From Sycon ciliatum (Eukaryota > Porifera > Calcarea > Leucosolenida > Sycettidae): 64,000 nucleotides of DNA. The notes beneath the pieces were generated by a model. That model made no database searches. It was given only the letters and a program-made list of their open reading frames with translations, and was not told the origin of the DNA. The stretch spans positions 14,896,897 through 14,960,896 of the forward strand of contig NC_088654.1 of the NCBI RefSeq assembly GCF_964019385.1, written 5' to 3'. Below, piece by piece: positions 1 to 64,000 of the stretch. Position 1 is the stretch's first letter. Each line of letters opens with the position of its first letter. The translations under genes were made by a program, and so were the position numbers.

Positions 1-2762
1 ATCAACTGTACGGAGTCCAAACTTTGAAATCAACTATAACGAGTCTTTATGTGGACAACACTTCCTGTATAAAGTCCAGCCAATTAGGCATCCCCTATCC
101 AGAGTTCGAAATTAGACATAGGATCTGCTGTAAGCAGTGAATATTAACCAGAAAACGGCCTCTCCCTTTAATCCTTTACATCATTCACTTCTCAAGATAA
201 AAAATAAGTATTGAGGCGCCACTGCAGCCACTTCATTACATGAAAAACCCTACAAACACCATCCTCACATCAAGTGGTCTCTTCGCAGACGCTGCAAATT
301 ACAATATCTCAATCATGTAGTGTTGCCAAATTATTGTGCACGCACACACACACACATGCACACACCCACACAACGCCGAGAAAATACCTAGAAAAAAACC
401 AAGAATCGAAAGATAATAATGGAGAGCCAAGGATTAATTATTTGTTTTCAAATTATTGTGCGGGCACACACACACACACACACACAAACTTATACAACGC
501 CAAGAAAACACCAAGAACAGAGTAGAGACACAATACACACTCAACTCCAACAGCCATGCAAACATCCACCCATTTACACGTAAAGTCCAGAGGGATAACA
601 AATAATTATACGAAACGAATGCATACATGGCCGTGGGAGGATGCACGCACGTTTACATACATGCACATGTAGTAGTGTAAGAGAGTAACATAGTGCAGTA
701 GTCAGCATAATACTAGCACATGCTGAGACTGCAATAGCAAGCTTCACCATTGCTCATGGTCATGCAAATGTTCAGCAGCACTCAGTTCCGCAAGCTTCTG
801 AAGATCAGCACACCTGCAACAAATAAATAGCACAAGGATACGCTTATTACCGTAATGATGCATGGGAGCACACAACTACCAAGTTCTCAACAAATGTGAT
901 GCTCAATGAAAATCCATCCACTCAAAGACCTGTGAACAGGTGACGGTGGGGACAATAATCTATTAGTAATACGAGGAATAAGGTCGTTTGTGCACACTCA
1001 AGACGCACAGACACACCACCATACATGTAGTGTACACAGTGTTTCACTTCACTGCAACTAAATTGAAATGAGATGATTTGAACAATCTGTACAGCGTTGC
1101 CGTCTGTCAGTCTTCCCCAAGATGGAAATGCAATGATTTGTTGTCACTCAGAGGCAGTTTCACTGACACAGTGTCATGTTTGTCACATTAAAACGGTTAC
1201 TTCATGGAATACGAGTACATGTATTAGCTTGAGAAGCTTTTTCTTGTCATCGGCATACAAGGAATCCTCCTCCTACTACTACTAGTACACTGGCACTGCG
1301 TTTGTGGATCCCATTGTATTTGACATCATACTAGAGCCTAGTAGAGGAAGAGTGTCGTGGAGTTCACATAATTATCATAGGGATAAAAATACATTTCTCA
1401 TGAAACAAAATAATATTTGATGATAGCTAGACGATCGTATACGATTGATGCAAAGTCCTTGCAGTCCTTGAGGACTATTACGAAGTGGTTGATTACTTTC
1501 AGGGCATTCATTCAAGCAACATCAAACAAACGCGATACACTCCTTGAAAAATGGAAAAAAAATCAAGCATATTACGACAGAACAGCAGACCAATCGAAAT
1601 GAGTAAAAGCTTCCTTACCTCAGTCATCGTCCTGCCATGTAGTTGGACAGCCTTTTGACACGGTGGTACAGGCAGCTCTTGTCCAGACAAACAGGATATC
1701 CTTGTGGCGTCGAACGAAAGAGAGTGTCAGTGTATCTGACTCGTCAGATTGGAACTGTGCTGAACTTTTCTCGTTCTCCGCTTTCTGCTTTCATCCCTCG
1801 CTCTGATGAAACCGTTCAAACGTCTTACTGGCAGCAATGGCCAGCCAAACAGGGGATCCTTGTGGCGTCGAACGAAAGAGAGTGTCGGTTTACCTGACTC
1901 GTCAGATTTGAACTGTTCTGAACATTTCTCGTTCTGCAATTTCTGCTTTCATCCCGCGCACTGATGAAACGTCTTCCGAGAACCACAAGACATGCTGGCA
2001 GAAACCTCTTTTACGGGCCAATAAAAAATAAAAAATCCAATCTGAAGAGCAATGTCAATAAAGCCGCTCATAACGCTAATAATCAAATCAATTCAGGAAA
2101 ATTCAATTCAATTCAAAGTCGTGACACATCCGGTAAAAAACAGCAAGAAATAATATCTCGGTGCAAAAGAAGAAAAAAGGAAATAAAAAGCCGTTTCATT
2201 TTAAAGGACCAAATGAAGAAAAGCAAAGAAATACCCACATCAGCGCTCAATTGCACCTTTAAATATAAACAAAAACATGACGCGTCCATTAGCATTGAGG
2301 ACACTGCCATTAGCGAGGTTATACACACCACTGATACATCCGTCCCTCAGCCATGGAGAACCACAAGACGCTTTCCAGATTTGATTTTGAACGTCTCCTT
2401 ATCCTCCTTGGTTACCTCGAGAGAGATTACTGTCAGCAACTGCACAGCAGAACTGGCAGCCATGGCTGAAGTGAAGAAAGGAATGCGCTGCCACGAGGCA
2501 AGCAAAACTGAAACTGAGGTGTTTGTTCTCTTTTGGGCACAACTCACAGGACAGCGTGACTGGATAAACTGGACTCCTGAGTCCTGGACCGTGAATAGGG
2601 GACTTGTAGAAAAAGTGTACAACTTATAGGGGATTGCGCGGCAGGATGAAGCTGATCAAAACTGAGTGGACTCCTGGACTCTGTATAGTGGATTTTGGAC
2701 CAATGGACTCTATATTGGGTGCTGGACATCATATAGTGCATGGACTCTATACTGAGTCCTAC
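1..2762. mobile_element. TIR DNA transposon family T1, copy 1 (left end outside window)
   Basis: Bases 1-1250 and 2370-2762 match 40142-41410 and 44083-44480 almost base for base in the same order, so this is a second copy of the element that is complete at 39954-44480. The right end is rich in repeated TGGACTC motifs and is the inverse of the left end of the complete copy. The window starts inside the element, so its left terminus and target duplication are not visible. It contains two (CA)n tracts (about 340-370 and 464-487) and a near-duplicate pair of roughly 160-base segments (from about 1685 and 1846). I see no transposase: frames are short and broken, so it is probably non-autonomous. 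Superfamily not assigned. Confidence 0.75.
1992..2369. mobile_element. 378-bp insertion in T1 copy 1, flanked by a 14-bp duplication
   Basis: T1 copy 2 runs straight through this point (44075-44095). Copy 1 instead carries 378 extra bases, with the 14-mer GAGAACCACAAGAC present both at 1978-1991 and at 2356-2369. A duplication of this length is usual for target-primed retroposition (LINE or SINE). The insert is AT-rich, with A-rich stretches near 2020-2040 and 2150-2215. It has no tail exactly at an end and no recognisable coding. Identity unknown. Confidence 0.6.
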
Positions 2763-3036
2763 ATATATACAGTCAGAAAGTGCAATAACTAGGCACAAAA
2801 CTGACAGAGTACTGAAACATTCGACGTCCTGACACCTAGCTTCAACACATCTCCGTAGCGCTAACCGACAGCCTTCCAACTTGGAAGGTTCAAGGTTATG
2901 GAAAGACCAAAGAGGGGAAGGCAAGCGCAACGAAAACGAGCTGAAAAACTACGAAAACTGTATAATAGTGTCATGTTACAGTGATGGAGAGTTACTCTTA
3001 ACTCGTATCCATGTTTTTTTCGCTTCCACATTTATA
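2763..3036. mobile_element. Diverged copy of MITE M1
   Basis: 2763-2870 and about 2975-3025 match the inside and right end of the 258-bp MITE at 46687-46944 (shared stretches include TCGACGTCCTGACACC and GGAGAGTTACTCTTAACTCG). The middle, about 2871-2970, differs. Element T1 copy 1 abuts it on the left and the PAT-like element on the right, so both probably inserted into this older MITE. Confidence 0.55.
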
Positions 3037-3188
3037 TGATTTTTTGCGCACGCGCAAAAATATGTTAACAGATAAGGCGCATGCTCTGTTCCCAACAAAC
3101 TCTCACACGCTCATTGTTCTCCGAAGTCCACTGTTCCTGACTTCAGTTCTTGCTTTGTCCGCATTGGCAGTGGATTTCTTTCTCAACC
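3037..3188 (+). repeat. Split direct repeat A1 of PAT-like element
   Basis: It starts with TGATTTTTTGCGCACGCGC and ends with TTTCTTTCTCAACC. It is repeated almost identically at 6575-6727. The GCGCACGCGC palindrome near the outer end is the likely terminus. It probably also serves as the element's 5' untranslated region and promoter, but no promoter motif is obvious. Confidence 0.75.
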
Positions 3189-3219
3189 TCAATCTCAAGG
3201 TTTACCACAGCTCACGGAC

Positions 3220-4128
3220 ATGCCCCGTGCACGTAAGCAGTCGGCTCCCGGGCCCAGGCGTTCCAGTCGCAGGCGCGCCTCGTCGTCCCCGTATGCCGAC
3301 ACTCCAAATCGAGCCCCTGCGGACCATGCGGCCGATCGTTCCGGCAATGCCCGTGCGGATCGTTCCGGCAATGCTCGTGCGGAGCAGGACGATATCCCGT
3401 CCGCCGTTCCCCAGCCGGCCAGCTTACTCACAACTGGCCTAGATCCACGTTCCGTTACGGCGGCCGTGTCGACGGCCCTGCACCCCCTGCTGGCTCGAGT
3501 CGAGCGCCTTGAGGAGCGAATTTCAGCTCGCCAGGATCCGGACGGCCATGCTCAGGCGGCGGTCCCCTCAGTGGCAGATGTGGTCCAAACCGCGTCCAAC
3601 ACCGTCACCCATCACCCGCCGCAGGTCGACTCCGGCCCCATGGACATTTCCCTCATGCAACCCGCGCTGCCTCCGATCGCAGCGCCCATGGCGAACACTC
3701 GTGAGTCCAGCTCTATTGTTCCCACGGTCCCGCGTAAGTTGCTTGACAAAATCACACGCGGCCAATATATTGAGCTGGAGGATCTTCTCCCAGAGAATGT
3801 GGGCGCAGGGTCCGAGCCCTTGGAGCTCAGGACCGCCAACGGAGAGGGCCGGCGTGTGTCCCTCAATTTATGTGTGACTAAGAAGCGCTCCATTGTCGAC
3901 TTCACTGCCTGGCTGGAAGCCTACACAATCTACATGGCCTGCGCACTGAAACATATGCCATTCCGAGCACTGGAGCTGGTGACGTACCAGCACATTATCT
4001 GTACTGCCAACCAGCAGTTTGCGACCCCAGCTGTACTGGGGTATGACCGTGCCTTCCGTGCAGCGGTGGCAACAACCTCGGCTCGTTGGGACGCAATCGA
4101 CCAAAGCCTCTGGAGCCTGCACCTCTGA
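3220..4128 (+). CDS. Gag-like protein, N-terminal part (PAT-like element)
   Basis: The 302-residue frame begins at an ATG 31 bases after repeat A1. The N-terminal 100 residues are basic and proline/alanine-rich, followed by a short segment with heptad character (about 95-110). The C-terminal 90 residues hold a helical block with YDRAFR, RWDAID and a final SLW, a pattern I associate with DIRS-type Gag. The frame ends at 4128, but Gag-like sequence with cysteine knuckles continues in another frame at 4086-4442. Either a one-base frameshift has broken the gene or the element uses frameshifting. The assignment rests on position and pattern. Confidence 0.65.
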   Translation: MPRARKQSAPGPRRSSRRRASSSPYADTPNRAPADHAADRSGNARADRSGNARAEQDDIPSAVPQPASLLTTGLDPRSVTAAVSTALHPLLARVERLEERISARQDPDGHAQAAVPSVADVVQTASNTVTHHPPQVDSGPMDISLMQPALPPIAAPMANTRESSSIVPTVPRKLLDKITRGQYIELEDLLPENVGAGSEPLELRTANGEGRRVSLNLCVTKKRSIVDFTAWLEAYTIYMACALKHMPFRALELVTYQHIICTANQQFATPAVLGYDRAFRAAVATTSARWDAIDQSLWSLHL

Positions 4129-4442
4129 TCCGGGCACCCCGACCATCATGTCCGCGCTGCACAACGCACCACAGCCGTGACCAATGCCCACAGTATTTGG
4201 CAGGGCCACATGCTCCAGCTGGCACCAACACCAGCCGTTCTACGCAGCCATTTCTGGCCGGGGCGGGCAGCACCCGCCAGATCTGCCTCAACTTCAACCG
4301 TGGCCGCCCATGCCAACACCAGCCCTGTGAACGCTTGCACGTCTGCTCAACCTGCGGCGACCGAGGTCATCCCGCCGCTCGCTGCACCGACGACGATCGC
4401 CGGGGACCCCGCCAGACGGACAAGCCCGTCGCAGCGAAGTAG
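4086..4442 (+). CDS. Gag C-terminal part with cysteine/histidine knuckles
   Basis: This frame overlaps the end of the preceding frame and carries two clusters. The first is CPRC-x7-QC (about residues 22-34). The second is the segment CLNFNRG-x3-C-x4-C followed by HVCSTCGDRGHPAARC (about residues 68-104). The 'C-NFN-G-C ... H-C-x2-C-x4-H-x4-C' layout is typical of DIRS Gag C-termini and presumably binds RNA. It ends just upstream of the RT start at 4474. It is best read as the 3' part of the gag at 3220-4128. Confidence 0.65.
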   Translation: MGRNRPKPLEPAPLIRAPRPSCPRCTTHHSRDQCPQYLAGPHAPAGTNTSRSTQPFLAGAGSTRQICLNFNRGRPCQHQPCERLHVCSTCGDRGHPAARCTDDDRRGPRQTDKPVAAK

Positions 4443-4473
4443 TCTCCCCACGCCTCTGTACATAGCCCGCCTA

Positions 4474-6045
4474 ATGACTCTTCTGCCTCGTATTTCTAAT
4501 CGTGTCCTCTCTGACTTTATCCTTAATGGCTTGCAACACGGGTTCCCCATTGGCCACTCTGGTGCTTCTGTATCTATCATCTCCGGCAACCTCCCAACTG
4601 CCATTGAACATGCTCAGTTTGTACAACAACAAATTGCTGACCGGGTCCGACGTGACGAATCGGCCGGTCCTTTCTCTGTCCAGCCTTTCCACCCATTTGT
4701 ATGCTCTCCGCTCGGCGTAGTGCCCAAGAACAACGGGAAATTCCGCCTCATTCACCACTTGTCTTACCCTGACCGTATGTCTGTCAATGATGGAATAAAC
4801 AAGGATTCGTTCTCCCTACATTATGTCACAGTGGACGATGCCATTGAGCGTCTGCAACGTCAAGGTACCGGTGCCTTGATGGCGAAGCTCGACATACGCA
4901 ATGCTTTTCGACTGGTCCCGGTCGCACCCACTGCATACCATTTGTTGGGTTTCCAGTGGCAGGGCCAATTCTACTATGACAAAGTACTGCCATTCGGGCT
5001 GAGGTCAGCACCCTACTTGTTTAACTGCATTGCGGACGCACTTTGCCAGATAAGCTGTGAACTGTTCCAGGTTCCCCACCTCCTGCACCTTCTGGACGAC
5101 TTCTGGCTCTGTGGCCCTGCAAACTCAACGCTATGTGCGCAGCGTCTGAACGTAGTCCTCTCCGTATTCCGCTACCTGGGAGTTCCCATTGCCGACGAAA
5201 AGACAGTCGGCCCAACCTCCTGTCTCACCTTCCTGGGCATCGAACTGGACTCCGTCCAGAAAGTGGCTCGTCTCCCACAGGACAAGGTTGACGACATCCG
5301 CTCCAGACTATTGGCCTTTCGCCAACGCCAATCCTGCCGTCTACGGGAGCTTGAACAGCTGTTGGGCAAGCTGAACTTTGCCAGCCGCGTCATCACGCCG
5401 GGCCGTACATTCATGCGCCGACTGTACGATGCCACGCGCAACGTTTCCAAGCTCTACCACCGCATCCGTCTCTCCCCAGAATGTCATCTGGACCTTCTTT
5501 GGTGGTCTCACCTACTCGATGGCTGGAATGGCAAGTCATTCTTCCTCGATCTCCAGGAGACTCTGGCCAGCGACATCCTGATAGAAACTGACGCATCTGG
5601 CGCCATTGGGCATGGTGCAGTTTACGGCACGCATTGGTTCGCCGACACCTGGTCACCACAACACACTCCGCTCTGCATTACGTTCAAGGAGCTGTACCCC
5701 ATCTGCATTGCATGTGCTACGTGGGGCCACCAGTGGTGTCGCAAGCGTATCCGCTTCCATACCGACAACGAAGCTGTCGCCGCTGTTCTCAAGTCTGGCA
5801 CCAGTCGCTGCCCTAATGTGATGTCACTCCTACGGCAGCTCTTCTTCATCTGCGCCAAGGGTAATTTTATGGTCACCGCCCGTCACATATCGGGAACTAC
5901 CAACATCCTTGCTGACGCTCTCTCCAGGCAAGATTTCAAGCGATTCCATTCGTGCCACCCTACCGCCGCTCACATGCCCACTCCCGTGCGTGCTCTTCCG
6001 TCCATTCCTGGGGAGACTTCGGCCGTGTCTTGCACAGCCGAGTGA
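4474..6045 (+). CDS. Reverse transcriptase / RNase H (PAT-like DIRS)
   Basis: The protein is 523 residues. I chose the ATG that begins MTLLPRISNR because copy 2 starts at the same place, although the frame is open further upstream. RT: PLGVVPKNNGKFRLIHHLS (fingers), AKLDIRNAFRLVPV (motif A), LPFGLRSAPYLF (motif B), and LLDDF in place of the usual YxDD (motif C). RNase H: IETDASGAIGHGA, ITFKELYPI, HTDNEAVAAV and ISGTTNILADALSR carry the D-E-D-D residues. The frame is intact, with no internal stop. It makes DNA from the element RNA. The recombinase normally encoded downstream is missing, so this copy could move only with help from another element. Confidence 0.88.
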   Translation: MTLLPRISNRVLSDFILNGLQHGFPIGHSGASVSIISGNLPTAIEHAQFVQQQIADRVRRDESAGPFSVQPFHPFVCSPLGVVPKNNGKFRLIHHLSYPDRMSVNDGINKDSFSLHYVTVDDAIERLQRQGTGALMAKLDIRNAFRLVPVAPTAYHLLGFQWQGQFYYDKVLPFGLRSAPYLFNCIADALCQISCELFQVPHLLHLLDDFWLCGPANSTLCAQRLNVVLSVFRYLGVPIADEKTVGPTSCLTFLGIELDSVQKVARLPQDKVDDIRSRLLAFRQRQSCRLRELEQLLGKLNFASRVITPGRTFMRRLYDATRNVSKLYHRIRLSPECHLDLLWWSHLLDGWNGKSFFLDLQETLASDILIETDASGAIGHGAVYGTHWFADTWSPQHTPLCITFKELYPICIACATWGHQWCRKRIRFHTDNEAVAAVLKSGTSRCPNVMSLLRQLFFICAKGNFMVTARHISGTTNILADALSRQDFKRFHSCHPTAAHMPTPVRALPSIPGETSAVSCTAE

Positions 6046-6261
6046 CGGAAGCCCACATGCAAACTGCCATGAAAGCTGGCAGCACCGGTCCTGGGTAAGC
6101 GCTGATCAGACAGACTGAGCCCACTTATTGTGGGTGCCAGAGCATAACCGAATGCCACCTATGTACCGACTGTACACTCAGTAACTCAATATCACTCTAC
6201 TATTGTCCACAATCTGTGGCACCCCCTCTACAGTTAACAGTGAATAGGAGGTTCTCTATTT

Positions 6262-6573
6262 GGGGAGTCAACCTTGCTTACCAGGCTCCTCATACGGCTC
6301 ATTCAGCCTCTCACACTCAGACGGCTCACTCAGCCTCGGCTCACTCAGCCTCTCAATACGGCTCACTCAGCCTCCGCAGCCGGGCCCTGCCCGGCTGCCT
6401 CCATACGGCTCACTCAGCCTCCGCAGCAGGGCCCTGCCCAGCTGCCATACACACACATTCACACAGCTCTAAGCTGTCACTCACTCGGAGCCTGGCAAAG
6501 CAATTGACAAACCCTCCTATTCCCCAAACTGGTTGCTCGTTGTGTGAGTGCGGCATGCAGATGCTTGTGTTAA
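6262..6573 (+). repeat. Split direct repeat B1
   Basis: 312 bp, repeated at 6859-7170 at the same length. It starts GGGGAGTCAACC and ends CTTGTGTTAA. It contains a degenerate internal array of CTCACTCAGCCTC-type units (6295-6425), which opens long but meaningless frames. Confidence 0.75.
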
Positions 6574-6574
6574 A

Positions 6575-6727
6575 TGATTTTTTTGCGCACGCGCAAAAAT
6601 ATGTTAACACATAAGGCGCATGCTCTGTTCCCAACAAACTCTCACACGCTCATTGTTCTCCGAAGTCCACTGTTCCTGACTTCAGTTCTTGCTTTGTCCG
6701 CATTGGCAGTGGATTTCTTTCTCAACC
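6575..6727 (+). repeat. Split direct repeat A2
   Basis: Near-identical to A1 (3037-3188), with one extra T in the initial T run and a few substitutions. It directly follows B1, giving the B1-A2 junction that in PAT elements templates the circular intermediate. Confidence 0.75.
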
Positions 6728-6858
6728 CACCCACCCACTCCACTATTGTCATCATCATGTTTCCTATTCTAGTTCTCTCCTGTCGGTATCCATTATCATA
6801 CCGGCCTACAATAACTACACCGATGCCGTCTACCGGCGAAACTCTGTAAATACATGGA

Positions 6859-7170
6859 GGGGAGTCAACCTTGCTTACCAGGCTCCTCATACGGCTCATT
6901 CAGCCTCTCACACTCAGACGGCTCACTCAGCCTCGGCTCACTCAGCCTCTCAATACGGCTCACTCAGCCTCCGCAGCCGGGCCCTGCCCGGCTGCCTCCA
7001 TACGGCTCACTCAGCCTCCGCAGCAGGGCCCTGCCCAGCTGCCATACACACACATTCACACAGCTCTAAGCTGTCACTCACTCGGAGCCTGGCAAAGCAA
7101 TTGACAAACCCTCCTATTCCCCAAACTGGTTGCTCGTTGTGTGAGTGCGGCATGCAGATGCTTGTGTTAA
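6859..7170 (+). repeat. Split direct repeat B2 and right end of the element
   Basis: 312 bp matching B1 (6262-6573). It is separated from A2 by 131 unique bases (6728-6858). Right of 7170 the sequence becomes a TGGCTCAAcA(T/C)CCGAGT block that also flanks MITE M1 at 46950, marking the insertion boundary. Confidence 0.75.
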
Positions 7171-7204
7171 CTATGGCTCAACATCCGAGTTTCAAACAAT
7201 AATG

Positions 7205-9148
7205 ATAATTATAATAATTTTAATATGGCAATAAGTAGGACGAGCTGAAGCGACATGTGGACTACTTTGTTAACAATGTAAGCGATGGAGACGATGCAAG
7301 AAACAACCTAAAGGGTAAGGAAAAATACATGTAAGAAGAAAAAGGCAATGGAAAAAAAGATGATTCGAACAAGTTTTCGTACAACACTCTTCAGGAGTCA
7401 CCGTTGTACAGAAGAACAAAATGAGAACAAAGGAAATAATATAGCAATTAAGGTAGGGTGACAGGATAAAATGACAGCACTGAAATATCGAGGTGCGATT
7501 TCTCACAAAAGTGTGCAGAAAACAAGGGTATACAAGTAAGAACTAAGCGTGACAAGTGTGTATCAGCAACAAAAACAAAAAAAGTGAGAACGAATGATAA
7601 TATTAACAATAATAAACAAGAAGGTGACAAAACACATTTAGGCACAAGTGGCAACGTTGCCACACTACACAAAAGAACATTATTTGAACAATTTTAGGGT
7701 AATAACCCTATCTTTCTGGACACACAAATTCGGCTAATGAATGCGCAGACAAACAGCTTCCAAAGCATGTAACTGTAAAAGATAACCATGACGAGCAAGG
7801 CACAAAACAGAAAAACAGGAATCAGAATAAGTACGACAACAGTCAGTACTGGAAACAAAATGATTGTATACTGAAGACTTGTTATTACGAGACGGACGCA
7901 CACAATCTCGACTCACGCGCACACCCTCACACTCACTCTCACCCTCACTCAGCTCACCTTCTCCCTCACTGTCCGAATCAGAACCTGCTCCGTCATCCAC
8001 AGCGGTTTGACTCTCCTCCTCACTTGCATCGTCCTGCGTCTCACCTTCACCACCCACGCCAACCGTGAATGCCGTTGCCTTCATGTCAGTCGTCGTCCTT
8101 TCCGATTGTTTCCTTTGTATATTTACCGTGAACTCATAGGTCCGGTTGTAATCTGCTGTAGATCTCCATGGTCTATCATTTGCTGCTTTGTTTTGTGGAT
8201 TAGTTGTTGTTGTTGGATGTGAACCTGGTGTTGCTGTTGGATGTGAACCTGGTGTTGTTGTTGCAGCCATGGTTGTTGGTATTTCTGTTGAATCCAGCTC
8301 TGGTTCCGGTGGGAGCAATTGACTACCACGGGTGCTCCCCACCAACACAGACCTCGAATGAGGAGGGTCAGGGGGAGGCAGAGGTGCTGTCATCACTCGA
8401 GGCACAGCCCCATGCAAAGCACCCAGAGGCACAGACTTAGGCACACCCGAGAGCTGCACCAATGGCGGTTCCGCACGCACCTCCAAAGAGCTGTCAAGCT
8501 CAAGCCCGTCAAACACAGATGTCAGAGGGGGAACGGCAGACAGCTGCAGGGAACTATCCTGCCGTGTAGGTGATGGGTTTTTCCTAAGCCTCCCGCGTTT
8601 GGGCCTCTCAGATTGCGCACTGGGTGGAAGGTGTTAATACCGTAAAATTGTTCAAATAAGGTTCTTTTGTGTAGTGTGGCAACGTTGCCACTCGTGCCTA
8701 AATGTATTTTGTCACCTTCTTGTTTATTGTTGTTATTATTATCATTCGTTCTCGTAATTTTCTTTTTGTTGCTGATACACACTTGTCATGCTTAATTCTT
8801 ACTTGTATACCCTTGTTTTCTGCACACTTTTGTGAGAAATGCCACCTCGATATTCCAGTGCTGTCATTGTATCGTGTCACCCTACCTTGATTGCTATATT
8901 ATTTCCTTTGTTCTCATTCTGTTCTTTAGTACAACGGTGATTCCTGGAGAGTGTTGTACGAAAACTTGTTCGAATCATCTTTTTTTTCCATTGCCTTTTT
9001 CTTCTTACATGTATTTTTCCTTACCCTTTAGGTTGTTTCTTGCATCGTCTCCATCGCTTACATTATTAATAAAGTAGTCCGCATGTCGCTTCAGCTCGTC
9101 CTACTTATTGCCATAGTAAAATTATTGTCTCCTCGTCGAATTTTAAAT
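7205..9148 (-). mobile_element. Penelope-like element PLE-A, minus strand, with inverted 3'-end copy at its 5' end
   Basis: 7210-7690 and 8638-9148 are long inverted repeats (about 480 bp). Each ends in the same 3' untranslated block, which contains CGCTTCAGCTCGTCC and ends near TTATTGTCTCCTCGTCG. Between them a minus-strand frame ends in a GIY-YIG-like tail. A reverse-oriented 3' end joined to the 5' end is a known insertion form of Penelope-like elements. The same tail and 3' block recur at 18676-19345 and 46312-46675. No reverse transcriptase is left, so this is an internally deleted copy. Confidence 0.6.
7680..8634 (-). pseudogene. PLE-A C-terminal protein fragment with GIY-YIG-like tail
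   Basis: The minus-strand frame is open from about 8634 without a clear ATG. It runs through a P/S/T-rich stretch with a repeated PGSHPT motif, then an acidic block (about 7915-8060, many E/D/S), to a conserved end. That end has SSVYNH, FSVLCLARHG, LEAVCLRIH, a TAG stop where related copies have K, then PNLCVQK and TLKLF. The S-V-x2-H / FSVL / LEA-x2-I / P-L-x-Q-K order matches the C-terminal half of GIY-YIG nucleases, with the glutamate of LEA the likely catalytic one. The stop and the missing RT make it non-functional. Confidence 0.5.
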
Positions 9149-9258
9149 AATTTTAATAATAATAATAAATAATCGACGCGGAGACAACAATTTTATAATA
9201 ACTATAAAGAGAACAAATTCTGCTGTCATCCCCACACTACAACAAAGTCATGAAGGTT

Positions 9259-9296
9259 CACCAAAATCGATTTTCTTTGCACAATCATCAGTGGAA
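9259..9296 (-). ncRNA. Weak hammerhead-ribozyme-like motif, left PLE-B arm
   Basis: On the minus strand CCA-CTGATGA is followed by a short TTG/CAA stem II, then GAA, the self-complementary AATCGATT (stem III), T, then TGG. CCA pairs with TGG as a 3-bp stem I. An extra A sits before GAA here. The inverted arm at 15298-15334 has the clean TTGTGACAA stem II but a mismatch in stem I. Core order is right and stems are minimal, so activity is doubtful. Confidence 0.35.
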
Positions 9297-9351
9297 AGCC
9301 GTGACTGAAGAATGACCACGCCAAATCAATATTTTATATACATTCAATAAT

Positions 9352-9648
9352 GTGTTACGAGAACAAAACAAAACGGACGAGTTGGAAGATAAGATGGGGG
9401 ACGACGATGCGGTTGGTGGAGACGAGGAATCGGATGGTGATTGTGATCGTAAGAAGTCTGCCGTTTTTCTTCATCTGTTGTCTCATCCTAAGAGTCTGAA
9501 GGTGTATGAAGATTTTAGTTTTTCTGTTCTTTGTCGTGCACGGTACGCTAGTCAGTTGAAAGTACTTGAGGCTGTTTGTATTCGTTTGCATAAGCCTGAT
9601 CTTTGTAAGCAGAAGAAACATGTAGTAACGTTAAGATTGTTTTCGTAG
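9352..9648 (+). CDS. GIY-YIG-like C-terminal fragment of PLE-B
   Basis: A 98-residue frame that begins within the left arm. It has an acidic segment (about residues 9-32, DDD and EES motifs), then SAVFLHLLSH, FSVLCRARYA, LEAVCIRLHKPDLCKQK and a terminal TLRLFS. It aligns residue by residue with the PLE-A tail (18676-18870) over the last 45 residues. In GIY-YIG enzymes this half carries the catalytic glutamate and the P-L-x-Q motif. The GIY and YIG strands themselves are missing, so it is a fragment of a larger protein. Confidence 0.5.
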   Translation: MLREQNKTDELEDKMGDDDAVGGDEESDGDCDRKKSAVFLHLLSHPKSLKVYEDFSFSVLCRARYASQLKVLEAVCIRLHKPDLCKQKKHVVTLRLFS

Positions 9649-9945
9649 GTGCACAGCATGATTTTTTGTCTCGCTACACAGTTTTAGCGTTGTTATTAGT
9701 TCCTCACCCCTGTTGCACTTAGCTCTCACTCTACTTATATTGTCTCACCTTCCCTCATTCTATTTTTAGCACTTTGTTTTGTTTGTATTTGTATTTATAT
9801 CATTATGTCATGGCACATCATAATGACGGCCAATAAAACTGAGACAAGGGTGAAAGCCAACCACAGCAGTAAAACAGATAAAAGAATACAAATAAGAGGC
9901 AAAGAAGGCAAAGAAGGAGACAAACCAGCAGGATATACATGAAAC

Positions 9946-10468
9946 CTATAATTGAGCAGAGATTTTAGCAACAAAATTATCCATCGACGTGCTGGTCTTG
10001 GCCTGCGTTTGTAATGTTGCCCAAAACACATAGCCATCAAAGATCGGGGATCTAGTGAATAGGGTGGAGGCAGCGCGTGGGAGCCTTAGTGAGTTCCGGG
10101 TATTCCGTGTTTCGGAGAACCAATTATAAGCCTGCATATGAAAGGGTATTTTATTTAGTAATATTTTATGTATGAGAACACAAAGCTGGTACTTATGTCG
10201 AGTGGAAAGGGGACTGATCTTGGCAATTTCGTAAAGACTAGCGGAGGGAAAGCGACGATCTTTGCTAAATAAGATTTGAAGGAGCATGCGGTTATGGGTT
10301 TCTAGCTTGTTCAATACAGTAGTAGTTATGCCAGACCAAGCTGTATCACAGTAGTCAAGTAAGGGCAATATATAGCAACGATAAAACAAGCTTTTGCAAG
10401 AAAGAGGAAGATGTCTACAGTGGGCTTGAAGAGCCCCAAGCATGGAGCTTGTGCGGTTGCAGACATAC
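9946..10468 (-). pseudogene. LINE L-A RT C-terminal domain
   Basis: About 170 residues with the helical LINE thumb and tail: SLFYRCYILPLLDYCDTAWSG, then LPRAASTLFTRSPIF near the end, a motif (LPR-x3-S-x3-F-x2-SP-F) common to CR1/L2/Jockey-group LINEs. It is cut from the RT core by the LTR element inserted at 10469-12266. Across the insertion the four bases ATAC occur on both sides, and the frame resumes exactly if one copy is removed. Confidence 0.75.
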
Positions 10469-10809
10469 TGTAGTATCCCTGCCCGACCAATACGGAAGTA
10501 GTACGGAACTAATACGGAGCTTGCCTGATGTATATTTAGTGTATCTCCGTATGTAAGCGTACGTCGTCTGCTGCATAAAAGCGGCTGCGCATTTCTGTTT
10601 TGATGAAGATTAGATTAGATTAGATTGGATAGCAATGAAAGCTAACTCGAAGAATAAGGATTCAGCCTCTAGGTGAGCACCGGAAAGAAAGTTATTTATT
10701 TTGCCGCTTCTTCTTTCACTAACGATTATATCTCAGGTGTGTACTTGAAAGTAGAATAAAAGTAATTCTTGTTGATTTCACCGCGCCTACCACTCGGCTA
10801 ACCATTACA
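10469..10809 (+). repeat. Left LTR of the TRIM-like element
   Basis: 341 bp, TG...CA ends. It contains CTGCATAAAAGCGG (TATA-like, about 10570) and a short GATTA repeat (about 10606-10620). About five substitutions separate it from the right LTR (for example AGTAGTACGG against AGCAGTACGG), roughly 1.5 per cent, so this insertion is fairly recent. Confidence 0.88.
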
Positions 10810-10810
10810 T

Positions 10811-10826
10811 TGGTGGCAGCGGTGTA
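10811..10826 (+). other. Primer-binding site of the TRIM-like element
   Basis: TGGTGGCAGCGGTG begins two bases after the left LTR. The TGG start is expected for pairing with the CCA end of a tRNA. Which tRNA is not determined. Confidence 0.65.
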
Positions 10827-10864
10827 GTTTAAAATAGAACGACGTGATTCGACCCCAGACCCCC

Positions 10865-10906
10865 ATGGCTCAACCTGCTGCGGCTCCCTGCGACGAATCA
10901 AGATGA
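10865..10906 (+). CDS. 13-codon upstream ORF with ATGA stop-start overlap
   Basis: This is the first ATG of the interior. It reads a 13-residue peptide ([13 protein letters not shown]), and its TGA stop overlaps the ATG of the signal-peptide ORF as ATGA (10903-10906). Such an overlap can allow reinitiation. It could also be the remnant of the original gag start of the parental element. Confidence 0.4.
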   Translation: MAQPAAAPCDESR

Positions 10907-11340
10907 GAATCATGTTTCTTGCCTTCCTGGGCTTGGCCCTGCTTATTAGCTTGCCGCACAGCCAGGGTGCTAGCGTGGATCACCCTTCTCTCCGCACGGC
11001 ACACACTGGAGACTCTGATGGCGATTCCAAGCGACCCGCTACCTACATGTATACTACCGGTGGTGATGGCGAAGCTGATGAGGACGACAACAGGCAGGCT
11101 GGTACCCAAGACAAGGAGGGTATTCCCCAAGACCAGCAGCGTTTGATTTTCGCCGGCACGCAGTCGGAAGCAGGAGCCCACTCTTCACTTGGTACTTCGC
11201 CTCCGTGGTGGGATGCAGATTTTCGTCAACACTATTCCTGGCTACACCATCACTCTTTACGTCGCGCAAAGCGATGCTATCGACAATGTGAAGAACACGA
11301 TTCAAGACGAGGAGGGAGGTCAATCAGGTCATTTGTCTGA
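10903..11340 (+). CDS. Signal-peptide protein joined to a ubiquitin fragment (captured ORF)
   Basis: A 145-residue frame. Residues 1-22 form a classical signal peptide ([20 protein letters not shown], small residues follow). Residues 24-69 are hydrophilic and acidic, with GDGEADEDD. Residues 70-91 (11110-11175) are ubiquitin positions 32-53: [18 protein letters not shown], with Lys48 replaced by Thr. After that the ubiquitin coding continues in a different frame, because about 11-12 codons (ubiquitin 54-65) are deleted, and this frame ends in unrelated sequence. I do not recognise the N-terminal protein. It looks like a secreted precursor. Intact start, no introns visible, consistent with capture from an mRNA. 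Confidence 0.6.
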
Positions 11341-11437
11341 CGCCGAGCTAGCCGCTCTGAGTGACCGGCTCCACCAAGATGAAGATAAAACCTGGCTTGC
11401 TCTCCGCCGTAGCTCCAGCCGCCGCCGTGGTTACTAA
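11183..11437 (+). pseudogene. Ubiquitin-derived module (positions 67-76 then 1-36) with novel C-terminus
   Basis: In frame 2, 11183-11212 encodes [10 protein letters not shown] (ubiquitin 67-76). It runs directly into [15 protein letters not shown]..., i.e. the next ubiquitin unit, positions 1-36, to about 11320, as in polyubiquitin. Lysines 6, 11, 29 and 33 are replaced (N, Y, T, E), while Lys27 stays. After residue 36 the frame continues with a hydrophilic stretch ending [10 protein letters not shown] and a stop at 11435. There is no ATG in frame before MQIF. If translated with the preceding ORF it needs a frameshift, so I treat it as broken. Confidence 0.7.
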
Positions 11438-11925
11438 CGCTGATTCCAGGTATGGCATTTTCTTTCCTGTCTTCCTTCAGTCTCCCTGTTCTCTTCATTC
11501 TTCCTTTATGCGAGTGTGTGAATCCAGTTTAGTTTGGTAGGCGTCTGATCATGGTGAGCCACGGCTTACCCAGCTAACGTGGGACAATGTGTGTGACAAC
11601 GCCCCTTATAGTTATAGTGTATTCAGTTAGGTTTTTGAACTGCGATGTTCCTGGCGGGTTGTGCCAGCGTTGTGCAGCAAGAGTGCTGTAGTTTTTCAGG
11701 TCCTATTTGGAGGACAGTTCTTTCCCCTTTTGACCCCGCGAGATGGTGTGAACTTGGTGTGCTTTTACTTCTACTTTATGATTTGTTATCAGTTCATTTC
11801 TTCTGTCTACTCTAAACGTTATCATTTCCGATATAATTTGCCATCTTTCGGTTGACGCTGTGTTCGTAACTCTTCACTAATTTTTTGAAAATCACGAGGG
11901 CGTGATAATCTGTAGGAAGGGAGGG
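11438..11925 (+). other. Non-coding 3' interior of the TRIM-like element, ending in a polypurine tract
   Basis: No coding is seen. TTACTAACGC-x6-CAG near 11433-11450 and a pyrimidine-rich TTTTCTTTCCTGTCTTCCTTCAG-like tract near 11457-11480 resemble branch point and 3' splice sites. The polypurine tract AGGAAGGGAGGG is at 11914-11925, immediately before the right LTR. Confidence 0.5.
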
Positions 11926-12266
11926 TGTAGTATCCCTGCCCGACCAATACGGAAGCAGTACGGAACTAATACGGAGCTTGCCTGATGTATATTTAGTGTA
12001 TCTCCGTATGTAAGTGTACGTCGTCTGCTGCATAAAAGCGGCTGCGCATTTCTGTTTTGATGAAGATTAGATTAGATTAGGTTGGATAGCAATGAAAGCT
12101 AACTCGAAGAATAAGGATTCAGCCTCTAGGTGAGCACCGGAGAGAAAGTTATTTATTTTGCCGCTTCTTCTTTCACTAACGATTATATCTCAGGTGTGTA
12201 CCTGAAAGTAGAATAAAAGTAATTCTTGTTGATTTCACCGCGCCTACCACTCGGCTAACCATTACA
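11926..12266 (+). repeat. Right LTR of the TRIM-like element
   Basis: 341 bp matching 10469-10809. It ends CATTACA at 12266 and is followed by the second ATAC target copy (12267-12270) and then LINE L-A coding sequence. Confidence 0.88.
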
Positions 12267-12280
12267 ATACTGCACATGGG

Positions 12281-12947
12281 GTGACCACGACAATTTAGAG
12301 TCAATATTAACGCCAAGATGCTTATGCTCTTCAACAATACGAATAGCAACACTTGAAGAAGGAAAACAAAGTGGCAGGGAAGGGGGAGAAGGGGAAATGT
12401 ACATAGCTGCCGTTTTATCAACGTTTGGCTGGAACTTCCAATCATGCATCAAGGTTATAACTTTCCCAATGCTATCTTGCATGGCTTCGCGCAGTCGTAT
12501 AGGGCAAGCATTGGAGCAAAGCAGAGCTGTGTCGTCAGCGAAAAGGCTGACACCAGGGGCAATATCGGAGAGGTCATTAATATACAGGAGAAATAGCAGT
12601 GGCCCAAGGATTGAACCCTGGGGGACTCCAGAAGTAACGGGTAAAGGCTCCGATAACACAGTTGAGAGGCGTACAAGCTGATGTCGGTTAGAGAGATACG
12701 ACGAGAGCCAGCCGATAGCCTTGCCATCAATGCGATATACTGTTCGCAGCTTAGGTAAGAGACCCCTGTGCCAAACAGTGTCGAAGGCCTTTGCGAGATC
12801 GAAGAAAATTAAACCAACATGGTTATGGGCGTTCCGGGCGATGTGGATGTCTTGCACGAGGCGGGTAACCTGGTACCTGGTGGAGTCACCCCGACAAAAG
12901 CCCGACTGTGCTGGCGAAAGTGAAATGCGAACATGATCATAAATCAT
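12281..12947 (-). pseudogene. LINE L-A reverse transcriptase core
   Basis: About 220 residues: SGFCRGDST, FFDLAKAFDTVWHRGL (motif A), GVPQGSILGPLLFLLYIND (motif B), SLFADDTALL (FADD, motif C), then KTAAMYIS and EEHKHLGVNID. All key RT motifs are intact. The frame is broken at both ends by insertions, not by stops in the core. Confidence 0.85.
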
Positions 12948-12951
12948 TCAA

Positions 12952-13399
12952 GGGCGTCGGAACCGCACCGGCCGGGGCGGCCATGGCCGCCCCACTTTTT
13001 CGGCCTCTTTTTTTTTTTTTTTTTTTTTTTTTTAGCACACTGCAACAAAGCGCGATGATCTCAGCGCAAACGTGGCAAATCCTTGTCCCCGATCGTGGTT
13101 TGTTGCAGAATCAAAAGTCCATGTACACTAAAATGGCACCAAATGCCTGGGAATGCTTGCAATTGGCTTCAATTTTTGATTTTTTTCCCAGGGGAGGGTA
13201 ATGTTTGTCCCCGATCGTAGCATCTTCTTGGTTTTTTGCAGTATCAAAAAGTCTTTCATTGTAGTTACCGTACACTGAAATGGCACCAAATGCCTGGAAA
13301 TGCTTGCAATTGGCTTTAATTTTTGAAATTTTTTCCCGGGGAGGACCCCCCGACCCCCCTTCCATGGCTGCCCCACTTCCAAAATCGTTCCGACGCGCC
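12952..13399. mobile_element. Small TIR element inserted in LINE L-A
   Basis: Left end GGGCGTCGGAAC...GGGGCGGCCATGG and right end (inverted) GGCGCGTCGGAACG...GGGGCAGCCATGG form imperfect terminal inverted repeats of about 35 bp. Inside are a T run (13010-13033) and two diverged direct repeats sharing AATGGCACCAAATGCCTGG (from about 13130 and 13278). No coding. The target duplication is not clear. It separates the two RT halves of LINE L-A. Confidence 0.6.
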
Positions 13400-14121
13400 T
13401 GATGATGTCATATACAACACGTTCGCACACTTTTGTTAAGATAGAGAGCAATGCGATAGTTGCTGGGGGTGGTGCGTGGTCCTCTATTTTTGTAGGTGGC
13501 CACGACTACCGCAGTTTTCCACATGGCTGGGAATTTTCGTTCGCGAAATGACATATTCAAAATAATTGACACAGGATAGGCAACAGACGGAGCAAGAGCT
13601 CTCCAAACTTCGTTGGTAATTCCGTCTTGACCAGGAGACTTGCCAGTTTTCAGATTACGGAGATATTTCCTCACTTGGGCTGTACCAGTCGACAATGATA
13701 GGAGGGACGCCGGTATTGAGGGTGAAGGGGTGAGTGGTGGTATAGGCCACGTAGGGTCGTCAGGAAGTCCAAACGACGTAAACTGCGTGTTCAATATGTA
13801 TGCTATGTCTGCGGGATCTGTTGCTACCGTGCCGTCTGAAGCTGTCATTGATCGGATCGGCTCCCGACTACAGTTCTTAAGGAGATGGCGGAGAAATTGA
13901 TGGAGACTAGGGCGATCATGGGAAGACAGGGTGGCATGAACCGACTGTACATACTCACGATGGAGGGTACGTGACGAACATTTCACTTCGTTACGCTTGC
14001 GCTTAAAGGCAATGAAGTTTTCAGTGGTTGGATACTTCCTATAAATGCTATACAAATCTCGCTTCAGTTTCACAGCACACCTGAGGTCCGGAGTGATCCA
14101 GGGTCGGGATGCATCTCGCAT
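13400..14121 (-). pseudogene. LINE L-A linker and RT N-terminal domain
   Basis: About 237 residues. It has a basic helical segment (residues 10-75), ASDGTVATDPADIA, then GKSPGQDGITNEVWRALAP (RT motif 0/1), FPAMWKTAVVVATYKNRGPRTTPSNYR with the expected P-x-N-Y-R, though 'PISLL' is degraded. The frame changes close to 13470. The flanking pieces are the endonuclease upstream and, after a TIR insertion, the RT core. Confidence 0.75.
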
Positions 14122-14139
14122 AGTAGGACGAGGCCTAAT

Positions 14140-15158
14140 TTAGTGTCCTGTCCGCGGAATAACTATGTAAGGCAACAGATGACGATGGAATGCTGACTGT
14201 AGTAAAGCATCAAACAGGACAATGGCATCATCAACATCAGAATGCCGATGAAGTAATGACCAGTCCAACCTGGATAAGTCTTCATTCACAACCTGCCAGA
14301 CACGGGTAGGTACTTGTTTATACCTGTACTGAGCCTGGGGATGGAGGGACGATTTAGCAGTCGCTTGTGGTGTCGAGCACGATGCATAGTTGAGCGTGCA
14401 AACAACCTGCAGATGATCAGATGTGCCAAGAGGAGCTGCGTGGTCGACTGAGAGGACATGTCGGGGTATGTTGGTTACCAACAAGTCAAGACATGAGTTG
14501 GCACCCGCTGATGAAGTGTATGTTGGGAAACTCACTAGTTGTTGGAGCCCAAGCATTGAAAAAACTGTCTGTAGGTTGGTACCGGCTGTAGAGGTGGAGT
14601 CAGAAGAGCACCAATCATTATGTTTGGCATTAAAATCCCCCGTCAGGAAGAAGTCACACTCGTCATAGCAAGAGGACTGTATAGCATCGACCAGCATATG
14701 CGAGAAGAAGGACAATTGTTCCGCCGTTTGGGAAGTGGGTCGATACATGCAACATACAAGAATAGGGTTAGGGGTGCATTGAGACTTAACTTCCACCCAG
14801 GCAGATTACAGCCCTGATGCTGCAGGTCCGGTCTGTGGAGAATATGCTGAAAAGCATCAGTCCGGACAAGCACGGCGACACCACCATATCCTCTAGTGAA
14901 AGAGTGTGCATTTCTGTTCTCGTGTGCTGGTCTGTCTCTTCTGAAACAGGAATAGCCCGGTACATGCACGGAAACAGATGGGCACAGCCAGGTCTCCGTG
15001 AGGCAAGCAATACTTGGCTTAGTGCTCTCCAGAACAATCGAAAGTTCAGCTAATTTATCGACGAGAGACCGACAATTCATGGTTATCAGCGTTATGTCGG
15101 ATTCTGATCTGGGGTAGAATGGGGTAGCATGCAAGTTGAGGGAAGACATAGACAACAT
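14140..15158 (-). pseudogene. LINE L-A apurinic-type endonuclease (frameshifted)
   Basis: Two overlapping frames. 15158-14800 reads ITMNCRSLVDKLAEL, SIACLTETWL and GYGGVAVLV. 14796-14140 reads CMYRPTS, FFLTGDFNAKHNDW, SCLDLLVTNI and GTSDHLQV. N-, E-, D-N- and S-D-H motifs of the exonuclease-endonuclease-phosphatase fold are all present, so it once nicked target DNA. A frameshift near 14800 splits it. Confidence 0.8.
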
Positions 15159-15297
15159 GATTATGACGAGGAACTATCACCACCACGTTCAGTCACGTTG
15201 GTACCGTCGGCAAAGCGCCACTTACGGTTGTTCTCGTCACACATTATTGAATGTATATAAATTATTGATTTGGCATGGTTATTCTTCAGTCACGGCT

Positions 15298-15334
15298 TTC
15301 CTCTGATGATTGTGACAAGAAAATCGATTTTGGT
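15298..15334 (+). ncRNA. Hammerhead-ribozyme-like motif, right PLE-B arm
   Basis: CTGATGA (15303-15309), stem II TTG-TGA-CAA, GAA (15319-15321), self-complementary AATCGATT (15322-15329), T, then TGG. Stem I is short, with a T-T mismatch at its base (CCT against TGG). It is the inverted partner of 9259-9296, where that pair is intact but stem II is disturbed. Confidence 0.35.
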
Positions 15335-15400
15335 AAACCTTCATGACTTTGTTGTAGTGTGGCGATGACAGCAGAATTTGTTCTCTTTATTTTTATTATT

Positions 15401-15825
15401 ATTATTATACGCATTCCCGCGTTGAAGTGTGGCAGCAGTATGCTGCGTCCACAGCTTCGCTTATTCAGAATGGCTTGGGTGATAGGAGAGGGGAGAGAAA
15501 GCAATAAAGCAACCAAGATCTATGAAATTGGTCACAATAACATGAAGAGAACCAACCTACATATGCATGATTGCACAAGAATGGAAACGACCAAAATTAA
15601 TATAATGGCTATAATAATCGTGCCACAAAAATTCTCTTTATAGCTATTATAAAATAATAATTATATAAATAACATCTTCATTAGTTTGAGGGAAAGAGAC
15701 AAACGGGAAAAGTCTGAAGAAAAAATTGACTGTCACCACCAGGACTCCAGGAATATAAATAACACTAATAAGAAACTAAAAAATTACCTGACCAGATTCT
15801 CACCATCAGTTACGTGAGTTTTTCA
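15401..15825. other. No gene seen
   Basis: AT-rich sequence with a (TTA)n tract near 15392-15410 and A/T-rich stretches. I recognise neither coding nor a repeat family here. Confidence 0.5.
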
Positions 15826-16170
15826 ACATGGCGCAACCTGCACCAGGTTTGGCGCCATGGTGCTTTCTCTCTCCCTCTTCACTCGTGCTGTGGTCTTGCG
15901 CTACCGTCGCCTTTAATGACTCGGTAACACTGCCCTGTTATTGCCTCTATTCTCGACTATATCCGTTAACTCTCACAAAGCAACTCAATACCATTGTCCC
16001 AATACCACGTCTTCACTTCGCACATATGCACTAACTTCCACACTAGCATCAAATATCTAGGCCTGCTCGTAGAGAATTCGATAGTGAATGCTGCTGTCTG
16101 ATGATCGCTCTGATGCGTGAAACTTTAAGTTACAGCTAACACAGCCTTTCGTCTCTGTTGTGTGTGTAAC
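15826..16170 (+). mobile_element. Solo arm of ribozyme-bearing repeat family R4
   Basis: Matches the arms of the foldback at 52443-53069: the block with GGCGCCATGGTGCTTTCTC, then CCGTTAACTCTCACAAA, then the hammerhead core, then CTAACACAGCCTTTCG and GTTGTGTGTGTAA. The 68-codon frame at 15828 is conserved between copies but has no recognisable domain. I treat it as incidental. Confidence 0.6.
16093..16136 (+). ncRNA. Hammerhead-ribozyme motif, family R4
   Basis: Stem I GCTGT (16093-16097) pairs with ACAGC (16132-16136). Core CTGATGA is 16098-16104 and GAA is 16119-16121. Stem III is ACTT/AAGT with a one-base loop. Stem II is CGC/GCG but has a T-T mismatch next to the core. The predicted cut is after T16131. 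Type I topology. The stem II mismatch may weaken it. Confidence 0.55.
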
Positions 16171-16462
16171 ACTAATAATAATAATTATGTCGGTGGAGCA
16201 TTTTTAATTGTGGTCAGGCCCTGTGGAAATTTTCGGAGAAATTCTCGAAAACCTGCGCAATAACTTGCAGATAACAACAAAACATGTGGCAAAAATGCCG
16301 AATGATGCGGAATCTGATGGGAATTCGCGGAATTATTTGCAGAAATTATTTGCTGCATCCGTAGAATCGCTATGTGCGCAGTAGATCTACTAGTGAGCAG
16401 TACGAGTCGTAATGTGCATAGCCCTGCGTGATTATGGAAGTACTGCGTGAACAGTTCTTAAA
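16171..16462. other. No gene seen
   Basis: Starts with a short (ATA)n tract. The rest has degenerate GGAATT/GCGGAAT repeats (about 16290-16350). Nothing recognised. Confidence 0.5.
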
Positions 16463-16639
16463 AATACGAACTTAGAAGTTGCGACTTCGGCGGTAATGTC
16501 ATGAAGTTGGTTGCTCCAACGAGGAGCACACGCTTCTTGCCGAACTTGACACTTGACTGACTCACGACTGCCATCCGGAGCACACCAGGAGCACGTCGCA
16601 CCTTCCGCTCGGCAAACCTGAAAGAAAGCACCACTCCCT

Positions 16640-16685
16640 GCTCAATACACAGTGTTTCGGGAAATTCACCCCTCATCAGTTGAGC
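16640..16685 (-). ncRNA. Type I hammerhead ribozyme, complete
   Basis: Minus strand: stem I GCTCAA (16685-16680) and TTGAGC (16645-16640), six perfect pairs. Core CTGATGA (16679-16673). Stem II GGGG...(T)CCC. GAA (16658-16656). Stem III ACAC/GTGT with a single-base loop. The predicted cut follows A16646. All conserved core bases are present. The very short, nearly palindromic stem III is typical of animal/PLE-associated hammerheads, which may act as dimers. Confidence 0.8.
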
Positions 16686-16724
16686 TTGAGTAGGCTGAGG
16701 AAGATTGTGCCTGAAAAGCACCAC

Positions 16725-16733
16725 TTATATACT
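16725..16733 (-). promoter_or_regulatory. TATA-like box upstream of the hammerhead
   Basis: GTATATAAG on the minus strand, about 47 bases upstream of the ribozyme core. A TATAAG box at a similar distance (about 44 bases) precedes the unrelated hammerhead at 57466, which suggests a promoter that starts transcripts just before the ribozyme. Inferred from position only. Confidence 0.35.
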
Positions 16734-17153
16734 GCTCTCCAGGCCAAACCATCACCAGGGATACAAACTTACAGAGACGCTTTGTTTCCAGCGCGACAAA
16801 CACCTCGTGAAGCCCCAGGTAGCAGCGTGAGTCAGAGTCGCTCATGGAGTTGTGCTAAACAGACGTTGAGAGCCAGTATAGCTATTCACAACGCTGTGAC
16901 CTCCAACAACTAGTCGCACGTCCGCGTGAGGGACAACAATAATACGAACTTAGAAGTTGCGACTTCGGCGGTAATGTCATGAAGTTGGTTGCTCCAACGA
17001 GGAGCACACGCTTCCTGCCGAACTTGACACTTGACTGACTCACGACTGCCATCCGGAGCACACCAGGAGCACGTCGCACCTTCCGCTCGGCAAACCTGAA
17101 AGAAAGCACCACTCCCTGCTCAATACACAGTGTTTCGGGGAATTCACCCCTCA

Positions 17154-18102
17154 TCAACCTCTGGGAGACCCGAGATGATGGCGTTGTCTCGGATTTCAAT
17201 CTGCCTGCGGTCCTCTTGAACAATCTCTCGTACCGTATTGCATAGTTGGGGTACGGGTAAGGGTTTTGGGCAGGTGGTACGACAGGGCATGCCTCACAGG
17301 GGGTCCGGTTTGGGGTTTCGAGGATCTGAACTCGTCTATGCAGGTCTTGGCAGGTCTTCTTTATGTCTTCGCTTGCAGCTGCTGAGCCACTTGTATTCTG
17401 CTTCAAGCTGTCCATGTTGGTGGATAATTGGAACATAGCTTGGTCCACATCTTTAACTACATTGTCAACCCGATTTGCAAGTGAACGTAGTGCGGCATTT
17501 TGCTGATCATTGCTGTTGGTGGCAGCTTGTCTTGTTATCTCTGTCTCATCATACTTGGCAGAGAGGAATGCCACGCTTTCCTCTAACTCCCGTACCGTAT
17601 CATGGTGTGATTTCTCTACCGTATCAATCCGGGTTTCGAGGGTTGCAAGACGTGCTTCCACTGAGAGTTTCAAATCTGATATTTGAGAACAATTATTTTC
17701 AATAGCTTTGAGAATTGTTGTCATTTTGCCATCCAATAAAGTGCTCATACATGTACAAAATTGCTCAACAAGGTGGTCTGCACCTACAATTCCCTCGGTA
17801 GGTGTCGCTAGGTGGGAGGGGAAAGTGCGACCAGGGACGGGTGAGAAGGCGGGCGTATTGCTACTAATTGAATAATCCGTGTCAGATGGTTTCCTTGGAC
17901 CAAGGAATGACTGGCTTTGAGGTGACTTCGGCTGCGTTGTCACTATCTCAGCATCAGGTCTTGGTGATGTCTCCACACTCCGGGTGACATGCTTCCGTTT
18001 GAGAGAGTCCTCCCCTGGTGGAGCTCCTGCCAGAGCGGAAAGCACCCGTGTCAACCCTTCGAGCGACATGTTCGATTTCGAATTGACCACTGAAACCACC
18101 AC
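17154..18102 (-). pseudogene. LINE ORF1 with coiled coil, 3'-truncated at the retrozyme
   Basis: The ATG is at 18102 or a few codons further in (MSLEGL). About 290 residues follow: a hydrophilic N-terminus with KRKH, then a long heptad region (about residues 125-260: LKLSVEARLATLETRIDTVEK is part of it), then a P/Y-rich linker. After a frameshift near 17235 the frame carries REIVQEDRRQIEIRDN and IISGLPE, the start of the RNA-binding domain of L1-type ORF1 proteins (R-x-N-x2-I-x-G-L-P). The gene breaks off at GTTGATGAG, which it shares with the retrozyme. Confidence 0.65.
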
Positions 18103-18259
18103 AGCACAGTCCCACAGACACTGATATTCTGTTCTTACACTGCTACTATTACATCTACAGAAAGGTTAACTCTGGCTTTGACGTTATACACTGGCTTGGG
18201 AACGATACATACAGAGCTTCAAATTTTGCATCCGTATCACAGATTGCACCATTAAAATA

Positions 18260-18675
18260 AAATAAAATAAAATAAATAAAAATACGACGAGGAGACAATA
18301 ATTTTAATATGGCAATAAGTAGGACGAGCTGAAGCGACATGTGGACTACTTTATTAACAATGTAAGCGATGGAGACGATGCAAGAAACAACCTAAAGGGT
18401 TAACGTGTGGTAAGCTTTGGTCCTGCGGACACGGTTCTCTACACCACCTGGACAAACACCATTGTCCAGACAACGTCTAAGGAACACTACGTTAAATGCA
18501 ACACTACGATAATGAAATCGTGACTTCAGCGCATGGTTCAGAATATCTATCTGAGTCTGGCTATATCTCGACCTGAAGTATTTAAAAATTCGACGAGGAG
18601 ACAATAATTTTAATATGGCAATAAGTAGGACGAGCTGAAGCGACATGTGGACTACTTTATTAACAATGTAAGCGA
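18260..18675 (-). mobile_element. PLE-A 3'-end fragments, minus strand, with an AAAAT repeat
   Basis: 18260-18290 is (AAAAT)n. 18283-18400 and 18587-18675 are two minus-oriented copies of the PLE-A terminal block (GACGAGGAGACAATAATTTT ... GTAAGCGATGG). 18401-18586 between them is unrelated and unrecognised. The second block is back to back with the plus-strand PLE-A tail that follows, giving again the inverted-end structure. Confidence 0.6.
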
Positions 18676-18870
18676 TCAGTATACAATCATTTGGTTTCTA
18701 GTACTGACTGTTGTCGTACTTATTCTGATTCCTGTTTTTCTGTTTTGTGCCGTGCTCGTCATGGTTATCTTTTGCAGTTACAAGTTTTGGAAGCTGTTTG
18801 TCAGCGCATTCATAAGCCGAATTTGTGTGTCCAGAAAGATAGTGTTATTACCCTAAAATTGTTCAAATAA
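18676..18870 (+). CDS. PLE-A C-terminal GIY-YIG-like tail, frame intact
   Basis: 64 residues without a start of its own: SVYNHLVSS, FSVLCRARHGYLLQLQVLEA, VCQRIHKPNLCVQKDS and TLKLFK before the TAA at 18868. This is the best preserved copy of the tail. The equivalent positions at 7734 carry a stop. The glutamate in LEA and the P-N-L-C-x-Q are the GIY-YIG signature elements seen. It is a fragment of a larger polyprotein. Confidence 0.55.
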   Translation, partial: SVYNHLVSSTDCCRTYSDSCFSVLCRARHGYLLQLQVLEAVCQRIHKPNLCVQKDSVITLKLFK

Positions 18871-19345
18871 TGTTCTGTTGTGTAGTGTGGCAACGTTGTT
18901 GCCACTTGTGCCTAAATGTGTTTTGTCACCTTCTTGTTTATTATTGTTATTATTATCATTCGTTCTCACTTTTTTTGTTTTTGTTTTTTGTTGCTGATAC
19001 ACACTTGTCACGCTTAGTTCTTACTTGTATACCCTTGTTTTCTGCACACTTTTGTGAGAAATCGCACCTCGATATTCTAGTGCTGTCATTGTATCGTGTC
19101 ACCCTACCTTGATTGCTATATTATTTCCTTTGTTCTCATTTTGTTCTTTAGTACAACGGTGATTCCTGAAGAGTGTTGTACGAAAACTTGTTCGAATCAT
19201 CTTTTTTTTCCATTGCCCTTTTTCTTCTTACATGTATTTTTCCTTACCCTTTAGGTTGTTTCTTGCATCGTCTCCATCGCTTACATTGTTAATAAAGTAG
19301 TCCACATGTCGCTTCAGCTCGTCCTACTTATTGCCATATTAAATA
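18871..19345 (+). mobile_element. PLE-A 3' untranslated region
   Basis: About 470 bp matching 8660-9130 in the same orientation and 7210-7690 inverted. It ends in CTTATTGCCATATTAAA. An (AAATA)n tract (19346-19370) separates it from the LINE that follows. Confidence 0.65.
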
Positions 19346-19371
19346 AAAATAAATAAAAAAATAAAAATATT

Positions 19372-20369
19372 GCAAGCAGCAGCAATGGTATCTGGGTTTC
19401 TGATTAGGGCATAGAGTGTTATATCGTCCTCATAGACAGCTAGACTGGAGCCTGGGGCTAAACACTGTTCTGCATCGTTTACATATAACAGGAAAAGAGT
19501 GGGACCTAGGAGGCTACCCTGGGGCACTCCAGCCTTGATCGGGAACAGTGAGGAGGACTGACCGCCAACAATTACAGTCAGATTTTGGTCATGGAGATAC
19601 GACCTTAGCTAAGCCAGGAGTGGGCCGTGGATGCCACATTGCTGTGCCTTCGCAAGGACATCTGTGTGGGAAACCTTGTCGAATGCCCGGCAATATCAAC
19701 TGCCAGGGCATGCACAAGACCATCGCCAGCCAGGGTAGTGGCCCAGGAATGCTGGAGAGCCGTCAGTAGGTCACTTGTGCCCAGTCCACGTCAGAAGCCA
19801 AACTGGGACGAGGAGAAGAGTTGATGGGTTTCCAGGTTCACAAGCTGCAGATTGATGATAACTTCCATGATCTTAGAGATGATCGTCAGGAGAGATATAG
19901 GCCGGTAGTTCTTCATCATGGATTTGGGTCCTTTCTTGTGCACTGGAACGACACGGGCAATTTTCCATGATTGGGGCTGGACTCCATTTGCAAAACACAG
20001 GCGAAACAATCTAGCCAGCGGATGTGCTAGTTCAGCTGCACACTCCTTGAGTACTCGTCCTGGGATCTCATCTGGACCAGTGGATTTTGATGTGTTGAGA
20101 CGCTTCAGGCACTGTTGGACTTCAGAGACGCGGAAGCGGATGCGCTTCAGGCCTGGAGTGGTAGTGCGGGGTGTTGCTGGTAACTCAGCATTGTCGATGT
20201 CATTATCCCCAAGGCTACATTTTTCAGCAAAGAATCTAGCAATGCACTCGCTCTTGGCTTTCGATGTACTGTGCTCATGCCCGTCAGCATTAGTGAGCGT
20301 TGGCACATCTGTAGTCCTACCCAGACCGGCGGCACGCTTGACATTACTCCACCAGTTCTTGTCTCTCAT
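19372..20369 (-). pseudogene. LINE L-B RT, N-terminal half
   Basis: 20369-19791 reads WWSNVKRAAGLG, STGPDEIPGRVLKECAAELA, PQSWKIARVVPVHKKG and NYRPISLLTIISKIME (RT motifs 0-2). A frameshift or deletion region near 19600-19790 has lost motif A. 19527-19372 reads PQGSLLGPTLFLLYVND (motif B) and a degraded FADD (YEDD). Not functional. Confidence 0.75.
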
Positions 20370-20406
20370 GGCACCACGTGTGAGACGCTCTCGGACTGTC
20401 TGCTCT

Positions 20407-21427
20407 TCAGCTTACTGTGCGCGATGTTGGGTTGTAATAGATTGAGTGACAGTTGTCATGAACGACTGCTTCAGGCATTTGCTGGGCCCTTGGTGACGCA
20501 GCCTTCCACGCTTTCTTTTTGGCACGTTGAGCCTCAGTGCATTCTGGTGTCCACCAGCTCGGATCGGACGGCCTTGTTTTCAGCATCTTGTGCAGAATAA
20601 ACTGCAGCATCCCAGACACGATGTACCTAGTAACAAAGCTGCATGCTTCCTCTAGGTCCTCCGGAAACTCAGCTGTCCAGGCAATGCGACGGTAGTGGGC
20701 ACGCAGTCTGTTCCAGTCGGCTTGGCCATATCGCCACACACGCCTCCGTGTGCTGGGCTCATTTTCTAGCGAGACTTGAGCGAGCATAGCGTGGACAACA
20801 CAATGGTCTGACCTTCCTATCGGCGGCGAGATACCGGTGGTCACAGTACCAGTGAAGTCAGAGAGCACTAAGTCCAGGGTGTTGAGACCTCGGGTTGGTT
20901 CTTGGACATGCTGCATGAGGCTGTGGGCAGCGCTTAGTTCCTCCATGTACTCCCCTGCACGGGTACCCTTAGAGCTGCCGAGCCAAGCCGTGTTGCGGAC
21001 ATTGAAGTCTCCGACCAGCATGGTGTGGGTGCCGTGTTTTCCAGGTGCCATCAAGGTGCTCAAGTGTTGAGATATCAGTGTCTGATGCAGATCCTGGCCT
21101 GTACACAGCACCCAGCACAATCTTACCATGATGGGCAGACTGCACTGTGAGCCAAGTTACTTCGTGAAGAGATGTGTCGTACTGATCTAGATGATGGTAC
21201 GCCAATGGGCTGCGTATCCAGATTGCTATGCCACCACCATGTTCAGTCCTGTAACGCCGGAGTGGGCCGGAGTACGTTGAGATGGCTGACTCGTGAAGGG
21301 AGAATTTCTCTGAGGTGATCTTGGTTTCAGTAACAACAGCGATATCAGCTTTGGAGGTTACAAGCGCGTGTCGAAACTCTCCATATTTGGTCATGATTCC
21401 ACCAGCATTTGTAAGGAGGATTTTCAT
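20407..21427 (-). pseudogene. LINE L-B endonuclease
   Basis: From the ATG at 21427: KILLTNAGGIMTKYGEF, ADIAVVTETKI, EHGGGIAIWI, VYRPGSASDTD, then after a frameshift near 21050 TMLVGDFNVRNTAW, TRGLNTLDLVLSD and GRSDHCVVHA. All catalytic motifs of the apurinic-type endonuclease can be read. The homologous protein at 62734 shows the same order. Confidence 0.78.
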
Positions 21428-21535
21428 TGTTGTTGCTTGCAGTATCTGCGCTGCTGCTTTTGTTGTTGCTTGCAGTATCTGCGCTGCTGCTTTTGTTGTT
21501 GCTTGCAGTATCTGCGCTGCTGCTTTTGTTGCTAC
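21428..21535 (-). repeat. 33-bp tandem repeat in LINE L-B, three units
   Basis: Units of 33 bases (11 codons) directly upstream of ORF2, in the ORF1-ORF2 junction. In one frame they read KAAAQILQATT, in the ORF1 frame SSSADTASNNK. Absent from the related LINE at 62734, so it is a local expansion. Confidence 0.7.
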
Positions 21536-21853
21536 CTGCGCTTTGCAGTGGATTGGGCAGGGATGGGGATGTCTCTGGCGTGTCAGTTGGTGGGCAGCCA
21601 GGCTGAGCTGATCCTGGTACTGTCTTGTGAATGTCGGATGTGTGGAAGGTCCACCTCCTGCAATAAAGTGGCCTTGGCCAGAAGTTGGCAGCCAACAGGA
21701 TATGCCGGGGGCTGACATCCATAAACGCTCTTGCAGACATGCAGCCGCTAGCATGAACAGAACTTCATCAAGCCAATAGTGCCTTACCTAAGAATAGTTC
21801 CTGGGGCAGCTCCGCTTTGCAACGCCAGCATCCTAGAAGACTAGGGACCTCCC

Positions 21854-22055
21854 TGTGATATCCGTGCTAGTGAGCTACCTCACGTGATAGATCATTATCT
21901 TTCTACTCCTCTACTCTAAGTTGTATCAGCCGCGCATGCTTTTCCGTTGTGCTGCTGAGCTTCTCTGTCGTTCTAGTTCGACGTTCTAGCTTTGATCTTG
22001 AAGTCAACAGTTCCCCTTTTGTCTTGTCCTGAACTGCTCTGGTGTGATCATAATA
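21854..22055 (+). repeat. 5' LTR of Gypsy-1
   Basis: 202 bp. TG start but a TA end instead of CA. An inverted CACGTGA-like motif is near the start. Apparently identical to 26302-26503. Confidence 0.88.
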
Positions 22056-22057
22056 TT

Positions 22058-22071
22058 TGGCGACGAAGTCC
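22058..22071 (+). other. Primer-binding site of Gypsy-1
   Basis: TGGCGACGAAGTCC, two bases after the LTR. The TGGCGAC start is also seen after the LTR of the element at 48449-53375 (minus strand), suggesting the two use the same or a similar tRNA. Confidence 0.65.
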
Positions 22072-22088
22072 TTGATTCAGCTGCCACG

Positions 22089-25000
22089 ATGAGCACAGTA
22101 AAATCATTGAACCCGTTTGATCTGGAACCGCCTGAGTCGGTTGGCCCTCGTTGGGAGAAATGGCTGGCTCGTTTCGATAATTATTTGATTGCAGCAAACA
22201 TCACGGAAGACGAGCGGCAGAGAGCCCAGCTCTTGCACGGTGGCGGTGAGGACGTGTTTGACGTCTACCTCACCTTTGACAGCAGTAGCATTACAAGTTA
22301 CGACGACTTGAAGGATGCTCTGACGGCTCACTTCAGTCCGAAGCGCAACAGGGAATACGAGGTCTACTTGTTCCGTCGTGAGAAACAATCTCAGTCGGAG
22401 ACCCTTGATAGCTACGTAACTCGTCTTAGGCGTTTGGGCAAGCACTGTCAATTTGCAGATATGGACACAGAGCTAAAGTCTCAGGTCGTACAGCACTGTG
22501 TGTCGTCGAAGGTACGTGAAAAGGCTTTCATGGAGAGCAGCATGTCGTTGGCAGACCTCCTTACTTATGCACGTTCAGTGGAAGTCACGATGTCGTCTGT
22601 GGCAGCCATGGCCGGGGCCAGCAGCTTCAGCAAGCCTGAACATCCCCAAGTCCATAAAGTGGAGAGGCGACACCCATCAAGTCGTGACCAGCCCAGTCCT
22701 TCCAGTAAGGCCGTTCGCAAATGTAGCGGATGCGGGGGGAAATGGCACGACAACCGCTCGGATTGCCCAGCATGGGGCAAGACGTGCAAGTCCTGCAGCA
22801 GGTCGAATCATTTTGCAAAGGTATGCCGGTCGAAGGCTGTGCATCAGTTTTCCGAGCAGAGAGCCCCGGAGTTCGCATCACCTGACCAGACGGCGGAATA
22901 CAGTGCGGAGCTGCACCACACCAGTTGCTCTGGTCATGTGCGTTCCAACGTGGATCCTTATATGTGTAGTGTGAGTCTGGTTGGCACCCCTGTTGTGTTT
23001 GAGATAGACACCGGAGCGGCAGTAACAATAATCAACAAAGCGGAGTACCAGACACTGGCGTCGAAAGATACCAAGCAGCAACTCCCCAGTCTGGAGACGA
23101 ATGACCTGCCGAGCCTTAGGTCGTATGCTGGCAAGATCATACCAGTTATTGGTCGTCTCATCTGCAATGCCCGTCATGCGAAGAACTCGGCTCAGCTGAC
23201 CATGTTTGTCGTCGAGGGTTCTGGTCCGAATCTGTTGGGTAGAGACGCGCTGCAGACGCTAAAGCTCAACTGGAACCGAGTCTTCAATGTCACCGGAGAT
23301 CTGAGCAGTGACCTCCTGAGCAAGCATCCTGATGTTTTCAAGCCCGGACTAGGCACCTGGAAGCACGGCAGTGTCAAGCTTGCAGTCGACCGCAATGCTA
23401 GACCTCGCTTCCTGAAAGCTCGCTCTGTGCCTTATGCTCTACAGTCTGCCGTGGAGAAGGAGCTGGACAAACTAGTCGACAACAATGTCATTCAGCCAGT
23501 CGAATTCGCTGAGTGGGCAGCACCGATTGTGCCAGTTCTCAAGAGCAATGGCCAAGTCCGCATCTGTGGTGATTACAAGTGCACTGTTAACCAGGCAGCC
23601 AAGACAGATAAGTACCCATTGCCGAACATAGAGGATTTGTACGTGAAACTTGCTAATGGCTGTTGCTTCACCAAGCTGGACCTCAGTCAAGCTTATCTCC
23701 AATTACCACTGGATGAACAGTCTAAACTTCTTACCACCATCAACACCACGAAGGGACTGTTTGTGTACAACCGACTGCCTTTTGGTGTGTCTTCGGCCCC
23801 GAGCATATTTCAACGTACGCTCGACCAATTGCTAGCTGGAATACCAATGGTCGTGATCTACTTGGATGACATCCTTGTCTCTGGCACAACTCGTGAAGAA
23901 CACGACAAACATCTGAACATGGTTCTGGAACGTCTCAACGCAGCTGGATTGCGTTTGAACCGCACCAAATGTTCATTTGCAAGGTCCTCTGTGACATTCT
24001 TAGGTCACATCATCGATGCATCTGGAATTAAGCCCACCAAGGAGAAAGTGCAAGATGTCATTGATGCAAGGGCTCCTACCGACGTCCAAGAGCTGAGAAG
24101 CTACCTCGGACTAATCAACTACTACCACAAGTTCATTCCTAACCTGAGCTCAGTACTTGCTCCGTTGTATGAACTATTGTCTTCCAAGAGTTGGGACTGG
24201 TCTCATCGTCAACAGTCCGCATTCGAGAGTAGCAAGAAGCTGCTCATTGACTCACCCGTCCGTGTGCATTACGACCCTAAACTACCAATTATTGTGAGCT
24301 GTGATGCCTCACCGTACGGCATTGGTGCAGTTTTGTCGCATGTTGTCAATGGCGAGGAGCATCCGGTAATCTTCGCATCGCGTACCCTGTCGTCAGCAGA
24401 ACGAAACTACGCACAGATTGAGAAGGAAGGCCTCGCCATGGTTTTCGCTGTCAAGCGATTCCACAAGTACCTGTATGGCCAATCATTCACTCTTCAAACA
24501 GACCACAAACCTCTGCTGGGTTTGTTCAGCGAGTGTCGGCCCGTTCCTGCTATGGCCAGCGGTCGTATTCAGCGTTGGGCGCTGATGTTAGCCAACTATG
24601 ACTATGAGCTACAGTACAAGCCCGGCAAATCGAATGGAAACGCTGATGGTCTCAGTCGTCTGCCGGCACCAATGCCCGAATTCCAGGTTCCCGTGCCGGC
24701 TGAAACAGTTTTGTCAATGACTGTTTTGGACGGAACTCCCGTAACATCATCGAGCGTTGCGCAATGGTCTCGCCGTGGTCCAGTGCTTGCATTAGTTCTT
24801 AAGTACGTCCAGGAAGGCTGGCCTAACGACGTGCATAGTGATTACCAAGTGTACTACCGTCGTCGAAGTGAACTCTCCATCATCGATGGGTGCTTACTGT
24901 TGGGGTCTCGCGTTGTCATTCCGCCCCAAGGCCGAGAAAAGTTACTGGAAGAGTTACATTTCAGCCATCCCGGCATAACCAGAATGAAGTCGCTCGCCCG

Positions 25001-26147
25001 CAGCTACGTCTGGTGGCCATCGATCGATGCCGAAATTGAACTCAAGGTCCGCAGCTGTGAGCCATGTCAAGCAACCCAGAAGTCTCCAGCACTACAGCCA
25101 TTGCATCCCTGGGAGTGGCCAGGCAAACCCTGGACCCGACTGCACATTGATTATGCAGGCCCTGTGGAAGGCAAGATGCTACTTGTGATCGTCGACAGCC
25201 ACAGCAAGTACATCGACGTGCATGCCGTTCCATCTGCTACGTCGACAGCTACCATTGGCAAGCTTCGTGAGTGTTTCGCTACACATGGTCTTCCGCAACA
25301 GCTTGTCTCGGATAATGGCTCAGTGTTCACCAGCTCGGAGTTTCAACAATTCTGCTCAAGTAACGGTATCAAGCATACCTTGGTTTCACCCTACCACCCA
25401 GCAAGCAACGGTATTGCTGAACGAGCAGTTCAAACAGTCAAATCCGGCTTGAAGAAATTGTCAGGTGCTGGTGGAGACCTAGCGTCACGGTTACACCGCT
25501 TTCTGTTTCATTATCGCTTAACGCCTCAGTCAACAACAGGCCAGTCACCATTTCAGCTGCTTATGAACCGCACGCCACGTTCTCGTCTTGACCTGACGTT
25601 TCCAGATATATCAGCACGTGTCTTGAACAGGCAAGGTGCTGCTGTTGACCGTCGCACAGCTCGGGCGTCGGATCTCTGTTGTGGTGATGCTGTTTGGGTG
25701 ATTAACTTCACATCGACGCCTAAATGGATGCCTGGTGTGCTGGAAGAATGTCTTGGTCCAGCCACGTTTACTGTACGTCTGGATGATGGTCGCATATGGA
25801 AGCGCCATGCTGATCACATTAGACGCCGTCTTCCGTCCGAGGGAGGAGAAATGCTACCCGAGAGTGCAGGCATATCCGACCGGTCATCACCGCCATCAAC
25901 TTCAACTTCAACTTTGGCAACTGCACAGCCGCCGTCACATGCAGATGCCGAATCACCACAGCCGTCACAGCCAGAGGTTGCCGCCAGCCGCCAGGATGTG
26001 GAATCAACATCGCTATCCTCTTCTGCATTTGCTGCACCTTCTGCTGAATCTTCTACTCAGTCTTCTGCTATCTCTGTTAATTCTCCTAGCTCTAATCTGC
26101 GCAGGTCTACACGCTCAAGGAAGTCCCCTGATCGTATGAACTTGTAA
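22089..26147 (+). CDS. Gag-Pol polyprotein of Gypsy-1
   Basis: 1352 residues from the first ATG after the primer site (MSTVKSLNPFDLEPP). Gag: helical capsid-like region (15-170) and two knuckles, CSGCGGKWH-x5-C and CKSCSRSNHFAKVC (about 215-250). Protease: FEIDTGAAVTI (about 308). RT: LDLSQAYLQLPL, LPFGVSSAPSIFQ, YLDDILVS. RNase H: VSCDASPYGIGAVL, AQIEKEGLA, LQTDHKPL. Integrase: H-x3-H ... C-x2-C zinc region (HFSHPG to CEPCQ), LHIDYAGP, LVSDNGSVF, GIAERAVQ (D-D-E), and a GPY-like C-terminal end (LGPATFTV). The tail is Ser/Pro-rich, without a chromodomain. Gag and Pol are one frame without stop or shift. All enzyme motifs look intact. Confidence 0.93.
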   Translation: MSTVKSLNPFDLEPPESVGPRWEKWLARFDNYLIAANITEDERQRAQLLHGGGEDVFDVYLTFDSSSITSYDDLKDALTAHFSPKRNREYEVYLFRREKQSQSETLDSYVTRLRRLGKHCQFADMDTELKSQVVQHCVSSKVREKAFMESSMSLADLLTYARSVEVTMSSVAAMAGASSFSKPEHPQVHKVERRHPSSRDQPSPSSKAVRKCSGCGGKWHDNRSDCPAWGKTCKSCSRSNHFAKVCRSKAVHQFSEQRAPEFASPDQTAEYSAELHHTSCSGHVRSNVDPYMCSVSLVGTPVVFEIDTGAAVTIINKAEYQTLASKDTKQQLPSLETNDLPSLRSYAGKIIPVIGRLICNARHAKNSAQLTMFVVEGSGPNLLGRDALQTLKLNWNRVFNVTGDLSSDLLSKHPDVFKPGLGTWKHGSVKLAVDRNARPRFLKARSVPYALQSAVEKELDKLVDNNVIQPVEFAEWAAPIVPVLKSNGQVRICGDYKCTVNQAAKTDKYPLPNIEDLYVKLANGCCFTKLDLSQAYLQLPLDEQSKLLTTINTTKGLFVYNRLPFGVSSAPSIFQRTLDQLLAGIPMVVIYLDDILVSGTTREEHDKHLNMVLERLNAAGLRLNRTKCSFARSSVTFLGHIIDASGIKPTKEKVQDVIDARAPTDVQELRSYLGLINYYHKFIPNLSSVLAPLYELLSSKSWDWSHRQQSAFESSKKLLIDSPVRVHYDPKLPIIVSCDASPYGIGAVLSHVVNGEEHPVIFASRTLSSAERNYAQIEKEGLAMVFAVKRFHKYLYGQSFTLQTDHKPLLGLFSECRPVPAMASGRIQRWALMLANYDYELQYKPGKSNGNADGLSRLPAPMPEFQVPVPAETVLSMTVLDGTPVTSSSVAQWSRRGPVLALVLKYVQEGWPNDVHSDYQVYYRRRSELSIIDGCLLLGSRVVIPPQGREKLLEELHFSHPGITRMKSLARSYVWWPSIDAEIELKVRSCEPCQATQKSPALQPLHPWEWPGKPWTRLHIDYAGPVEGKMLLVIVDSHSKYIDVHAVPSATSTATIGKLRECFATHGLPQQLVSDNGSVFTSSEFQQFCSSNGIKHTLVSPYHPASNGIAERAVQTVKSGLKKLSGAGGDLASRLHRFLFHYRLTPQSTTGQSPFQLLMNRTPRSRLDLTFPDISARVLNRQGAAVDRRTARASDLCCGDAVWVINFTSTPKWMPGVLEECLGPATFTVRLDDGRIWKRHADHIRRRLPSEGGEMLPESAGISDRSSPPSTSTSTLATAQPPSHADAESPQPSQPEVAASRQDVESTSLSSSAFAAPSAESSTQSSAISVNSPSSNLRRSTRSRKSPDRMNL

Positions 26148-26291
26148 CTGCAGACCTGCTGGGTTTTGCGTTCAGCTCTCTGTTGATATTTGCAGTTCCT
26201 TAGTGTGTTACATTGAACTCGCTTCTCGTATCAGCAACAAATTATAGTGAACTCATTTCTCATACTATTGCTTATGTGTTCCTCATCTAAT

Positions 26292-26301
26292 GGTGGAGGG
26301 A
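26292..26301 (+). other. Polypurine tract of Gypsy-1
   Basis: GGTGGAGGGA immediately before the 3' LTR, the expected plus-strand primer. Confidence 0.7.
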
Positions 26302-26503
26302 TGTGATATCCGTGCTAGTGAGCTACCTCACGTGATAGATCATTATCTTTCTACTCCTCTACTCTAAGTTGTATCAGCCGCGCATGCTTTTCCGTTGTGC
26401 TGCTGAGCTTCTCTGTCGTTCTAGTTCGACGTTCTAGCTTTGATCTTGAAGTCAACAGTTCCCCTTTTGTCTTGTCCTGAACTGCTCTGGTGTGATCATA
26501 ATA
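26302..26503 (+). repeat. 3' LTR of Gypsy-1
   Basis: 202 bp, apparently identical to the 5' LTR. It is followed by the second CTCCC, which merges into a run of C (26504-26518). Confidence 0.88.
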
Positions 26504-26562
26504 CTCCCCCCCCCCCCCCTCACTCTCCGACACCACAAACAAACTTCTTGAAAATACCCAAA

Positions 26563-27491
26563 TTACGAATGTAGGTGTGCTCGGTTTCGACTAGATATTG
26601 TAGCCAGCAGGTTTGCATCCAACCAAGAAACATGTTTTCGAGTTGTCGGGTGGCGGGTCCTCGTAGTATCAGGGTTGTCTAGGGTATCCAGGAATGTCTG
26701 TAGCCATCGAGTCCCAATCTCATCACAAGAGTCATCCAAAGAGCACACGTTTACAGCCACGAGGTCATGGCCAAAACATTTCCACGCGGATGCCCAGAAC
26801 GTGACGAGTCTTTGGTTGCGTACTCTGGGGTGCACAGTCGGCAGTGGTTGCCAGGATGAAGATGAAAGCCGAATGGCTACTAAATGATACTGGGGAGACA
26901 ATGGTCGAACTCTGTACCTTAACGTACTAAAAACGATATCCAAGGTGGTTTATGATCCCGTAATTCCAATTATTGTGGCCTGGGTGACACTTTGTGTCAA
27001 CCCGAAGGCATTTGTGGTGCCAGATAGGTAAGTGAGTTGTCCACTCCGGCAATTTAATCAACATTGAAGTTACCACAGATTATCACATGCTTTGGCTCTT
27101 CCATAGCCTGAGTGCACATCACTTCCAGAGCCTGCAAGGAAGACACTTGCATGTGACGTAGGAAATACAGACAGGCAATGAGGCCAGGTTTCGACTGGGC
27201 CTTCACCTGTACCCAGCAGCACTCAATTCTCTGTGTGGCGAACATTTGGCCGGCGCTGGCATTCAGTCGGACCTCAGGGTATATACATGTACAGACACCA
27301 CCACCGAAGTTCCCGGATCGGTCTAGACGATGTAGAGTGTACCCTGGTATGGACATTTTTGATGTCGTAATGGTGCAATTGGGCCCAGTTTCTGAGACAG
27401 CTGTTGCATTGGGCACGATAGTAGACACTAAACTACCCATGATCTGGTAGGTTGTTGATTTTTTTTCATCTACTAGTTTTTTTTTTGACAA
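26563..27491 (-). pseudogene. LINE endonuclease remnant L-C
   Basis: 27491-27054 reads AVSETGPNCTI, FGGGVCTCIYPE and EPKHVIICGNFNVD (endonuclease E-, GG- and D-N motifs). 26943-26563 is a later piece with RPLSPQYHLVAIRL. Several frame breaks. Related endonuclease sequence recurs at 30120-30560. Confidence 0.6.
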
Positions 27492-27639
27492 TGCTACACA
27501 GTTATTGTGGAAAGGTCACAACAACAAGAGACAAGATCAAAAGGAAAGCTTTACAATAATAATAATAAAAAAAACGTAGCCTGCAAAATGTAAAAAGTCA
27601 CTGAGAACAGTTTAATTCAATATCCATGTCCAGGATTTA

Positions 27640-28990
27640 TAATAAAAGTAGAATCCGCTCAGTATATTGGTGTCCACATGGACCAAGATCTCAAGTGGAC
27701 CACCATGGTCAATACGATCGCCAAGAGAGCTGACTCTAAAAAAGCTGTTCTGTTTATAAACAAGCGCTGCGTGCCCCTCCCATACTACATCACGTACCTG
27801 AAGTCCGTTATCTTTGTTGACCTCCTTTATGCTAGCGACTGTTTCTCTGCTGGCCTCACCTCACATCAGCTCGAGCGCCTAGTGCGTCTACTCACGCGTG
27901 CAGTCAGCTGGTTTTTTTTTCAATTCTCCACTTGCATGCCATCTGCCCCTAAGGGAGGGGCACGCAGCGCTTGTTTTTAAACAGAACCGCTTTTTTAGAG
28001 GCAGCTCTCTTGGCGATCGTATTGACCATGGTGGTCCACTTGAGATCTTGGTCCATGTGGACACCAATATACTGAGCGGATTCCACTTGTGCCAGTTGAG
28101 CTCCAGAGCACAGAACATGGACACGATGATTCACAGTACGATGGGCAGGGATGAACGAAATATAGTTTTTACGCTCGTCTAGTACCAGGTTCCTGCTTGC
28201 AAGCCATCTGGCCAGGTGTGTAAGTGCAGAAGAAATAATTATTATTACGTTCCCGTTGATGTTTAGCCTTGCTACTAATGTAGAGCATTACTAGTATGTC
28301 AACTACAAACTGAACTGTAGGCACACCATGCGATTGCACTTCAGTTGCCGCACCACGGGCATAGAGGACAAACAGCAGAGGACCAAGTACGAAACCCTGT
28401 AGCACACCACTGCTGGGGTGAAGTAGCTTGCTGTGCTCGTTCCCAATGGCAATTCTTCGCTCCCGGCCACTTAGGTAGTCTGCCAACCATATCAGCGCAT
28501 TTCCACCAACACCAATATGGGAAGAGGTCGCAGATGAGGGTGCCATGTTGAATCTTGTCGAATTCCTTCGACATGTCAATAAAGGCAGCGGAAATCGAGA
28601 GTTCGAAGTCTTCAGCATAGGCAAAGGCCTCCGATGCCATGACAACACCATCCTCTGTTGAGTGGTGTTTCCGGAATCCGAACTGGCAATCTGGGTGGAG
28701 GCTGTAGGTAGTCAAGAACTCAGTGAGTTGTGAATGTACGATGCGCTCAAGGATCTTTGAGATAATAGGCAGCAGCGAAACAGGTCTGAAATTGGAGGCC
28801 TTGGTAGGGTCGAGCCTCTTGTACACAGGGGTGATATTTTCAAATTTCATGGATGCTGAAAATCTTCCTTCGGAAAGTGACTAGCTGAAGATGACAGTTA
28901 CTGACGGAGCCAAGAGGTCAGAGCACGCTGCTAGTACACGAGCAGGTACGCCATCACTACCCGTTGACTGTGTCGTATCTACTTTTGATC
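27640..28990 (-). mobile_element. LINE RT L-D with an inverted downstream piece
   Basis: Minus strand from 28990: GSDGVPARVLAACSDLLAP, KFENITPVYKRLDPTKASNFRPVSLLPIISKILERI (motifs 0-2), QFGFRKHHSTEDGV, FIDMSKEFDKIQHG (motif A), then a frameshift, GVLQGFVLGPLLFVLYA (motif B), a degraded FADD, and QYIGVHMDQDLKWTTMV (28090-27966). The same IGVHMDQDLKWTTMV segment appears in plus orientation at 27660-27780, and continues LLYASDCFSAGL to about 27925. The 3' part is therefore present both ways round: an inversion junction near 27930. Confidence 0.7.
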
Positions 28991-30119
28991 CGCAATTACT
29001 GATATCCAGTCTCAAGAAATTTTAGATTAATCATATCACCGTAAGTGGGTAAAAAATGCTGTACACTACATCTCTGTACAGATGTTGGAAGTGGCATTTC
29101 TGTGTAAGATACAGGTATGAGCGTTGGTATGTGTCTGATCCTGTTAGGTCATGCCATCACTCAGCTGGCTAGCAAGGAGGAATTCTATAGTCCTTGGGGG
29201 TGTACTCAGACACCTGCTTGTCCAAGTAATTAAAAAAGTCATTGGCTTCACTGACTATACAGCTGATCCAACGGCATATGGCCAAGTTCCAGAGACTGAT
29301 ATTCCATCCACACCAGGCTCTGTACTGATGATCTCCAAGCCCTTCACTTCCATGACAACATATCCGCACACATGGAGTGCAATCATAGTGGCTGTGACTA
29401 CTTAGCAGCCAGGCTCATGAGGTACATACTAGGTGCAGATACATTGTTACCCGACCCAACAGGAACATATTTTTGAATATTTCTGGGAGCTGCTGAATGG
29501 ACCAAACAAATTTTTCAAGTAAAAGCCAACGAAGCAGATTTTGTCTTGCACTAGCACTCGTTGCTCTTCCAGTCGTGAATCGAGGTGACTTTGCTCTGAA
29601 TCGTCACTGTCGATATCTGACAAACTCAAGTGCTAGTGAAGAAGTCGTTCATCGCTCAACAATATCCACTTCCTCATCCTTCTCATCAGCGCTGTTTTCT
29701 TCTACACAAAGTCTCGCCGAGTCGCTTCGCGGCAGATCAGTATAACCCTCCGGAGCTTCGAGGTTTTCACGTGACTCTCTTGATGGGCAATCGCCATTCC
29801 TCCAAAAAAGGTCGTGTCGTGATTGGTGTCAACCACGATGGATGCTCGTGCAATGCTCGTGCTACGCTCACGCCCCGTTCACTTATTCGCCAGCCAAGCG
29901 CAGGTACGTGGGGTTTCCCAGCCGTGTCTCCTCACTTGCCTGGGGCTTTCCTATCTAGCTAGTCACTGACAAGCAAACAAACGCGGGCTTGTCAGGCGGA
30001 AAGAAAGACTAGCGATAAGAAAGACAGAAAGGTGATAGGAAGTAGTTGTTAGGTCGGCGACCTTTCTTTCGCTCGACTTCAACATAAATTTTTGATCAAA
30101 CACAAGGGATGGTTTTCGC
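28991..30119. other. No recognised gene
   Basis: Some frames of 60-110 codons are open on both strands, but none shows a domain, consistent start or repeat relationship that I can recognise. Possibly LINE-derived, given the neighbours. Confidence 0.45.
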
Positions 30120-30560
30120 TGATCCGGGCTCAAATGATACTGGGGAGACAATTGTTGGAACTCTGCACAGCAACACACTGAAGACCAAATTCAGGGTGGT
30201 TTGGGATCCCGTACTTCCGATTCTTGTGGCCTGACTCACACTTTGTGACAAGCCGAGGGTATTTGGAATGTCAGATAGATATGAGCGTTGACCACTTTGG
30301 CAGCTATAGCCAACATTGAAGTCACCACAGATTATTACATCCTTTGGCTAACCTTTAGCACGAGTGAGCGTCGCTTCCAGGGCCTGCCGGTAATATACTC
30401 GCATGTGAGGTGGCCGATACAGACAGATGCTCTTTGAGTGAAATGGGTGGGGAATGATAGAGGCAGGCAGCTGAGTCTCGAGGTGGTCAATTCATCGAAT
30501 GACATTTCGCGACAGTGCTGTTTCACAGCTTGATGTTTTCATAGCCTAACACATTCGGCG
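30120..30560 (-). pseudogene. LINE endonuclease remnant related to L-C
   Basis: At the DNA level it matches 26880-27120 (shared blocks such as AAATGATACTGGGGAGACAA and AACATTGAAGT-ACCACAGATTAT). It therefore represents the same endonuclease region in a second degraded copy. Frames are short. Confidence 0.55.
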
Positions 30561-30602
30561 AGTACATTTCGGCGAAGTTACATTTTCACAGCTACTAGAA
30601 CT

Positions 30603-30716
30603 TTCAGCGGCTTATTTATTTATTTATTTATTTATTCAACATCTCCTGGCCCGTCCGAAGACTGCCAATAAACATGAGAGGTCAGGTGATAGCCAACCAC
30701 GGCAAGCTAAAAGGGG

Positions 30717-30746
<30 letters not shown>
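30603..30746 (-). mobile_element. LINE 3' tail with (AAATA)n
   Basis: Minus strand: a CGTGGTTGGCTATCACCT block, as at 56648-56666 in LINE L-H, then TGTTGAATAAATAAATAAA. The A run at 30717-30746 on the plus strand lies on the 5' side and is a separate simple repeat. Confidence 0.6.
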
Positions 30747-30748
<2 letters not shown>

Positions 30749-31408
30749 TGCTGTCAGAGAGCTTGAAACCGCTAGCAGCACGAGCAACACTGAACCACGA
30801 GTCGTCATGCAAATTCGGAGAGAGTGGGTTAGAAAAAGAGTGTGTTTTAATTGCGGGCGTTTCCTTCTTACCAGCTGAGCTGATTTGCTAACCTCGCCCT
30901 CCATTTCCTTCATCATCATCATCGTCGTCACTACCGCCTCCACCACTATCGGTATTCTTTTCTCCGGTCTTCGCCTCTCTCGCTAGCTCACCACCGGCTT
31001 CACAACCATCGCTGTCCACCTCGCCCTCTTCCTCTTCTTCTCGCTGTCGTCGGGTCCTCTTCGGTCGGGATCTTTCTCTTTCTTTTCACCTATTTATTGT
31101 ACTTCGAAGTAGTAGTATTCTTTTATTTATAGTGGAGAAACCAAAACAAGCAGACGCCTAATAACAATGGACCCACTGTGTAGGGTGGTGGAGGTAGGGG
31201 GGGGGGGGGGGGGGAGACATGGCTAATGGTAAATAGTGGCGACGAAATAGAGCAGTTCCAGCACAGCTACAGAAAAATGGGCCTAAAGCTATAAACAAGC
31301 AAGAATGTGTTGCAAAGCGCTTGACTTGAAGGCGGGGAAGTATTTAATTCATTTTCCATGTTGAATTGTTCGTTTGATTTTGTCTGTATTTCACCTTCCA
31401 ATAAGACA
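30747..31408. other. Low-complexity intergenic stretch
   Basis: CATCATCATC/CGTCGTC and CTTCTTC tracts (30910-31070) and a G run of about 20 (31198-31215). The open frames here are low-complexity artefacts. No gene seen. Confidence 0.55.
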
Positions 31409-31412
31409 TTAA

Positions 31413-33013
31413 GAGAGCATGTCTGAGAATACCAAAGTGTTGGCTCTGACAAGGAAAAGCAGCGGTGATCAGTTGTCACTCCAAACGACAAGCTTCTCCT
31501 TGCGCCAGCAATATTTATTTGTGCGACTGTTGATGTAAAAGCGACTGAAGGCATGAGCGCAATTCTTGAATTTTACTACAAGAGGCACGGCGAAATCTCG
31601 TGCCTTGTGACGCAAGAATGCCAAGTCGCGTGGATCACTGCTCACGAGATTTCAGAGTCACCTTCGTCAAGTGCGCTTGTTACTCGCCTTGAACGCCCGT
31701 TGGTCTGGAAGTGATCACACTTGTGTTGTTACTGCGCTCAAGAACACGCTGACCGTGTTGTAGGCCTACGAACCGGGACTTTCCCTGACCATGTAGGTCG
31801 AAAACCAGTGAAATGGTGATGAAATCACATTCTTTATGACGTAAGAAATCTCTCATGCAGTTCACGTGACAAGTAAGTTCGTGCAGCCAGTGCTGCTCGC
31901 GTGCCAGTGAACACAAAGCGAACGAGCTAGCAGCTTTTGTCGAGCATCGACATGAAAACAAGGAACTCTTACCGTTGGACTATGATCGGGATTGCAGGAG
32001 GTAAGTGTGAAAGATGAATAACTCTCTATGCTGTACGGGGGGGGGGGCATATTGCAACACTCCTAGGACAGTTTGTGAGGGTTCTCAGTAGATCAAGCAG
32101 GAAATACAGCTCATCTTACCTCTGCCATCATGGTCTTTTCCGAGTAGCGTTCCAGTCACGTTCGCGATCGATGGCCGCGTTTCGTGATCCAGGAAGCGTC
32201 ATCCTACGTCACAGAGCACGCGATCTCACCGTGCATCTTGCAATAAAATTCAAAAACTGCGCTCAGGACTTCAGTCACTTTAGCAACAACAGTCGCACAA
32301 AAAAATATTGCTGGCGCAAGGAGAAGCTTGTCGTTTGGAGTGACAACTGATCACTGCTGCTTTTCCTTGTCAGAGCCAACAATACACTTTGTTCTGCGGC
32401 CGTGGGAGTAGTGTTGGAGTAGAAATTGCTGAGGAGACGTCGCGGAGGGGCGATCTTTCCTGCGCAGGTATGACTTTGGTCGTATTTCGGCATGGTCGAG
32501 TGGAAAATTTCAAAAAAGTATAAATTATTTCAAGAAAACCCCAAAAGGAAGATGAGGGGCGATGCCTCAGCGCTAGAAGAGGTGTTCTACTATCTGCCGG
32601 TGTATTGTTCTGGACAATTGAGGACGTAGCTATCTGTTTTGCCAGCGCTTGTAAATTGGCTATTTTCAAGACGATCATTTGTGGCGTCAGGGGGTGATGG
32701 ACCTCGTCTTCTGGGATCCTGGCTTGGCTAAGCGGTACTGCTCCAGGAACTCTTCTAAGGTGAGGCAATGTTGGCTTGATGGAGTTTTGTTCATAGCTTG
32801 TTCGTATACGTTGGGGCATGACTCTAGACCCATAAATAATGTGATATTTCGGCCATTTCTGAGGGGTATCCAAATTTCAAGGTTCCCTTCAGAAACTTTT
32901 TCAAGGGCTTTGCACAATCGATCCACACCCCAAAGGGAACCTACCTGGAAATTTTGAGCGAAATCGGGGAGATCCACTTGCATACATACTTTGGTATTCT
33001 CAGACATGCTCTC
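31413..33013. mobile_element. TTAA-flanked foldback element F1, copy 1
   Basis: Ends are GAGAGCATGTCTGAG and its inverse, each bordered by TTAA (31409-31412 and 33014-33017). The right arm (about 32270-33013) is full length. The left arm keeps only its outer 20 bases and inner part (31432-31560). The arms match the arms of copy 2 (50183-52442). The spacer (about 31560-32270) shares a frame related to that in copy 2: DFLRH, LH-x2-GKS and GLQH on the minus strand near 31750-31860. No transposase motif recognised. TTAA targets are used by piggyBac and Kolobok elements. Confidence 0.65.
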
Positions 33014-33017
33014 TTAA

Positions 33018-33200
33018 AGTATAATAAACAATCGACGAGAAGACAATAGTCGTGAAATGGCAATAAATAAGATAAATTGTGCATCCATGACAACAGCAAT
33101 AAATGAAGAAAGTTAAGCTCCATAACGTGTTCTCGTGACTTTCATCAGTGGAATGCTGTCACATAAACATAATAATAACTAAAACAAACACTGATATACA
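33018..33200 (-). mobile_element. PLE terminal fragment with degenerate hammerhead-like core
   Basis: The ATCGACGAGAAGACAATAGT block resembles the PLE-A/B terminus. On the minus strand near 33155-33120 CCA-CTGATGA is followed by AAGTCACGAGAA and, after a short self-complementary ACGT, by TGG. The CCA/TGG stem I matches PLE-B but the GAAA box is damaged. Foldback F1 copy 1 has inserted next to it. Confidence 0.4.
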
Positions 33201-33851
33201 TGTAGCTTATATGGTTTAAGTTAGAAATACAGCAGTCAGCCAGCAAGTACAAAATGAGAAGTTTGCACCTATCCTGTGTGTGAAAATAATGTATGTGTGA
33301 AAGGCAGTGGGCGATGAATGTGGTACTGTGTGGATGAACGTGATGGTGCGTGCGTGTTGCCTTATTTTAGAGTGTGAGTACAACACCAATTTCTCTTTGT
33401 TAACATGCATTGACAAATAGGATTCAGGCCTTTGGCCTCTGGTTGGTGGATCTAATCTATCCTCCCCCACCGTTTAGGAGCCGCATTTTACGGGCAAACG
33501 GAATACAATTGACAATGGCATGGCGAATGATTAGAACACAACACCAAAAAAATGAAAATAGTTGTATGTGTAAACGGTACTATTTGGTAGGGGAAAAATC
33601 AAAAGTCCCTAATCCCCTTTTGACATCAAAATCAATGAAAAAACGCAAAAAACGAGAGAGAAAAGGCAAACAAAAAATACAAAGGCACTGTCCTGCCCAT
33701 CATCATCTCCAAAACCTCACAGCCGGCCCTCCGAGATTGCCAACTCTCGCAATGCATTCACAGGACGGTGATATGATGTTCCAGCACCGCGGATGCACAT
33801 GATCGCCGACCGCAACAATGCAAAAGCCCGTCGACACCGGATTTACGTCAT
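33201..33851. other. Unassigned, with one orphan frame at 33410-33802
   Basis: The 130-codon plus-strand frame has a Lys/Arg-rich centre and no domain I recognise. It lies outside clear repeats and could be random. No other content seen. Confidence 0.35.
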
Positions 33852-33949
33852 TGTAACAGGTTTAATCAAACTTGAAAAGTAAGAGGCCTGGTTGAGCGCG
33901 CCTCGACCAGTTATATGCAAAATGTGATAGTATACATGTGGCAATGGCG
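33852..33949 (-). repeat. 3' LTR portion shared with the 5' LTR
   Basis: 98 bp identical or nearly so to 38671-38768. Beyond 33949 the two LTRs are unrelated (here CATCCCCCTCCTATGG...), and no CTGTTACA boundary is found before the chromodomain frame at 34148. Confidence 0.7.
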
Positions 33950-34147
33950 TCATCCCCCTCCTATGGAGAGGAAGGAGCTTATAACCCAAATGCTCAAGTG
34001 GAATAGAGTACAATAAGCGCAAACACGTGCGAGACGAAAAAGGCTTCGCACTGAAGTAACACAATAAGACGACTGAAACTCCATGCAAATAAAGTGTAAT
34101 AAGCTCAACAAATGTGTAAGGTGAAACTAGAAGTTCAACTGCAAAAC

Positions 34148-34480
34148 TCAGCGGGCAGAAGCCAAGGTTTTGTACTTCTGAAGTGGAACAATGTCATTAC
34201 CAGATTCATCCAACAAATAATGTTCAGGCTCCCAAGTGGCATCAGAGTAGCCTTGCCACTTGACTAGGTACTGAAGCTGATTCTGCCGGCGGCGGTGACT
34301 GAGAATGTTCTCCACCACATAGCGGGCATGACCATCAAGGTCCGTGATAGGCGGAGGCGTAGGCTGTCTCCTATTAGGAATAGCGTTCTTCTCGTAGGCA
34401 CGGAGTGCCGACACATTAAATACCGGGTGACAGCGGCTGGTATGAGGCAACTTGAGCTTGTAGGCATTCGGGCCGACCAC
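34148..34480 (-). pseudogene. Integrase C-terminal end with chromodomain
   Basis: 110 residues: VGPNAYKLKLP, HPVFNVSALRAY (the integrase GPY/F-type end), then YVVENILSHRR, LQYLVKWQGYSDATWEPEHYL. The last part is a chromodomain: Y-x-VE-x-I, YLVKW-x-GY, TWEP. It would direct integration to particular chromatin. It is separated from the integrase core by frame breaks at about 34490-34530 and a TAG near 34725. Confidence 0.85.
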
Positions 34481-34487
34481 ATGGGTT

Positions 34488-36977
34488 TTAGGAAAGGGGC
34501 CAAACCACTTGGGGGCGTAATTTATGGGATGGTCGGTCCCGAGCTTCAGGAGTCAGGAGGAAATCCCGGTAGACCATTACCAAATCTCCCACCTTCAGCT
34601 TTCCCTCGACCCTTGTCCGATCTGCATAGAAGGCCTGACGAGCTTGAGCTGCCACTAGCGCATCTTGTGAGATCTTGACCGCGTCTTGTCTTGCTTGCAA
34701 CCAATCAGCTGAATCTCTGCCTCCCTAAATAGGGTTGAGGAAGTCGGGTGGTGCTCTGGGATTTAGACCGTAATTTAAGAAGAACGGTGTGTTTCCTGTA
34801 GATGATTGAGTAGCGCTGTTGATAGAAAACTCACAGAGAGGTAGGAGCATATCCCAGTTATCTTGTTTATGATTTACAAAAGCCCTCAGCACATCCTCTA
34901 CTATTCTGTTTACTCGTTCAGTTAGGCCATCTGTCTGAGGGTGATTGGCAGTACTAAATGCTAGTTTCGTTCCTAAGCGATCAAACAATTCCTGAAAAAA
35001 TGCTGCCGTAAATCTTGGATCACGATCACATACAATACTAGAACTCAAACCATGAAGTCGAAATACATGTTGAATATACAGATCAGCACTTCCTTTAGCG
35101 TCAATAGTAGAGGAAGTAGGTGCTAAATGTACACACTTTGTCAAGCGGTCTACAAATACATATATAGCATCATGACCTGTGTCGGTCCTAGGCAAACCCA
35201 TGATATAATCCATCGAGATATCCGCCCACGGCTGACTGGGCACTGGTAAATTCTGCAAGAGACCAGTTTTTAGCTGGCCGCCTTTAACTCGTTGGCAGAC
35301 GTCACATGACTTGACAAACGCCTTTACATCCAGTCCCATTCTGGGCCAATAGAAATATCTAGCGAGTCTGAAGTAGGTGCGATCTCGACCGGGATGCCCC
35401 GCAGTCACACAGTCATGGTATTCTTGAAGCAGGGCGAGTCGGAGTTTGCTACTCTTTGGAATGCATAACCTGTTCTGTGGTGAAGATCTGAGATAAAGAT
35501 AACCGGGTGTTTCATTTAGAAGGTAACGGTCGTGCAGATTGTCATGGCTTGAATTTTTCAGTCTCCTGCTAATGGGAGCAAGATCCTTGTCGCACTTGTA
35601 ACCGCTGACAATTAACTGCGCTAAGTCTGGATTAATCTCTAGGGTATGCTCTATGGCATTCAACTGAATGTTAGGAGGATGGGATAACCCGCCTATTTCA
35701 GAATCACTGAACAGATCTGGACGGCGTGAAAGCGGGTCGGCAATGTTTTTCTTTCCTGGTTTGTGAAAGACCGTAAAGTCATAGTCAGCTAAAAACTCTA
35801 CCCATCTTGCATCACGCTTGGTGAGAGTCGGTTTGGTTCGTAAATAGACAACACCCATATTATCAGTCATCAGGTCAAAGTGGCGGAATAGATAGATTCT
35901 CCAGCACTTTAATGCAAATACCACAGCCAACGTTTCCCTCTCGGCCGCAGTATAGTTGCGTTCTGCAGCTGACAGTTTCCGACTACAATAGGCTACGGGA
36001 TGCAAATCCATATCTTCTCCCTGCTGCAGGAGCACACCCGCCACGGCAAAGTCACTTGCGTCAGTTTCTACCGTGAAGCTTTTCTCAACATCGGCCAGTT
36101 GCAACACTGGCGCCTCGAGTAATGCTGATTTTAGAGACTCGAATGCCTTCTGTCTAGCAGCGCTCCATTCAAAGCGTGAATTTTTTCCGGTGATTTCTTC
36201 TAATGGACGAGAGATGGTCGAGTGTCGATCTATGAACCTTCGGAAATAGTTTGCAAAGCCAAGAAACTTCCTCACATCAGTTACTGATGACGGAGTTGGC
36301 CATGTTTCCACAGCACTTATCTTCTTGGGATCAGGGGAAATTGATGTGCCGTTGATTTTATGCCCCAAGAAGAGAACTTCTCTCACGCCGAATTCGCATT
36401 TAGACTGTTTGCAATACAGCTCACTATTTCTAAGTGTTTCTAGAACTGTTTGAAGATGATGCTGATGATCTTCCCAGGTCTTGCTGAAAACTAGAATGTC
36501 ATCCAAGAATACTACAACGAATTTTCGGAGATGCGGTTGCAGAATAGAGTTCATGAGTGACTGAAAGGTGGCCGGGGCATTAGTCAGCCCGAATCCCATG
36601 ACTCTAAATTGGAAGTGGCCGAACGGCGTATTAATGGCCGTCTTAGAAACATCCGAGTCTTGAATTCTGATTTGATTGTACCCCGACCGCAAGTCCAACT
36701 TGGAGAAATATGCACTGCCCTGGATCGTGTCGAATAAGTCATCAATATTAGGAAGACAAGCTTTGTTTTTGATCGTAATTCTATTCAATTCTCGCCAATC
36801 GCACACCATTCTCAGAGTACCATCCGACTTTTTCACAAAAAAACACAGGTGCACCGTATGGCGACTTACTTGGCTCAATGAATCCCTTCTCAAGTAATTC
36901 TGACAGCTGTGACTGGAGCTCGTCCATCTCTGGTTTCGGCAGGCGGTAGGCGGGTCGAGACGGTGGTCTGGCTCCAT
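34488..36977 (-). pseudogene. RT-RNase H-integrase of the chromodomain element
   Basis: 36977-34725 is open (about 750 codons, the first 40 out of frame). RT: LDLRSGYNQIRI, MGFGLTNAPATFQ, FLDDILVF. RNase H: VETDASDFAVAGVL, AAERETLAVV, LMTDNMG. Integrase: H-x3-H-like TAGHPGRDRTY to CDVCQR, DISMDYIMG, IVCDRDPRF, LTERVNRIVED (D-D-E). A TAG stop follows NPI, then the same frame continues from 34722 to about 34490 with LVAAQARQAFYADR and VGDLVMV. A one-base indel in the A run at 36836-36842 separates it from the protease frame. Confidence 0.88.
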
Positions 36978-37803
36978 CTTCTATCTGGATTTCATGGTCG
37001 ACTGGTCTCTTCGGTGGAAGCTCATTCGGCAGCTCGTCTGGAAATAAATCCTGGTACCTCTTGAGCAGGTTCTGGATGTCTTGTTGCTCTGATTCCTGGA
37101 GTTGTGGCCCGGAACGATTCTCCTCGTTTGCAGCAATGACCCATGCAAGAAACCCCTCGGCTCCACTCCTCAGGGCATGACGAGCTTGTCGGCCACTGAT
37201 AAACATGCTTTCCACAGATGGCCGGTCGGCTGTCGGCGGGTTAGCTGAAGGCAATTTGGCAACAAAGGGCTCACCGTCCAACTGAACTTCGTTCGTACGG
37301 AAGTTGATGCTGGGGTTGTTCCTTGTAAGCCACGGCTTGCCAAGAATAGCGTCGTAGCGAGTCAGGGGGTACACAGTAAAGTGCTGTTCCTCACTGAAGC
37401 CCCCGACTGTCACCCTTAGCGTGCGTGTGGAAATCTGCGGGACCTCGCTGGTCGAGCCGTCCGCCAATGTTACGCTCAGCACTGCTGAGCTTGCATCCGT
37501 GTCAAGATGATGCTTTCGAACAAAACTGTCTGCAATGAAGTCATGCGTCGAACCGGAATCTATCAGCATCACTGCACGGCGACCGCCGATCTTTCCCTGT
37601 ATGCGCAGTAGGTCGTGTTCAGGTTCATTGCCGACGCTGACGTTGCTGACATGACACCTTTCTGCAACGGGACAATTTCCTACAGCTATGGGTGTCTCCG
37701 GCTCCGTAGGTTCCTGGAGAGCAACGTCTTCAACCTCCAGAGCTCCGAACCGGTTAGCGACTGGTACCGGCGTGGGCGCTTGGGTCGTCGCCAGTAAGCG
37801 CAC
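36781..37803 (-). CDS. Aspartyl protease and start of RT
   Basis: The protease motif VMLIDSGSTHDFIADSF is about residues 79-95, with the second conserved block YDAILGKPWL near 150. The C-terminal third is the RT N-terminus (HEIQIEDGARPPSRPAYRL, LLEKGFIEPSKSPYGAPVFF) and runs into the frameshift at the A run. Begins right after the Gag stop at 37812. Confidence 0.8.
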   Translation of the reverse strand: MRLLATTQAPTPVPVANRFGALEVEDVALQEPTEPETPIAVGNCPVAERCHVSNVSVGNEPEHDLLRIQGKIGGRRAVMLIDSGSTHDFIADSFVRKHHLDTDASSAVLSVTLADGSTSEVPQISTRTLRVTVGGFSEEQHFTVYPLTRYDAILGKPWLTRNNPSINFRTNEVQLDGEPFVAKLPSANPPTADRPSVESMFISGRQARHALRSGAEGFLAWVIAANEENRSGPQLQESEQQDIQNLLKRYQDLFPDELPNELPPKRPVDHEIQIEDGARPPSRPAYRLPKPEMDELQSQLSELLEKGFIEPSKSPYGAPVFFCEKVGWYSENGVRLARIE

Positions 37804-37811
37804 CCCCTTTC

Positions 37812-38657
37812 TTACTGGCGACCAGCGTTTGGGTAGCGCTGTCCACCCTCAGTACAGCCTTTAGCGAGGTGGCCTGGCTTCCTGCAAGCAAAGCAGTGTC
37901 CCATTGCTCGCAGTTGGACACGCTCTTGGTCCGTCAGCTTGCGGAGGCCCTGAGTCTCACCACGGAAGCTGGGCACGGAACGCGACTCTCTACTGGCTGG
38001 TGGCCCCGACGCCGGTGGCCCTGACGACTGCTCCACGGTGTTTGCTGCCATGACAGCTTGCTCCAGGGTACGTGGATGCTCACGCATGACCTGTCGCTGG
38101 ATGTGCGGCACTAGACCCCTGACGAACAGCAGCGCTCTGGTGTGGTGGTCGATTTCCGGCACTTGCAGGCTGAGGCGAGTGAAAGCAGCATTGTATGCGT
38201 CCAGCGACCCGCGCTGCGCTGCGGAAATTAGTCCCATACGCGATGTTTCCTCGTTGTGCCGTGGTCCGTACACATCGCCAAGTGCCGCTTTCAGAGCCGG
38301 CCAGTCGGAAAACACTTGGTTAGCTTCCAATGCCGCTATCAACCAAAGACGAGCGTTTCCAGTCAAAAATCCTGCCGCGTAGTCGACCCTCTGTGCCGCA
38401 TTTGGGAGCGCCAACGACCGTAGGGTCATGTCCATTGCAAACGTCCATTCTTTGAATGTAGCGGAATCTCCTCCAAACACAGGCGGCTCTTTCGTAAGGC
38501 GGGGTGTTGGCTCCCACGGTTCCGAGTTCGGATGTATCGTTCGGTTTCCTTGGCTAACGCGCTGAGCGGTCTTGGTATCGTTTATCAGCCGAACGACGAG
38601 TACGAGGAGCGTAAGCAGAGGGACGAGAACACCTGCCAAAAGCAGAGTAGGAACCAT
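37812..38657 (-). CDS. Gag of the chromodomain element
   Basis: 281 residues, ATG overlapping the primer site. The first 22 residues are hydrophobic (LLLAGVLVPLLTLLVLVV), unusual for Gag and resembling a membrane anchor. Then a retrotransposon Gag domain (about residues 55-200; GNARLWL, LKAALGDVYGP, FVRGLVPHIQ) and a zinc knuckle CFACRKPGHLAKGC near the end. Intact. Confidence 0.8.
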   Translation of the reverse strand: MVPTLLLAGVLVPLLTLLVLVVRLINDTKTAQRVSQGNRTIHPNSEPWEPTPRLTKEPPVFGGDSATFKEWTFAMDMTLRSLALPNAAQRVDYAAGFLTGNARLWLIAALEANQVFSDWPALKAALGDVYGPRHNEETSRMGLISAAQRGSLDAYNAAFTRLSLQVPEIDHHTRALLFVRGLVPHIQRQVMREHPRTLEQAVMAANTVEQSSGPPASGPPASRESRSVPSFRGETQGLRKLTDQERVQLRAMGHCFACRKPGHLAKGCTEGGQRYPNAGRQ

Positions 38658-38669
38658 CCTCTGCTACCA
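38658..38669 (-). other. Primer-binding site of the chromodomain element
   Basis: TGGTAGCAGAGG on the minus strand, one base after the 5' LTR. Confidence 0.6.
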
Positions 38670-38670
38670 G

Positions 38671-38853
38671 TGTAACAGGTTTAATCAAACTTGAAAAGTA
38701 AGAGGCCTGGTTGAGCGCGCCTCGACCAGTTATATGCAAAATGTGATAGTATACATGTGGCAATGGCGCCAATGAAGGTGCTAATAGACAGGCGTAAGAC
38801 GCATGAGGTGCGAGGGAGTGTAAAGTTATAGAGAACAGGGGAAAACTGTTACA
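38671..38853 (-). repeat. 5' LTR of the chromodomain element
   Basis: 183 bp, TG...CA on the minus strand, bounded by the GTCAT duplication. Only 38671-38768 matches the 3' LTR. The U3 side (38769-38853) is different. Confidence 0.75.
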
Positions 38854-38949
38854 GTCATTGTCTCGGCATACAACTTCGTGTCCCCACTTGATATGAGGCC
38901 ACACAGGCGCTTGACAAATCTGGCTCACAACAACCGGCCGTTGTGAAAA

Positions 38950-39369
38950 CTAGTGAAGTAAATGTCCCACGGTCCACATTGATGATTCGCTCAGCACACC
39001 CCAGCTTCTTCTTCCTCTCATGCTCCGGCAACAGTTTGTCGAGGGGTTGGTGGCAAAGGATGGAGCATCGGGAAGAAAAACCCGGACATCCAGGAAAGCA
39101 TTCTGTGGCCTGGTCCACAGCCCTCGAGCCAAGATATCAGCGCGAGCATCGTTGGCGGTGTTAGTTGAGGCTGCCAGAAGCACCTCTTCCGAAACCGGAG
39201 CAAGCTGAAGCTCGACAGCGACATTCGAGAAAACCTCAGTAAGTAAGTCGGCAAGAATATCGCAAATTTCATTGTGCCTAATGATGGGGAAACCATCAGT
39301 AGGGCAACACATGGCATGGTCCGGACTCAACGGTTGGCCACAAGAGCAGGTAGTAGGCACATCAACCAA
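38950..39369 (-). pseudogene. C-terminal module of a retroelement protein, nuclease-like
   Basis: 139 residues: CSCGQPLSPDHAMCC (zinc-type Cys/His cluster), IIRHNEICDILADLLTEV, VELQLAP, DARADILARGLW and AFLDVRVFLPDA. The RHNE...ADI...FDVRV order is common in C-terminal parts of invertebrate retroelement proteins. The D-x(n)-D-V-R pattern resembles a PD-(D/E)xK nuclease, but this is inference. No RT adjoins it. Confidence 0.45.
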
Positions 39370-39448
39370 TGCAGAAGTTGAAGAACGAAAATTTGAGTGC
39401 GGATGCAGATTTTCTCGCTCTGCGGTTTTCTTAGCTTATGTCCAAAGT

Positions 39449-39952
39449 ATGTCTAGCAGTACCTCCAGGAGTTGCTGCATCAACCTTAGTAAGGATCTTG
39501 CGTCAGAGGACCATGCCTTCTTCGTCAAGCTGCTTCTCGGAGCAGGGGTTCGGAGCACAGACATCCGAGTTATTGATATTCAGGGCAGGAGAGGTACGTG
39601 TAAAGTAACTCTTGCCTCGACAGCTGCCCGTGACACGTTGCTCTCCCGCGGACTGTCGGAGCAAGGGAAGACCTTGGAATTGTTGCCTGGGGATGGCACT
39701 GCTGAAACGGTGCATGTGTTTGGAGTTCCGGAGGACATGGCGCTGTCGGCCATTGCGTCTTCACTGAGTCGTTTTGGGACACTCTTGGGGCCCGCGAAAA
39801 ACGAGAAAAAGACGGTTGAGGGCTGCACCTTCAGTACAGGTATCGTATACTACACCATGGTACCCACAATCGCTGTCCCCAGCTCCATCACCGTAGGCCA
39901 GTACAAACTGCGAGTTTGGCACAAAGGGCAGACCCCCACGTGCTGGAAATGT
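39449..39952 (+). CDS. LINE L-E ORF1, first part (interrupted at its zinc knuckle)
   Basis: From the ATG at 39449 (MSSSTSRSCC) about 168 residues. They include HAFFVKLLLGAGV and a basic strand-rich middle, and end in VWHKGQTPTCWKC. The C-x2-C is the first half of a CCHC knuckle. The remainder lies at 44482 after transposon T1: CSTPGHVARDC. The two halves restore a C-x2-C-x4-H-x4-C spacing. ORF1 proteins of this kind bind the LINE RNA. Confidence 0.7.
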
Positions 39953-40606
39953 ATGTTGGACTCAGTAGAGCGTCCAGCCCCTATATGATGTCCAACCCCT
40001 ATATAGAGTCCATTGGTCCAAAATCCACTGTACAGAGTCCAAACTTGGAATCAACTGTGAGCTCAAAGTTTAGATGAACATCACTCCCTGTATAGAGTCC
40101 AGCCAATTGGCTTCACCCCTGTATAGTGTCCATTGGTCCAAAATCAACTGTACGGAGTCCAAACTTTGAAATTAACTATAAAGAGTCTTTATGTGGACAA
40201 CACTTCCTGTATTAAGTCCAGCCAATTAGGCATCCCCTATCCAGGGTTCGAAATTATACATAGGATCTGCTGTAAGCAGTGAATACTAACCAGAAAACGG
40301 CCTCTCCCTTTAATCCTTTACATCATTCACTTCTCAAGATAAAAAATAAGTATTGAGGCGCCACTGCAGCCACTTCATTACATGAAAAACCCTACAAACA
40401 CAATCCTCAAATGAAGTGGTCTCTTCGCAGACGCTGCAAATTACAATAAATATTATCTCAATCATGTAGTGTTGCCAAATTATTGTGCTCGCACACACAT
40501 GCACACACCCACACAACGCCAAGAAAATACCTAGAAAAAAACCAAGAATCGAAAGATAATAATGGAGAGCCAAGGATTAATTATTAGTTTTCAAATTATT
40601 GTGCGG

Positions 40607-40643
<37 letters not shown>

Positions 40644-41411
40644 TATACAACGCCAAGAAAACACCAAGAAAAGAGTAGAGACACAATACACACGCAACTC
40701 CAACAGCCATGCAAACATCCACCCATTTACACGTAAAGTCAAGAGGGATAACAAAAAATTATACGAAACGAATGCATACGTGGCCGTGGGCGGATGCACG
40801 CACGTTTACATACATGTACATGTAGTAGTGTAAGAGAGTAACATAGTGCAGTAGTCAGCATAATACTAGCACATGCTGTGACTGCAATAGCAAGCTTCAC
40901 CATTGCTCATGGCCATGCAAATGTTCAGCAGCACTCAGTTCCGCAAGCTTCTGAAGATCAGCACACCTGCAACAAATAGATAGCACAAGGATACGCTTAT
41001 TACCGTAATGATGCATGGGAGCACACAACTACCAAGTTCTCAACGAATGTGATGCTCAATGAAAATCTATCCACTCAAAGACCTGTGAACAGGTGACGGT
41101 GGGAACAATAATCTATTAGTAATACTTATGATGAAGTACGAGGAATAAGATCGTTTGTGCACACTCAAGACGCACACATACCACCATACATGTAATGTAC
41201 ACAGTGTTTCACTTCACTGCAACTAAATTGAAATGAGATGATTTGAACAATCTGTACAGCGTTGCCGTCAGTCAGTCTTCCCCCAGATGGAAATGCAATG
41301 ATTCAATGATTTGTTGTCACGAGGCAGTTTCACTGACACAGTGTCATGTTTGTCACGTCAAAACGGTTACTTCATGGAATACGAGTAAATGTATTAGCTT
41401 GAGAAGCTTTT

Positions 41412-43336
41412 TCATGCGTGGTGGAAACGTGCCAAAGCAATATGCAATATTGACCAAACAAATAAAAAGGCAATTCCAGCAATGAAATTCACAAAACAGA
41501 TCAAGCGAAGGCCGAAACGCTGTGTACCTTCTTTGCCCGCCAATGCACCACTCAGTCAACGCCGCCAAATACTGTAGCAACTAGTATAACAATCAATGAA
41601 GCCGACGTCGATGGAAACAAATTTGGATTCGGAAACATACGCCCTGTTGAAGTCTTCGATGCAGCAAAGAGGCTGCAACAACATAAATCATCATCAGACA
41701 TCAACCTGACAAAAAGTATACTAAAGCAATTCGCAGATATCCTTTCCCAATCACTATCAGTATTGTTCAACTACAGCCTTGATGATGGTGTGTTTCCGTC
41801 CTCCTGGAAATCATCCACTGTAATACCGGTGTACAAGAATAGAGGTTGCGCCAAAGAGCCTACCAATTACAGACCTATATCCCTTCTCCCATGCATAGCG
41901 AAACTAATGGAAAAGATTCTCTCCGAACGTCTACTTCGATACTTGATGACCCAGGGTGTAATTTGTAAAGGTCAATTCGCATATGTACGCAACAAGTCTG
42001 TAACGGACCAACTTATCTTGCTAACCCAATCAATGGCTGTAAATATTGATAATGGCACTAATTTTGACCTGATATCTCTAGATTTCAGGAAAGCTTTCGA
42101 CCGGGTAGACCACTCCATACTCCTAAAGAAATTCGGTAAGATTGCTACAGCTTCGTCAGTAAAATGGCTGAAGAGCTTCTTAGGGGATCGACAAATTGAA
42201 GTGAAGGTACATAGCACTAAATCGAAGAAGCGGAGCATCAACTGCGGAGTGCCTCAAGGTTCCCACCTTTCACCACTCCTATTCCTACTCTATATAAATG
42301 ACCTGCCCAACGCTATGCAACACTGCACGCAATATCTATTTGCAGATGATGTCACCCTCCTACTGGCTTACAAACCTGAAGACACCCTCGCCAGTAGAGC
42401 GAACATGCAGTCTGATCTCGATGCATGTCAAACAGGGGGCAGGAACAATGGAGGTGAATTCTCAGCAAGCAAGACATCCGTGCTGTGCCATAGAGCTATC
42501 AATGATACACCTACTGCAGGAATCCAATACCAAATGTACAATGAGCCATTAACGGTGGTTTCTGAACTGCAACATCTTGGCATCACCTTGACCGACAACC
42601 TGGATTTCCGCAAACATGTCGCCTCAATAACTTCGAAGTTCAGATATCGAGTGCACCTACTGTCAATTATGTCCCAGCAACTTACGCCTTCGGCAATGAT
42701 CATACTGTACAAAGGGTTCGTAAGACCTGTGATCGAATATAGCTGTACGGTGTGGTAGTTTGGATCTAATAAGAAACCCATGACCACTCTTGATCAATTA
42801 CAGGCAAGGGTAGAGCTCTACTGAAAAAGAAAAAAATTGTATTTGATTACACTTCTTCCAAATCTGTCTTAAATTCTAAATGCTCCCTAGAGTCACTAGC
42901 CTATCGTCGTCAAATCATCAGTCTCACTACTTTTCACAGATATGTTTTCCATCATCGTGATTACCTTGCTGATTTCCATTTCAAGATTACGAATAGTGAG
43001 CGACGACCAAATAAAATCATTCTTCCCAAATTCAAATCATTGTCTAAGTCTCTCTTCATGTTCCGAACTGCTATTCTATGGAACTGTTTACCCCCCAGTC
43101 TAACATCGGAAGCCTCGCTCTAAAAGTTCAAAGCTGCCCTCAGGAAATTTACAGCTGACTATGCTTATGCAATCAACGGAATTCCGCCACCTTGCAGTTG
43201 ATTTTCCCCATTTCTCTCCTCATCAATCCCTACTTCTCTTTGTACATACATCTACATCTACTGTTCGTTCAATCAAATGAACCCCTCGATAGGCACATTG
43301 TCTTTGGGTAATTTCATAATAATAATAATAATAAAT
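41412..43336 (+). mobile_element. LINE L-F nested in T1, 5'-truncated
   Basis: T1 copy 1 is continuous here (GAAGCTTTTTCTTGTCATC at about 1229-1247). Copy 2 breaks after GCTTTTTC and resumes TTCTTGTCAT after an (ATA)n tail (43315-43336). It holds an RT frame and a degraded thumb region (42759-43200). The microsatellite tail marks the 3' end. The target duplication is at most a few bases. Confidence 0.75.
41763..42758 (+). CDS. LINE L-F reverse transcriptase
   Basis: 331 residues: FPSSWKSSTVIPVYKN, NYRPISLLPCIAKLMEKI, LISLDFRKAFDRVDHSIL (motif A), GVPQGSHLSPLLFLLYIND (motif B), LFADDVTLLLAY (motif C), LQHLGITL, FVRPVIEYSCTVW. The frame is uninterrupted but N-truncated. The next codon after VW is a stop. 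The remaining tail (about 42760-43200) is in broken frames, so it is not a working enzyme. Confidence 0.82.
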   Translation: MFNYSLDDGVFPSSWKSSTVIPVYKNRGCAKEPTNYRPISLLPCIAKLMEKILSERLLRYLMTQGVICKGQFAYVRNKSVTDQLILLTQSMAVNIDNGTNFDLISLDFRKAFDRVDHSILLKKFGKIATASSVKWLKSFLGDRQIEVKVHSTKSKKRSINCGVPQGSHLSPLLFLLYINDLPNAMQHCTQYLFADDVTLLLAYKPEDTLASRANMQSDLDACQTGGRNNGGEFSASKTSVLCHRAINDTPTAGIQYQMYNEPLTVVSELQHLGITLTDNLDFRKHVASITSKFRYRVHLLSIMSQQLTPSAMIILYKGFVRPVIEYSCTVW

Positions 43337-44481
43337 AATTCTTGTCATCAGCATACAAGAAATCCTCCTCCTACTACTACTAGTACACTGGCACTGCGTT
43401 TGTGGATCCCATTGTATTTGACATCATACTAGAGCCTAGTAGAGGAAGAGTGTCGTGGAGTTCACATAATTATCATAGGGATAAAAATACATTTCTCATC
43501 AAATAAAATAATAATTGATGATAGCTAGACGATCGTATACGATTGATGCAAAGTCCTTGCAGTCCTTGAGGACTATTACGAAGTGGTTGATTACTTTTAG
43601 GGCATTCATTCAAGCAACATCAAACAAACGCGATACGCTCCTTCAAAATTGGAAAAAAAATTCAAGCATATTACGACAGAACAGCAGACTAATCGAAACG
43701 AGTCAAGCTTCCTTACCTCAGTCATCGTCCTGCCATGTAGTTGGACAGCCTTTTGACACGGTGGTACATGCAGCTCTTGTCCAGACAAACAGGATATCCT
43801 TGTGGTGTCGAACGAAAGAGAGTGTCAGTGTATCTGACTCGTCAGATTGGAACTGTGCTGAACCTTTCTCGTTCTCCGCTTTCTGCTTTCATCCCTTGCT
43901 CTGATGAAACCGTTCAAACGTCTTACTGGCAGCAATGGCCAGCCAAACAGGGATCCTTGTGGCGTCGAACGAAAGAGAGTGTCGGTGTACCTGACTCGTC
44001 AGATTTGAACTGTGCTGAACTTTTCTCGTTCTGCAATTCCTGCTTTCATCCCGCGCACTGATGAAACGTCTTCCGAGAACCACAAGACGCTTTCCAGATT
44101 TGATTTTGAAAGTCTCCTTATCCTCCTTGGTTACCTCGAGACAGATTACTGTCAGCAACTGCACAGCAGAACTGGCAGCCATGGCTGAAGTGAAGAAAGG
44201 AATGCGCTGCCACGAGGCAAGCAAAACTCAAAAGGTGTTTGTTCTCTTTTGGGCACAACTCACAGGACGGCGTGACTGGATAAACTGGACTCCTGGACCA
44301 TGTGGACCATGAATAGGGGACTTGTAGAAAAAGTGTACTCCTTATAGGGGATTGCGCGGCAGGATGAAGCTGATCAAAACTTAGTGGACTCCTGGACTCT
44401 GTATAGTGGATTTTGGACCAATGGACTCTATATAGGGTGCTGGACATCATATAGTGCATGGACTCTATACTGAGTCCTACA

Positions 44482-45005
44482 TGTAGCACCCCCGGCCACG
44501 TGGCGAGGGATTGCAGGGCGATCTCGCAGCAGGGCACCAAGCCCAGTCCGGGAGCTGCAACGTCAACAAGTAAGCTTGGACCACCCCAAGAACCACTTGG
44601 GCAGGGGCAGGAAAACCAAGAAATGGCAGCGCTACCAACACCAGTAAAACAGCAACAAGAAGGCAGTGTGAACAAGGAGGCACAGGATCATGTCCCTGAT
44701 GCACCACAACCTTGGCCGTACGCCAATGCGTCGAACCGAGGCGACTGCCCCCACATCTTCATCCACACCCGCGTTCCCGATGAGTAGAGGCAAAGCTGGT
44801 CACCCATCACCCGATGACCAAGGCTTCAAGCTGGCTCGTGGGAAACACACGTTCCCAGCGCGTGTTATTACTCCGGCTACAAAGCAGGGAGTCCAGGTGA
44901 TTGAGAGTGAGGAGAGCAAAGCCATTCGTCAACTCGTCACAAGGCTTCGGATGAGTATGCCACAGCGAAAGCTCGGGAGCAGGCGAAGGGACAGCTTGTC
45001 AGTTG
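44482..45005 (+). pseudogene. LINE L-E ORF1, second part
   Basis: Begins CSTPGHVARDC, completing the zinc knuckle cut at 39952. It continues as a Gln/Pro-rich tail to 44787. After a frame change it runs on to about 44990 (DDQGFKLARGKH...). Adjacent to the ORF2 start at 45100. Confidence 0.65.
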
Positions 45006-45099
45006 TTAGATGTTGCGCGCCTTGCATTGTTTGTCTCATTGGCTTAACTTTATTCCGCATTTGTCTGTATCTATCTGCATCAACATTTTAGCCCCTACT

Positions 45100-46311
45100 A
45101 TGACTCTCCCTCTCAATCCTCATGCACCACCTTTTATACCCCATGCATCTACGCCGACTCAGTCTGGCATAAAAATAGCCACGCTCAATGCACGTAGCTT
45201 AAGATACAAACTGCCAGAGATTGCCAGCCTCATCCGCACGCGTCAGTACGACATCTTGGGTCTATCAGAGACATGGCTAGATCCCGAGATTACAGACGGA
45301 GAGCTCAGTATTGACGGGTACAATCTGATTCGAAAAGACCGCACTCAACGCTTGGGTGGCGGAGTCTGCTTCTACTACCGTCAAGATCTCCCAGTTCGAT
45401 CTCGCCCAGATCTGCATTCTGAATCTACAGAAACAGTCTGGGTAGAAATAAACGGAAAACCAGGTCTGCACCTGGTTGGTTGCGTGTACCGGCCACCGGG
45501 GAGCCAATGTCTTACTGGGCAGATTTGGAAGCAGATATTGTACGAGCAGCTGTGCAGTCTTCTTCCGTGACCCTAGTTGGAGACTTTAATGTAAATATGG
45601 ACCCAGCCCATCCGGCACCCCAGCACAAACACCTCACCGACCTCTGTGCTGCGTTTGGCCTCCAGAACATCGTCATGCAGCCGACCCGTGAAACTTCACA
45701 GTGCCCTGAAGGCACGATGATCGATCTCATATTGACCAACCCGGCGCTAGTGTCCCTAGCAACGGTTGTGCCCACTGATATTAGTGACCACAGCGCTGTG
45801 GAAGCCTTTATTCAGCTTGCCGTTGACGTTCCACCCGCGTCATCCACGACGTCGCGGCTGACCAGGAATATACGTGGCGTTGACATTAACTCTTTTCGGC
45901 AAGATATCCTTGAGGCTTCTCAACATGATTTTTCGGATCACAATGATGTAAATCAGATGTGGAAAGAGTGGCACACTAAGTTCCTGTACGTTTTGGACAA
46001 GCATGCCCCGCTGCACAACTCTAAGCCTTCCCGGAGGGCGATACCTCCCTGGTCTGACAGAGAGCTGCACCAGCTCGAACAGCGTAAACGGCGGCTGCAC
46101 AGCCGTTGGCGGAAGGATAGGACAAACGGCACACTGTATGCAGAGTTTAAACAAGCACGTAGCACTGCTCGGAACGCGTATCGGCGCAAGCGAAACGAGT
46201 ACTTCTCCCGTCAGTGCGAAGAAAATGTGGCCAACCCTAGGAAGTCTTGGGCCATTCTAAATGCAGTCACTGGGCGTTCACGTCGCCGCCAAGATCCTAG
46301 TAGTTCGATAC
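45100..46311 (+). pseudogene. LINE L-E ORF2: endonuclease and linker, truncated
   Basis: 45100-45500: IKIATLNARSLRYKLPEI, DILGLSETWLDPEI, LGGGVCFYYR, LVGCVYRPPGS. After a frameshift near 45500, 45540-46311: SVTLVGDFNVNMDPA, TMIDLILTNPAL, ISDHSAVEA, and a basic linker (QLEQRKRRLHSRWRKDR). It is cut off before the RT by a PLE-A tail at 46312. Confidence 0.78.
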
Positions 46312-46675
46312 ACAATTGTCACGCTTATTTCTTACTTGTATACCCTTGTTTTCTGCACACTTTTGTGAGAAATCGCACCTGGATATTCCAGTGCTGTCAA
46401 TGTATCGTGTTACCCTACCTTGATTGCTATATTATTTTCCTTGTTTTCATTTTGTTCTTTAGTACAACGGTGATTACTGAAGAGTGTTGTACGAAAACTT
46501 GTTCGAAACATCTTTTTTTTCCATTGCCTTTTTCTTCTTACATGTATTTTTTCTTACCCTTAAGATTGTTTCTTGCATCGTCTCCATCGCTTACATTGTT
46601 AATAAAGTAGTCGAAATGTCGCTTTAGCTCGTCCTACTTATTGCCATATTAAAATTATTGTCTCCTCGTCGAATT
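46312..46675 (+). mobile_element. PLE-A 3' end fragment
   Basis: Matches 18995-19345 (TTGTATACCCTTGTTTTCTG ... CGTCCTACTTATTGCC) and ends TTATTGTCTCCTCGTCGAA. Only the 3' untranslated region is present. It truncates LINE L-E. Confidence 0.65.
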
Positions 46676-46686
46676 ATTATTATTAT

Positions 46687-46944
46687 TAGAAAGGAAAAGG
46701 ACATATGGAAACGAGTTAAGAGTAACTCTCCACCACTGTAACTAGATACTATATACAGTCAGAAAGTGCAACAACTAGGCACAAAACTGACAGAGTACTG
46801 AGACATTCGACGTCCTGACACCTAGCTTCAACACATCTCCGTAGCGCTAACCGACAGCTGACTGCTAACTGACTGTATATAGTATCTAGTTACAGTGGTG
46901 GAGAGTTACTCTTAACTCGTTTCCATATGTCCTTTTCCTTTCTA
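46687..46944. mobile_element. MITE M1, complete (258 bp)
   Basis: Terminal inverted repeats of about 75 bp: TAGAAAGGAAAAGGACATAT... at the left and its inverse at the right. The centre is about 105 bp. The flanks are TTATTA-rich on both sides, compatible with a short AT-rich target duplication. A diverged copy is at 2763-3036. Confidence 0.75.
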
Positions 46945-47340
46945 CTTTTATTATTGGCTCAATACCCGAGTCTCAAATTATTATTATTATTATTTAATTG
47001 AGGGATTCCCCAAAGACCGAATCCTAACTCATGGGGGTCTCCGAAATCCGCTGACGCCGCATCTGACGCCCGATCATGGGGTGGTGGCGTCCCACGGAAG
47101 TCCATGAAAAATGAAAATTTGATATCCTGTAGAGTTTCGGTCGCTGAGTCGAATGGTCTTGGTCCGAAGTCTCTCCAGGACAGCGTTCTTGAGATATGTC
47201 AATTTTAGCCATGCCCCATACCAATGTATGTGTGACCTCATTGTGGCATGGTTCGAAAATACTTGGATTGTGAATCTCACTAACTTCAGGACGAAAGTCA
47301 CTTCAGAAAGTAGTTTGCCAAGTTACCTGGGCCGCAGCGA

Positions 47341-47537
47341 TGCCAAACTGTTGTGTTGTTGGATGTGCCAGTATCACATAATCCTCCTGGGGTTAGTTTT
47401 CTCAGATTCCCGAAGGATGGAGACCTGGCAAAGCGTCGAAATGTTGGAAGGCGTCGTGAAAATTTCAAGCCTATTTTCGCAGCACGAGCTATGTTTGCTC
47501 GCTGCATTTATGATCCAGAGGGACTTGAGAGCTGAAT
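47341..47537 (+). pseudogene. THAP-like zinc finger remnant
   Basis: ATG at 47341 reads MPNCCVVGC and stops after SIT. In the next frame GVSFLRFPKDGDLAKRR-x5-RRENFKP follows. MP-x2-C-x3-GC, then G-x-SF-x2-FPKD and FKP, is the order of a THAP domain. The conserved tryptophan and the final C-x2-H are not seen. Either a decayed transposase (P element or Kolobok types have THAP) or a broken host gene. Confidence 0.4.
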
Positions 47538-48448
47538 TTTTACGAGTACGCCGTCCAGGAACGCCCTCATCAGTGTACCAGTGCCCTGCGAACCGTGAGC
47601 CTCCAGCAAAGCGAACTCACCAAGCTGCAACTGAGAAAGCAAGGCGAGATACGTTCCATCATGATCAGAAAAGTACACCACCCCATCAACTCCGACTGCA
47701 GCTAGCTGATGAACGATATTACCCCAGTAACTTTGCAAATACCGGTACTCAAACTGTGCACACCTGTCATCAACTGGGACGCAAACGGACAGACCCCCAG
47801 AAAGTGCAAAGGTTACAGAACTGTTTGCTTGCGATGTGCACGCAGCATGCACGACGAACTGTCTCACCAATCCTGCCGAACTGAACAAGTGTAAGTTGAT
47901 TGCGTGGATATGTCTCTATTTATAACACCTACCCTACTTTTAGGCATGGTTGCATGAACATTATATCACTCAGAGCAGTTGTTAGAAGTCTGGATAGCCT
48001 AGGAATAGTGCTAGTAAGGTGAAACAAAAAAATTTATAACACTCCGAGTTCCCCACTTTCGGGATCACCAGGCCAAACAAATTCTAATTTTCGAAGAAGG
48101 AATGGGTTCTTGTTGTATGCGAAAGAAAGGTAACTGAAGACCTATTGTGCAAGGAAAACAGTGGGAACTACTCATATTATACACATGCACTCACACCTTC
48201 ACCCATATGCACGCGCGCGTGTGAGTGCACACACACACAAACACAACAACACACACATATACGCACCCACATACTGAAACTCACTCGCACGCACGCTAGC
48301 CTAAGGATAGTACATATGCTGTAGTGGTGGTGTCCTTAGTGACATGACTACCGGTATGTGTACATATAATGACGCCGCCACTCCACGCCAGAAGACAACA
48401 AACATCTGCTGAACATTTTTGCTGACTTCTCTTATGGGCAACACAGGG
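47538..48448. other. No clear gene; (CA)n-rich
   Basis: 47540-47890 keeps open frames on both strands with Lys/Gln-rich residues that could continue the THAP-like remnant, but none is convincing. 48180-48300 is a degenerate CA/CAC repeat. Confidence 0.4.
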
Positions 48449-48825
48449 TGTTGTGAACCCTCTGGTTCTCTAAAGTGTCAGGAACGAACGACCCCACACG
48501 GCACGAGGACAACTATTTATTCTCAACAGTATATTTCACTTCCATCGACTAACAACAATGAAATGAATGAACAACTGAAACAATGAATGACTAACACTAA
48601 AAACACCAGGTAGTTATAGCGTGAAAATGACAGCGTATATGAGAAAAGCATACACATACAACATACAACTACAGCGCACACAGCAAACCGCACATAGCGC
48701 CTGTAGCGTATGCCATGTCGTAAACATCAGCGGTACGGCGGAGTCGGGATACAGCTGCATTGAAACGAACACAATGTCACAAGCGAGAAGGCCTTTCACT
48801 CTCGAGAACTTGTCGTTTCACAACA
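48449..48825 (-). repeat. 3' LTR (minus strand) of the non-autonomous element
   Basis: 377 bp, intact. Matches 49991-50073 plus 53068-53375 with few differences. Confidence 0.8.
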
Positions 48826-49245
48826 TTCTCCCCACCAAAGGGCTTCTCACCGCCGTACAACAACTCACAAGTCAAACGATTTGGGGCTTACTACGCGTCA
48901 TCTGCTGCTGCGGTGGTGACCATGGTAGAATATCACTAATGCCCACCAATTCAGAAAACTCGACATCGCGAAGCTTGCCGCTGTGGACTGTCGCACACGA
49001 CACTGTGACCGATCCACTTCGACATGGGGCAGACGCTGGACCAGACAACACACAACCGATAATGTCATAAAGCTGACGATGTGGGCTGCCACACACGACA
49101 TGGTCACCGGTACACTGCTTCGACCCGGGGCGGGCGCGGAATCCAAGGACACACATCGGATCTCTGTGTTCCACACAGTCTCGCCGATTACTTCTTCCGT
49201 GCTAACCAGTAGTATCGCCCTTTTCATTTTCTCGGCTTCTACGCC

Positions 49246-49959
49246 TTACGTTTCTAAGTCTCGCGCCTCTAACTCTTGCGCCTCTAACTCTTGCGCCTCT
49301 AACTCTCGCGCCTCTAACTCTTGCGCCTCTAACTCTTGCGCCTCTAACTCTTGCGCCTCTAACTCTTGCGCCTCTAGCTCTTGCGCCTCTAACTCTTGCG
49401 CCTCTAACTCTTGCGCCTCTAACTCTTGCGCCTCTAACTCTTGCGTCTCTAACTCTTGCGCCTCTACGTCTTGCGCCTCTACGTCTTTCGCTTCTACGTC
49501 TTGCGCTTCTACGTCTTGCGCTTCGACGTCTTGCGCTTCTACGTCGTTCGGCCGAGACTCCAGCTGCTTCTGAGCGTCTCCGACCGATGTCGCCATGCTC
49601 TGTACCGACGCAGTGGGCCTTGGATCCGATCCTCCCACTGGCTTCAAGTACTCTTCTGACCGCTGCTTGTCTGTAAGCAAAGTCTTACACGCCTTGTCCG
49701 GCGTCTTTCCGGGCGAGGCAAGCAAATCTCGCTTTGCTCCCTCATATTTACTGCTGGCGATGCGCTCGTTAATCTTCTTGAGCTTTTCGTTAAACTCTGT
49801 GCGGAGCGCACCCTCTTGCCGTCTAGCACTGCGCTCTTCAAACTCCTCGCTCTGTCGGAGCCTCTTCTCCACGTATTCTCTCAACCTATCGCCTTCAAAT
49901 CCATACCGAATTCCGTTAGCGATAAATCTGGCTTCAATGATCCATAGTTCCTGTGCCAT
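49246..49959 (-). CDS. Gag-like coiled-coil protein with pentapeptide repeats
   Basis: 237 residues from the ATG at 49959 (MAQELWIIEARFIANG). The frame is open ten codons further back into the primer site. Residues 5-70 resemble the N-terminus of Ty3/gypsy Gag (FEGDRLREYVEKRLRQSEEF, basic/acidic helix). The C-terminal 100 residues are a pure repeat, VEAQD units then LEAQE units, predicted as a long charged helix. No knuckle, no capsid. Possibly a packaging remnant allowing trans-mobilisation. Confidence 0.6.
   Translation of the reverse strand: MAQELWIIEARFIANGIRYGFEGDRLREYVEKRLRQSEEFEERSARRQEGALRTEFNEKLKKINERIASSKYEGAKRDLLASPGKTPDKACKTLLTDKQRSEEYLKPVGGSDPRPTASVQSMATSVGDAQKQLESRPNDVEAQDVEAQDVEAQDVEAKDVEAQDVEAQELETQELEAQELEAQELEAQELEAQELEAQELEAQELEAQELEAQELEARELEAQELEAQELEARDLET
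49256..49560 (-). repeat. 15-bp coding minisatellite, about 20 units
   Basis: Units such as CTCTAACTCTTGCGC (plus strand), each five codons. Two subtypes: ACTCTTGCGCCTCTA on the left and CGTCTTGCGCTTCTA on the right. Every unit keeps the frame, so length changes do not break the ORF. Confidence 0.88.
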
Positions 49960-49975
49960 GCTCGCTTCGTATCCT

Positions 49976-49990
49976 GGCGTGGTCGCCAAA
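49976..49990 (-). other. Primer-binding site of the non-autonomous element
   Basis: TTTGGCGACCACGCC directly after the LTR on the minus strand. The TGGCGAC core is shared with Gypsy-1 (22058), suggesting related machinery, although LTR lengths and sequences differ. Confidence 0.6.
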
Positions 49991-50073
49991 TGTTGTGAAC
50001 CCTCTGGTTCTCTAAAGTGTCAGGAACGAACGACCCCACACGGCACGAGGACAACCATTTATTCTCAACAGTA
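49991..50073 (-). repeat. 5' LTR (minus strand), inner part before the nested insertion
   Basis: Matches the start of 48449-48531. It is interrupted after TATTCTCAACAGTA (50060-50073), which reappears at 53068-53081. The remaining LTR is 53082-53375. The intervening 63 bases (50074-50136) are unique. Confidence 0.7.
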
Positions 50074-50182
50074 CAAGCAAGGCCGGTCCTGGAAGCTCGA
50101 GGTAGAGTGCTCAATGTACGAATGTACAGAGCAGTATACACACACAACAGAGGCGAAAGGCTGTGTTAGCTGTAACTTTTAA

Positions 50183-52442
50183 AAAGAGAGCATGTCTGAG
50201 AAAACCAGAACATATGTGCAAGTCGATCTCTCAGATTTCGCTCAAATTTTGCAGGTAGGTTTGCTTTGGGGTGTAGATCGACATTCCAAAGCCCGCACAA
50301 AATCTTTTGAAGGGAACCATGAAATTGGTATACCCCTCAATATTGGCCCAATATTGGCACGATTTATGGGTCAACAAACGAGCCACGGCACAGCGTGCAA
50401 GAACAAGCTACGAACAAAACTCCATCAAGCCATCATTACCTCACCTTAGAAGAGTTCTTGGGGCAGCACTACTTAGCCACGCCAGCATCCCAGAAGAGGA
50501 GGGCAATCATCCCTTGACGCCACAAATGCTCGTCCTGAAAATAGCCAAATTACAAGCGCTGATAAAACAGCGAGCTACGTCCTCAATTAGCAAACACTAT
50601 ACACCGGCAGATAGTAGAACACCTCTTCTAGCACTGAGGACATGTCCCCCATCATCCTTTTGGGGTTTTCTTGAAATAAACAATTTTGAATTTTTCCACT
50701 CGACCATTCTGAAATACGTCCAAACTCATACCTGCGCAGGAAAGCTCGCCCCTCCGCGACGTCTAGTCAGCAATTTCTACTCCAACACCACTCCCAACGC
50801 TGCAGAACAAAGTGTATTGTTGACTCTGACAAGGAAAAGTAGCGGTGATCACTTGTCACTCCAAACGACAAGCTTCTCCTTGCGCCACCAACATTTTTCG
50901 TTGCAACAGTTGATGCAAAAGTGACTGAATTTTTGCGTGTAGTTTTTGGATTTTACTGCAAGAGGAATGAAGAAATCACGTGGATCGTGACGTAGAATAA
51001 TGCTTTCTGGTACACGACACAATGCACACGATCACGATCGTTCCGGAGGCGCTATTCGAAACGGACCATGAGGGAGGAGGTAAGATGCATTATATTTCTT
51101 GCATGCTCTGCTCAGAACATGCAGACACTATCGTTATAACGCTAGCAGTATTGCATTGGCAATAATTCTTGGAGATATTTCCTCTTGCAGTAAGAACAGG
51201 GATGCATTTTTTCACACTAACCTCGCTCATCCCAAACATGGTTCAACAGGAACTACGGCTGGTTTATATATGCTGATGATCCACGTAGATTTGCAACAGC
51301 AAGGAATGAGCGTGGTCCATGCCATCAAGGTCGCTTGGAGTTGACCAGCGCGCGGCCAACACTGGTTGCATGAAGTATGTGGCGCGCCCACATGGCAGAT
51401 TTCTTACGTCATGAACAACGTGATTTGACCCTACTCGCCATAGTCTCTATGCTGCATGTTGAGGGAAAGTCCCAGCTGGAAGGCCTACAACACGACATGC
51501 GTGCTCTTGAGCTGGACATCAAGATGCACTTGATCCGATCTAGATCAACGGGTTATCCATGTAAGTGCAGGAGCGCTTGATCAAGGTGACTCGGAACAAC
51601 TGCTGAACCGTGATCTACGAGACCTGGCATTCTTGTGTCACGAGGCACGTGATTTCATCATTCCTCTTGCAGTAAAATCCAAAAACTACACGCAAAAATT
51701 CAGTCACTTTTGCATCAACTGTTGCAACGAAAAATGTTGGTGGCGCAAGGAGAAGCTTGTCGTTTGGAGTAACAAGTGATCACCGCTGCTTTTCCTTGTC
51801 AGAGTCAACAATACACTTTGTTCTGCAGCGTTGGGAGTGGTGTTGGAGTAGAAATTGCTGACTAGACGTCGCGGAGGGGCGAGCTTTCCTGCGCAGGTAT
51901 GAGTTTGGACGTATTTCAGAATGGTCGAGTAGAAAAATTCAAAATTGTTTATTTCAAGAAAATCCCAAAAGGATGATGGGGGACATGTCCTCAGTGCTAG
52001 AAGAGGTGTTCTACTATCTGCCGGTGTATAGTGTTTGCTAATTGAGGACGTAGCTCGCTGTTTTATCAGCGCTTGTAATTTGGCTATTTTCAAGACGATC
52101 ATTTGTGGCGTCAAGGGATGATTTCCCTCGTCTTCTGGTATGCTGGCGTGGCTAAGTGGTGCTGCCCCAAGAACTCTTCTAAGGTGAGGTAATGATGGCT
52201 TGATGGAGTTTTGTTCGTAGCTTGGTCTTGTACGCTGTGCCGTGGCTCGTTTGTAGACCCATAAATCGTGCCAATATTGGGCCAATATTGAGGTGTATGC
52301 CAATTTCATGGTTCCCTTCAAAAGATTTTGCGCGGGCTTTGGAATGTCGATCTACACCCCAAAGCAAACCTACCTGCAAAATTTGAGCGAAATCTGAGAG
52401 ATCGACTTGCACATATGTTCTGGTTTTCTCAGACATGCTCTC
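50183..52442. mobile_element. TTAA-flanked foldback element F1, copy 2
   Basis: Inverted arms of about 745 bp (50186-50930 and 51700-52442) with a 770-bp spacer, bordered by TTAA (50179-50182 and 52443-52446). Both arms keep open frames of 85 and 205 codons, but most differences between arms change the amino acid, so I do not call them genes. The spacer frame near 51377-51580 (ADFLRHEQRD, LHVEGKSQ, GLQHDMR) is related to copy 1. It inserted into the TTAA of the hammerhead stem III of its R4 host. Confidence 0.7.
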
Positions 52443-52993
52443 TTAAAGTTTCACGCATCCGAGCGATCATCAGACAGCAGCATTCACTATCGAATTCTCT
52501 ACGAGCAGGCCTAGATATTTGATGCTCGTGTGGAAGTAGTGCATATGTGCGAAGTGAAGACGTCATTGGGACAATGGTATTGAGTTGTTTTGTGAGAGTT
52601 AACGGATATAGGTGAGAATAGAGGCGATAACAGGGCAGTGTTACCGAGTCATTAAAGGCGATAGCGACGGTAGCGCAAGACCACAGCAAGAGCGAAGAGG
52701 GAGAGAGAAAGCACCATGGCGCCAAACCTGGTGCAGGTTGCGCCATGTCGAAAAACTCACGTAACTGATGGTGAGAATCTTGCCAGGTAATACTTGTTCT
52801 CGTGTCTGCATTTCGACACCAACTCCGACACTGCCCTGTTATCGCCTCTATTCTCACCTATATCCGTTAACTCTCACAAAACAACTCAATACCGTTGTCC
52901 CAATGCCACGTTTTCACTTCGCACATATGCGCTAACTTCAACTCTAGCATCAAATATCTAGGCCTGCTCGTAGAGAATTCGATAGTGAATGCT

Positions 52994-53037
52994 GCTGTCT
53001 GATGATCGCTCCGATGCGTGAAACTTCAAGTTACAGC
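52994..53037 (+). ncRNA. Hammerhead-ribozyme motif, family R4, right arm
   Basis: Stem I GCTGT/ACAGC (52994-52998 and 53033-53037), core CTGATGA (52999-53005), GAA (53020-53022), stem III ACTT-C-AAGT. Relative to 16093-16136 only loop bases differ (C for T in loop III, C for T in loop II), so pairing is preserved. A T-T mismatch is beside the core in stem II. Confidence 0.55.
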
Positions 53038-53067
53038 TAACACAGCCTTTCGCCTCTGTTGTGTGTG

Positions 53068-53375
53068 TATTCTCAACAGTATGTTTTACTTCCATCGACT
53101 AACAACAATGAAATGAATGAACAACTGAAACCATGAATGACTAACACTAAAACCACCAGGTAGTTATAGCGTGAAAATGACAGCGTATATGAGAAAAGCA
53201 TACACATACAACATACAACTACAGCGCACACAGCAAACCGCACATAGCGCCTGTAGCGTATGCCACGTCGTAAACATCAGCGGTACTGCGGAGTCGGGAT
53301 ACAGCTGCATTGAAACGAGCACAATGTCACAAGCGAGAAGTCCTTTCACTCTCGAGAACTTGTCGTTTCACAACA
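53068..53375 (-). repeat. Remainder of the split 5' LTR
   Basis: Matches 48518-48825 from ATTCTCAACAGTAT to the terminal CACAACA. Followed by CAGGG. Confidence 0.75.
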
Positions 53376-53380
53376 CAGGG

Positions 53381-54720
53381 AATGAAACGAACAATGCAAT
53401 TGAGAACAAGAGTCGTCCTGTACGGTGAAGTTTCCTTTTTCTCATACAGCAGTATATTGTTTAAGCAAGTGTGTTTTCTCCACATTCTTTTTGCCATGCA
53501 GGTATATCACAGTGTCATGCCGAACTACATTCTCCAATGCATTCGTTTCTCAATTCTGGGGATGATTGGACACGCACATCTCGCAGCTCTTGACGACTTC
53601 AATGTCAACCGTTGCCACAGCACAACCAAAAAGACCGCGATAGGAAGGTATAAAGTCCAGGTCTCAAAGCATAAAGAAGACTGTGGTCAAATAGAAAATT
53701 ATACGACTAAAAGAGCTATGAGTATGTTGACAAGCTCATGTGTGAGGTGGTAGCGGTTGCAAATGGCAACCTCGATGTTCCTGCCTTGAAGAAGCGCGTT
53801 CCTCTGCCAAATTCGACGTGGAAGCCTCCTGAGAAGGCTGAGGTGGGGCAGGATTTGGATATCTTTGCCTGATGGTATTCACAACGCAGGCTGGAAGACG
53901 ACAACGAACGTGCTTGCCCAATTTGCGGTGTACATAGTGTTTACTGCGATTGTGCCGCATAGCGTAGAGATCTACAGAAACACAGAATGTCATAATTATG
54001 GAATGTGTATGATGAGGGTTTGTACACATACCACATTGCTGTACCGTAATCATTATTCTAGTCAAATACTCATTTACTCTACATATGCGCTGTATCGCAC
54101 TTACCGGTACCTACCTGCACTTTCAGTGCGCGCCATACTAATTTAGTGTCCACCGGTACAAAGATGGAGGGTCTTGTAGAATTTCCCATACCTGCTGATT
54201 TCCAATTGAATTCCAATGATCTGGGGGATGAATACTGATTAGGACGCGTTCGATTACCTACTAGGAGTACAGAGATGTCTTGGTCAGAAATTACAGATGC
54301 CTTACTCTCCTGCCAGAATTTGTGCATTATTTTGGTGTTAGCTTTCTTGACCCCACACTTGTACGTTGCATGACATGGTACACTAGAGAACGAGTTTATT
54401 GACAAAATCTGCCGTTTGAAACGATAAAGTATGGGTTCGGGTGTGATCAAATGCACCCAGGGTGCTCATAAACTGTGTGCAGTGCTCTCTTCACCAAGAG
54501 AACACTACCATACTTTGCAGATCTTGTACCAATCCAAGGGAAAATGACAAAGACAAATGTGTTTGAGTCATGCATGAAAACTTGTGATGACTACTAGCAC
54601 TATAGTACAACGTTATTCGTGCTATGCCTGACAACAATAAGTTACACACAAAACATTACACTCAACGATCCTCACAAGATAAGTCAAGACTAACATCTCT
54701 CTGTTGTCTGGAATATTTCC
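53381..54720. other. Mostly unassigned; transposase-like C-terminal remnant at 53525-53875
   Basis: Plus strand frames around 53560-53690 (GHAHLAALDDFNVNR, GRYKVQVSKHKED) and 53725-53870 (EVVAVANGNLDVPALKKRVPLPNS, ending DLDIFA) follow each other with a frame change. I associate AALD-x2-x-NVNR ... RYKV with C-terminal parts of invertebrate transposase-like proteins, but cannot name the family. The rest of the stretch shows nothing. Confidence 0.3.
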
Positions 54721-54726
54721 CTCCGC

Positions 54727-55647
54727 ATGGAAATACGCATTAGTGGTCCCAGTAAGCGCAAAGGCTGCCGGTCGGATGCAACGAACTACAGACCCATCTA
54801 CCTACTGTGCTGTATTTCAAAGCTGTTAGAGCGCATTGTGTACGATCAGCTATATCGACACTTGTCCCCTTACTTGCATACCATGCAGTCTGGTTTCCGG
54901 CGAGGAGACTCCACAGCTCTGCACCTAGTCCACCTAATCCAAAACATCACGCAGTCCCGACATTTGAAAGAACATACTGGCATGTGCTTCTTTGACCTGG
55001 CGAAATCCTTTGACACTGTTTGTCATAGAGGCCTGATTGCCAAGTTGGGTGCCTATGGCATTGGTGGCAACCTGCTTTGTTTCTTTGAAAGCTACCTAAC
55101 CGAAAGGTTACAGGCTGTACGCGTCGGCAACACCCTCTTGTCTCCACAGGCAATTAATTCTGGTGTGCCATAGAGGTCAATCCTGGGGCCACTATTCTTT
55201 TTAGTCTACGTCAATGATCTACCGATGTCTGTCCCTAATGTTTCACTGTTCGCCGATGACACCGCACTTTCCGCTTCAAGTAGTTGCAGGCAATTGCTAG
55301 TTAATGACCTCCAGAAAAAAATAAACTCCACCGTTTCTTGGATGTCGACTTGGAAGCTGAGGCCGGACACTAGTAGGACCAAAGTGATGTTCTTCTGTAG
55401 CGGTGCTAGTGATCAGTTCTGTAATGTGTCTTTATCATGTCCTGGCAGCTCATCGACCATAGAAACTGTCCATGAACATAAGCACCTTGGTATAATTATT
55501 GACGACTGTCTAACATGGGCTCCTCATGTAGACTATATTTGCAAGAAAACTAGTAGTGTTCTCGGCATACTATATCCTCATCGTTCTCATTTGCCAAATA
55601 CATGCCGTTCTATGTTTTATCGCTCGTATCTATTACCTATTTTCCAG
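54727..55647 (+). pseudogene. LINE L-H reverse transcriptase
   Basis: NYRPIYLLCCISKLLERI, FFDLAKSFDTVCHRGL (motif A), SGVP then a TAG stop at about 55171, SILGPLFFLVYVND (motif B), SLFADDTALSAS (motif C), EHKHLGIIID. One in-frame stop, otherwise open. The frame runs into the MITE. Confidence 0.8.
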
Positions 55648-56085
55648 TGGTGAAACGAATATTCGAATATTCGAACATTCGTTCGGTTTGTCACATTCGA
55701 ATATTCGTTACGTCACATTCGAGCATTCGTTACGTCACTTCGAATGCAGTGCATGTACATGCATGCACACCGAACACGGTACAGTGCAGTAGGTACAGCC
55801 TGCCTGTGACTTTGTACTGCATGCATGCACATGTATGTCCATACTGGACTGCCAATGTTGCACATAACATGTATGAACTTCGAAGTACCCTTATGTGGCA
55901 GTACATTTTACGTGGCACTACCGTTTGTCATACCTAATAATAAATTAGTATTGACAATATCCATCAAATGAATGAGAGGAGGGCATGTGATGTCATCTGT
56001 GTTACCAAAAGAATATTCGTTCATTCGTTCGTTAAGCTGAAGAATATTCGACTAGTAGGTTTTGACATTCGTTTCACCACTTTAA
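55648..56085. mobile_element. hAT-like MITE in LINE L-H
   Basis: Terminal inverted repeats TGGTGAAACGAAT / ATTCGTTTCACCA. Flanks TTTTCCAG (55640-55647) and ATTTCCAG (56086-56093), an 8-bp duplication with one mismatch. Interior rich in ATTCG/CGAAT motifs near both ends. No coding of its own. 8-bp duplications and such ends suit the hAT superfamily. Confidence 0.6.
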
Positions 56086-56520
56086 ATTTCCAGTATGCAT
56101 GTCAGTCTTGGTGCAGTCTAAGTCAACATCTTGTGAACAAACTTGAAATCCAACATAAATCTCTTCTTAAAATATTGTTTAACAAGCAGCGTTTATTTCC
56201 TAGTCTTGAGCTCTATTGTATCAGCAATACTCAGCCACTGGAGGATAATCGCAAACAGCAGCTTTGCATTTTGATCCACAGAATTCGCCTAGGCAAAATT
56301 CCCATTCATCTCTCCGTATTCAATTGGTTTTCTCTGTCCCGGTCCACTTTGTTGTTGTTGTTGTTGTATTCTTTATTTGAATTCGCTAAAACCAAACGGA
56401 CAGCCACTCGTAATAGTCTCGTACTTCCCCGTGCTAATTCAGCCGCATTTACCAACTCTCCTCTGTTTTGTCCTACAGCCTTTGGCTGCAACTTCCCCAG
56501 CATGTTAAGACATCAACATA
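56086..56520 (+). pseudogene. LINE L-H RT C-terminal domain
   Basis: YACQSWCSLSQHLVNKLE, KQQLCILIHRIRLGKIP, then SLVLPRANSAAFTNSPLF, the same LPR-x3-S-x3-F-x2-SP motif as LINE L-A. A TTG microsatellite with foreign sequence (56350-56400) is inserted in frame. Confidence 0.7.
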
Positions 56521-56740
56521 TCTTTCCAGCTTTAAAAATGCACTCTGATCGCATAATGTTGTGCGATAGGATCTCATTGCTGGATTCTTGTCTATCCTTC
56601 TTTCTTCTCTTTTTCTATACATGTATTCCTTTCTTTTCTTTTCTTGGCGTGGTTGGCTATCACCTCTCTCTCGCACTTTGCGTGCCAATTGGTCATGAAC
56701 CACGAGTTGAGTGAAATAAATAAATAAAATTCTCAGTTTG

Positions 56741-57465
56741 GGAATGCAATGAATTGAAAATATGGCCGAAGGCTCTGTCGCAATATTAAAATTTTAGTTC
56801 TGAAGTTTTAATGCGCCGTTAGTGGCAGAGCAGAGTGGACACGAAGAGTCGGTGAAGAAAGAAGGAGAGATGACAAGACGAGTCGGTGAAGAAGGAAGGA
56901 GAAAAGCAAGACACATCTGCAACATCTTTGTTTGATCAAACTGAGCTGAGCTGCTGATACGAAGCGTCGACCAAGCATCCCTGACTGGAGTGAATGCCCC
57001 AGCTGGCCTCTCATTTGTCAGTGGTTGCTACTAGACCTGTTAGTATCACACTCACGACTACAAGTTTCCTGGTGTGCATCGACATCGGCAACATTGGGGC
57101 CTCCCGCTGTCGATCCTGTTGACGGGCGGACAGGTCGGTGTGAATCCTGAACGGCAACCGAGCCTGTCGCGTTGGGGGATTTTGGTGGTGAGTCGCGCCT
57201 CGTCTGCATACATGGAAATTGCAACATCATAATAATAAACAACATACATGTACTTTCCATTGGCATCAGTGTTCGGCGTAAGATTTTCGTCGCCTGTGTG
57301 GTGTGTTTCTCCACCAATGAGCGCGTACTATGGTTATTTATCGCTGTTCTCACACTTTTTATAATTTTAGCAGCTTGCATATGCCAATCATATATGTGAA
57401 AAGCGCGCACTTGCGCCATTTCTGGTGTATAAGAATGATCATTCCTCCATCATCATCATTATCAC
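56741..57465. other. Unassigned sequence upstream of a hammerhead
   Basis: A 133-codon minus-strand frame at 57018-57419 shows no domain. GTGTATAAG at 57426-57434 is a TATA-like box about 44 bases before the hammerhead core. The region may be the body of a ribozyme-bearing repeat, but no second copy is in the window. Confidence 0.35.
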
Positions 57466-57511
57466 CCTCTACTGATGAGCTCCGACAGGGAGCGAAACAG
57501 CTGTCTAGAGG
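57466..57511 (+). ncRNA. Type I hammerhead ribozyme, complete
   Basis: Stem I CCTCTA (57466-57471) with TAGAGG (57506-57511), six perfect pairs. Core CTGATGA (57472-57478). Stem II GCTCC/GGAGC, five pairs. GAA (57494-57496). Stem III ACAG/CTGT, fully palindromic. Cleavage site GTC, cut after C57505. Every conserved core base is present. Best-paired ribozyme in the window. Confidence 0.82.
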
Positions 57512-57622
57512 TGTGGAGCAATATTATCTCTCAACGGAAGTGTCTTTGCTGGTGTCTGTATGGTTCGGCTGAAGAGCGCGTGGTTGTGATGAGTTGGGAA
57601 TGCAAATTATTTTTATTATTAT

Positions 57623-59874
57623 TTAACACAAGCATCTGCATGCCGCACTCACACAACGAGCAACCAGTTTGGGGAATAGGAGGGTTTGTCAATTGCTTTG
57701 CCAGGCTCTGAGTGAGTGACAGCTTAGAGCTTTGTGAATATGTGTGTATGGCAGCTGGGCAGGGCCCTGCTGCGGAGGCTGAGTGAGCTGTATGGAGACA
57801 GCCGGGCAGGGGTGCAGGGAGGCTGAGTGAGCCGTATTGAGAGGCTGAGTGAGCCGAGGCTGAGTGAGCCGTCTGAGTGTGAGAGGCTGAATGAGCAGTA
57901 TGAGGAGTCTGGTAAGCAAGGTTGACTCCCCAATTAGAGAACCTCCTATTCACTGTTAACTGTAGAGAGGGTGCCACAGATTGTGGACAATAGTAGAGTG
58001 ATATTGAGTTACTGAGTGTACAGTGGGTACATGGTAACATTTGGTTATGCTCTGGCACCCACAATAAGTGGGCTCAGTCTGTCTGATCAGCGCTTACCCA
58101 GGACCTGTGCTGCCAGCTTTCATGGCAGTTTGCATGTGGACTTCCGTTACTCCGAAGTGCAAGGCACCGCCGAAGTCTCCCCAGGAATGGACGGAAGAGC
58201 ACGCACGGGAATGGGCATGTGAGCGGCGGTAGGGTGGCACGAATGGAATCGCTTGACATCTTGCCTGGAGAGAGCGTCAGCAAGGATGTTGGTAGTTCCA
58301 GGTATGTGACGGGCGGTGACCATAAAGTTACCCTTCGCGCAGATGAAGAAGAGCTGCCGTAGGAGTGACATCACATTAGGACAGCGACTGGTGCCAGATT
58401 TGAGAACAGCGGCGACAGCTTCGTTGTCGGTATGGAAGCGGGTACGTTTGCGACACCACTGGCGGCCCCACGTAGCACATGCAATGCAGATGGGATACAG
58501 CTCCTTGAACGTAATACAGAGCGGAGTGTGTTGTGGTGACCAGGTGTCGGCGAACCAATGCGTGCCGTAAACTGCGCCATACCCGATGGCGGCAGATGCG
58601 TCAGTTTCTATCAGGATGTCTCTGGCCAGCGTTTCCAGGAGATCGAGGAAGAATGACTTGCCATTCCAGCCATTGAGTAGGTGAGACCACCAAAGCAGGT
58701 CCAGATGACATTCTGGCGAGAGACGGATTCGGTGGTAGGGCTTGGAAACGTTGCGCGTGGCATCATACAGTCGGCGCATGAATGTACGGCCCGGTGTGAT
58801 GACGCGGTTGGCAAAGTTCAGCTTGCTCAACAGCTGTTCAAGCTCCCGTAGACGGCAGGATTGGCGTTGGCGAAAGGCCAATAGTCTGGAGCGGATGTCG
58901 TTAACCTTGTCCTGTGGGAGACGAGCCACTTTCTGGACGGAGTCAAGTTCGATGCCCAGGAAGGTGAGACAGGAGGTTGGGCCGACTGTCTTTTCGTCGG
59001 CAATGGGAACTCCCAGGTAGCGGAATACGGAAAGGACTACGTTCACACGCTGCGCACATAGCGTTGAGTTTGCAGGGCCGCAGAAGCAGAAGTCGTCCAG
59101 AAGGTGCAGGAGATGGGGAACCTGGAGCAGTTCACCGCTTATCTGGCAAAGTGCGTCCGCAATGCAGTTAAACAAGTAGGGTGCGGCTCTCAGGCCGAAT
59201 GGCAGTACTTTGTCATAGTAGAATTGGCCCTGCCACTGGAAACCCAAAAAATGGTATGCGACAGGGACCAGTCGAAATGTATTGCGTATGTCGAGCCTCG
59301 CCATCAAGGCACCGGTACATTGACGTTGCTGAAGCTCAATGGCATCGACCACTGTGACATAATGTAGGGAGAACGAATCCTTATTTATTCCATCATTGAA
59401 ATACATACGATCAGGGTAAGACAGGTGGTGAATGAGGCGGAATTTCCCGTTGTTCTTGGGCACTACGCCGAGCGGAGAGCACACAAATGGGTGGAAAGGC
59501 TGGACAGAGAAAGGACCGGCCGATTCGTCACGTCGGACCCGGTCAGCAATTTTCTGTTGTACAAACTGAGCATGTTCAATGGCAGTTGGGAGGTTGCCAG
59601 AGATGATAGATACAGAAGCACCAGAGTGGCCAATGGGGAACCCGCGTTGCAAGCCATTAAGGATAAAGTCAGAGAGGATACGATTAGAAATACGAGGCAA
59701 AAGAGTCATTAGGCGGGCTATGTACAGAGACGTGTGGGGACTACTTCGCTGCGACGGGCTTGTCTGTCTGGCGGGGTCCCCCGCGATCGGAGAACCATGA
59801 GCGCGTGAGGGTTTGTTGGGAACAGAGCATGCGCCTTCTGTGTTAACATAATTTTGCGCGTGTTCAAAAAATCA
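57623..59874 (-). mobile_element. PAT-like DIRS element, copy 2, internally deleted
   Basis: On the minus strand: A-repeat remnant (59874-59790), then a jump directly to the RT start (gag deleted), RT/RNase H, the same short non-coding stretch as copy 1, and one B repeat (about 57935-57623). The A2 and B2 repeats are missing. Neither copy has a recombinase. Confidence 0.78.
58147..59709 (-). CDS. Reverse transcriptase / RNase H of PAT-like copy 2
   Basis: 520 residues, same start (MTLLPRISNR) and same end region as 4474-6045, with scattered substitutions and a 3-residue deletion in the VPVAPTAYH segment. RT motifs ARLDIRNTFRL, LPFGLRAAPYLF, LLDDFCF. RNase H IETDASAAIGYGA, HTDNEAVAAV, ADALSRQ. 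The frame is fully open although gag is gone. Confidence 0.85.
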   Translation of the reverse strand: MTLLPRISNRILSDFILNGLQRGFPIGHSGASVSIISGNLPTAIEHAQFVQQKIADRVRRDESAGPFSVQPFHPFVCSPLGVVPKNNGKFRLIHHLSYPDRMYFNDGINKDSFSLHYVTVVDAIELQQRQCTGALMARLDIRNTFRLVPVAYHFLGFQWQGQFYYDKVLPFGLRAAPYLFNCIADALCQISGELLQVPHLLHLLDDFCFCGPANSTLCAQRVNVVLSVFRYLGVPIADEKTVGPTSCLTFLGIELDSVQKVARLPQDKVNDIRSRLLAFRQRQSCRLRELEQLLSKLNFANRVITPGRTFMRRLYDATRNVSKPYHRIRLSPECHLDLLWWSHLLNGWNGKSFFLDLLETLARDILIETDASAAIGYGAVYGTHWFADTWSPQHTPLCITFKELYPICIACATWGRQWCRKRTRFHTDNEAVAAVLKSGTSRCPNVMSLLRQLFFICAKGNFMVTARHIPGTTNILADALSRQDVKRFHSCHPTAAHMPIPVRALPSIPGETSAVPCTSE

Positions 59875-60595
59875 TTATTAAACACAGTCCACACGTTCGC
59901 TTATGCTGGACATGGTAAGAGAAGCAGTTGATATAGGAGACATAAAGGCAACAAGCACGTAGCTGTAAATCCTTAGCGCCGTAGCGTGCGTTATGTCGCA
60001 GAGCATTACAAGGCGGTTTCAACAATGCAAACATATACACACTGTACCACCATCGAGCATATACACAATGTACAACCATCAGATGCAATCAATGCCGCAG
60101 AATTTACATGTATGCACAATAGGACTAAACTGGCTAGCTACAGCTTGGTCGTAACGCGCATGTGAATCTACGTTGTATCGAGAGTGCGCACGCCGGGGAC
60201 CGCGCCGTAGCGTGCGTTATGTCGAGGTTTGGGTTATGTAGGACTAAACTGGCTAGCTACAGCTACCACTTGATCGTACCGCACAAGTAAATCTACGTTG
60301 TATCGAGAGTGCGCTCGTTGGGGATTGAGCCATAGCGTGCGTTATGTCGAGGTTTACATACGTTGTGTAGAACAATTTTTTTATTAATGCGATGCTGTTT
60401 CGGCACGGGGTTTTGTTTTTTACGCACTACCGGGGTTTAAGTGAGAGTTGGTATATCGAGAGCAGACCTGTATTAGTGAAAACTTTGAAAATATTCAAGA
60501 GTCTGAAGTGTCTCCTACTTCTACTTGAAGTATGTATACTCATATTATTAATATGTCATTTGATTTTTTATTGCAGTTCAGAGACTGTATACATG

Positions 60596-60637
<42 letters not shown>

Positions 60638-60928
60638 AGCGACCTTTGTTAATGAGCATCGACGAATAATTCTCTGTTTCTGCTTTCTCGGATTTAGATC
60701 TATACGAGGAGGTAACCTTGGATCTTTAAAGGGCCAAAGACTTCCTCCGATCAGAATAGCGTAAGTGAGTTCTACTTTACATAACCCTACACGTAAAACA
60801 CTGGTAGACGTTTTCGAGGGGTGTTATCTGGATGTGTCCAGCGGCCATAAATTAGGGAGGAGGTAGGGACACCAGACCTCCAACATTCGTATTACAATTT
60901 TTTATTTATTTATTCATTTATTAACTTA
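59875..60928. other. No gene seen; tandem repeat and (TG)n
   Basis: Contains a two-unit tandem repeat (60121-60358), a (TG)n tract (60597-60634) and an AT-rich TTTATTTATT stretch (60899-60925). A single extra piece of the repeat unit (GCCGTAGCGTGCGTTATGTCG) is at about 59978. No coding recognised. Confidence 0.5.
60121..60358 (+). repeat. Tandem dimer of a 119-bp unit
   Basis: Two units starting AGGACTAAACTGGCTAGCTACAG (60121 and 60240) and ending GCGTTATGTCGAGGTTT. They are about 85 per cent alike. Possibly a satellite fragment. Confidence 0.7.
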
Positions 60929-61303
60929 ATTTATACGAAAAAGAAAGACCAAGGAACTACAACTTACGCTATACTGTCCGCTAACACCGTCAGTTACTAA
61001 ACAATCAGCTCATGCGATAACATTGCACGACACTGACCGACGGTACTGATATTCTACAAATAAACTGGCTAACAGCTCTATCACAACTTGGCACCTCCTT
61101 ATGTAGAACCTTGCAAGTTGTAAGACTGTTGGAGTGCGCATCCAAGATGTGCTAGAGCTGTTAGCCAGTTAGTAGTAGAACGTCAGTACCGTTGGTCAGT
61201 GTCGTGCAATGTTACCGCATGAGCTGATTGTTTAGTAACGGGCGGTGTTAGTGGACGGTATAGCGTAACTTGTAGTTCCTTGGTCTTTCTCCTTTGTATA
61301 AAT
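60929..61303. mobile_element. Hairpin MITE (375 bp)
   Basis: Arms of about 150 bp (60929-61082 and 61153-61303) are imperfect inverted repeats around a 70-base centre. Ends ATTTATAC / GTATAAAT. AT-rich flanks hide any target duplication. Non-coding. Confidence 0.7.
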
Positions 61304-61394
61304 AAACCTTAGCTCTCCATCTGAGTCCATTCATTTATAAATAATAATCAAGTCTGTGGACAGCAACAGATAATAGCAATAATCAATACTCAAT
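61304..61394. other. AT-rich spacer downstream of the H3 ribozyme
   Basis: ATAATAATCAA-type sequence. On the minus strand it is what a cleaved H3 transcript would begin with. No gene. Confidence 0.4.
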
Positions 61395-61438
61395 CTGCCG
61401 ACAGAACTGTTTCGTCTTTTGTGGACTCGTCAGCGCAG
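61395..61438 (-). ncRNA. Hammerhead ribozyme candidate H3
   Basis: Minus strand: core CTGACGA (61433-61427), stem II GTC/GAC, GAA, stem III ACAG-TT-CTGT, cleavage triplet GTC (cut after 61400). Stem I is CTGC/GCAG but has a G-G mismatch next to the core. The CUGAnGA core with C at position 7 is allowed. Only stem I is imperfect. Confidence 0.6.
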
Positions 61439-61909
61439 CACAGAGGAAATGAGGCCGAACCTGATAGCAATGGAAATAAAAAAATCCAATCAGGCTCGAA
61501 CGTAATAATCTTTATTTCAGGATTACCCAAAGGCTTATTATACTGTGGAAACTGAAGACAGTGCCTAACAGAGTCAGGTAATTCAGTACTCGTTCCATGT
61601 TATGATTGCTATGTATATCGAAAAACTAGCATATGATCAAACAATTTTGTATCATTTTCGCGGATATACTGTCCGTTGGATGCACGAGCGGCTGGATCGA
61701 CTTTCCGAGTTGCCTATGTGACTGTAAAGTACACCAGGCACGCAGATACATTAAATGTTTGATGATTATTTTTTAAGTTTACTGAAGTGGAAGCAAATTT
61801 TTGAGCTCCGCTGTTTTTTAGTCTCTGGCAGCCCGTCGGCGTGGCCAAGAGGACCACTAGCAGTATTAGTTCGTGTAGCAGGGCTGACCCGTACCCACCT
61901 CTGGCGGCC
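61439..61909. other. Spacer upstream of LINE L-I
   Basis: AT-rich, no gene recognised. The LINE 5' end probably lies close to 61800, where GC content rises. Confidence 0.4.
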
Positions 61910-62737
61910 ATGCCCCCAGCTACAAAGGCCGCCCTCAAGGGGCTCTCAGAGGTCGAGACGAAACTGCTGTGCTCCCTCCCGGGTATCGAGTCGTCTGTGA
62001 TTGAGGTTATCAAGACCCTGGCGAACTTAGCGTCCGAGTCGGCCGATCGCGAGGATCGCCTCAACAAAAGAATCAATGACCTGTCGCGACAAGTGTCAGG
62101 CCTGACTCAGGAAGTTGTCTCCCTCAAGGAAGCCGCCATTGCCAAGGCAAGTGTTCTCCCAAATGTTCAAGCTTCTCAGCAGAGCCAGCGTACGAAGCGT
62201 AGATCTACGAAATCGTCAATAATTCGTACCCGTAGTACCCGCACAGGCCAGGCTGCCGCGTGCACTGCTAGTACGGGTGATCCCCGTAGCGTGGGTGACA
62301 CTGGCAGTGACCCTGAGCCTGAGGCGTCCAGTGAGGAAGACAGTAATTCTGAGATCATTGGCATTGAGGGCCCCTACAGCAGGAGAGCTAAACATCGCTC
62401 CAAGCCAGTCCTGGAGGTCTTAGACGACGACAGCTGGCAACTAGTGTCAGGAGAGCCTCCCAGGTCCAGGAGGGCAGTTTTGTATGTAGGCAATTTAAGC
62501 TCAAGCTGCACTGAGGAGGGACTGAAAAGCTTCACCCAGCAGCGTGCAGTTGCAGCAGGGGGTACGGCAACGGTGCACACTTGCAGACTCCACACCACGG
62601 AGGCCCTAAGAGTGTCTGCCCACCTAACTGTGGACGCTAAGGACCTCACCCTAGTCACAACTGAGAATTTCTGGCCAAGGCCCCTGTACGCGAGGCCATG
62701 GCGATTTAAGGAACGCACTGAACAGCAATCCAAATGA
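61910..62737 (+). CDS. LINE L-I ORF1 protein
   Basis: 275 residues from the ATG at 61910 (MPPATKAALKGL). The frame is open about 23 codons further upstream. Residues 35-75 are a short coiled coil (DREDRLNKRINDLSRQVSGL). Then a basic and acidic low-complexity middle, then an RRM-like domain (about 180-265): VLYVGNLSSSCTEEGL, HTCRLH, and NFWPRPLYARPWRF at the end. Such domains bind LINE RNA. Its stop overlaps the ORF2 start as ATGA. Intact. Confidence 0.75.
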   Translation: MPPATKAALKGLSEVETKLLCSLPGIESSVIEVIKTLANLASESADREDRLNKRINDLSRQVSGLTQEVVSLKEAAIAKASVLPNVQASQQSQRTKRRSTKSSIIRTRSTRTGQAAACTASTGDPRSVGDTGSDPEPEASSEEDSNSEIIGIEGPYSRRAKHRSKPVLEVLDDDSWQLVSGEPPRSRRAVLYVGNLSSSCTEEGLKSFTQQRAVAAGGTATVHTCRLHTTEALRVSAHLTVDAKDLTLVTTENFWPRPLYARPWRFKERTEQQSK

Positions 62738-64000
62738 TGCCCCCCAGCCTAACGCTCCTGCTCACAAATGCCTTCGGACTGCAATCCAAACTTGGTGAGT
62801 TCCAGCACACCCTAGACCAAGTCCAACCTGATATCGCCATCATCACAGAAACCAAGCTCACCCCAGAAAGTACTACGCAAGCAGAGCTGACGGTCCCTGG
62901 CTATTACTCACCCTAGCGGCGTGACAGGACTCGCCATGGCGGTGGTGTGGCAGTCTGGGTTAAGACTTCCCTCGCTATGCGGGAGCTGGAAACAATCGAC
63001 GTGCTTGACCAGGAGCTCATCTGGCTAAGCGTCAAGCTGTGCAACGGCCAGTCTGTGGTCATATGTGCAGCTTACCGCCCTGGAACGTGCTCAGACACGG
63101 ACATCACCATCTTTGACGCCATATCTGCGGGCCTCGAGTCGACAGCGCGCCGAAATTCGCCTGTGATTCTAGCTGGTGACTTTAATGTGCACAACGAAGA
63201 CTGGCTCCAGAGCAGTCGAACGACACGTGCAGGCGAATATGCAGAGGACATGTGCCACATGTATGGTCTTGAGCAGCTCGTCCATGAGCCAACCCGTGGT
63301 CGCAACACCTTGGACCTCGTAATGTCAGATTTACCAGGCAGAATCGTCACGCCTCTGCATCCACCCCTTGGCAAATCCGATCATGCAGTGATAGTTGCAC
63401 ATTTTGATGTGGTACCAACCCCAGACTGTCTGACCAAGCGCACAGTATGGCGGTACCAGCAAGCCGACTGGCCCCGCCTACGCGCCTTCCTGTGCGACTC
63501 AGACTGGTCCTTCCTTGCTACTGATGACGTTGACACCTCATGTGACAAACTCACCAGGAAAGTCACAGAGGCAATGAAACGATTCATACCATCCAAAGTA
63601 TTGAAGCAGCGAGCCAGCAACCCAATCTGGTGATCTCCTGAATGCCAAGCATGTGGTGACAGAAAACAACAGGCGTGGAGGCGCCATTGGGCGTCCCCAG
63701 ATGATGCTGCACTTCTTTCAATCTTCAAGGAGGCAGCAACTGCCGCAGTCGCCACTCTGCATCGAGTAAAGATGGCCCACATTGCGACAGTAAGGCGCAA
63801 GATCAGCGCTGGAGGTCTCTCCAGCCGAGAGTGGTGGGCTACGATCAAACGTGCTGGTGGCCATAGCAGCCGTTCCTCGGAGATCCCGACCTTGACCCAG
63901 GCCAACAGTGTCGAAGTCAGGCAGAGTGCAGCGAACGCTGAGGCTTTTGGAAAGTTCTTCTCGTCAAAGTGCAGTCTGGGTACGGATGACTTGCAGGCAG
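62734..64000 (+). pseudogene. LINE L-I ORF2: endonuclease and linker (runs off the window)
   Basis: Starts at 62734 overlapping ORF1. LLLTNAFGLQSKLGEF, DIAIITETKL, then a TAG at about 62914. GGGVAVWV, AAYRPGTCSDTD, PVILAGDFNVHNEDW, RNTLDLVMSD, GKSDHAVIVA complete the endonuclease. A TGA at about 63631 replaces a tryptophan codon in the W(W)SPEC motif. The frame then continues to the window end with a linker (WWATIKRAGGHSS). Two nonsense changes only, so it is recently inactivated. Sister of LINE L-B. Confidence 0.8.

Follow-up and report, generated by a model that had tools for sequence, protein, structure and literature searches.

Cellular ubiquitin has been captured by cytopathic pestiviruses, and a viral ubiquitin is found in baculoviruses; in these viruses a role of the insert is known. 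Among retrotransposons, TRIM elements are described as having paired LTRs, a primer site and a polypurine tract with neither gag nor pol, and their mobilisation in trans has been proposed (PMC4558846, PMC13317346). A wide definition places them below 4 kb (PMC4558846), and a narrow one below 1 kb, the repeats measuring 100-250 bp (PMC6934838). As the first two of these papers present them, TRIMs are without coding sequence; an Arabidopsis TRIM has transduced a P450 fragment (PMC4558846, PMC13317346). The animal ta-TRIM, in its published description, has a tRNA-Leu primer site, no ORF of more than 120 codons and a partner that is only proposed, and few pairs of a miniature element with a mobilising partner have been put forward according to the same account (PMC4558846). 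The maize LTR element Bs1 carries three transduced pieces of host genes as a chimeric ORF (PMC13317346). Finally, in the LTR-mediated retrocopies that Tan and co-workers described from animals, host mRNA sequence has come to lie between LTRs; according to the summary in PMC5408686, the template switches responsible take place inside virus-like particles, at microsimilarities.

Within the 64,000-nucleotide stretch of Sycon ciliatum DNA analysed here (the window), positions 10469-12266 form a complete non-autonomous LTR retroelement of 1798 bp, with the following features and the basis of each.

10465-10468, no strand assigned: left copy of the target-site duplication (TSD), ATAC, identical to the right copy (sequence)
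10469-10809, plus strand: 5' LTR, type A, 341 bp, TG...CA (sequence, LTR-LTR alignment)
10811-10824, plus strand: primer binding site TGGTGGCAGCGGTG, putative tRNA-Leu type (position after the 5' LTR)
10865-10906, plus strand: short upstream ORF, read as a gag start fused to captured sequence (comparison with the gag of relatives)
10903-10968, plus strand: signal-peptide-like N terminus (judged by eye)
10903-11340, plus strand: main ORF of the window copy, 145 aa, out of the ubiquitin frame past the deletion (ORF list)
10969-11106, plus strand: acidic segment (ORF translation, comparison of copies)
11107-11317, plus strand: one ubiquitin monomer, circularly permuted (31-76, followed by 1-35); 32 nt are deleted near 11167 (alignment to ubiquitin)
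11189-11437, plus strand: overlapping ORF in another frame (ORF list)
11318-11437, plus strand: tail coding region with a basic end (ORF list)
11438-11890, plus strand: 3' non-coding interior (comparison of copies)
11891-11906, plus strand: perfect palindrome ATCACGAGGGCGTGAT, shortly before the polypurine tract (sequence)
11914-11925, plus strand: polypurine tract AGGAAGGGAGGG, adjoining the 3' LTR (sequence)
11926-12266, plus strand: 3' LTR, 341 bp (LTR-LTR alignment)
12267-12270, no strand assigned: right copy of the TSD, ATAC (sequence)

The preliminary description of this DNA had reported 341-bp LTRs about 1.5 per cent different, an ATAC duplication, a primer site, a polypurine tract and an interior free of retroelement genes, and all of these stand. 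The two LTRs differ at 5 of 341 bp (1.47%), all transitions, and no retroelement genes were seen in the interior in the ORF list or by Pfam comparison of the two main ORFs. The sequence TGGTGGCAGCGG begins 1 nt past the end of the 5' LTR and, with at most one mismatch allowed, this is its sole match in the window; since 0.35 matches are expected and at least one arose in 28 of 100 shuffles, it is the position of the primer site, not its presence, that is the evidence for it. We take the site to be of the tRNA-Leu type. By eye, CATAAA and AATAAA motifs are visible inside the 5' LTR. The ORF list suggests that the element sits within the remains of a LINE reverse transcriptase encoded on the minus strand.

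The TGA of the upstream ORF overlaps the ATG of the next (ATGA). This overlap is found in 45 of 48 representative interiors, obtained from 70 interiors by merging those less than 0.7% different, and in all four B-shell copies described below; it fails in L031, L032 and L092, in the last of which a string search found no start. Pfam ubiquitin matches, both under the curated cut-off, are given by the 145-aa ORF at residues 69-86 (E 0.0057) and by the ORF at 11189-11437 (E 0.0008), and in alignments with PDB sequences the two ORFs match, respectively, residues about 20-54 of ubiquitin and LVLRLRGG followed by residues 1-35. The permuted monomer is flanked by CAAGAC(A/G)AGGAGGG at 11107 and 11303. 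Because the 32-nt deletion, which takes out roughly residues 53-63, shifts the frame, the window copy has no single open ubiquitin frame, and no one frame reads through its whole chimera. The parts of the chimera first described are present, from a start resembling a signal peptide through the acidic segment to the ubiquitin sequence, but not as one continuous reading frame. The acidic segment and tail were also considered as ubiquitin homologues; the likeness, suggestive by eye, was rejected on protein shuffles (p 0.12-0.89) and codon-shuffled DNA (p 0.13-0.65).

Many further copies are present in the same genome, where first-look candidates numbered 559 to 1290 depending on the query and at most the best 150 were scored. 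For the full element (best 40 of 1290 candidates scored), 41 of the 50 rows listed cover 98% or more of the query. Copies with the chimeric ORF, whose number had been named at the outset as a check, were counted through the signal-acidic part: it is present at all 150 scored places, the best of 559 candidates, and runs without a stop through the first 68 codons in 145, the best-scoring places favouring intact copies. By profile range, 131 of 150 scored matches in a ubiquitin profile search are of a half-ubiquitin type, and all 32 of these that were examined match the element interior, L068 only partly. L068 gave no LTR-A match, LTR A being the one type with which it was compared.

The whole interior was found at 70 places examined. 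Removal of 16 rows without two full LTRs and of 18 segmental duplicates or tandem-array rows (the C7 cluster, the C226 array, L069, L070 and L073) leaves 36 independent copies. In every one of them TSDs lie outside the LTRs, exactly 4 bp long in 34, and LTR divergence has a median of 0.56%, with zero in 6; the copies differ in age. The frameshifting 32-nt deletion is shared by 25 of the 48 representative copies, the window copy included, and this subfamily has young insertions, with identical LTRs in L010, L014 and L017. In most undeleted copies the ORF is closed after 124 aa by a TAG at ubiquitin codon 11, in the second ubiquitin half; one undeleted copy, L091, has a 185-aa ORF. Scans of viral contigs with both ORF halves and the LTR-primer-site junction, and of a genome contig collection with the LTR start, gave nothing, in collections that may omit records close to the source genome. 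One viral contig (L001) matched 18 nt of the LTR; with 19 nt aligned there, this was set aside as chance.

Comparison of monomers in the undeleted copies traces the ubiquitin part to the polyubiquitin gene that the host carries on C1. In L091, taken as an example, unit 1 differs from the C1 monomers at 12-22 of 138 nt, as against 30-38 of 138 for those of C4 and L40. The nearest host monomer is a C1 one in 25 of 25 undeleted interiors; the same 25 all have host-type D24, and 23 of them have T28. The search for parental host genes foreseen in the preliminary description has therefore succeeded for the ubiquitin part, and no host donor was found for the signal-peptide, acidic and tail parts.

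The same cargo, as we call the captured sequence, occurs in two LTR shells, A and B. Four B-shell copies (L071, L072, L078 and L080) hold it at 85-91%, in an LTR that matches LTR A over only about 60 nt, and there are 11 LTR-B pairs at cargo size. A further possible LTR-B pair lies 9.16 kb apart on C7 (6633876, 6643038). Each shell has a gag-bearing relative. That of B (C11:5625486-5631110) carries gag, and also a single open stretch of 667 codons that holds reverse transcriptase followed by RNase H; it shares the primer site and the 3' end of the cargo element and has a leader resembling the one there, its LTR pair shows 1 mismatch in 345, and its flanks, CACA and CACG, match at only 3 of 4 bases. 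The B-shell copies and this relative have ATCACGAGGACGTGAT at the place of the palindrome. The domain order, read in this one relative, would fit the Ty3/gypsy superfamily, in which integrase comes after reverse transcriptase and RNase H; the cargo element has no pol. In the A relative (C9:11363480-11363960), an LTR 95.6% identical to that of the window over 342 nt precedes the primer site and gag MAQPAAVPAAAA, whose frame runs for 294 aa without a stop.

The gag of both relatives begins ATGGCTCAACC (MAQPN.., MAQPAA..), as do the opening codons of the upstream ORF in the cargo element, where no more of gag than its first few codons seems to be left. At L102, gag A is joined directly to CCCATTACA, the primer site and cargo, making a chimeric gag-cargo locus. 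In the B shell and in both relatives, too, TTGGTGGCAGCGG comes after the LTR. The tRNA-Leu assignment is supported by PMC4558846, where the primer for the interior probe of an element with a tRNA-Leu primer site begins with the same TTGGTGGCAGCGG. Two Gypsy elements in the window were considered as partners and rejected because their primer sites, compared by eye, differ.

We think it highly likely that a transducing LTR retroelement without autonomy, probably of the Ty3/gypsy type, captured host ubiquitin sequence here, was amplified and is copied in trans by its relatives. RNA of an ancestral element would have recombined with host mRNA just past the first gag codons, most likely by template switching of the reverse transcriptase, so that host-derived sequence replaced gag and pol; one donor would have been the C1 polyubiquitin mRNA. 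The product would have retained its LTRs together with the primer site and the polypurine tract and, with proteins supplied by autonomous relatives in the same genome, could have been copied in trans and amplified to high copy number, the cargo passing between the two shells through the same sort of recombination. The ORF is presumably translated, and its product would then enter the secretory route. The miniature LTR element with host-derived ubiquitin that was first proposed is borne out by the C1 donor and the TSDs of the independent copies; its mobilisation in trans, claimed at the same time, is very probable given the gag-bearing relatives of both shells, and is a process that we infer.

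The broken ubiquitin frame of the window copy would agree with a single decayed event, in which a polyubiquitin pseudogene or retrocopy of the ordinary kind had been separately inserted in one LTR element. The preliminary description had named two refutations, a single decayed event with the ORF lacking from other copies, and the separate insertion of a polyubiquitin pseudogene bringing a duplication of its own. Other copies do carry the ORF, however, and the interior moves with the LTRs, as its recurrence at 70 places and the TSDs outside the LTRs in all 36 independent two-LTR copies attest. Moreover, the LTR difference predicts 1-2 changes in the window ubiquitin since it was inserted, whereas more than 10 residues differ from the host, and most of these changes are common to other copies. 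Unless those copies are assembly artefacts they refute a single decayed event, which we regard as scarcely credible. A host gene family flanked by solo LTRs, with no element involved, would account for an ORF that is mostly open at the scored places and for L068, with its partial interior and no LTR-A match; it is very improbable in the face of paired, near-identical LTRs with TSDs, a fixed primer site and polypurine tract, and two shells.

Given a transducing element, does the captured ORF serve it? Evidence of constraint is weak and points both ways. In the dN/dS comparison suggested earlier, run over the 48 representative copies, omega is 0.42 across the signal-peptide codons (p 3e-4, a value that is uncalibrated since one frame of a non-coding control gave 0.66), and is as low in deleted copies (0.37) as in undeleted ones (0.45); it is 1.13 for the acidic segment and 1.32 for the ubiquitin head. 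There is, in our judgement, an even chance that the cargo was captured once, was never useful and was kept since the elements that amplified happened to carry it. The unconstrained acidic and ubiquitin-head codons agree with such a passenger, as do the young insertions of the frame-broken subfamily and a mean pairwise difference that is smaller in the 3' non-coding part (2.7% over 11441-11925, the lowest of six regions) than in the signal-acidic part (7.3%). They are opposed by the apparent constraint on the signal peptide, by indels, which are multiples of 3 in 4 of 6 cases in the signal-acidic part but in the 3' part in just 2 of 17 (Fisher p 0.02), by the scarcity of stops at the scored places, biased as these are towards intact copies, and by the retained ATGA overlap. 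The same signal-peptide signs would suit a working retroelement gene, whose secreted or ER-targeted half-ubiquitin protein aids the element or its partner. So would the loss of K48 and K63 in 25 of 25 undeleted interiors, and the loss overall of 6 of 8 lysines, compared with 9 among the 73 other residues (Fisher p 3e-4, in a comparison chosen post hoc). Lysine loss may, however, be mutational, since several changes are A to C and some of the lost lysines lie past the usual stop; the acidic and ubiquitin parts are unconstrained among copies, and the deletion subfamily still yields young insertions without the ubiquitin frame. A working gene thus seems unlikely, and we find it distinctly doubtful that a signal-peptide-led half-ubiquitin without the common-chain lysines, made by reinitiation via ATGA after a gag-derived mini-ORF, acts on a ubiquitin-dependent or secretory step of the host for the benefit of the element.

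How, then, does the transducing element compare with known systems? At 1798 bp with 341-bp LTRs it fits only the wide size definition of TRIMs, with which it shares paired TG...CA LTRs, a TSD, a primer site, a polypurine tract and the lack of a gag or pol domain; it departs from them in its coding content. Like ta-TRIM, as described, it is assigned a tRNA-Leu primer site; unlike TRIMs and ta-TRIM in the accounts available, it keeps an ORF (124 aa in most of the undeleted copies read, 185 aa in one) and has relatives that share its LTR. As a transducing element it has an identifiable host gene, that on C1, for the ubiquitin part, and relatives with the same LTR and primer site, that of B with gag, reverse transcriptase and RNase H and that of A read as far as gag. 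It resembles Bs1, as far as that element is portrayed, in an ORF assembled from host genes; Bs1, however, belongs to a plant and drew on other donors, whereas the Sycon element has high copy number, two shells, ubiquitin and gag-bearing relatives with the same LTR. LTR-mediated retrocopies similarly hold host mRNA sequence between LTRs but are treated, in their published outline, as retrocopies and not as replicating families, whereas the Sycon element has multiplied in two shells. Among the matches listed in literature searches on ubiquitin-carrying LTR elements, TRIM gene capture and LTR-mediated capture (titles and abstract starts of open-licence papers), none was of this kind. That LTR elements can capture genes is already known; the novelty here is one of variation, a chimera with host ubiquitin carried in two shells by a miniature element at high copy number. 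One genome holds a donor gene for part of the cargo, gag-bearing relatives for both shells, many copies and a gag-cargo junction locus, and capture, shell exchange and trans-mobilisation are therefore directly testable. As in the viral captures, a selfish element took cellular ubiquitin sequence; those takers are viruses, in which the insert has a known role, and the Sycon element offers a retrotransposon parallel to them.

The miniature LTR retroelement at 10469-12266 is bounded by a pair of LTRs, 341 bp each, that differ at five sites, all of them transitions, and ATAC lies on either flank. The sequence TGGTGGCAGCGGTG begins one base 3' of the 5' LTR, where the window's single TGGTGGCAGCGG site (at most one mismatch allowed) is found, and a polypurine tract adjoins the 3' LTR. 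Neither the ORF list nor Pfam showed a gag or pol domain in the element. Its surroundings seem, from ORFs judged by eye, to be a minus-strand LINE relic; beside the element, this presumed relic holds a near-tandem duplicate (13093-13344, unit about 105-119 bp, 80% alike) adjoining a run of 26 T. The interior of the window copy is organised as follows.

Order: mini-ORF, signal-peptide-like N terminus, acidic segment, ubiquitin, basic-ended tail
Mini-ORF, plus strand: 13 codons, its TGA overlapping the ATG of the next ORF
Ubiquitin, first part: residue 31 to about 51, in the frame of the signal-acidic part
Ubiquitin, second part: residues 64-76 then 1-35, in another frame, 3' of a 32-nt deletion

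The ubiquitin part amounts to one monomer's worth, opened at residues 31-35; each of its ends carries CAAGAC(A/G)AGGAGGG, the two being 196 nt apart (228 minus 32). The preliminary description had proposed a chimeric signal-peptide/ubiquitin ORF; this is real for the family, in undeleted copies, but not for the window copy, a deletion form that cannot encode the chimera in one frame. The deletion is absent from 25 of 70 full interiors and present in 25 of 48 representative ones. Most undeleted copies encode 124 aa, in which the signal peptide and acidic part are followed by ubiquitin 31-76 and then by MQIFVNTLPG, or something close to it, before a TAG at ubiquitin codon 11; some have their frame broken earlier, and in one copy, L091, a sense codon in place of this TAG gives read-through to the tail (185 aa).

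Against the 538-Mb assembly, in which the window occupies C13:14896897-14960896, the whole element gave 50 rows (best 40 of 1290 candidates scored), 41 of them covering at least 98% of the query. A Pfam ubiquitin scan (best 150 of 982 candidates) returned 12 whole host ubiquitin units, seven further host places (ubiquitin-like or fusions) and 131 places of half-ubiquitin type, 112 of these stop-free; all 32 of the 131 that were compared with the interior match it, one (L068) partially. The 68 signal-acidic residues matched at all 150 places scored (best 150 of 559 candidates; identity 88-100%), 145 of which are stop-free. Because scoring was limited to the best candidates, intact copies are over-represented in these lists.

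Transposition was assessed on the 70 full interiors, of which 54 have two full LTRs and 36 remain after removal of segmental and tandem duplicates. All 36 independent copies carry a target duplication, against 0.14 expected by chance; 34 are of 4 bp and two of 5 bp, with 28 distinct sequences. The median LTR divergence is 0.56% (range 0-4.7%), and six copies have identical LTRs. A 270-kb stretch, C7:12551000-12824247, holds 14 fetched cargo interiors less than 0.7% apart, with a GTAC duplication common to the rows in which both outer flanks are readable, and looks like one insertion amplified segmentally. Tandem LTR-interior-LTR arrays of near-identical units (C226:467736-475749 and C13:182517-187151) are of the kind that unequal recombination or the insertion of a concatemer would produce.

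Other reverse-transcribing elements in the window are these.

21854-26503: full-length Gypsy element, LTRs 21854-22055 and 26302-26503, uninterrupted gag-pol 22044-26147 (1367 aa)
33849-38771, minus strand: second Gypsy element, 104-bp terminal repeat (98%), primer site TGGTAGCAGAGGATGG
4394-6578 and 57618-59789, opposite orientations: reverse-transcriptase element in two copies, 95% alike

The first is a very recent insertion; its 202-bp LTRs are 100% identical, with a 5-bp duplication, CTCCC, read by eye, and its primer site differs from that of the cargo element. The primer site of the second is presumably that for initiator-Met tRNA, and the two-copy element looks DIRS-like, as an impression.

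The same cargo also occurs in a second shell. Four copies (L071, L072, L078 and L080; 85-91% over the matched interior part) carry an LTR, here LTR B, whose match to the window-type LTR A is confined to about 60 nt. In L072, L078 and L080, for which the fetched stretch includes both LTRs, the duplications are of 4 bp, by eye CCAC, GCTG and ATAG. Among the best 40 of 521 candidates for LTR B there are at least 11 same-strand pairs spaced 1.27-1.82 kb, the size of the cargo element, and one at 5.29 kb, C11:5625486-5631110. In the pieces read, the latter has a 667-codon open stretch with reverse transcriptase (E 1.8e-37) and RNase H, and a gag that opens MAQPNVPAVVPV, whose Pfam gag match (E 4e-4) falls short of the cut-off. 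The element shares the primer site of the cargo element, a closely similar leader and, at its 3' end, 35 nt identical to L078 and L080. A single mismatch in 345 positions separates its two LTRs. A possible LTR-B pair around L071 (C7:6633876-6643453), at 9.16 kb, exceeds both cargo copy and C11 element and may be an element enlarged by another insertion.

Sister gags at 41-59% are among the best 150 of 1077 candidates scored in a gag search. C9:11363480-11363960 combines an LTR 95.6% identical to that of the window copy with the shared primer site and with a gag opening MAQPAAVPAAAA. Since the mini-ORF of the cargo element opens with the same codons as the relatives' gag, the point of capture seems to be a few codons inside gag. 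In L102 (C4:22676180-22677480), a type A gag with one stop is joined directly to CCCATTACA-TTGGTGGCAGCGG and the cargo, the product expected of joint reverse transcription of autonomous-element and cargo-element RNA. In the B-shell copy L072, the leader contains the LTR end and primer site a second time (1113-1198; two identical 22-nt stretches, 64 bp apart), a possible further trace of template switching.

Host ubiquitin genes among the scored places are two polyubiquitins, on C1 (five units) and C4 (six units), and two ribosomal-protein fusions (C4:27730537 and C4:24139166), which we take to be L40 and S27a. Unit 1 of L091 differs from C1 units at 12-22 of 138 nt, compared with 30-38 for C4 and L40 units, and its second ubiquitin part at 18-24 of 105 nt compared with 27-31 of 105. 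A C1 unit is nearest for all 25 undeleted interiors, which keep the host-type residues D24 (25/25) and T28 (23/25). On these grounds the ubiquitin most likely came from the C1 gene, or its ancestor, in this host lineage. The family ubiquitin has lost K48, K63, K6, K11, K29 and the second K33, with K27 and the first K33 kept in most copies; lysines are lost at 6 of 8 positions and other residues at 9 of 73 (Fisher p 3e-4, post hoc). In undeleted copies such as L091, several of the replacements relative to host ubiquitin are A-to-C changes of the coding strand, which may be a reverse-transcriptase error signature, so that mutation bias is a fair alternative for the lysine loss.

Is the cargo a selected gene or a passive passenger? 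The sequence evidence is mixed. In the signal-peptide codons, replacement changes number 37 and silent ones 34 (omega about 0.42, p 3e-4). Omega is 1.13 in the acidic part and 1.32 in the ubiquitin head; the three frames of the 3' non-coding part, used as a control, gave 0.66, 1.23 and 1.25, so that the p for the signal-peptide codons is not reliable at face value. Signal-peptide omega is 0.37 in deleted copies alone and 0.45 in undeleted ones, and any constraint is therefore independent of the ubiquitin frame. Four of the six indels in the signal-acidic part have a length divisible by three, compared with two of 17 in the 3' part (Fisher p 0.02), and the ATGA overlap of mini-ORF and main ORF persists in 45 of 48 A copies and all four B copies. 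Counting against selection, the signal-acidic part has the highest mean pairwise difference of six regions (7.3%; 3' part 2.7%), and young insertions with identical LTRs occur among frame-broken copies. Passive cargo is the more likely reading.

The most likely mechanism would be that gypsy RNA was packaged together with host mRNAs and that reverse transcription switched templates where the two were briefly similar, the route described for LTR-mediated retrocopies (PMC5408686, in excerpt). If two such switches fell at the same ubiquitin stretch, a single permuted monomer would result, and Gag, reverse transcriptase and integrase would be supplied in trans by the gag/pol relatives.

In its manner of working, the window-type element resembles Bs1 as well as a TRIM with transduced host sequence (PMC13317346, in excerpt) and ta-TRIM (PMC4558846, in excerpt); its retained ORF sets it apart from a strict TRIM. 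Among the listed titles and abstract openings of open-licence papers on ubiquitin-carrying LTR elements, TRIM gene capture and LTR-mediated capture, there was none of this kind. What seems new is that a ubiquitin chimera, a high copy number and two shells occur together with both relatives and a donor gene in one genome.
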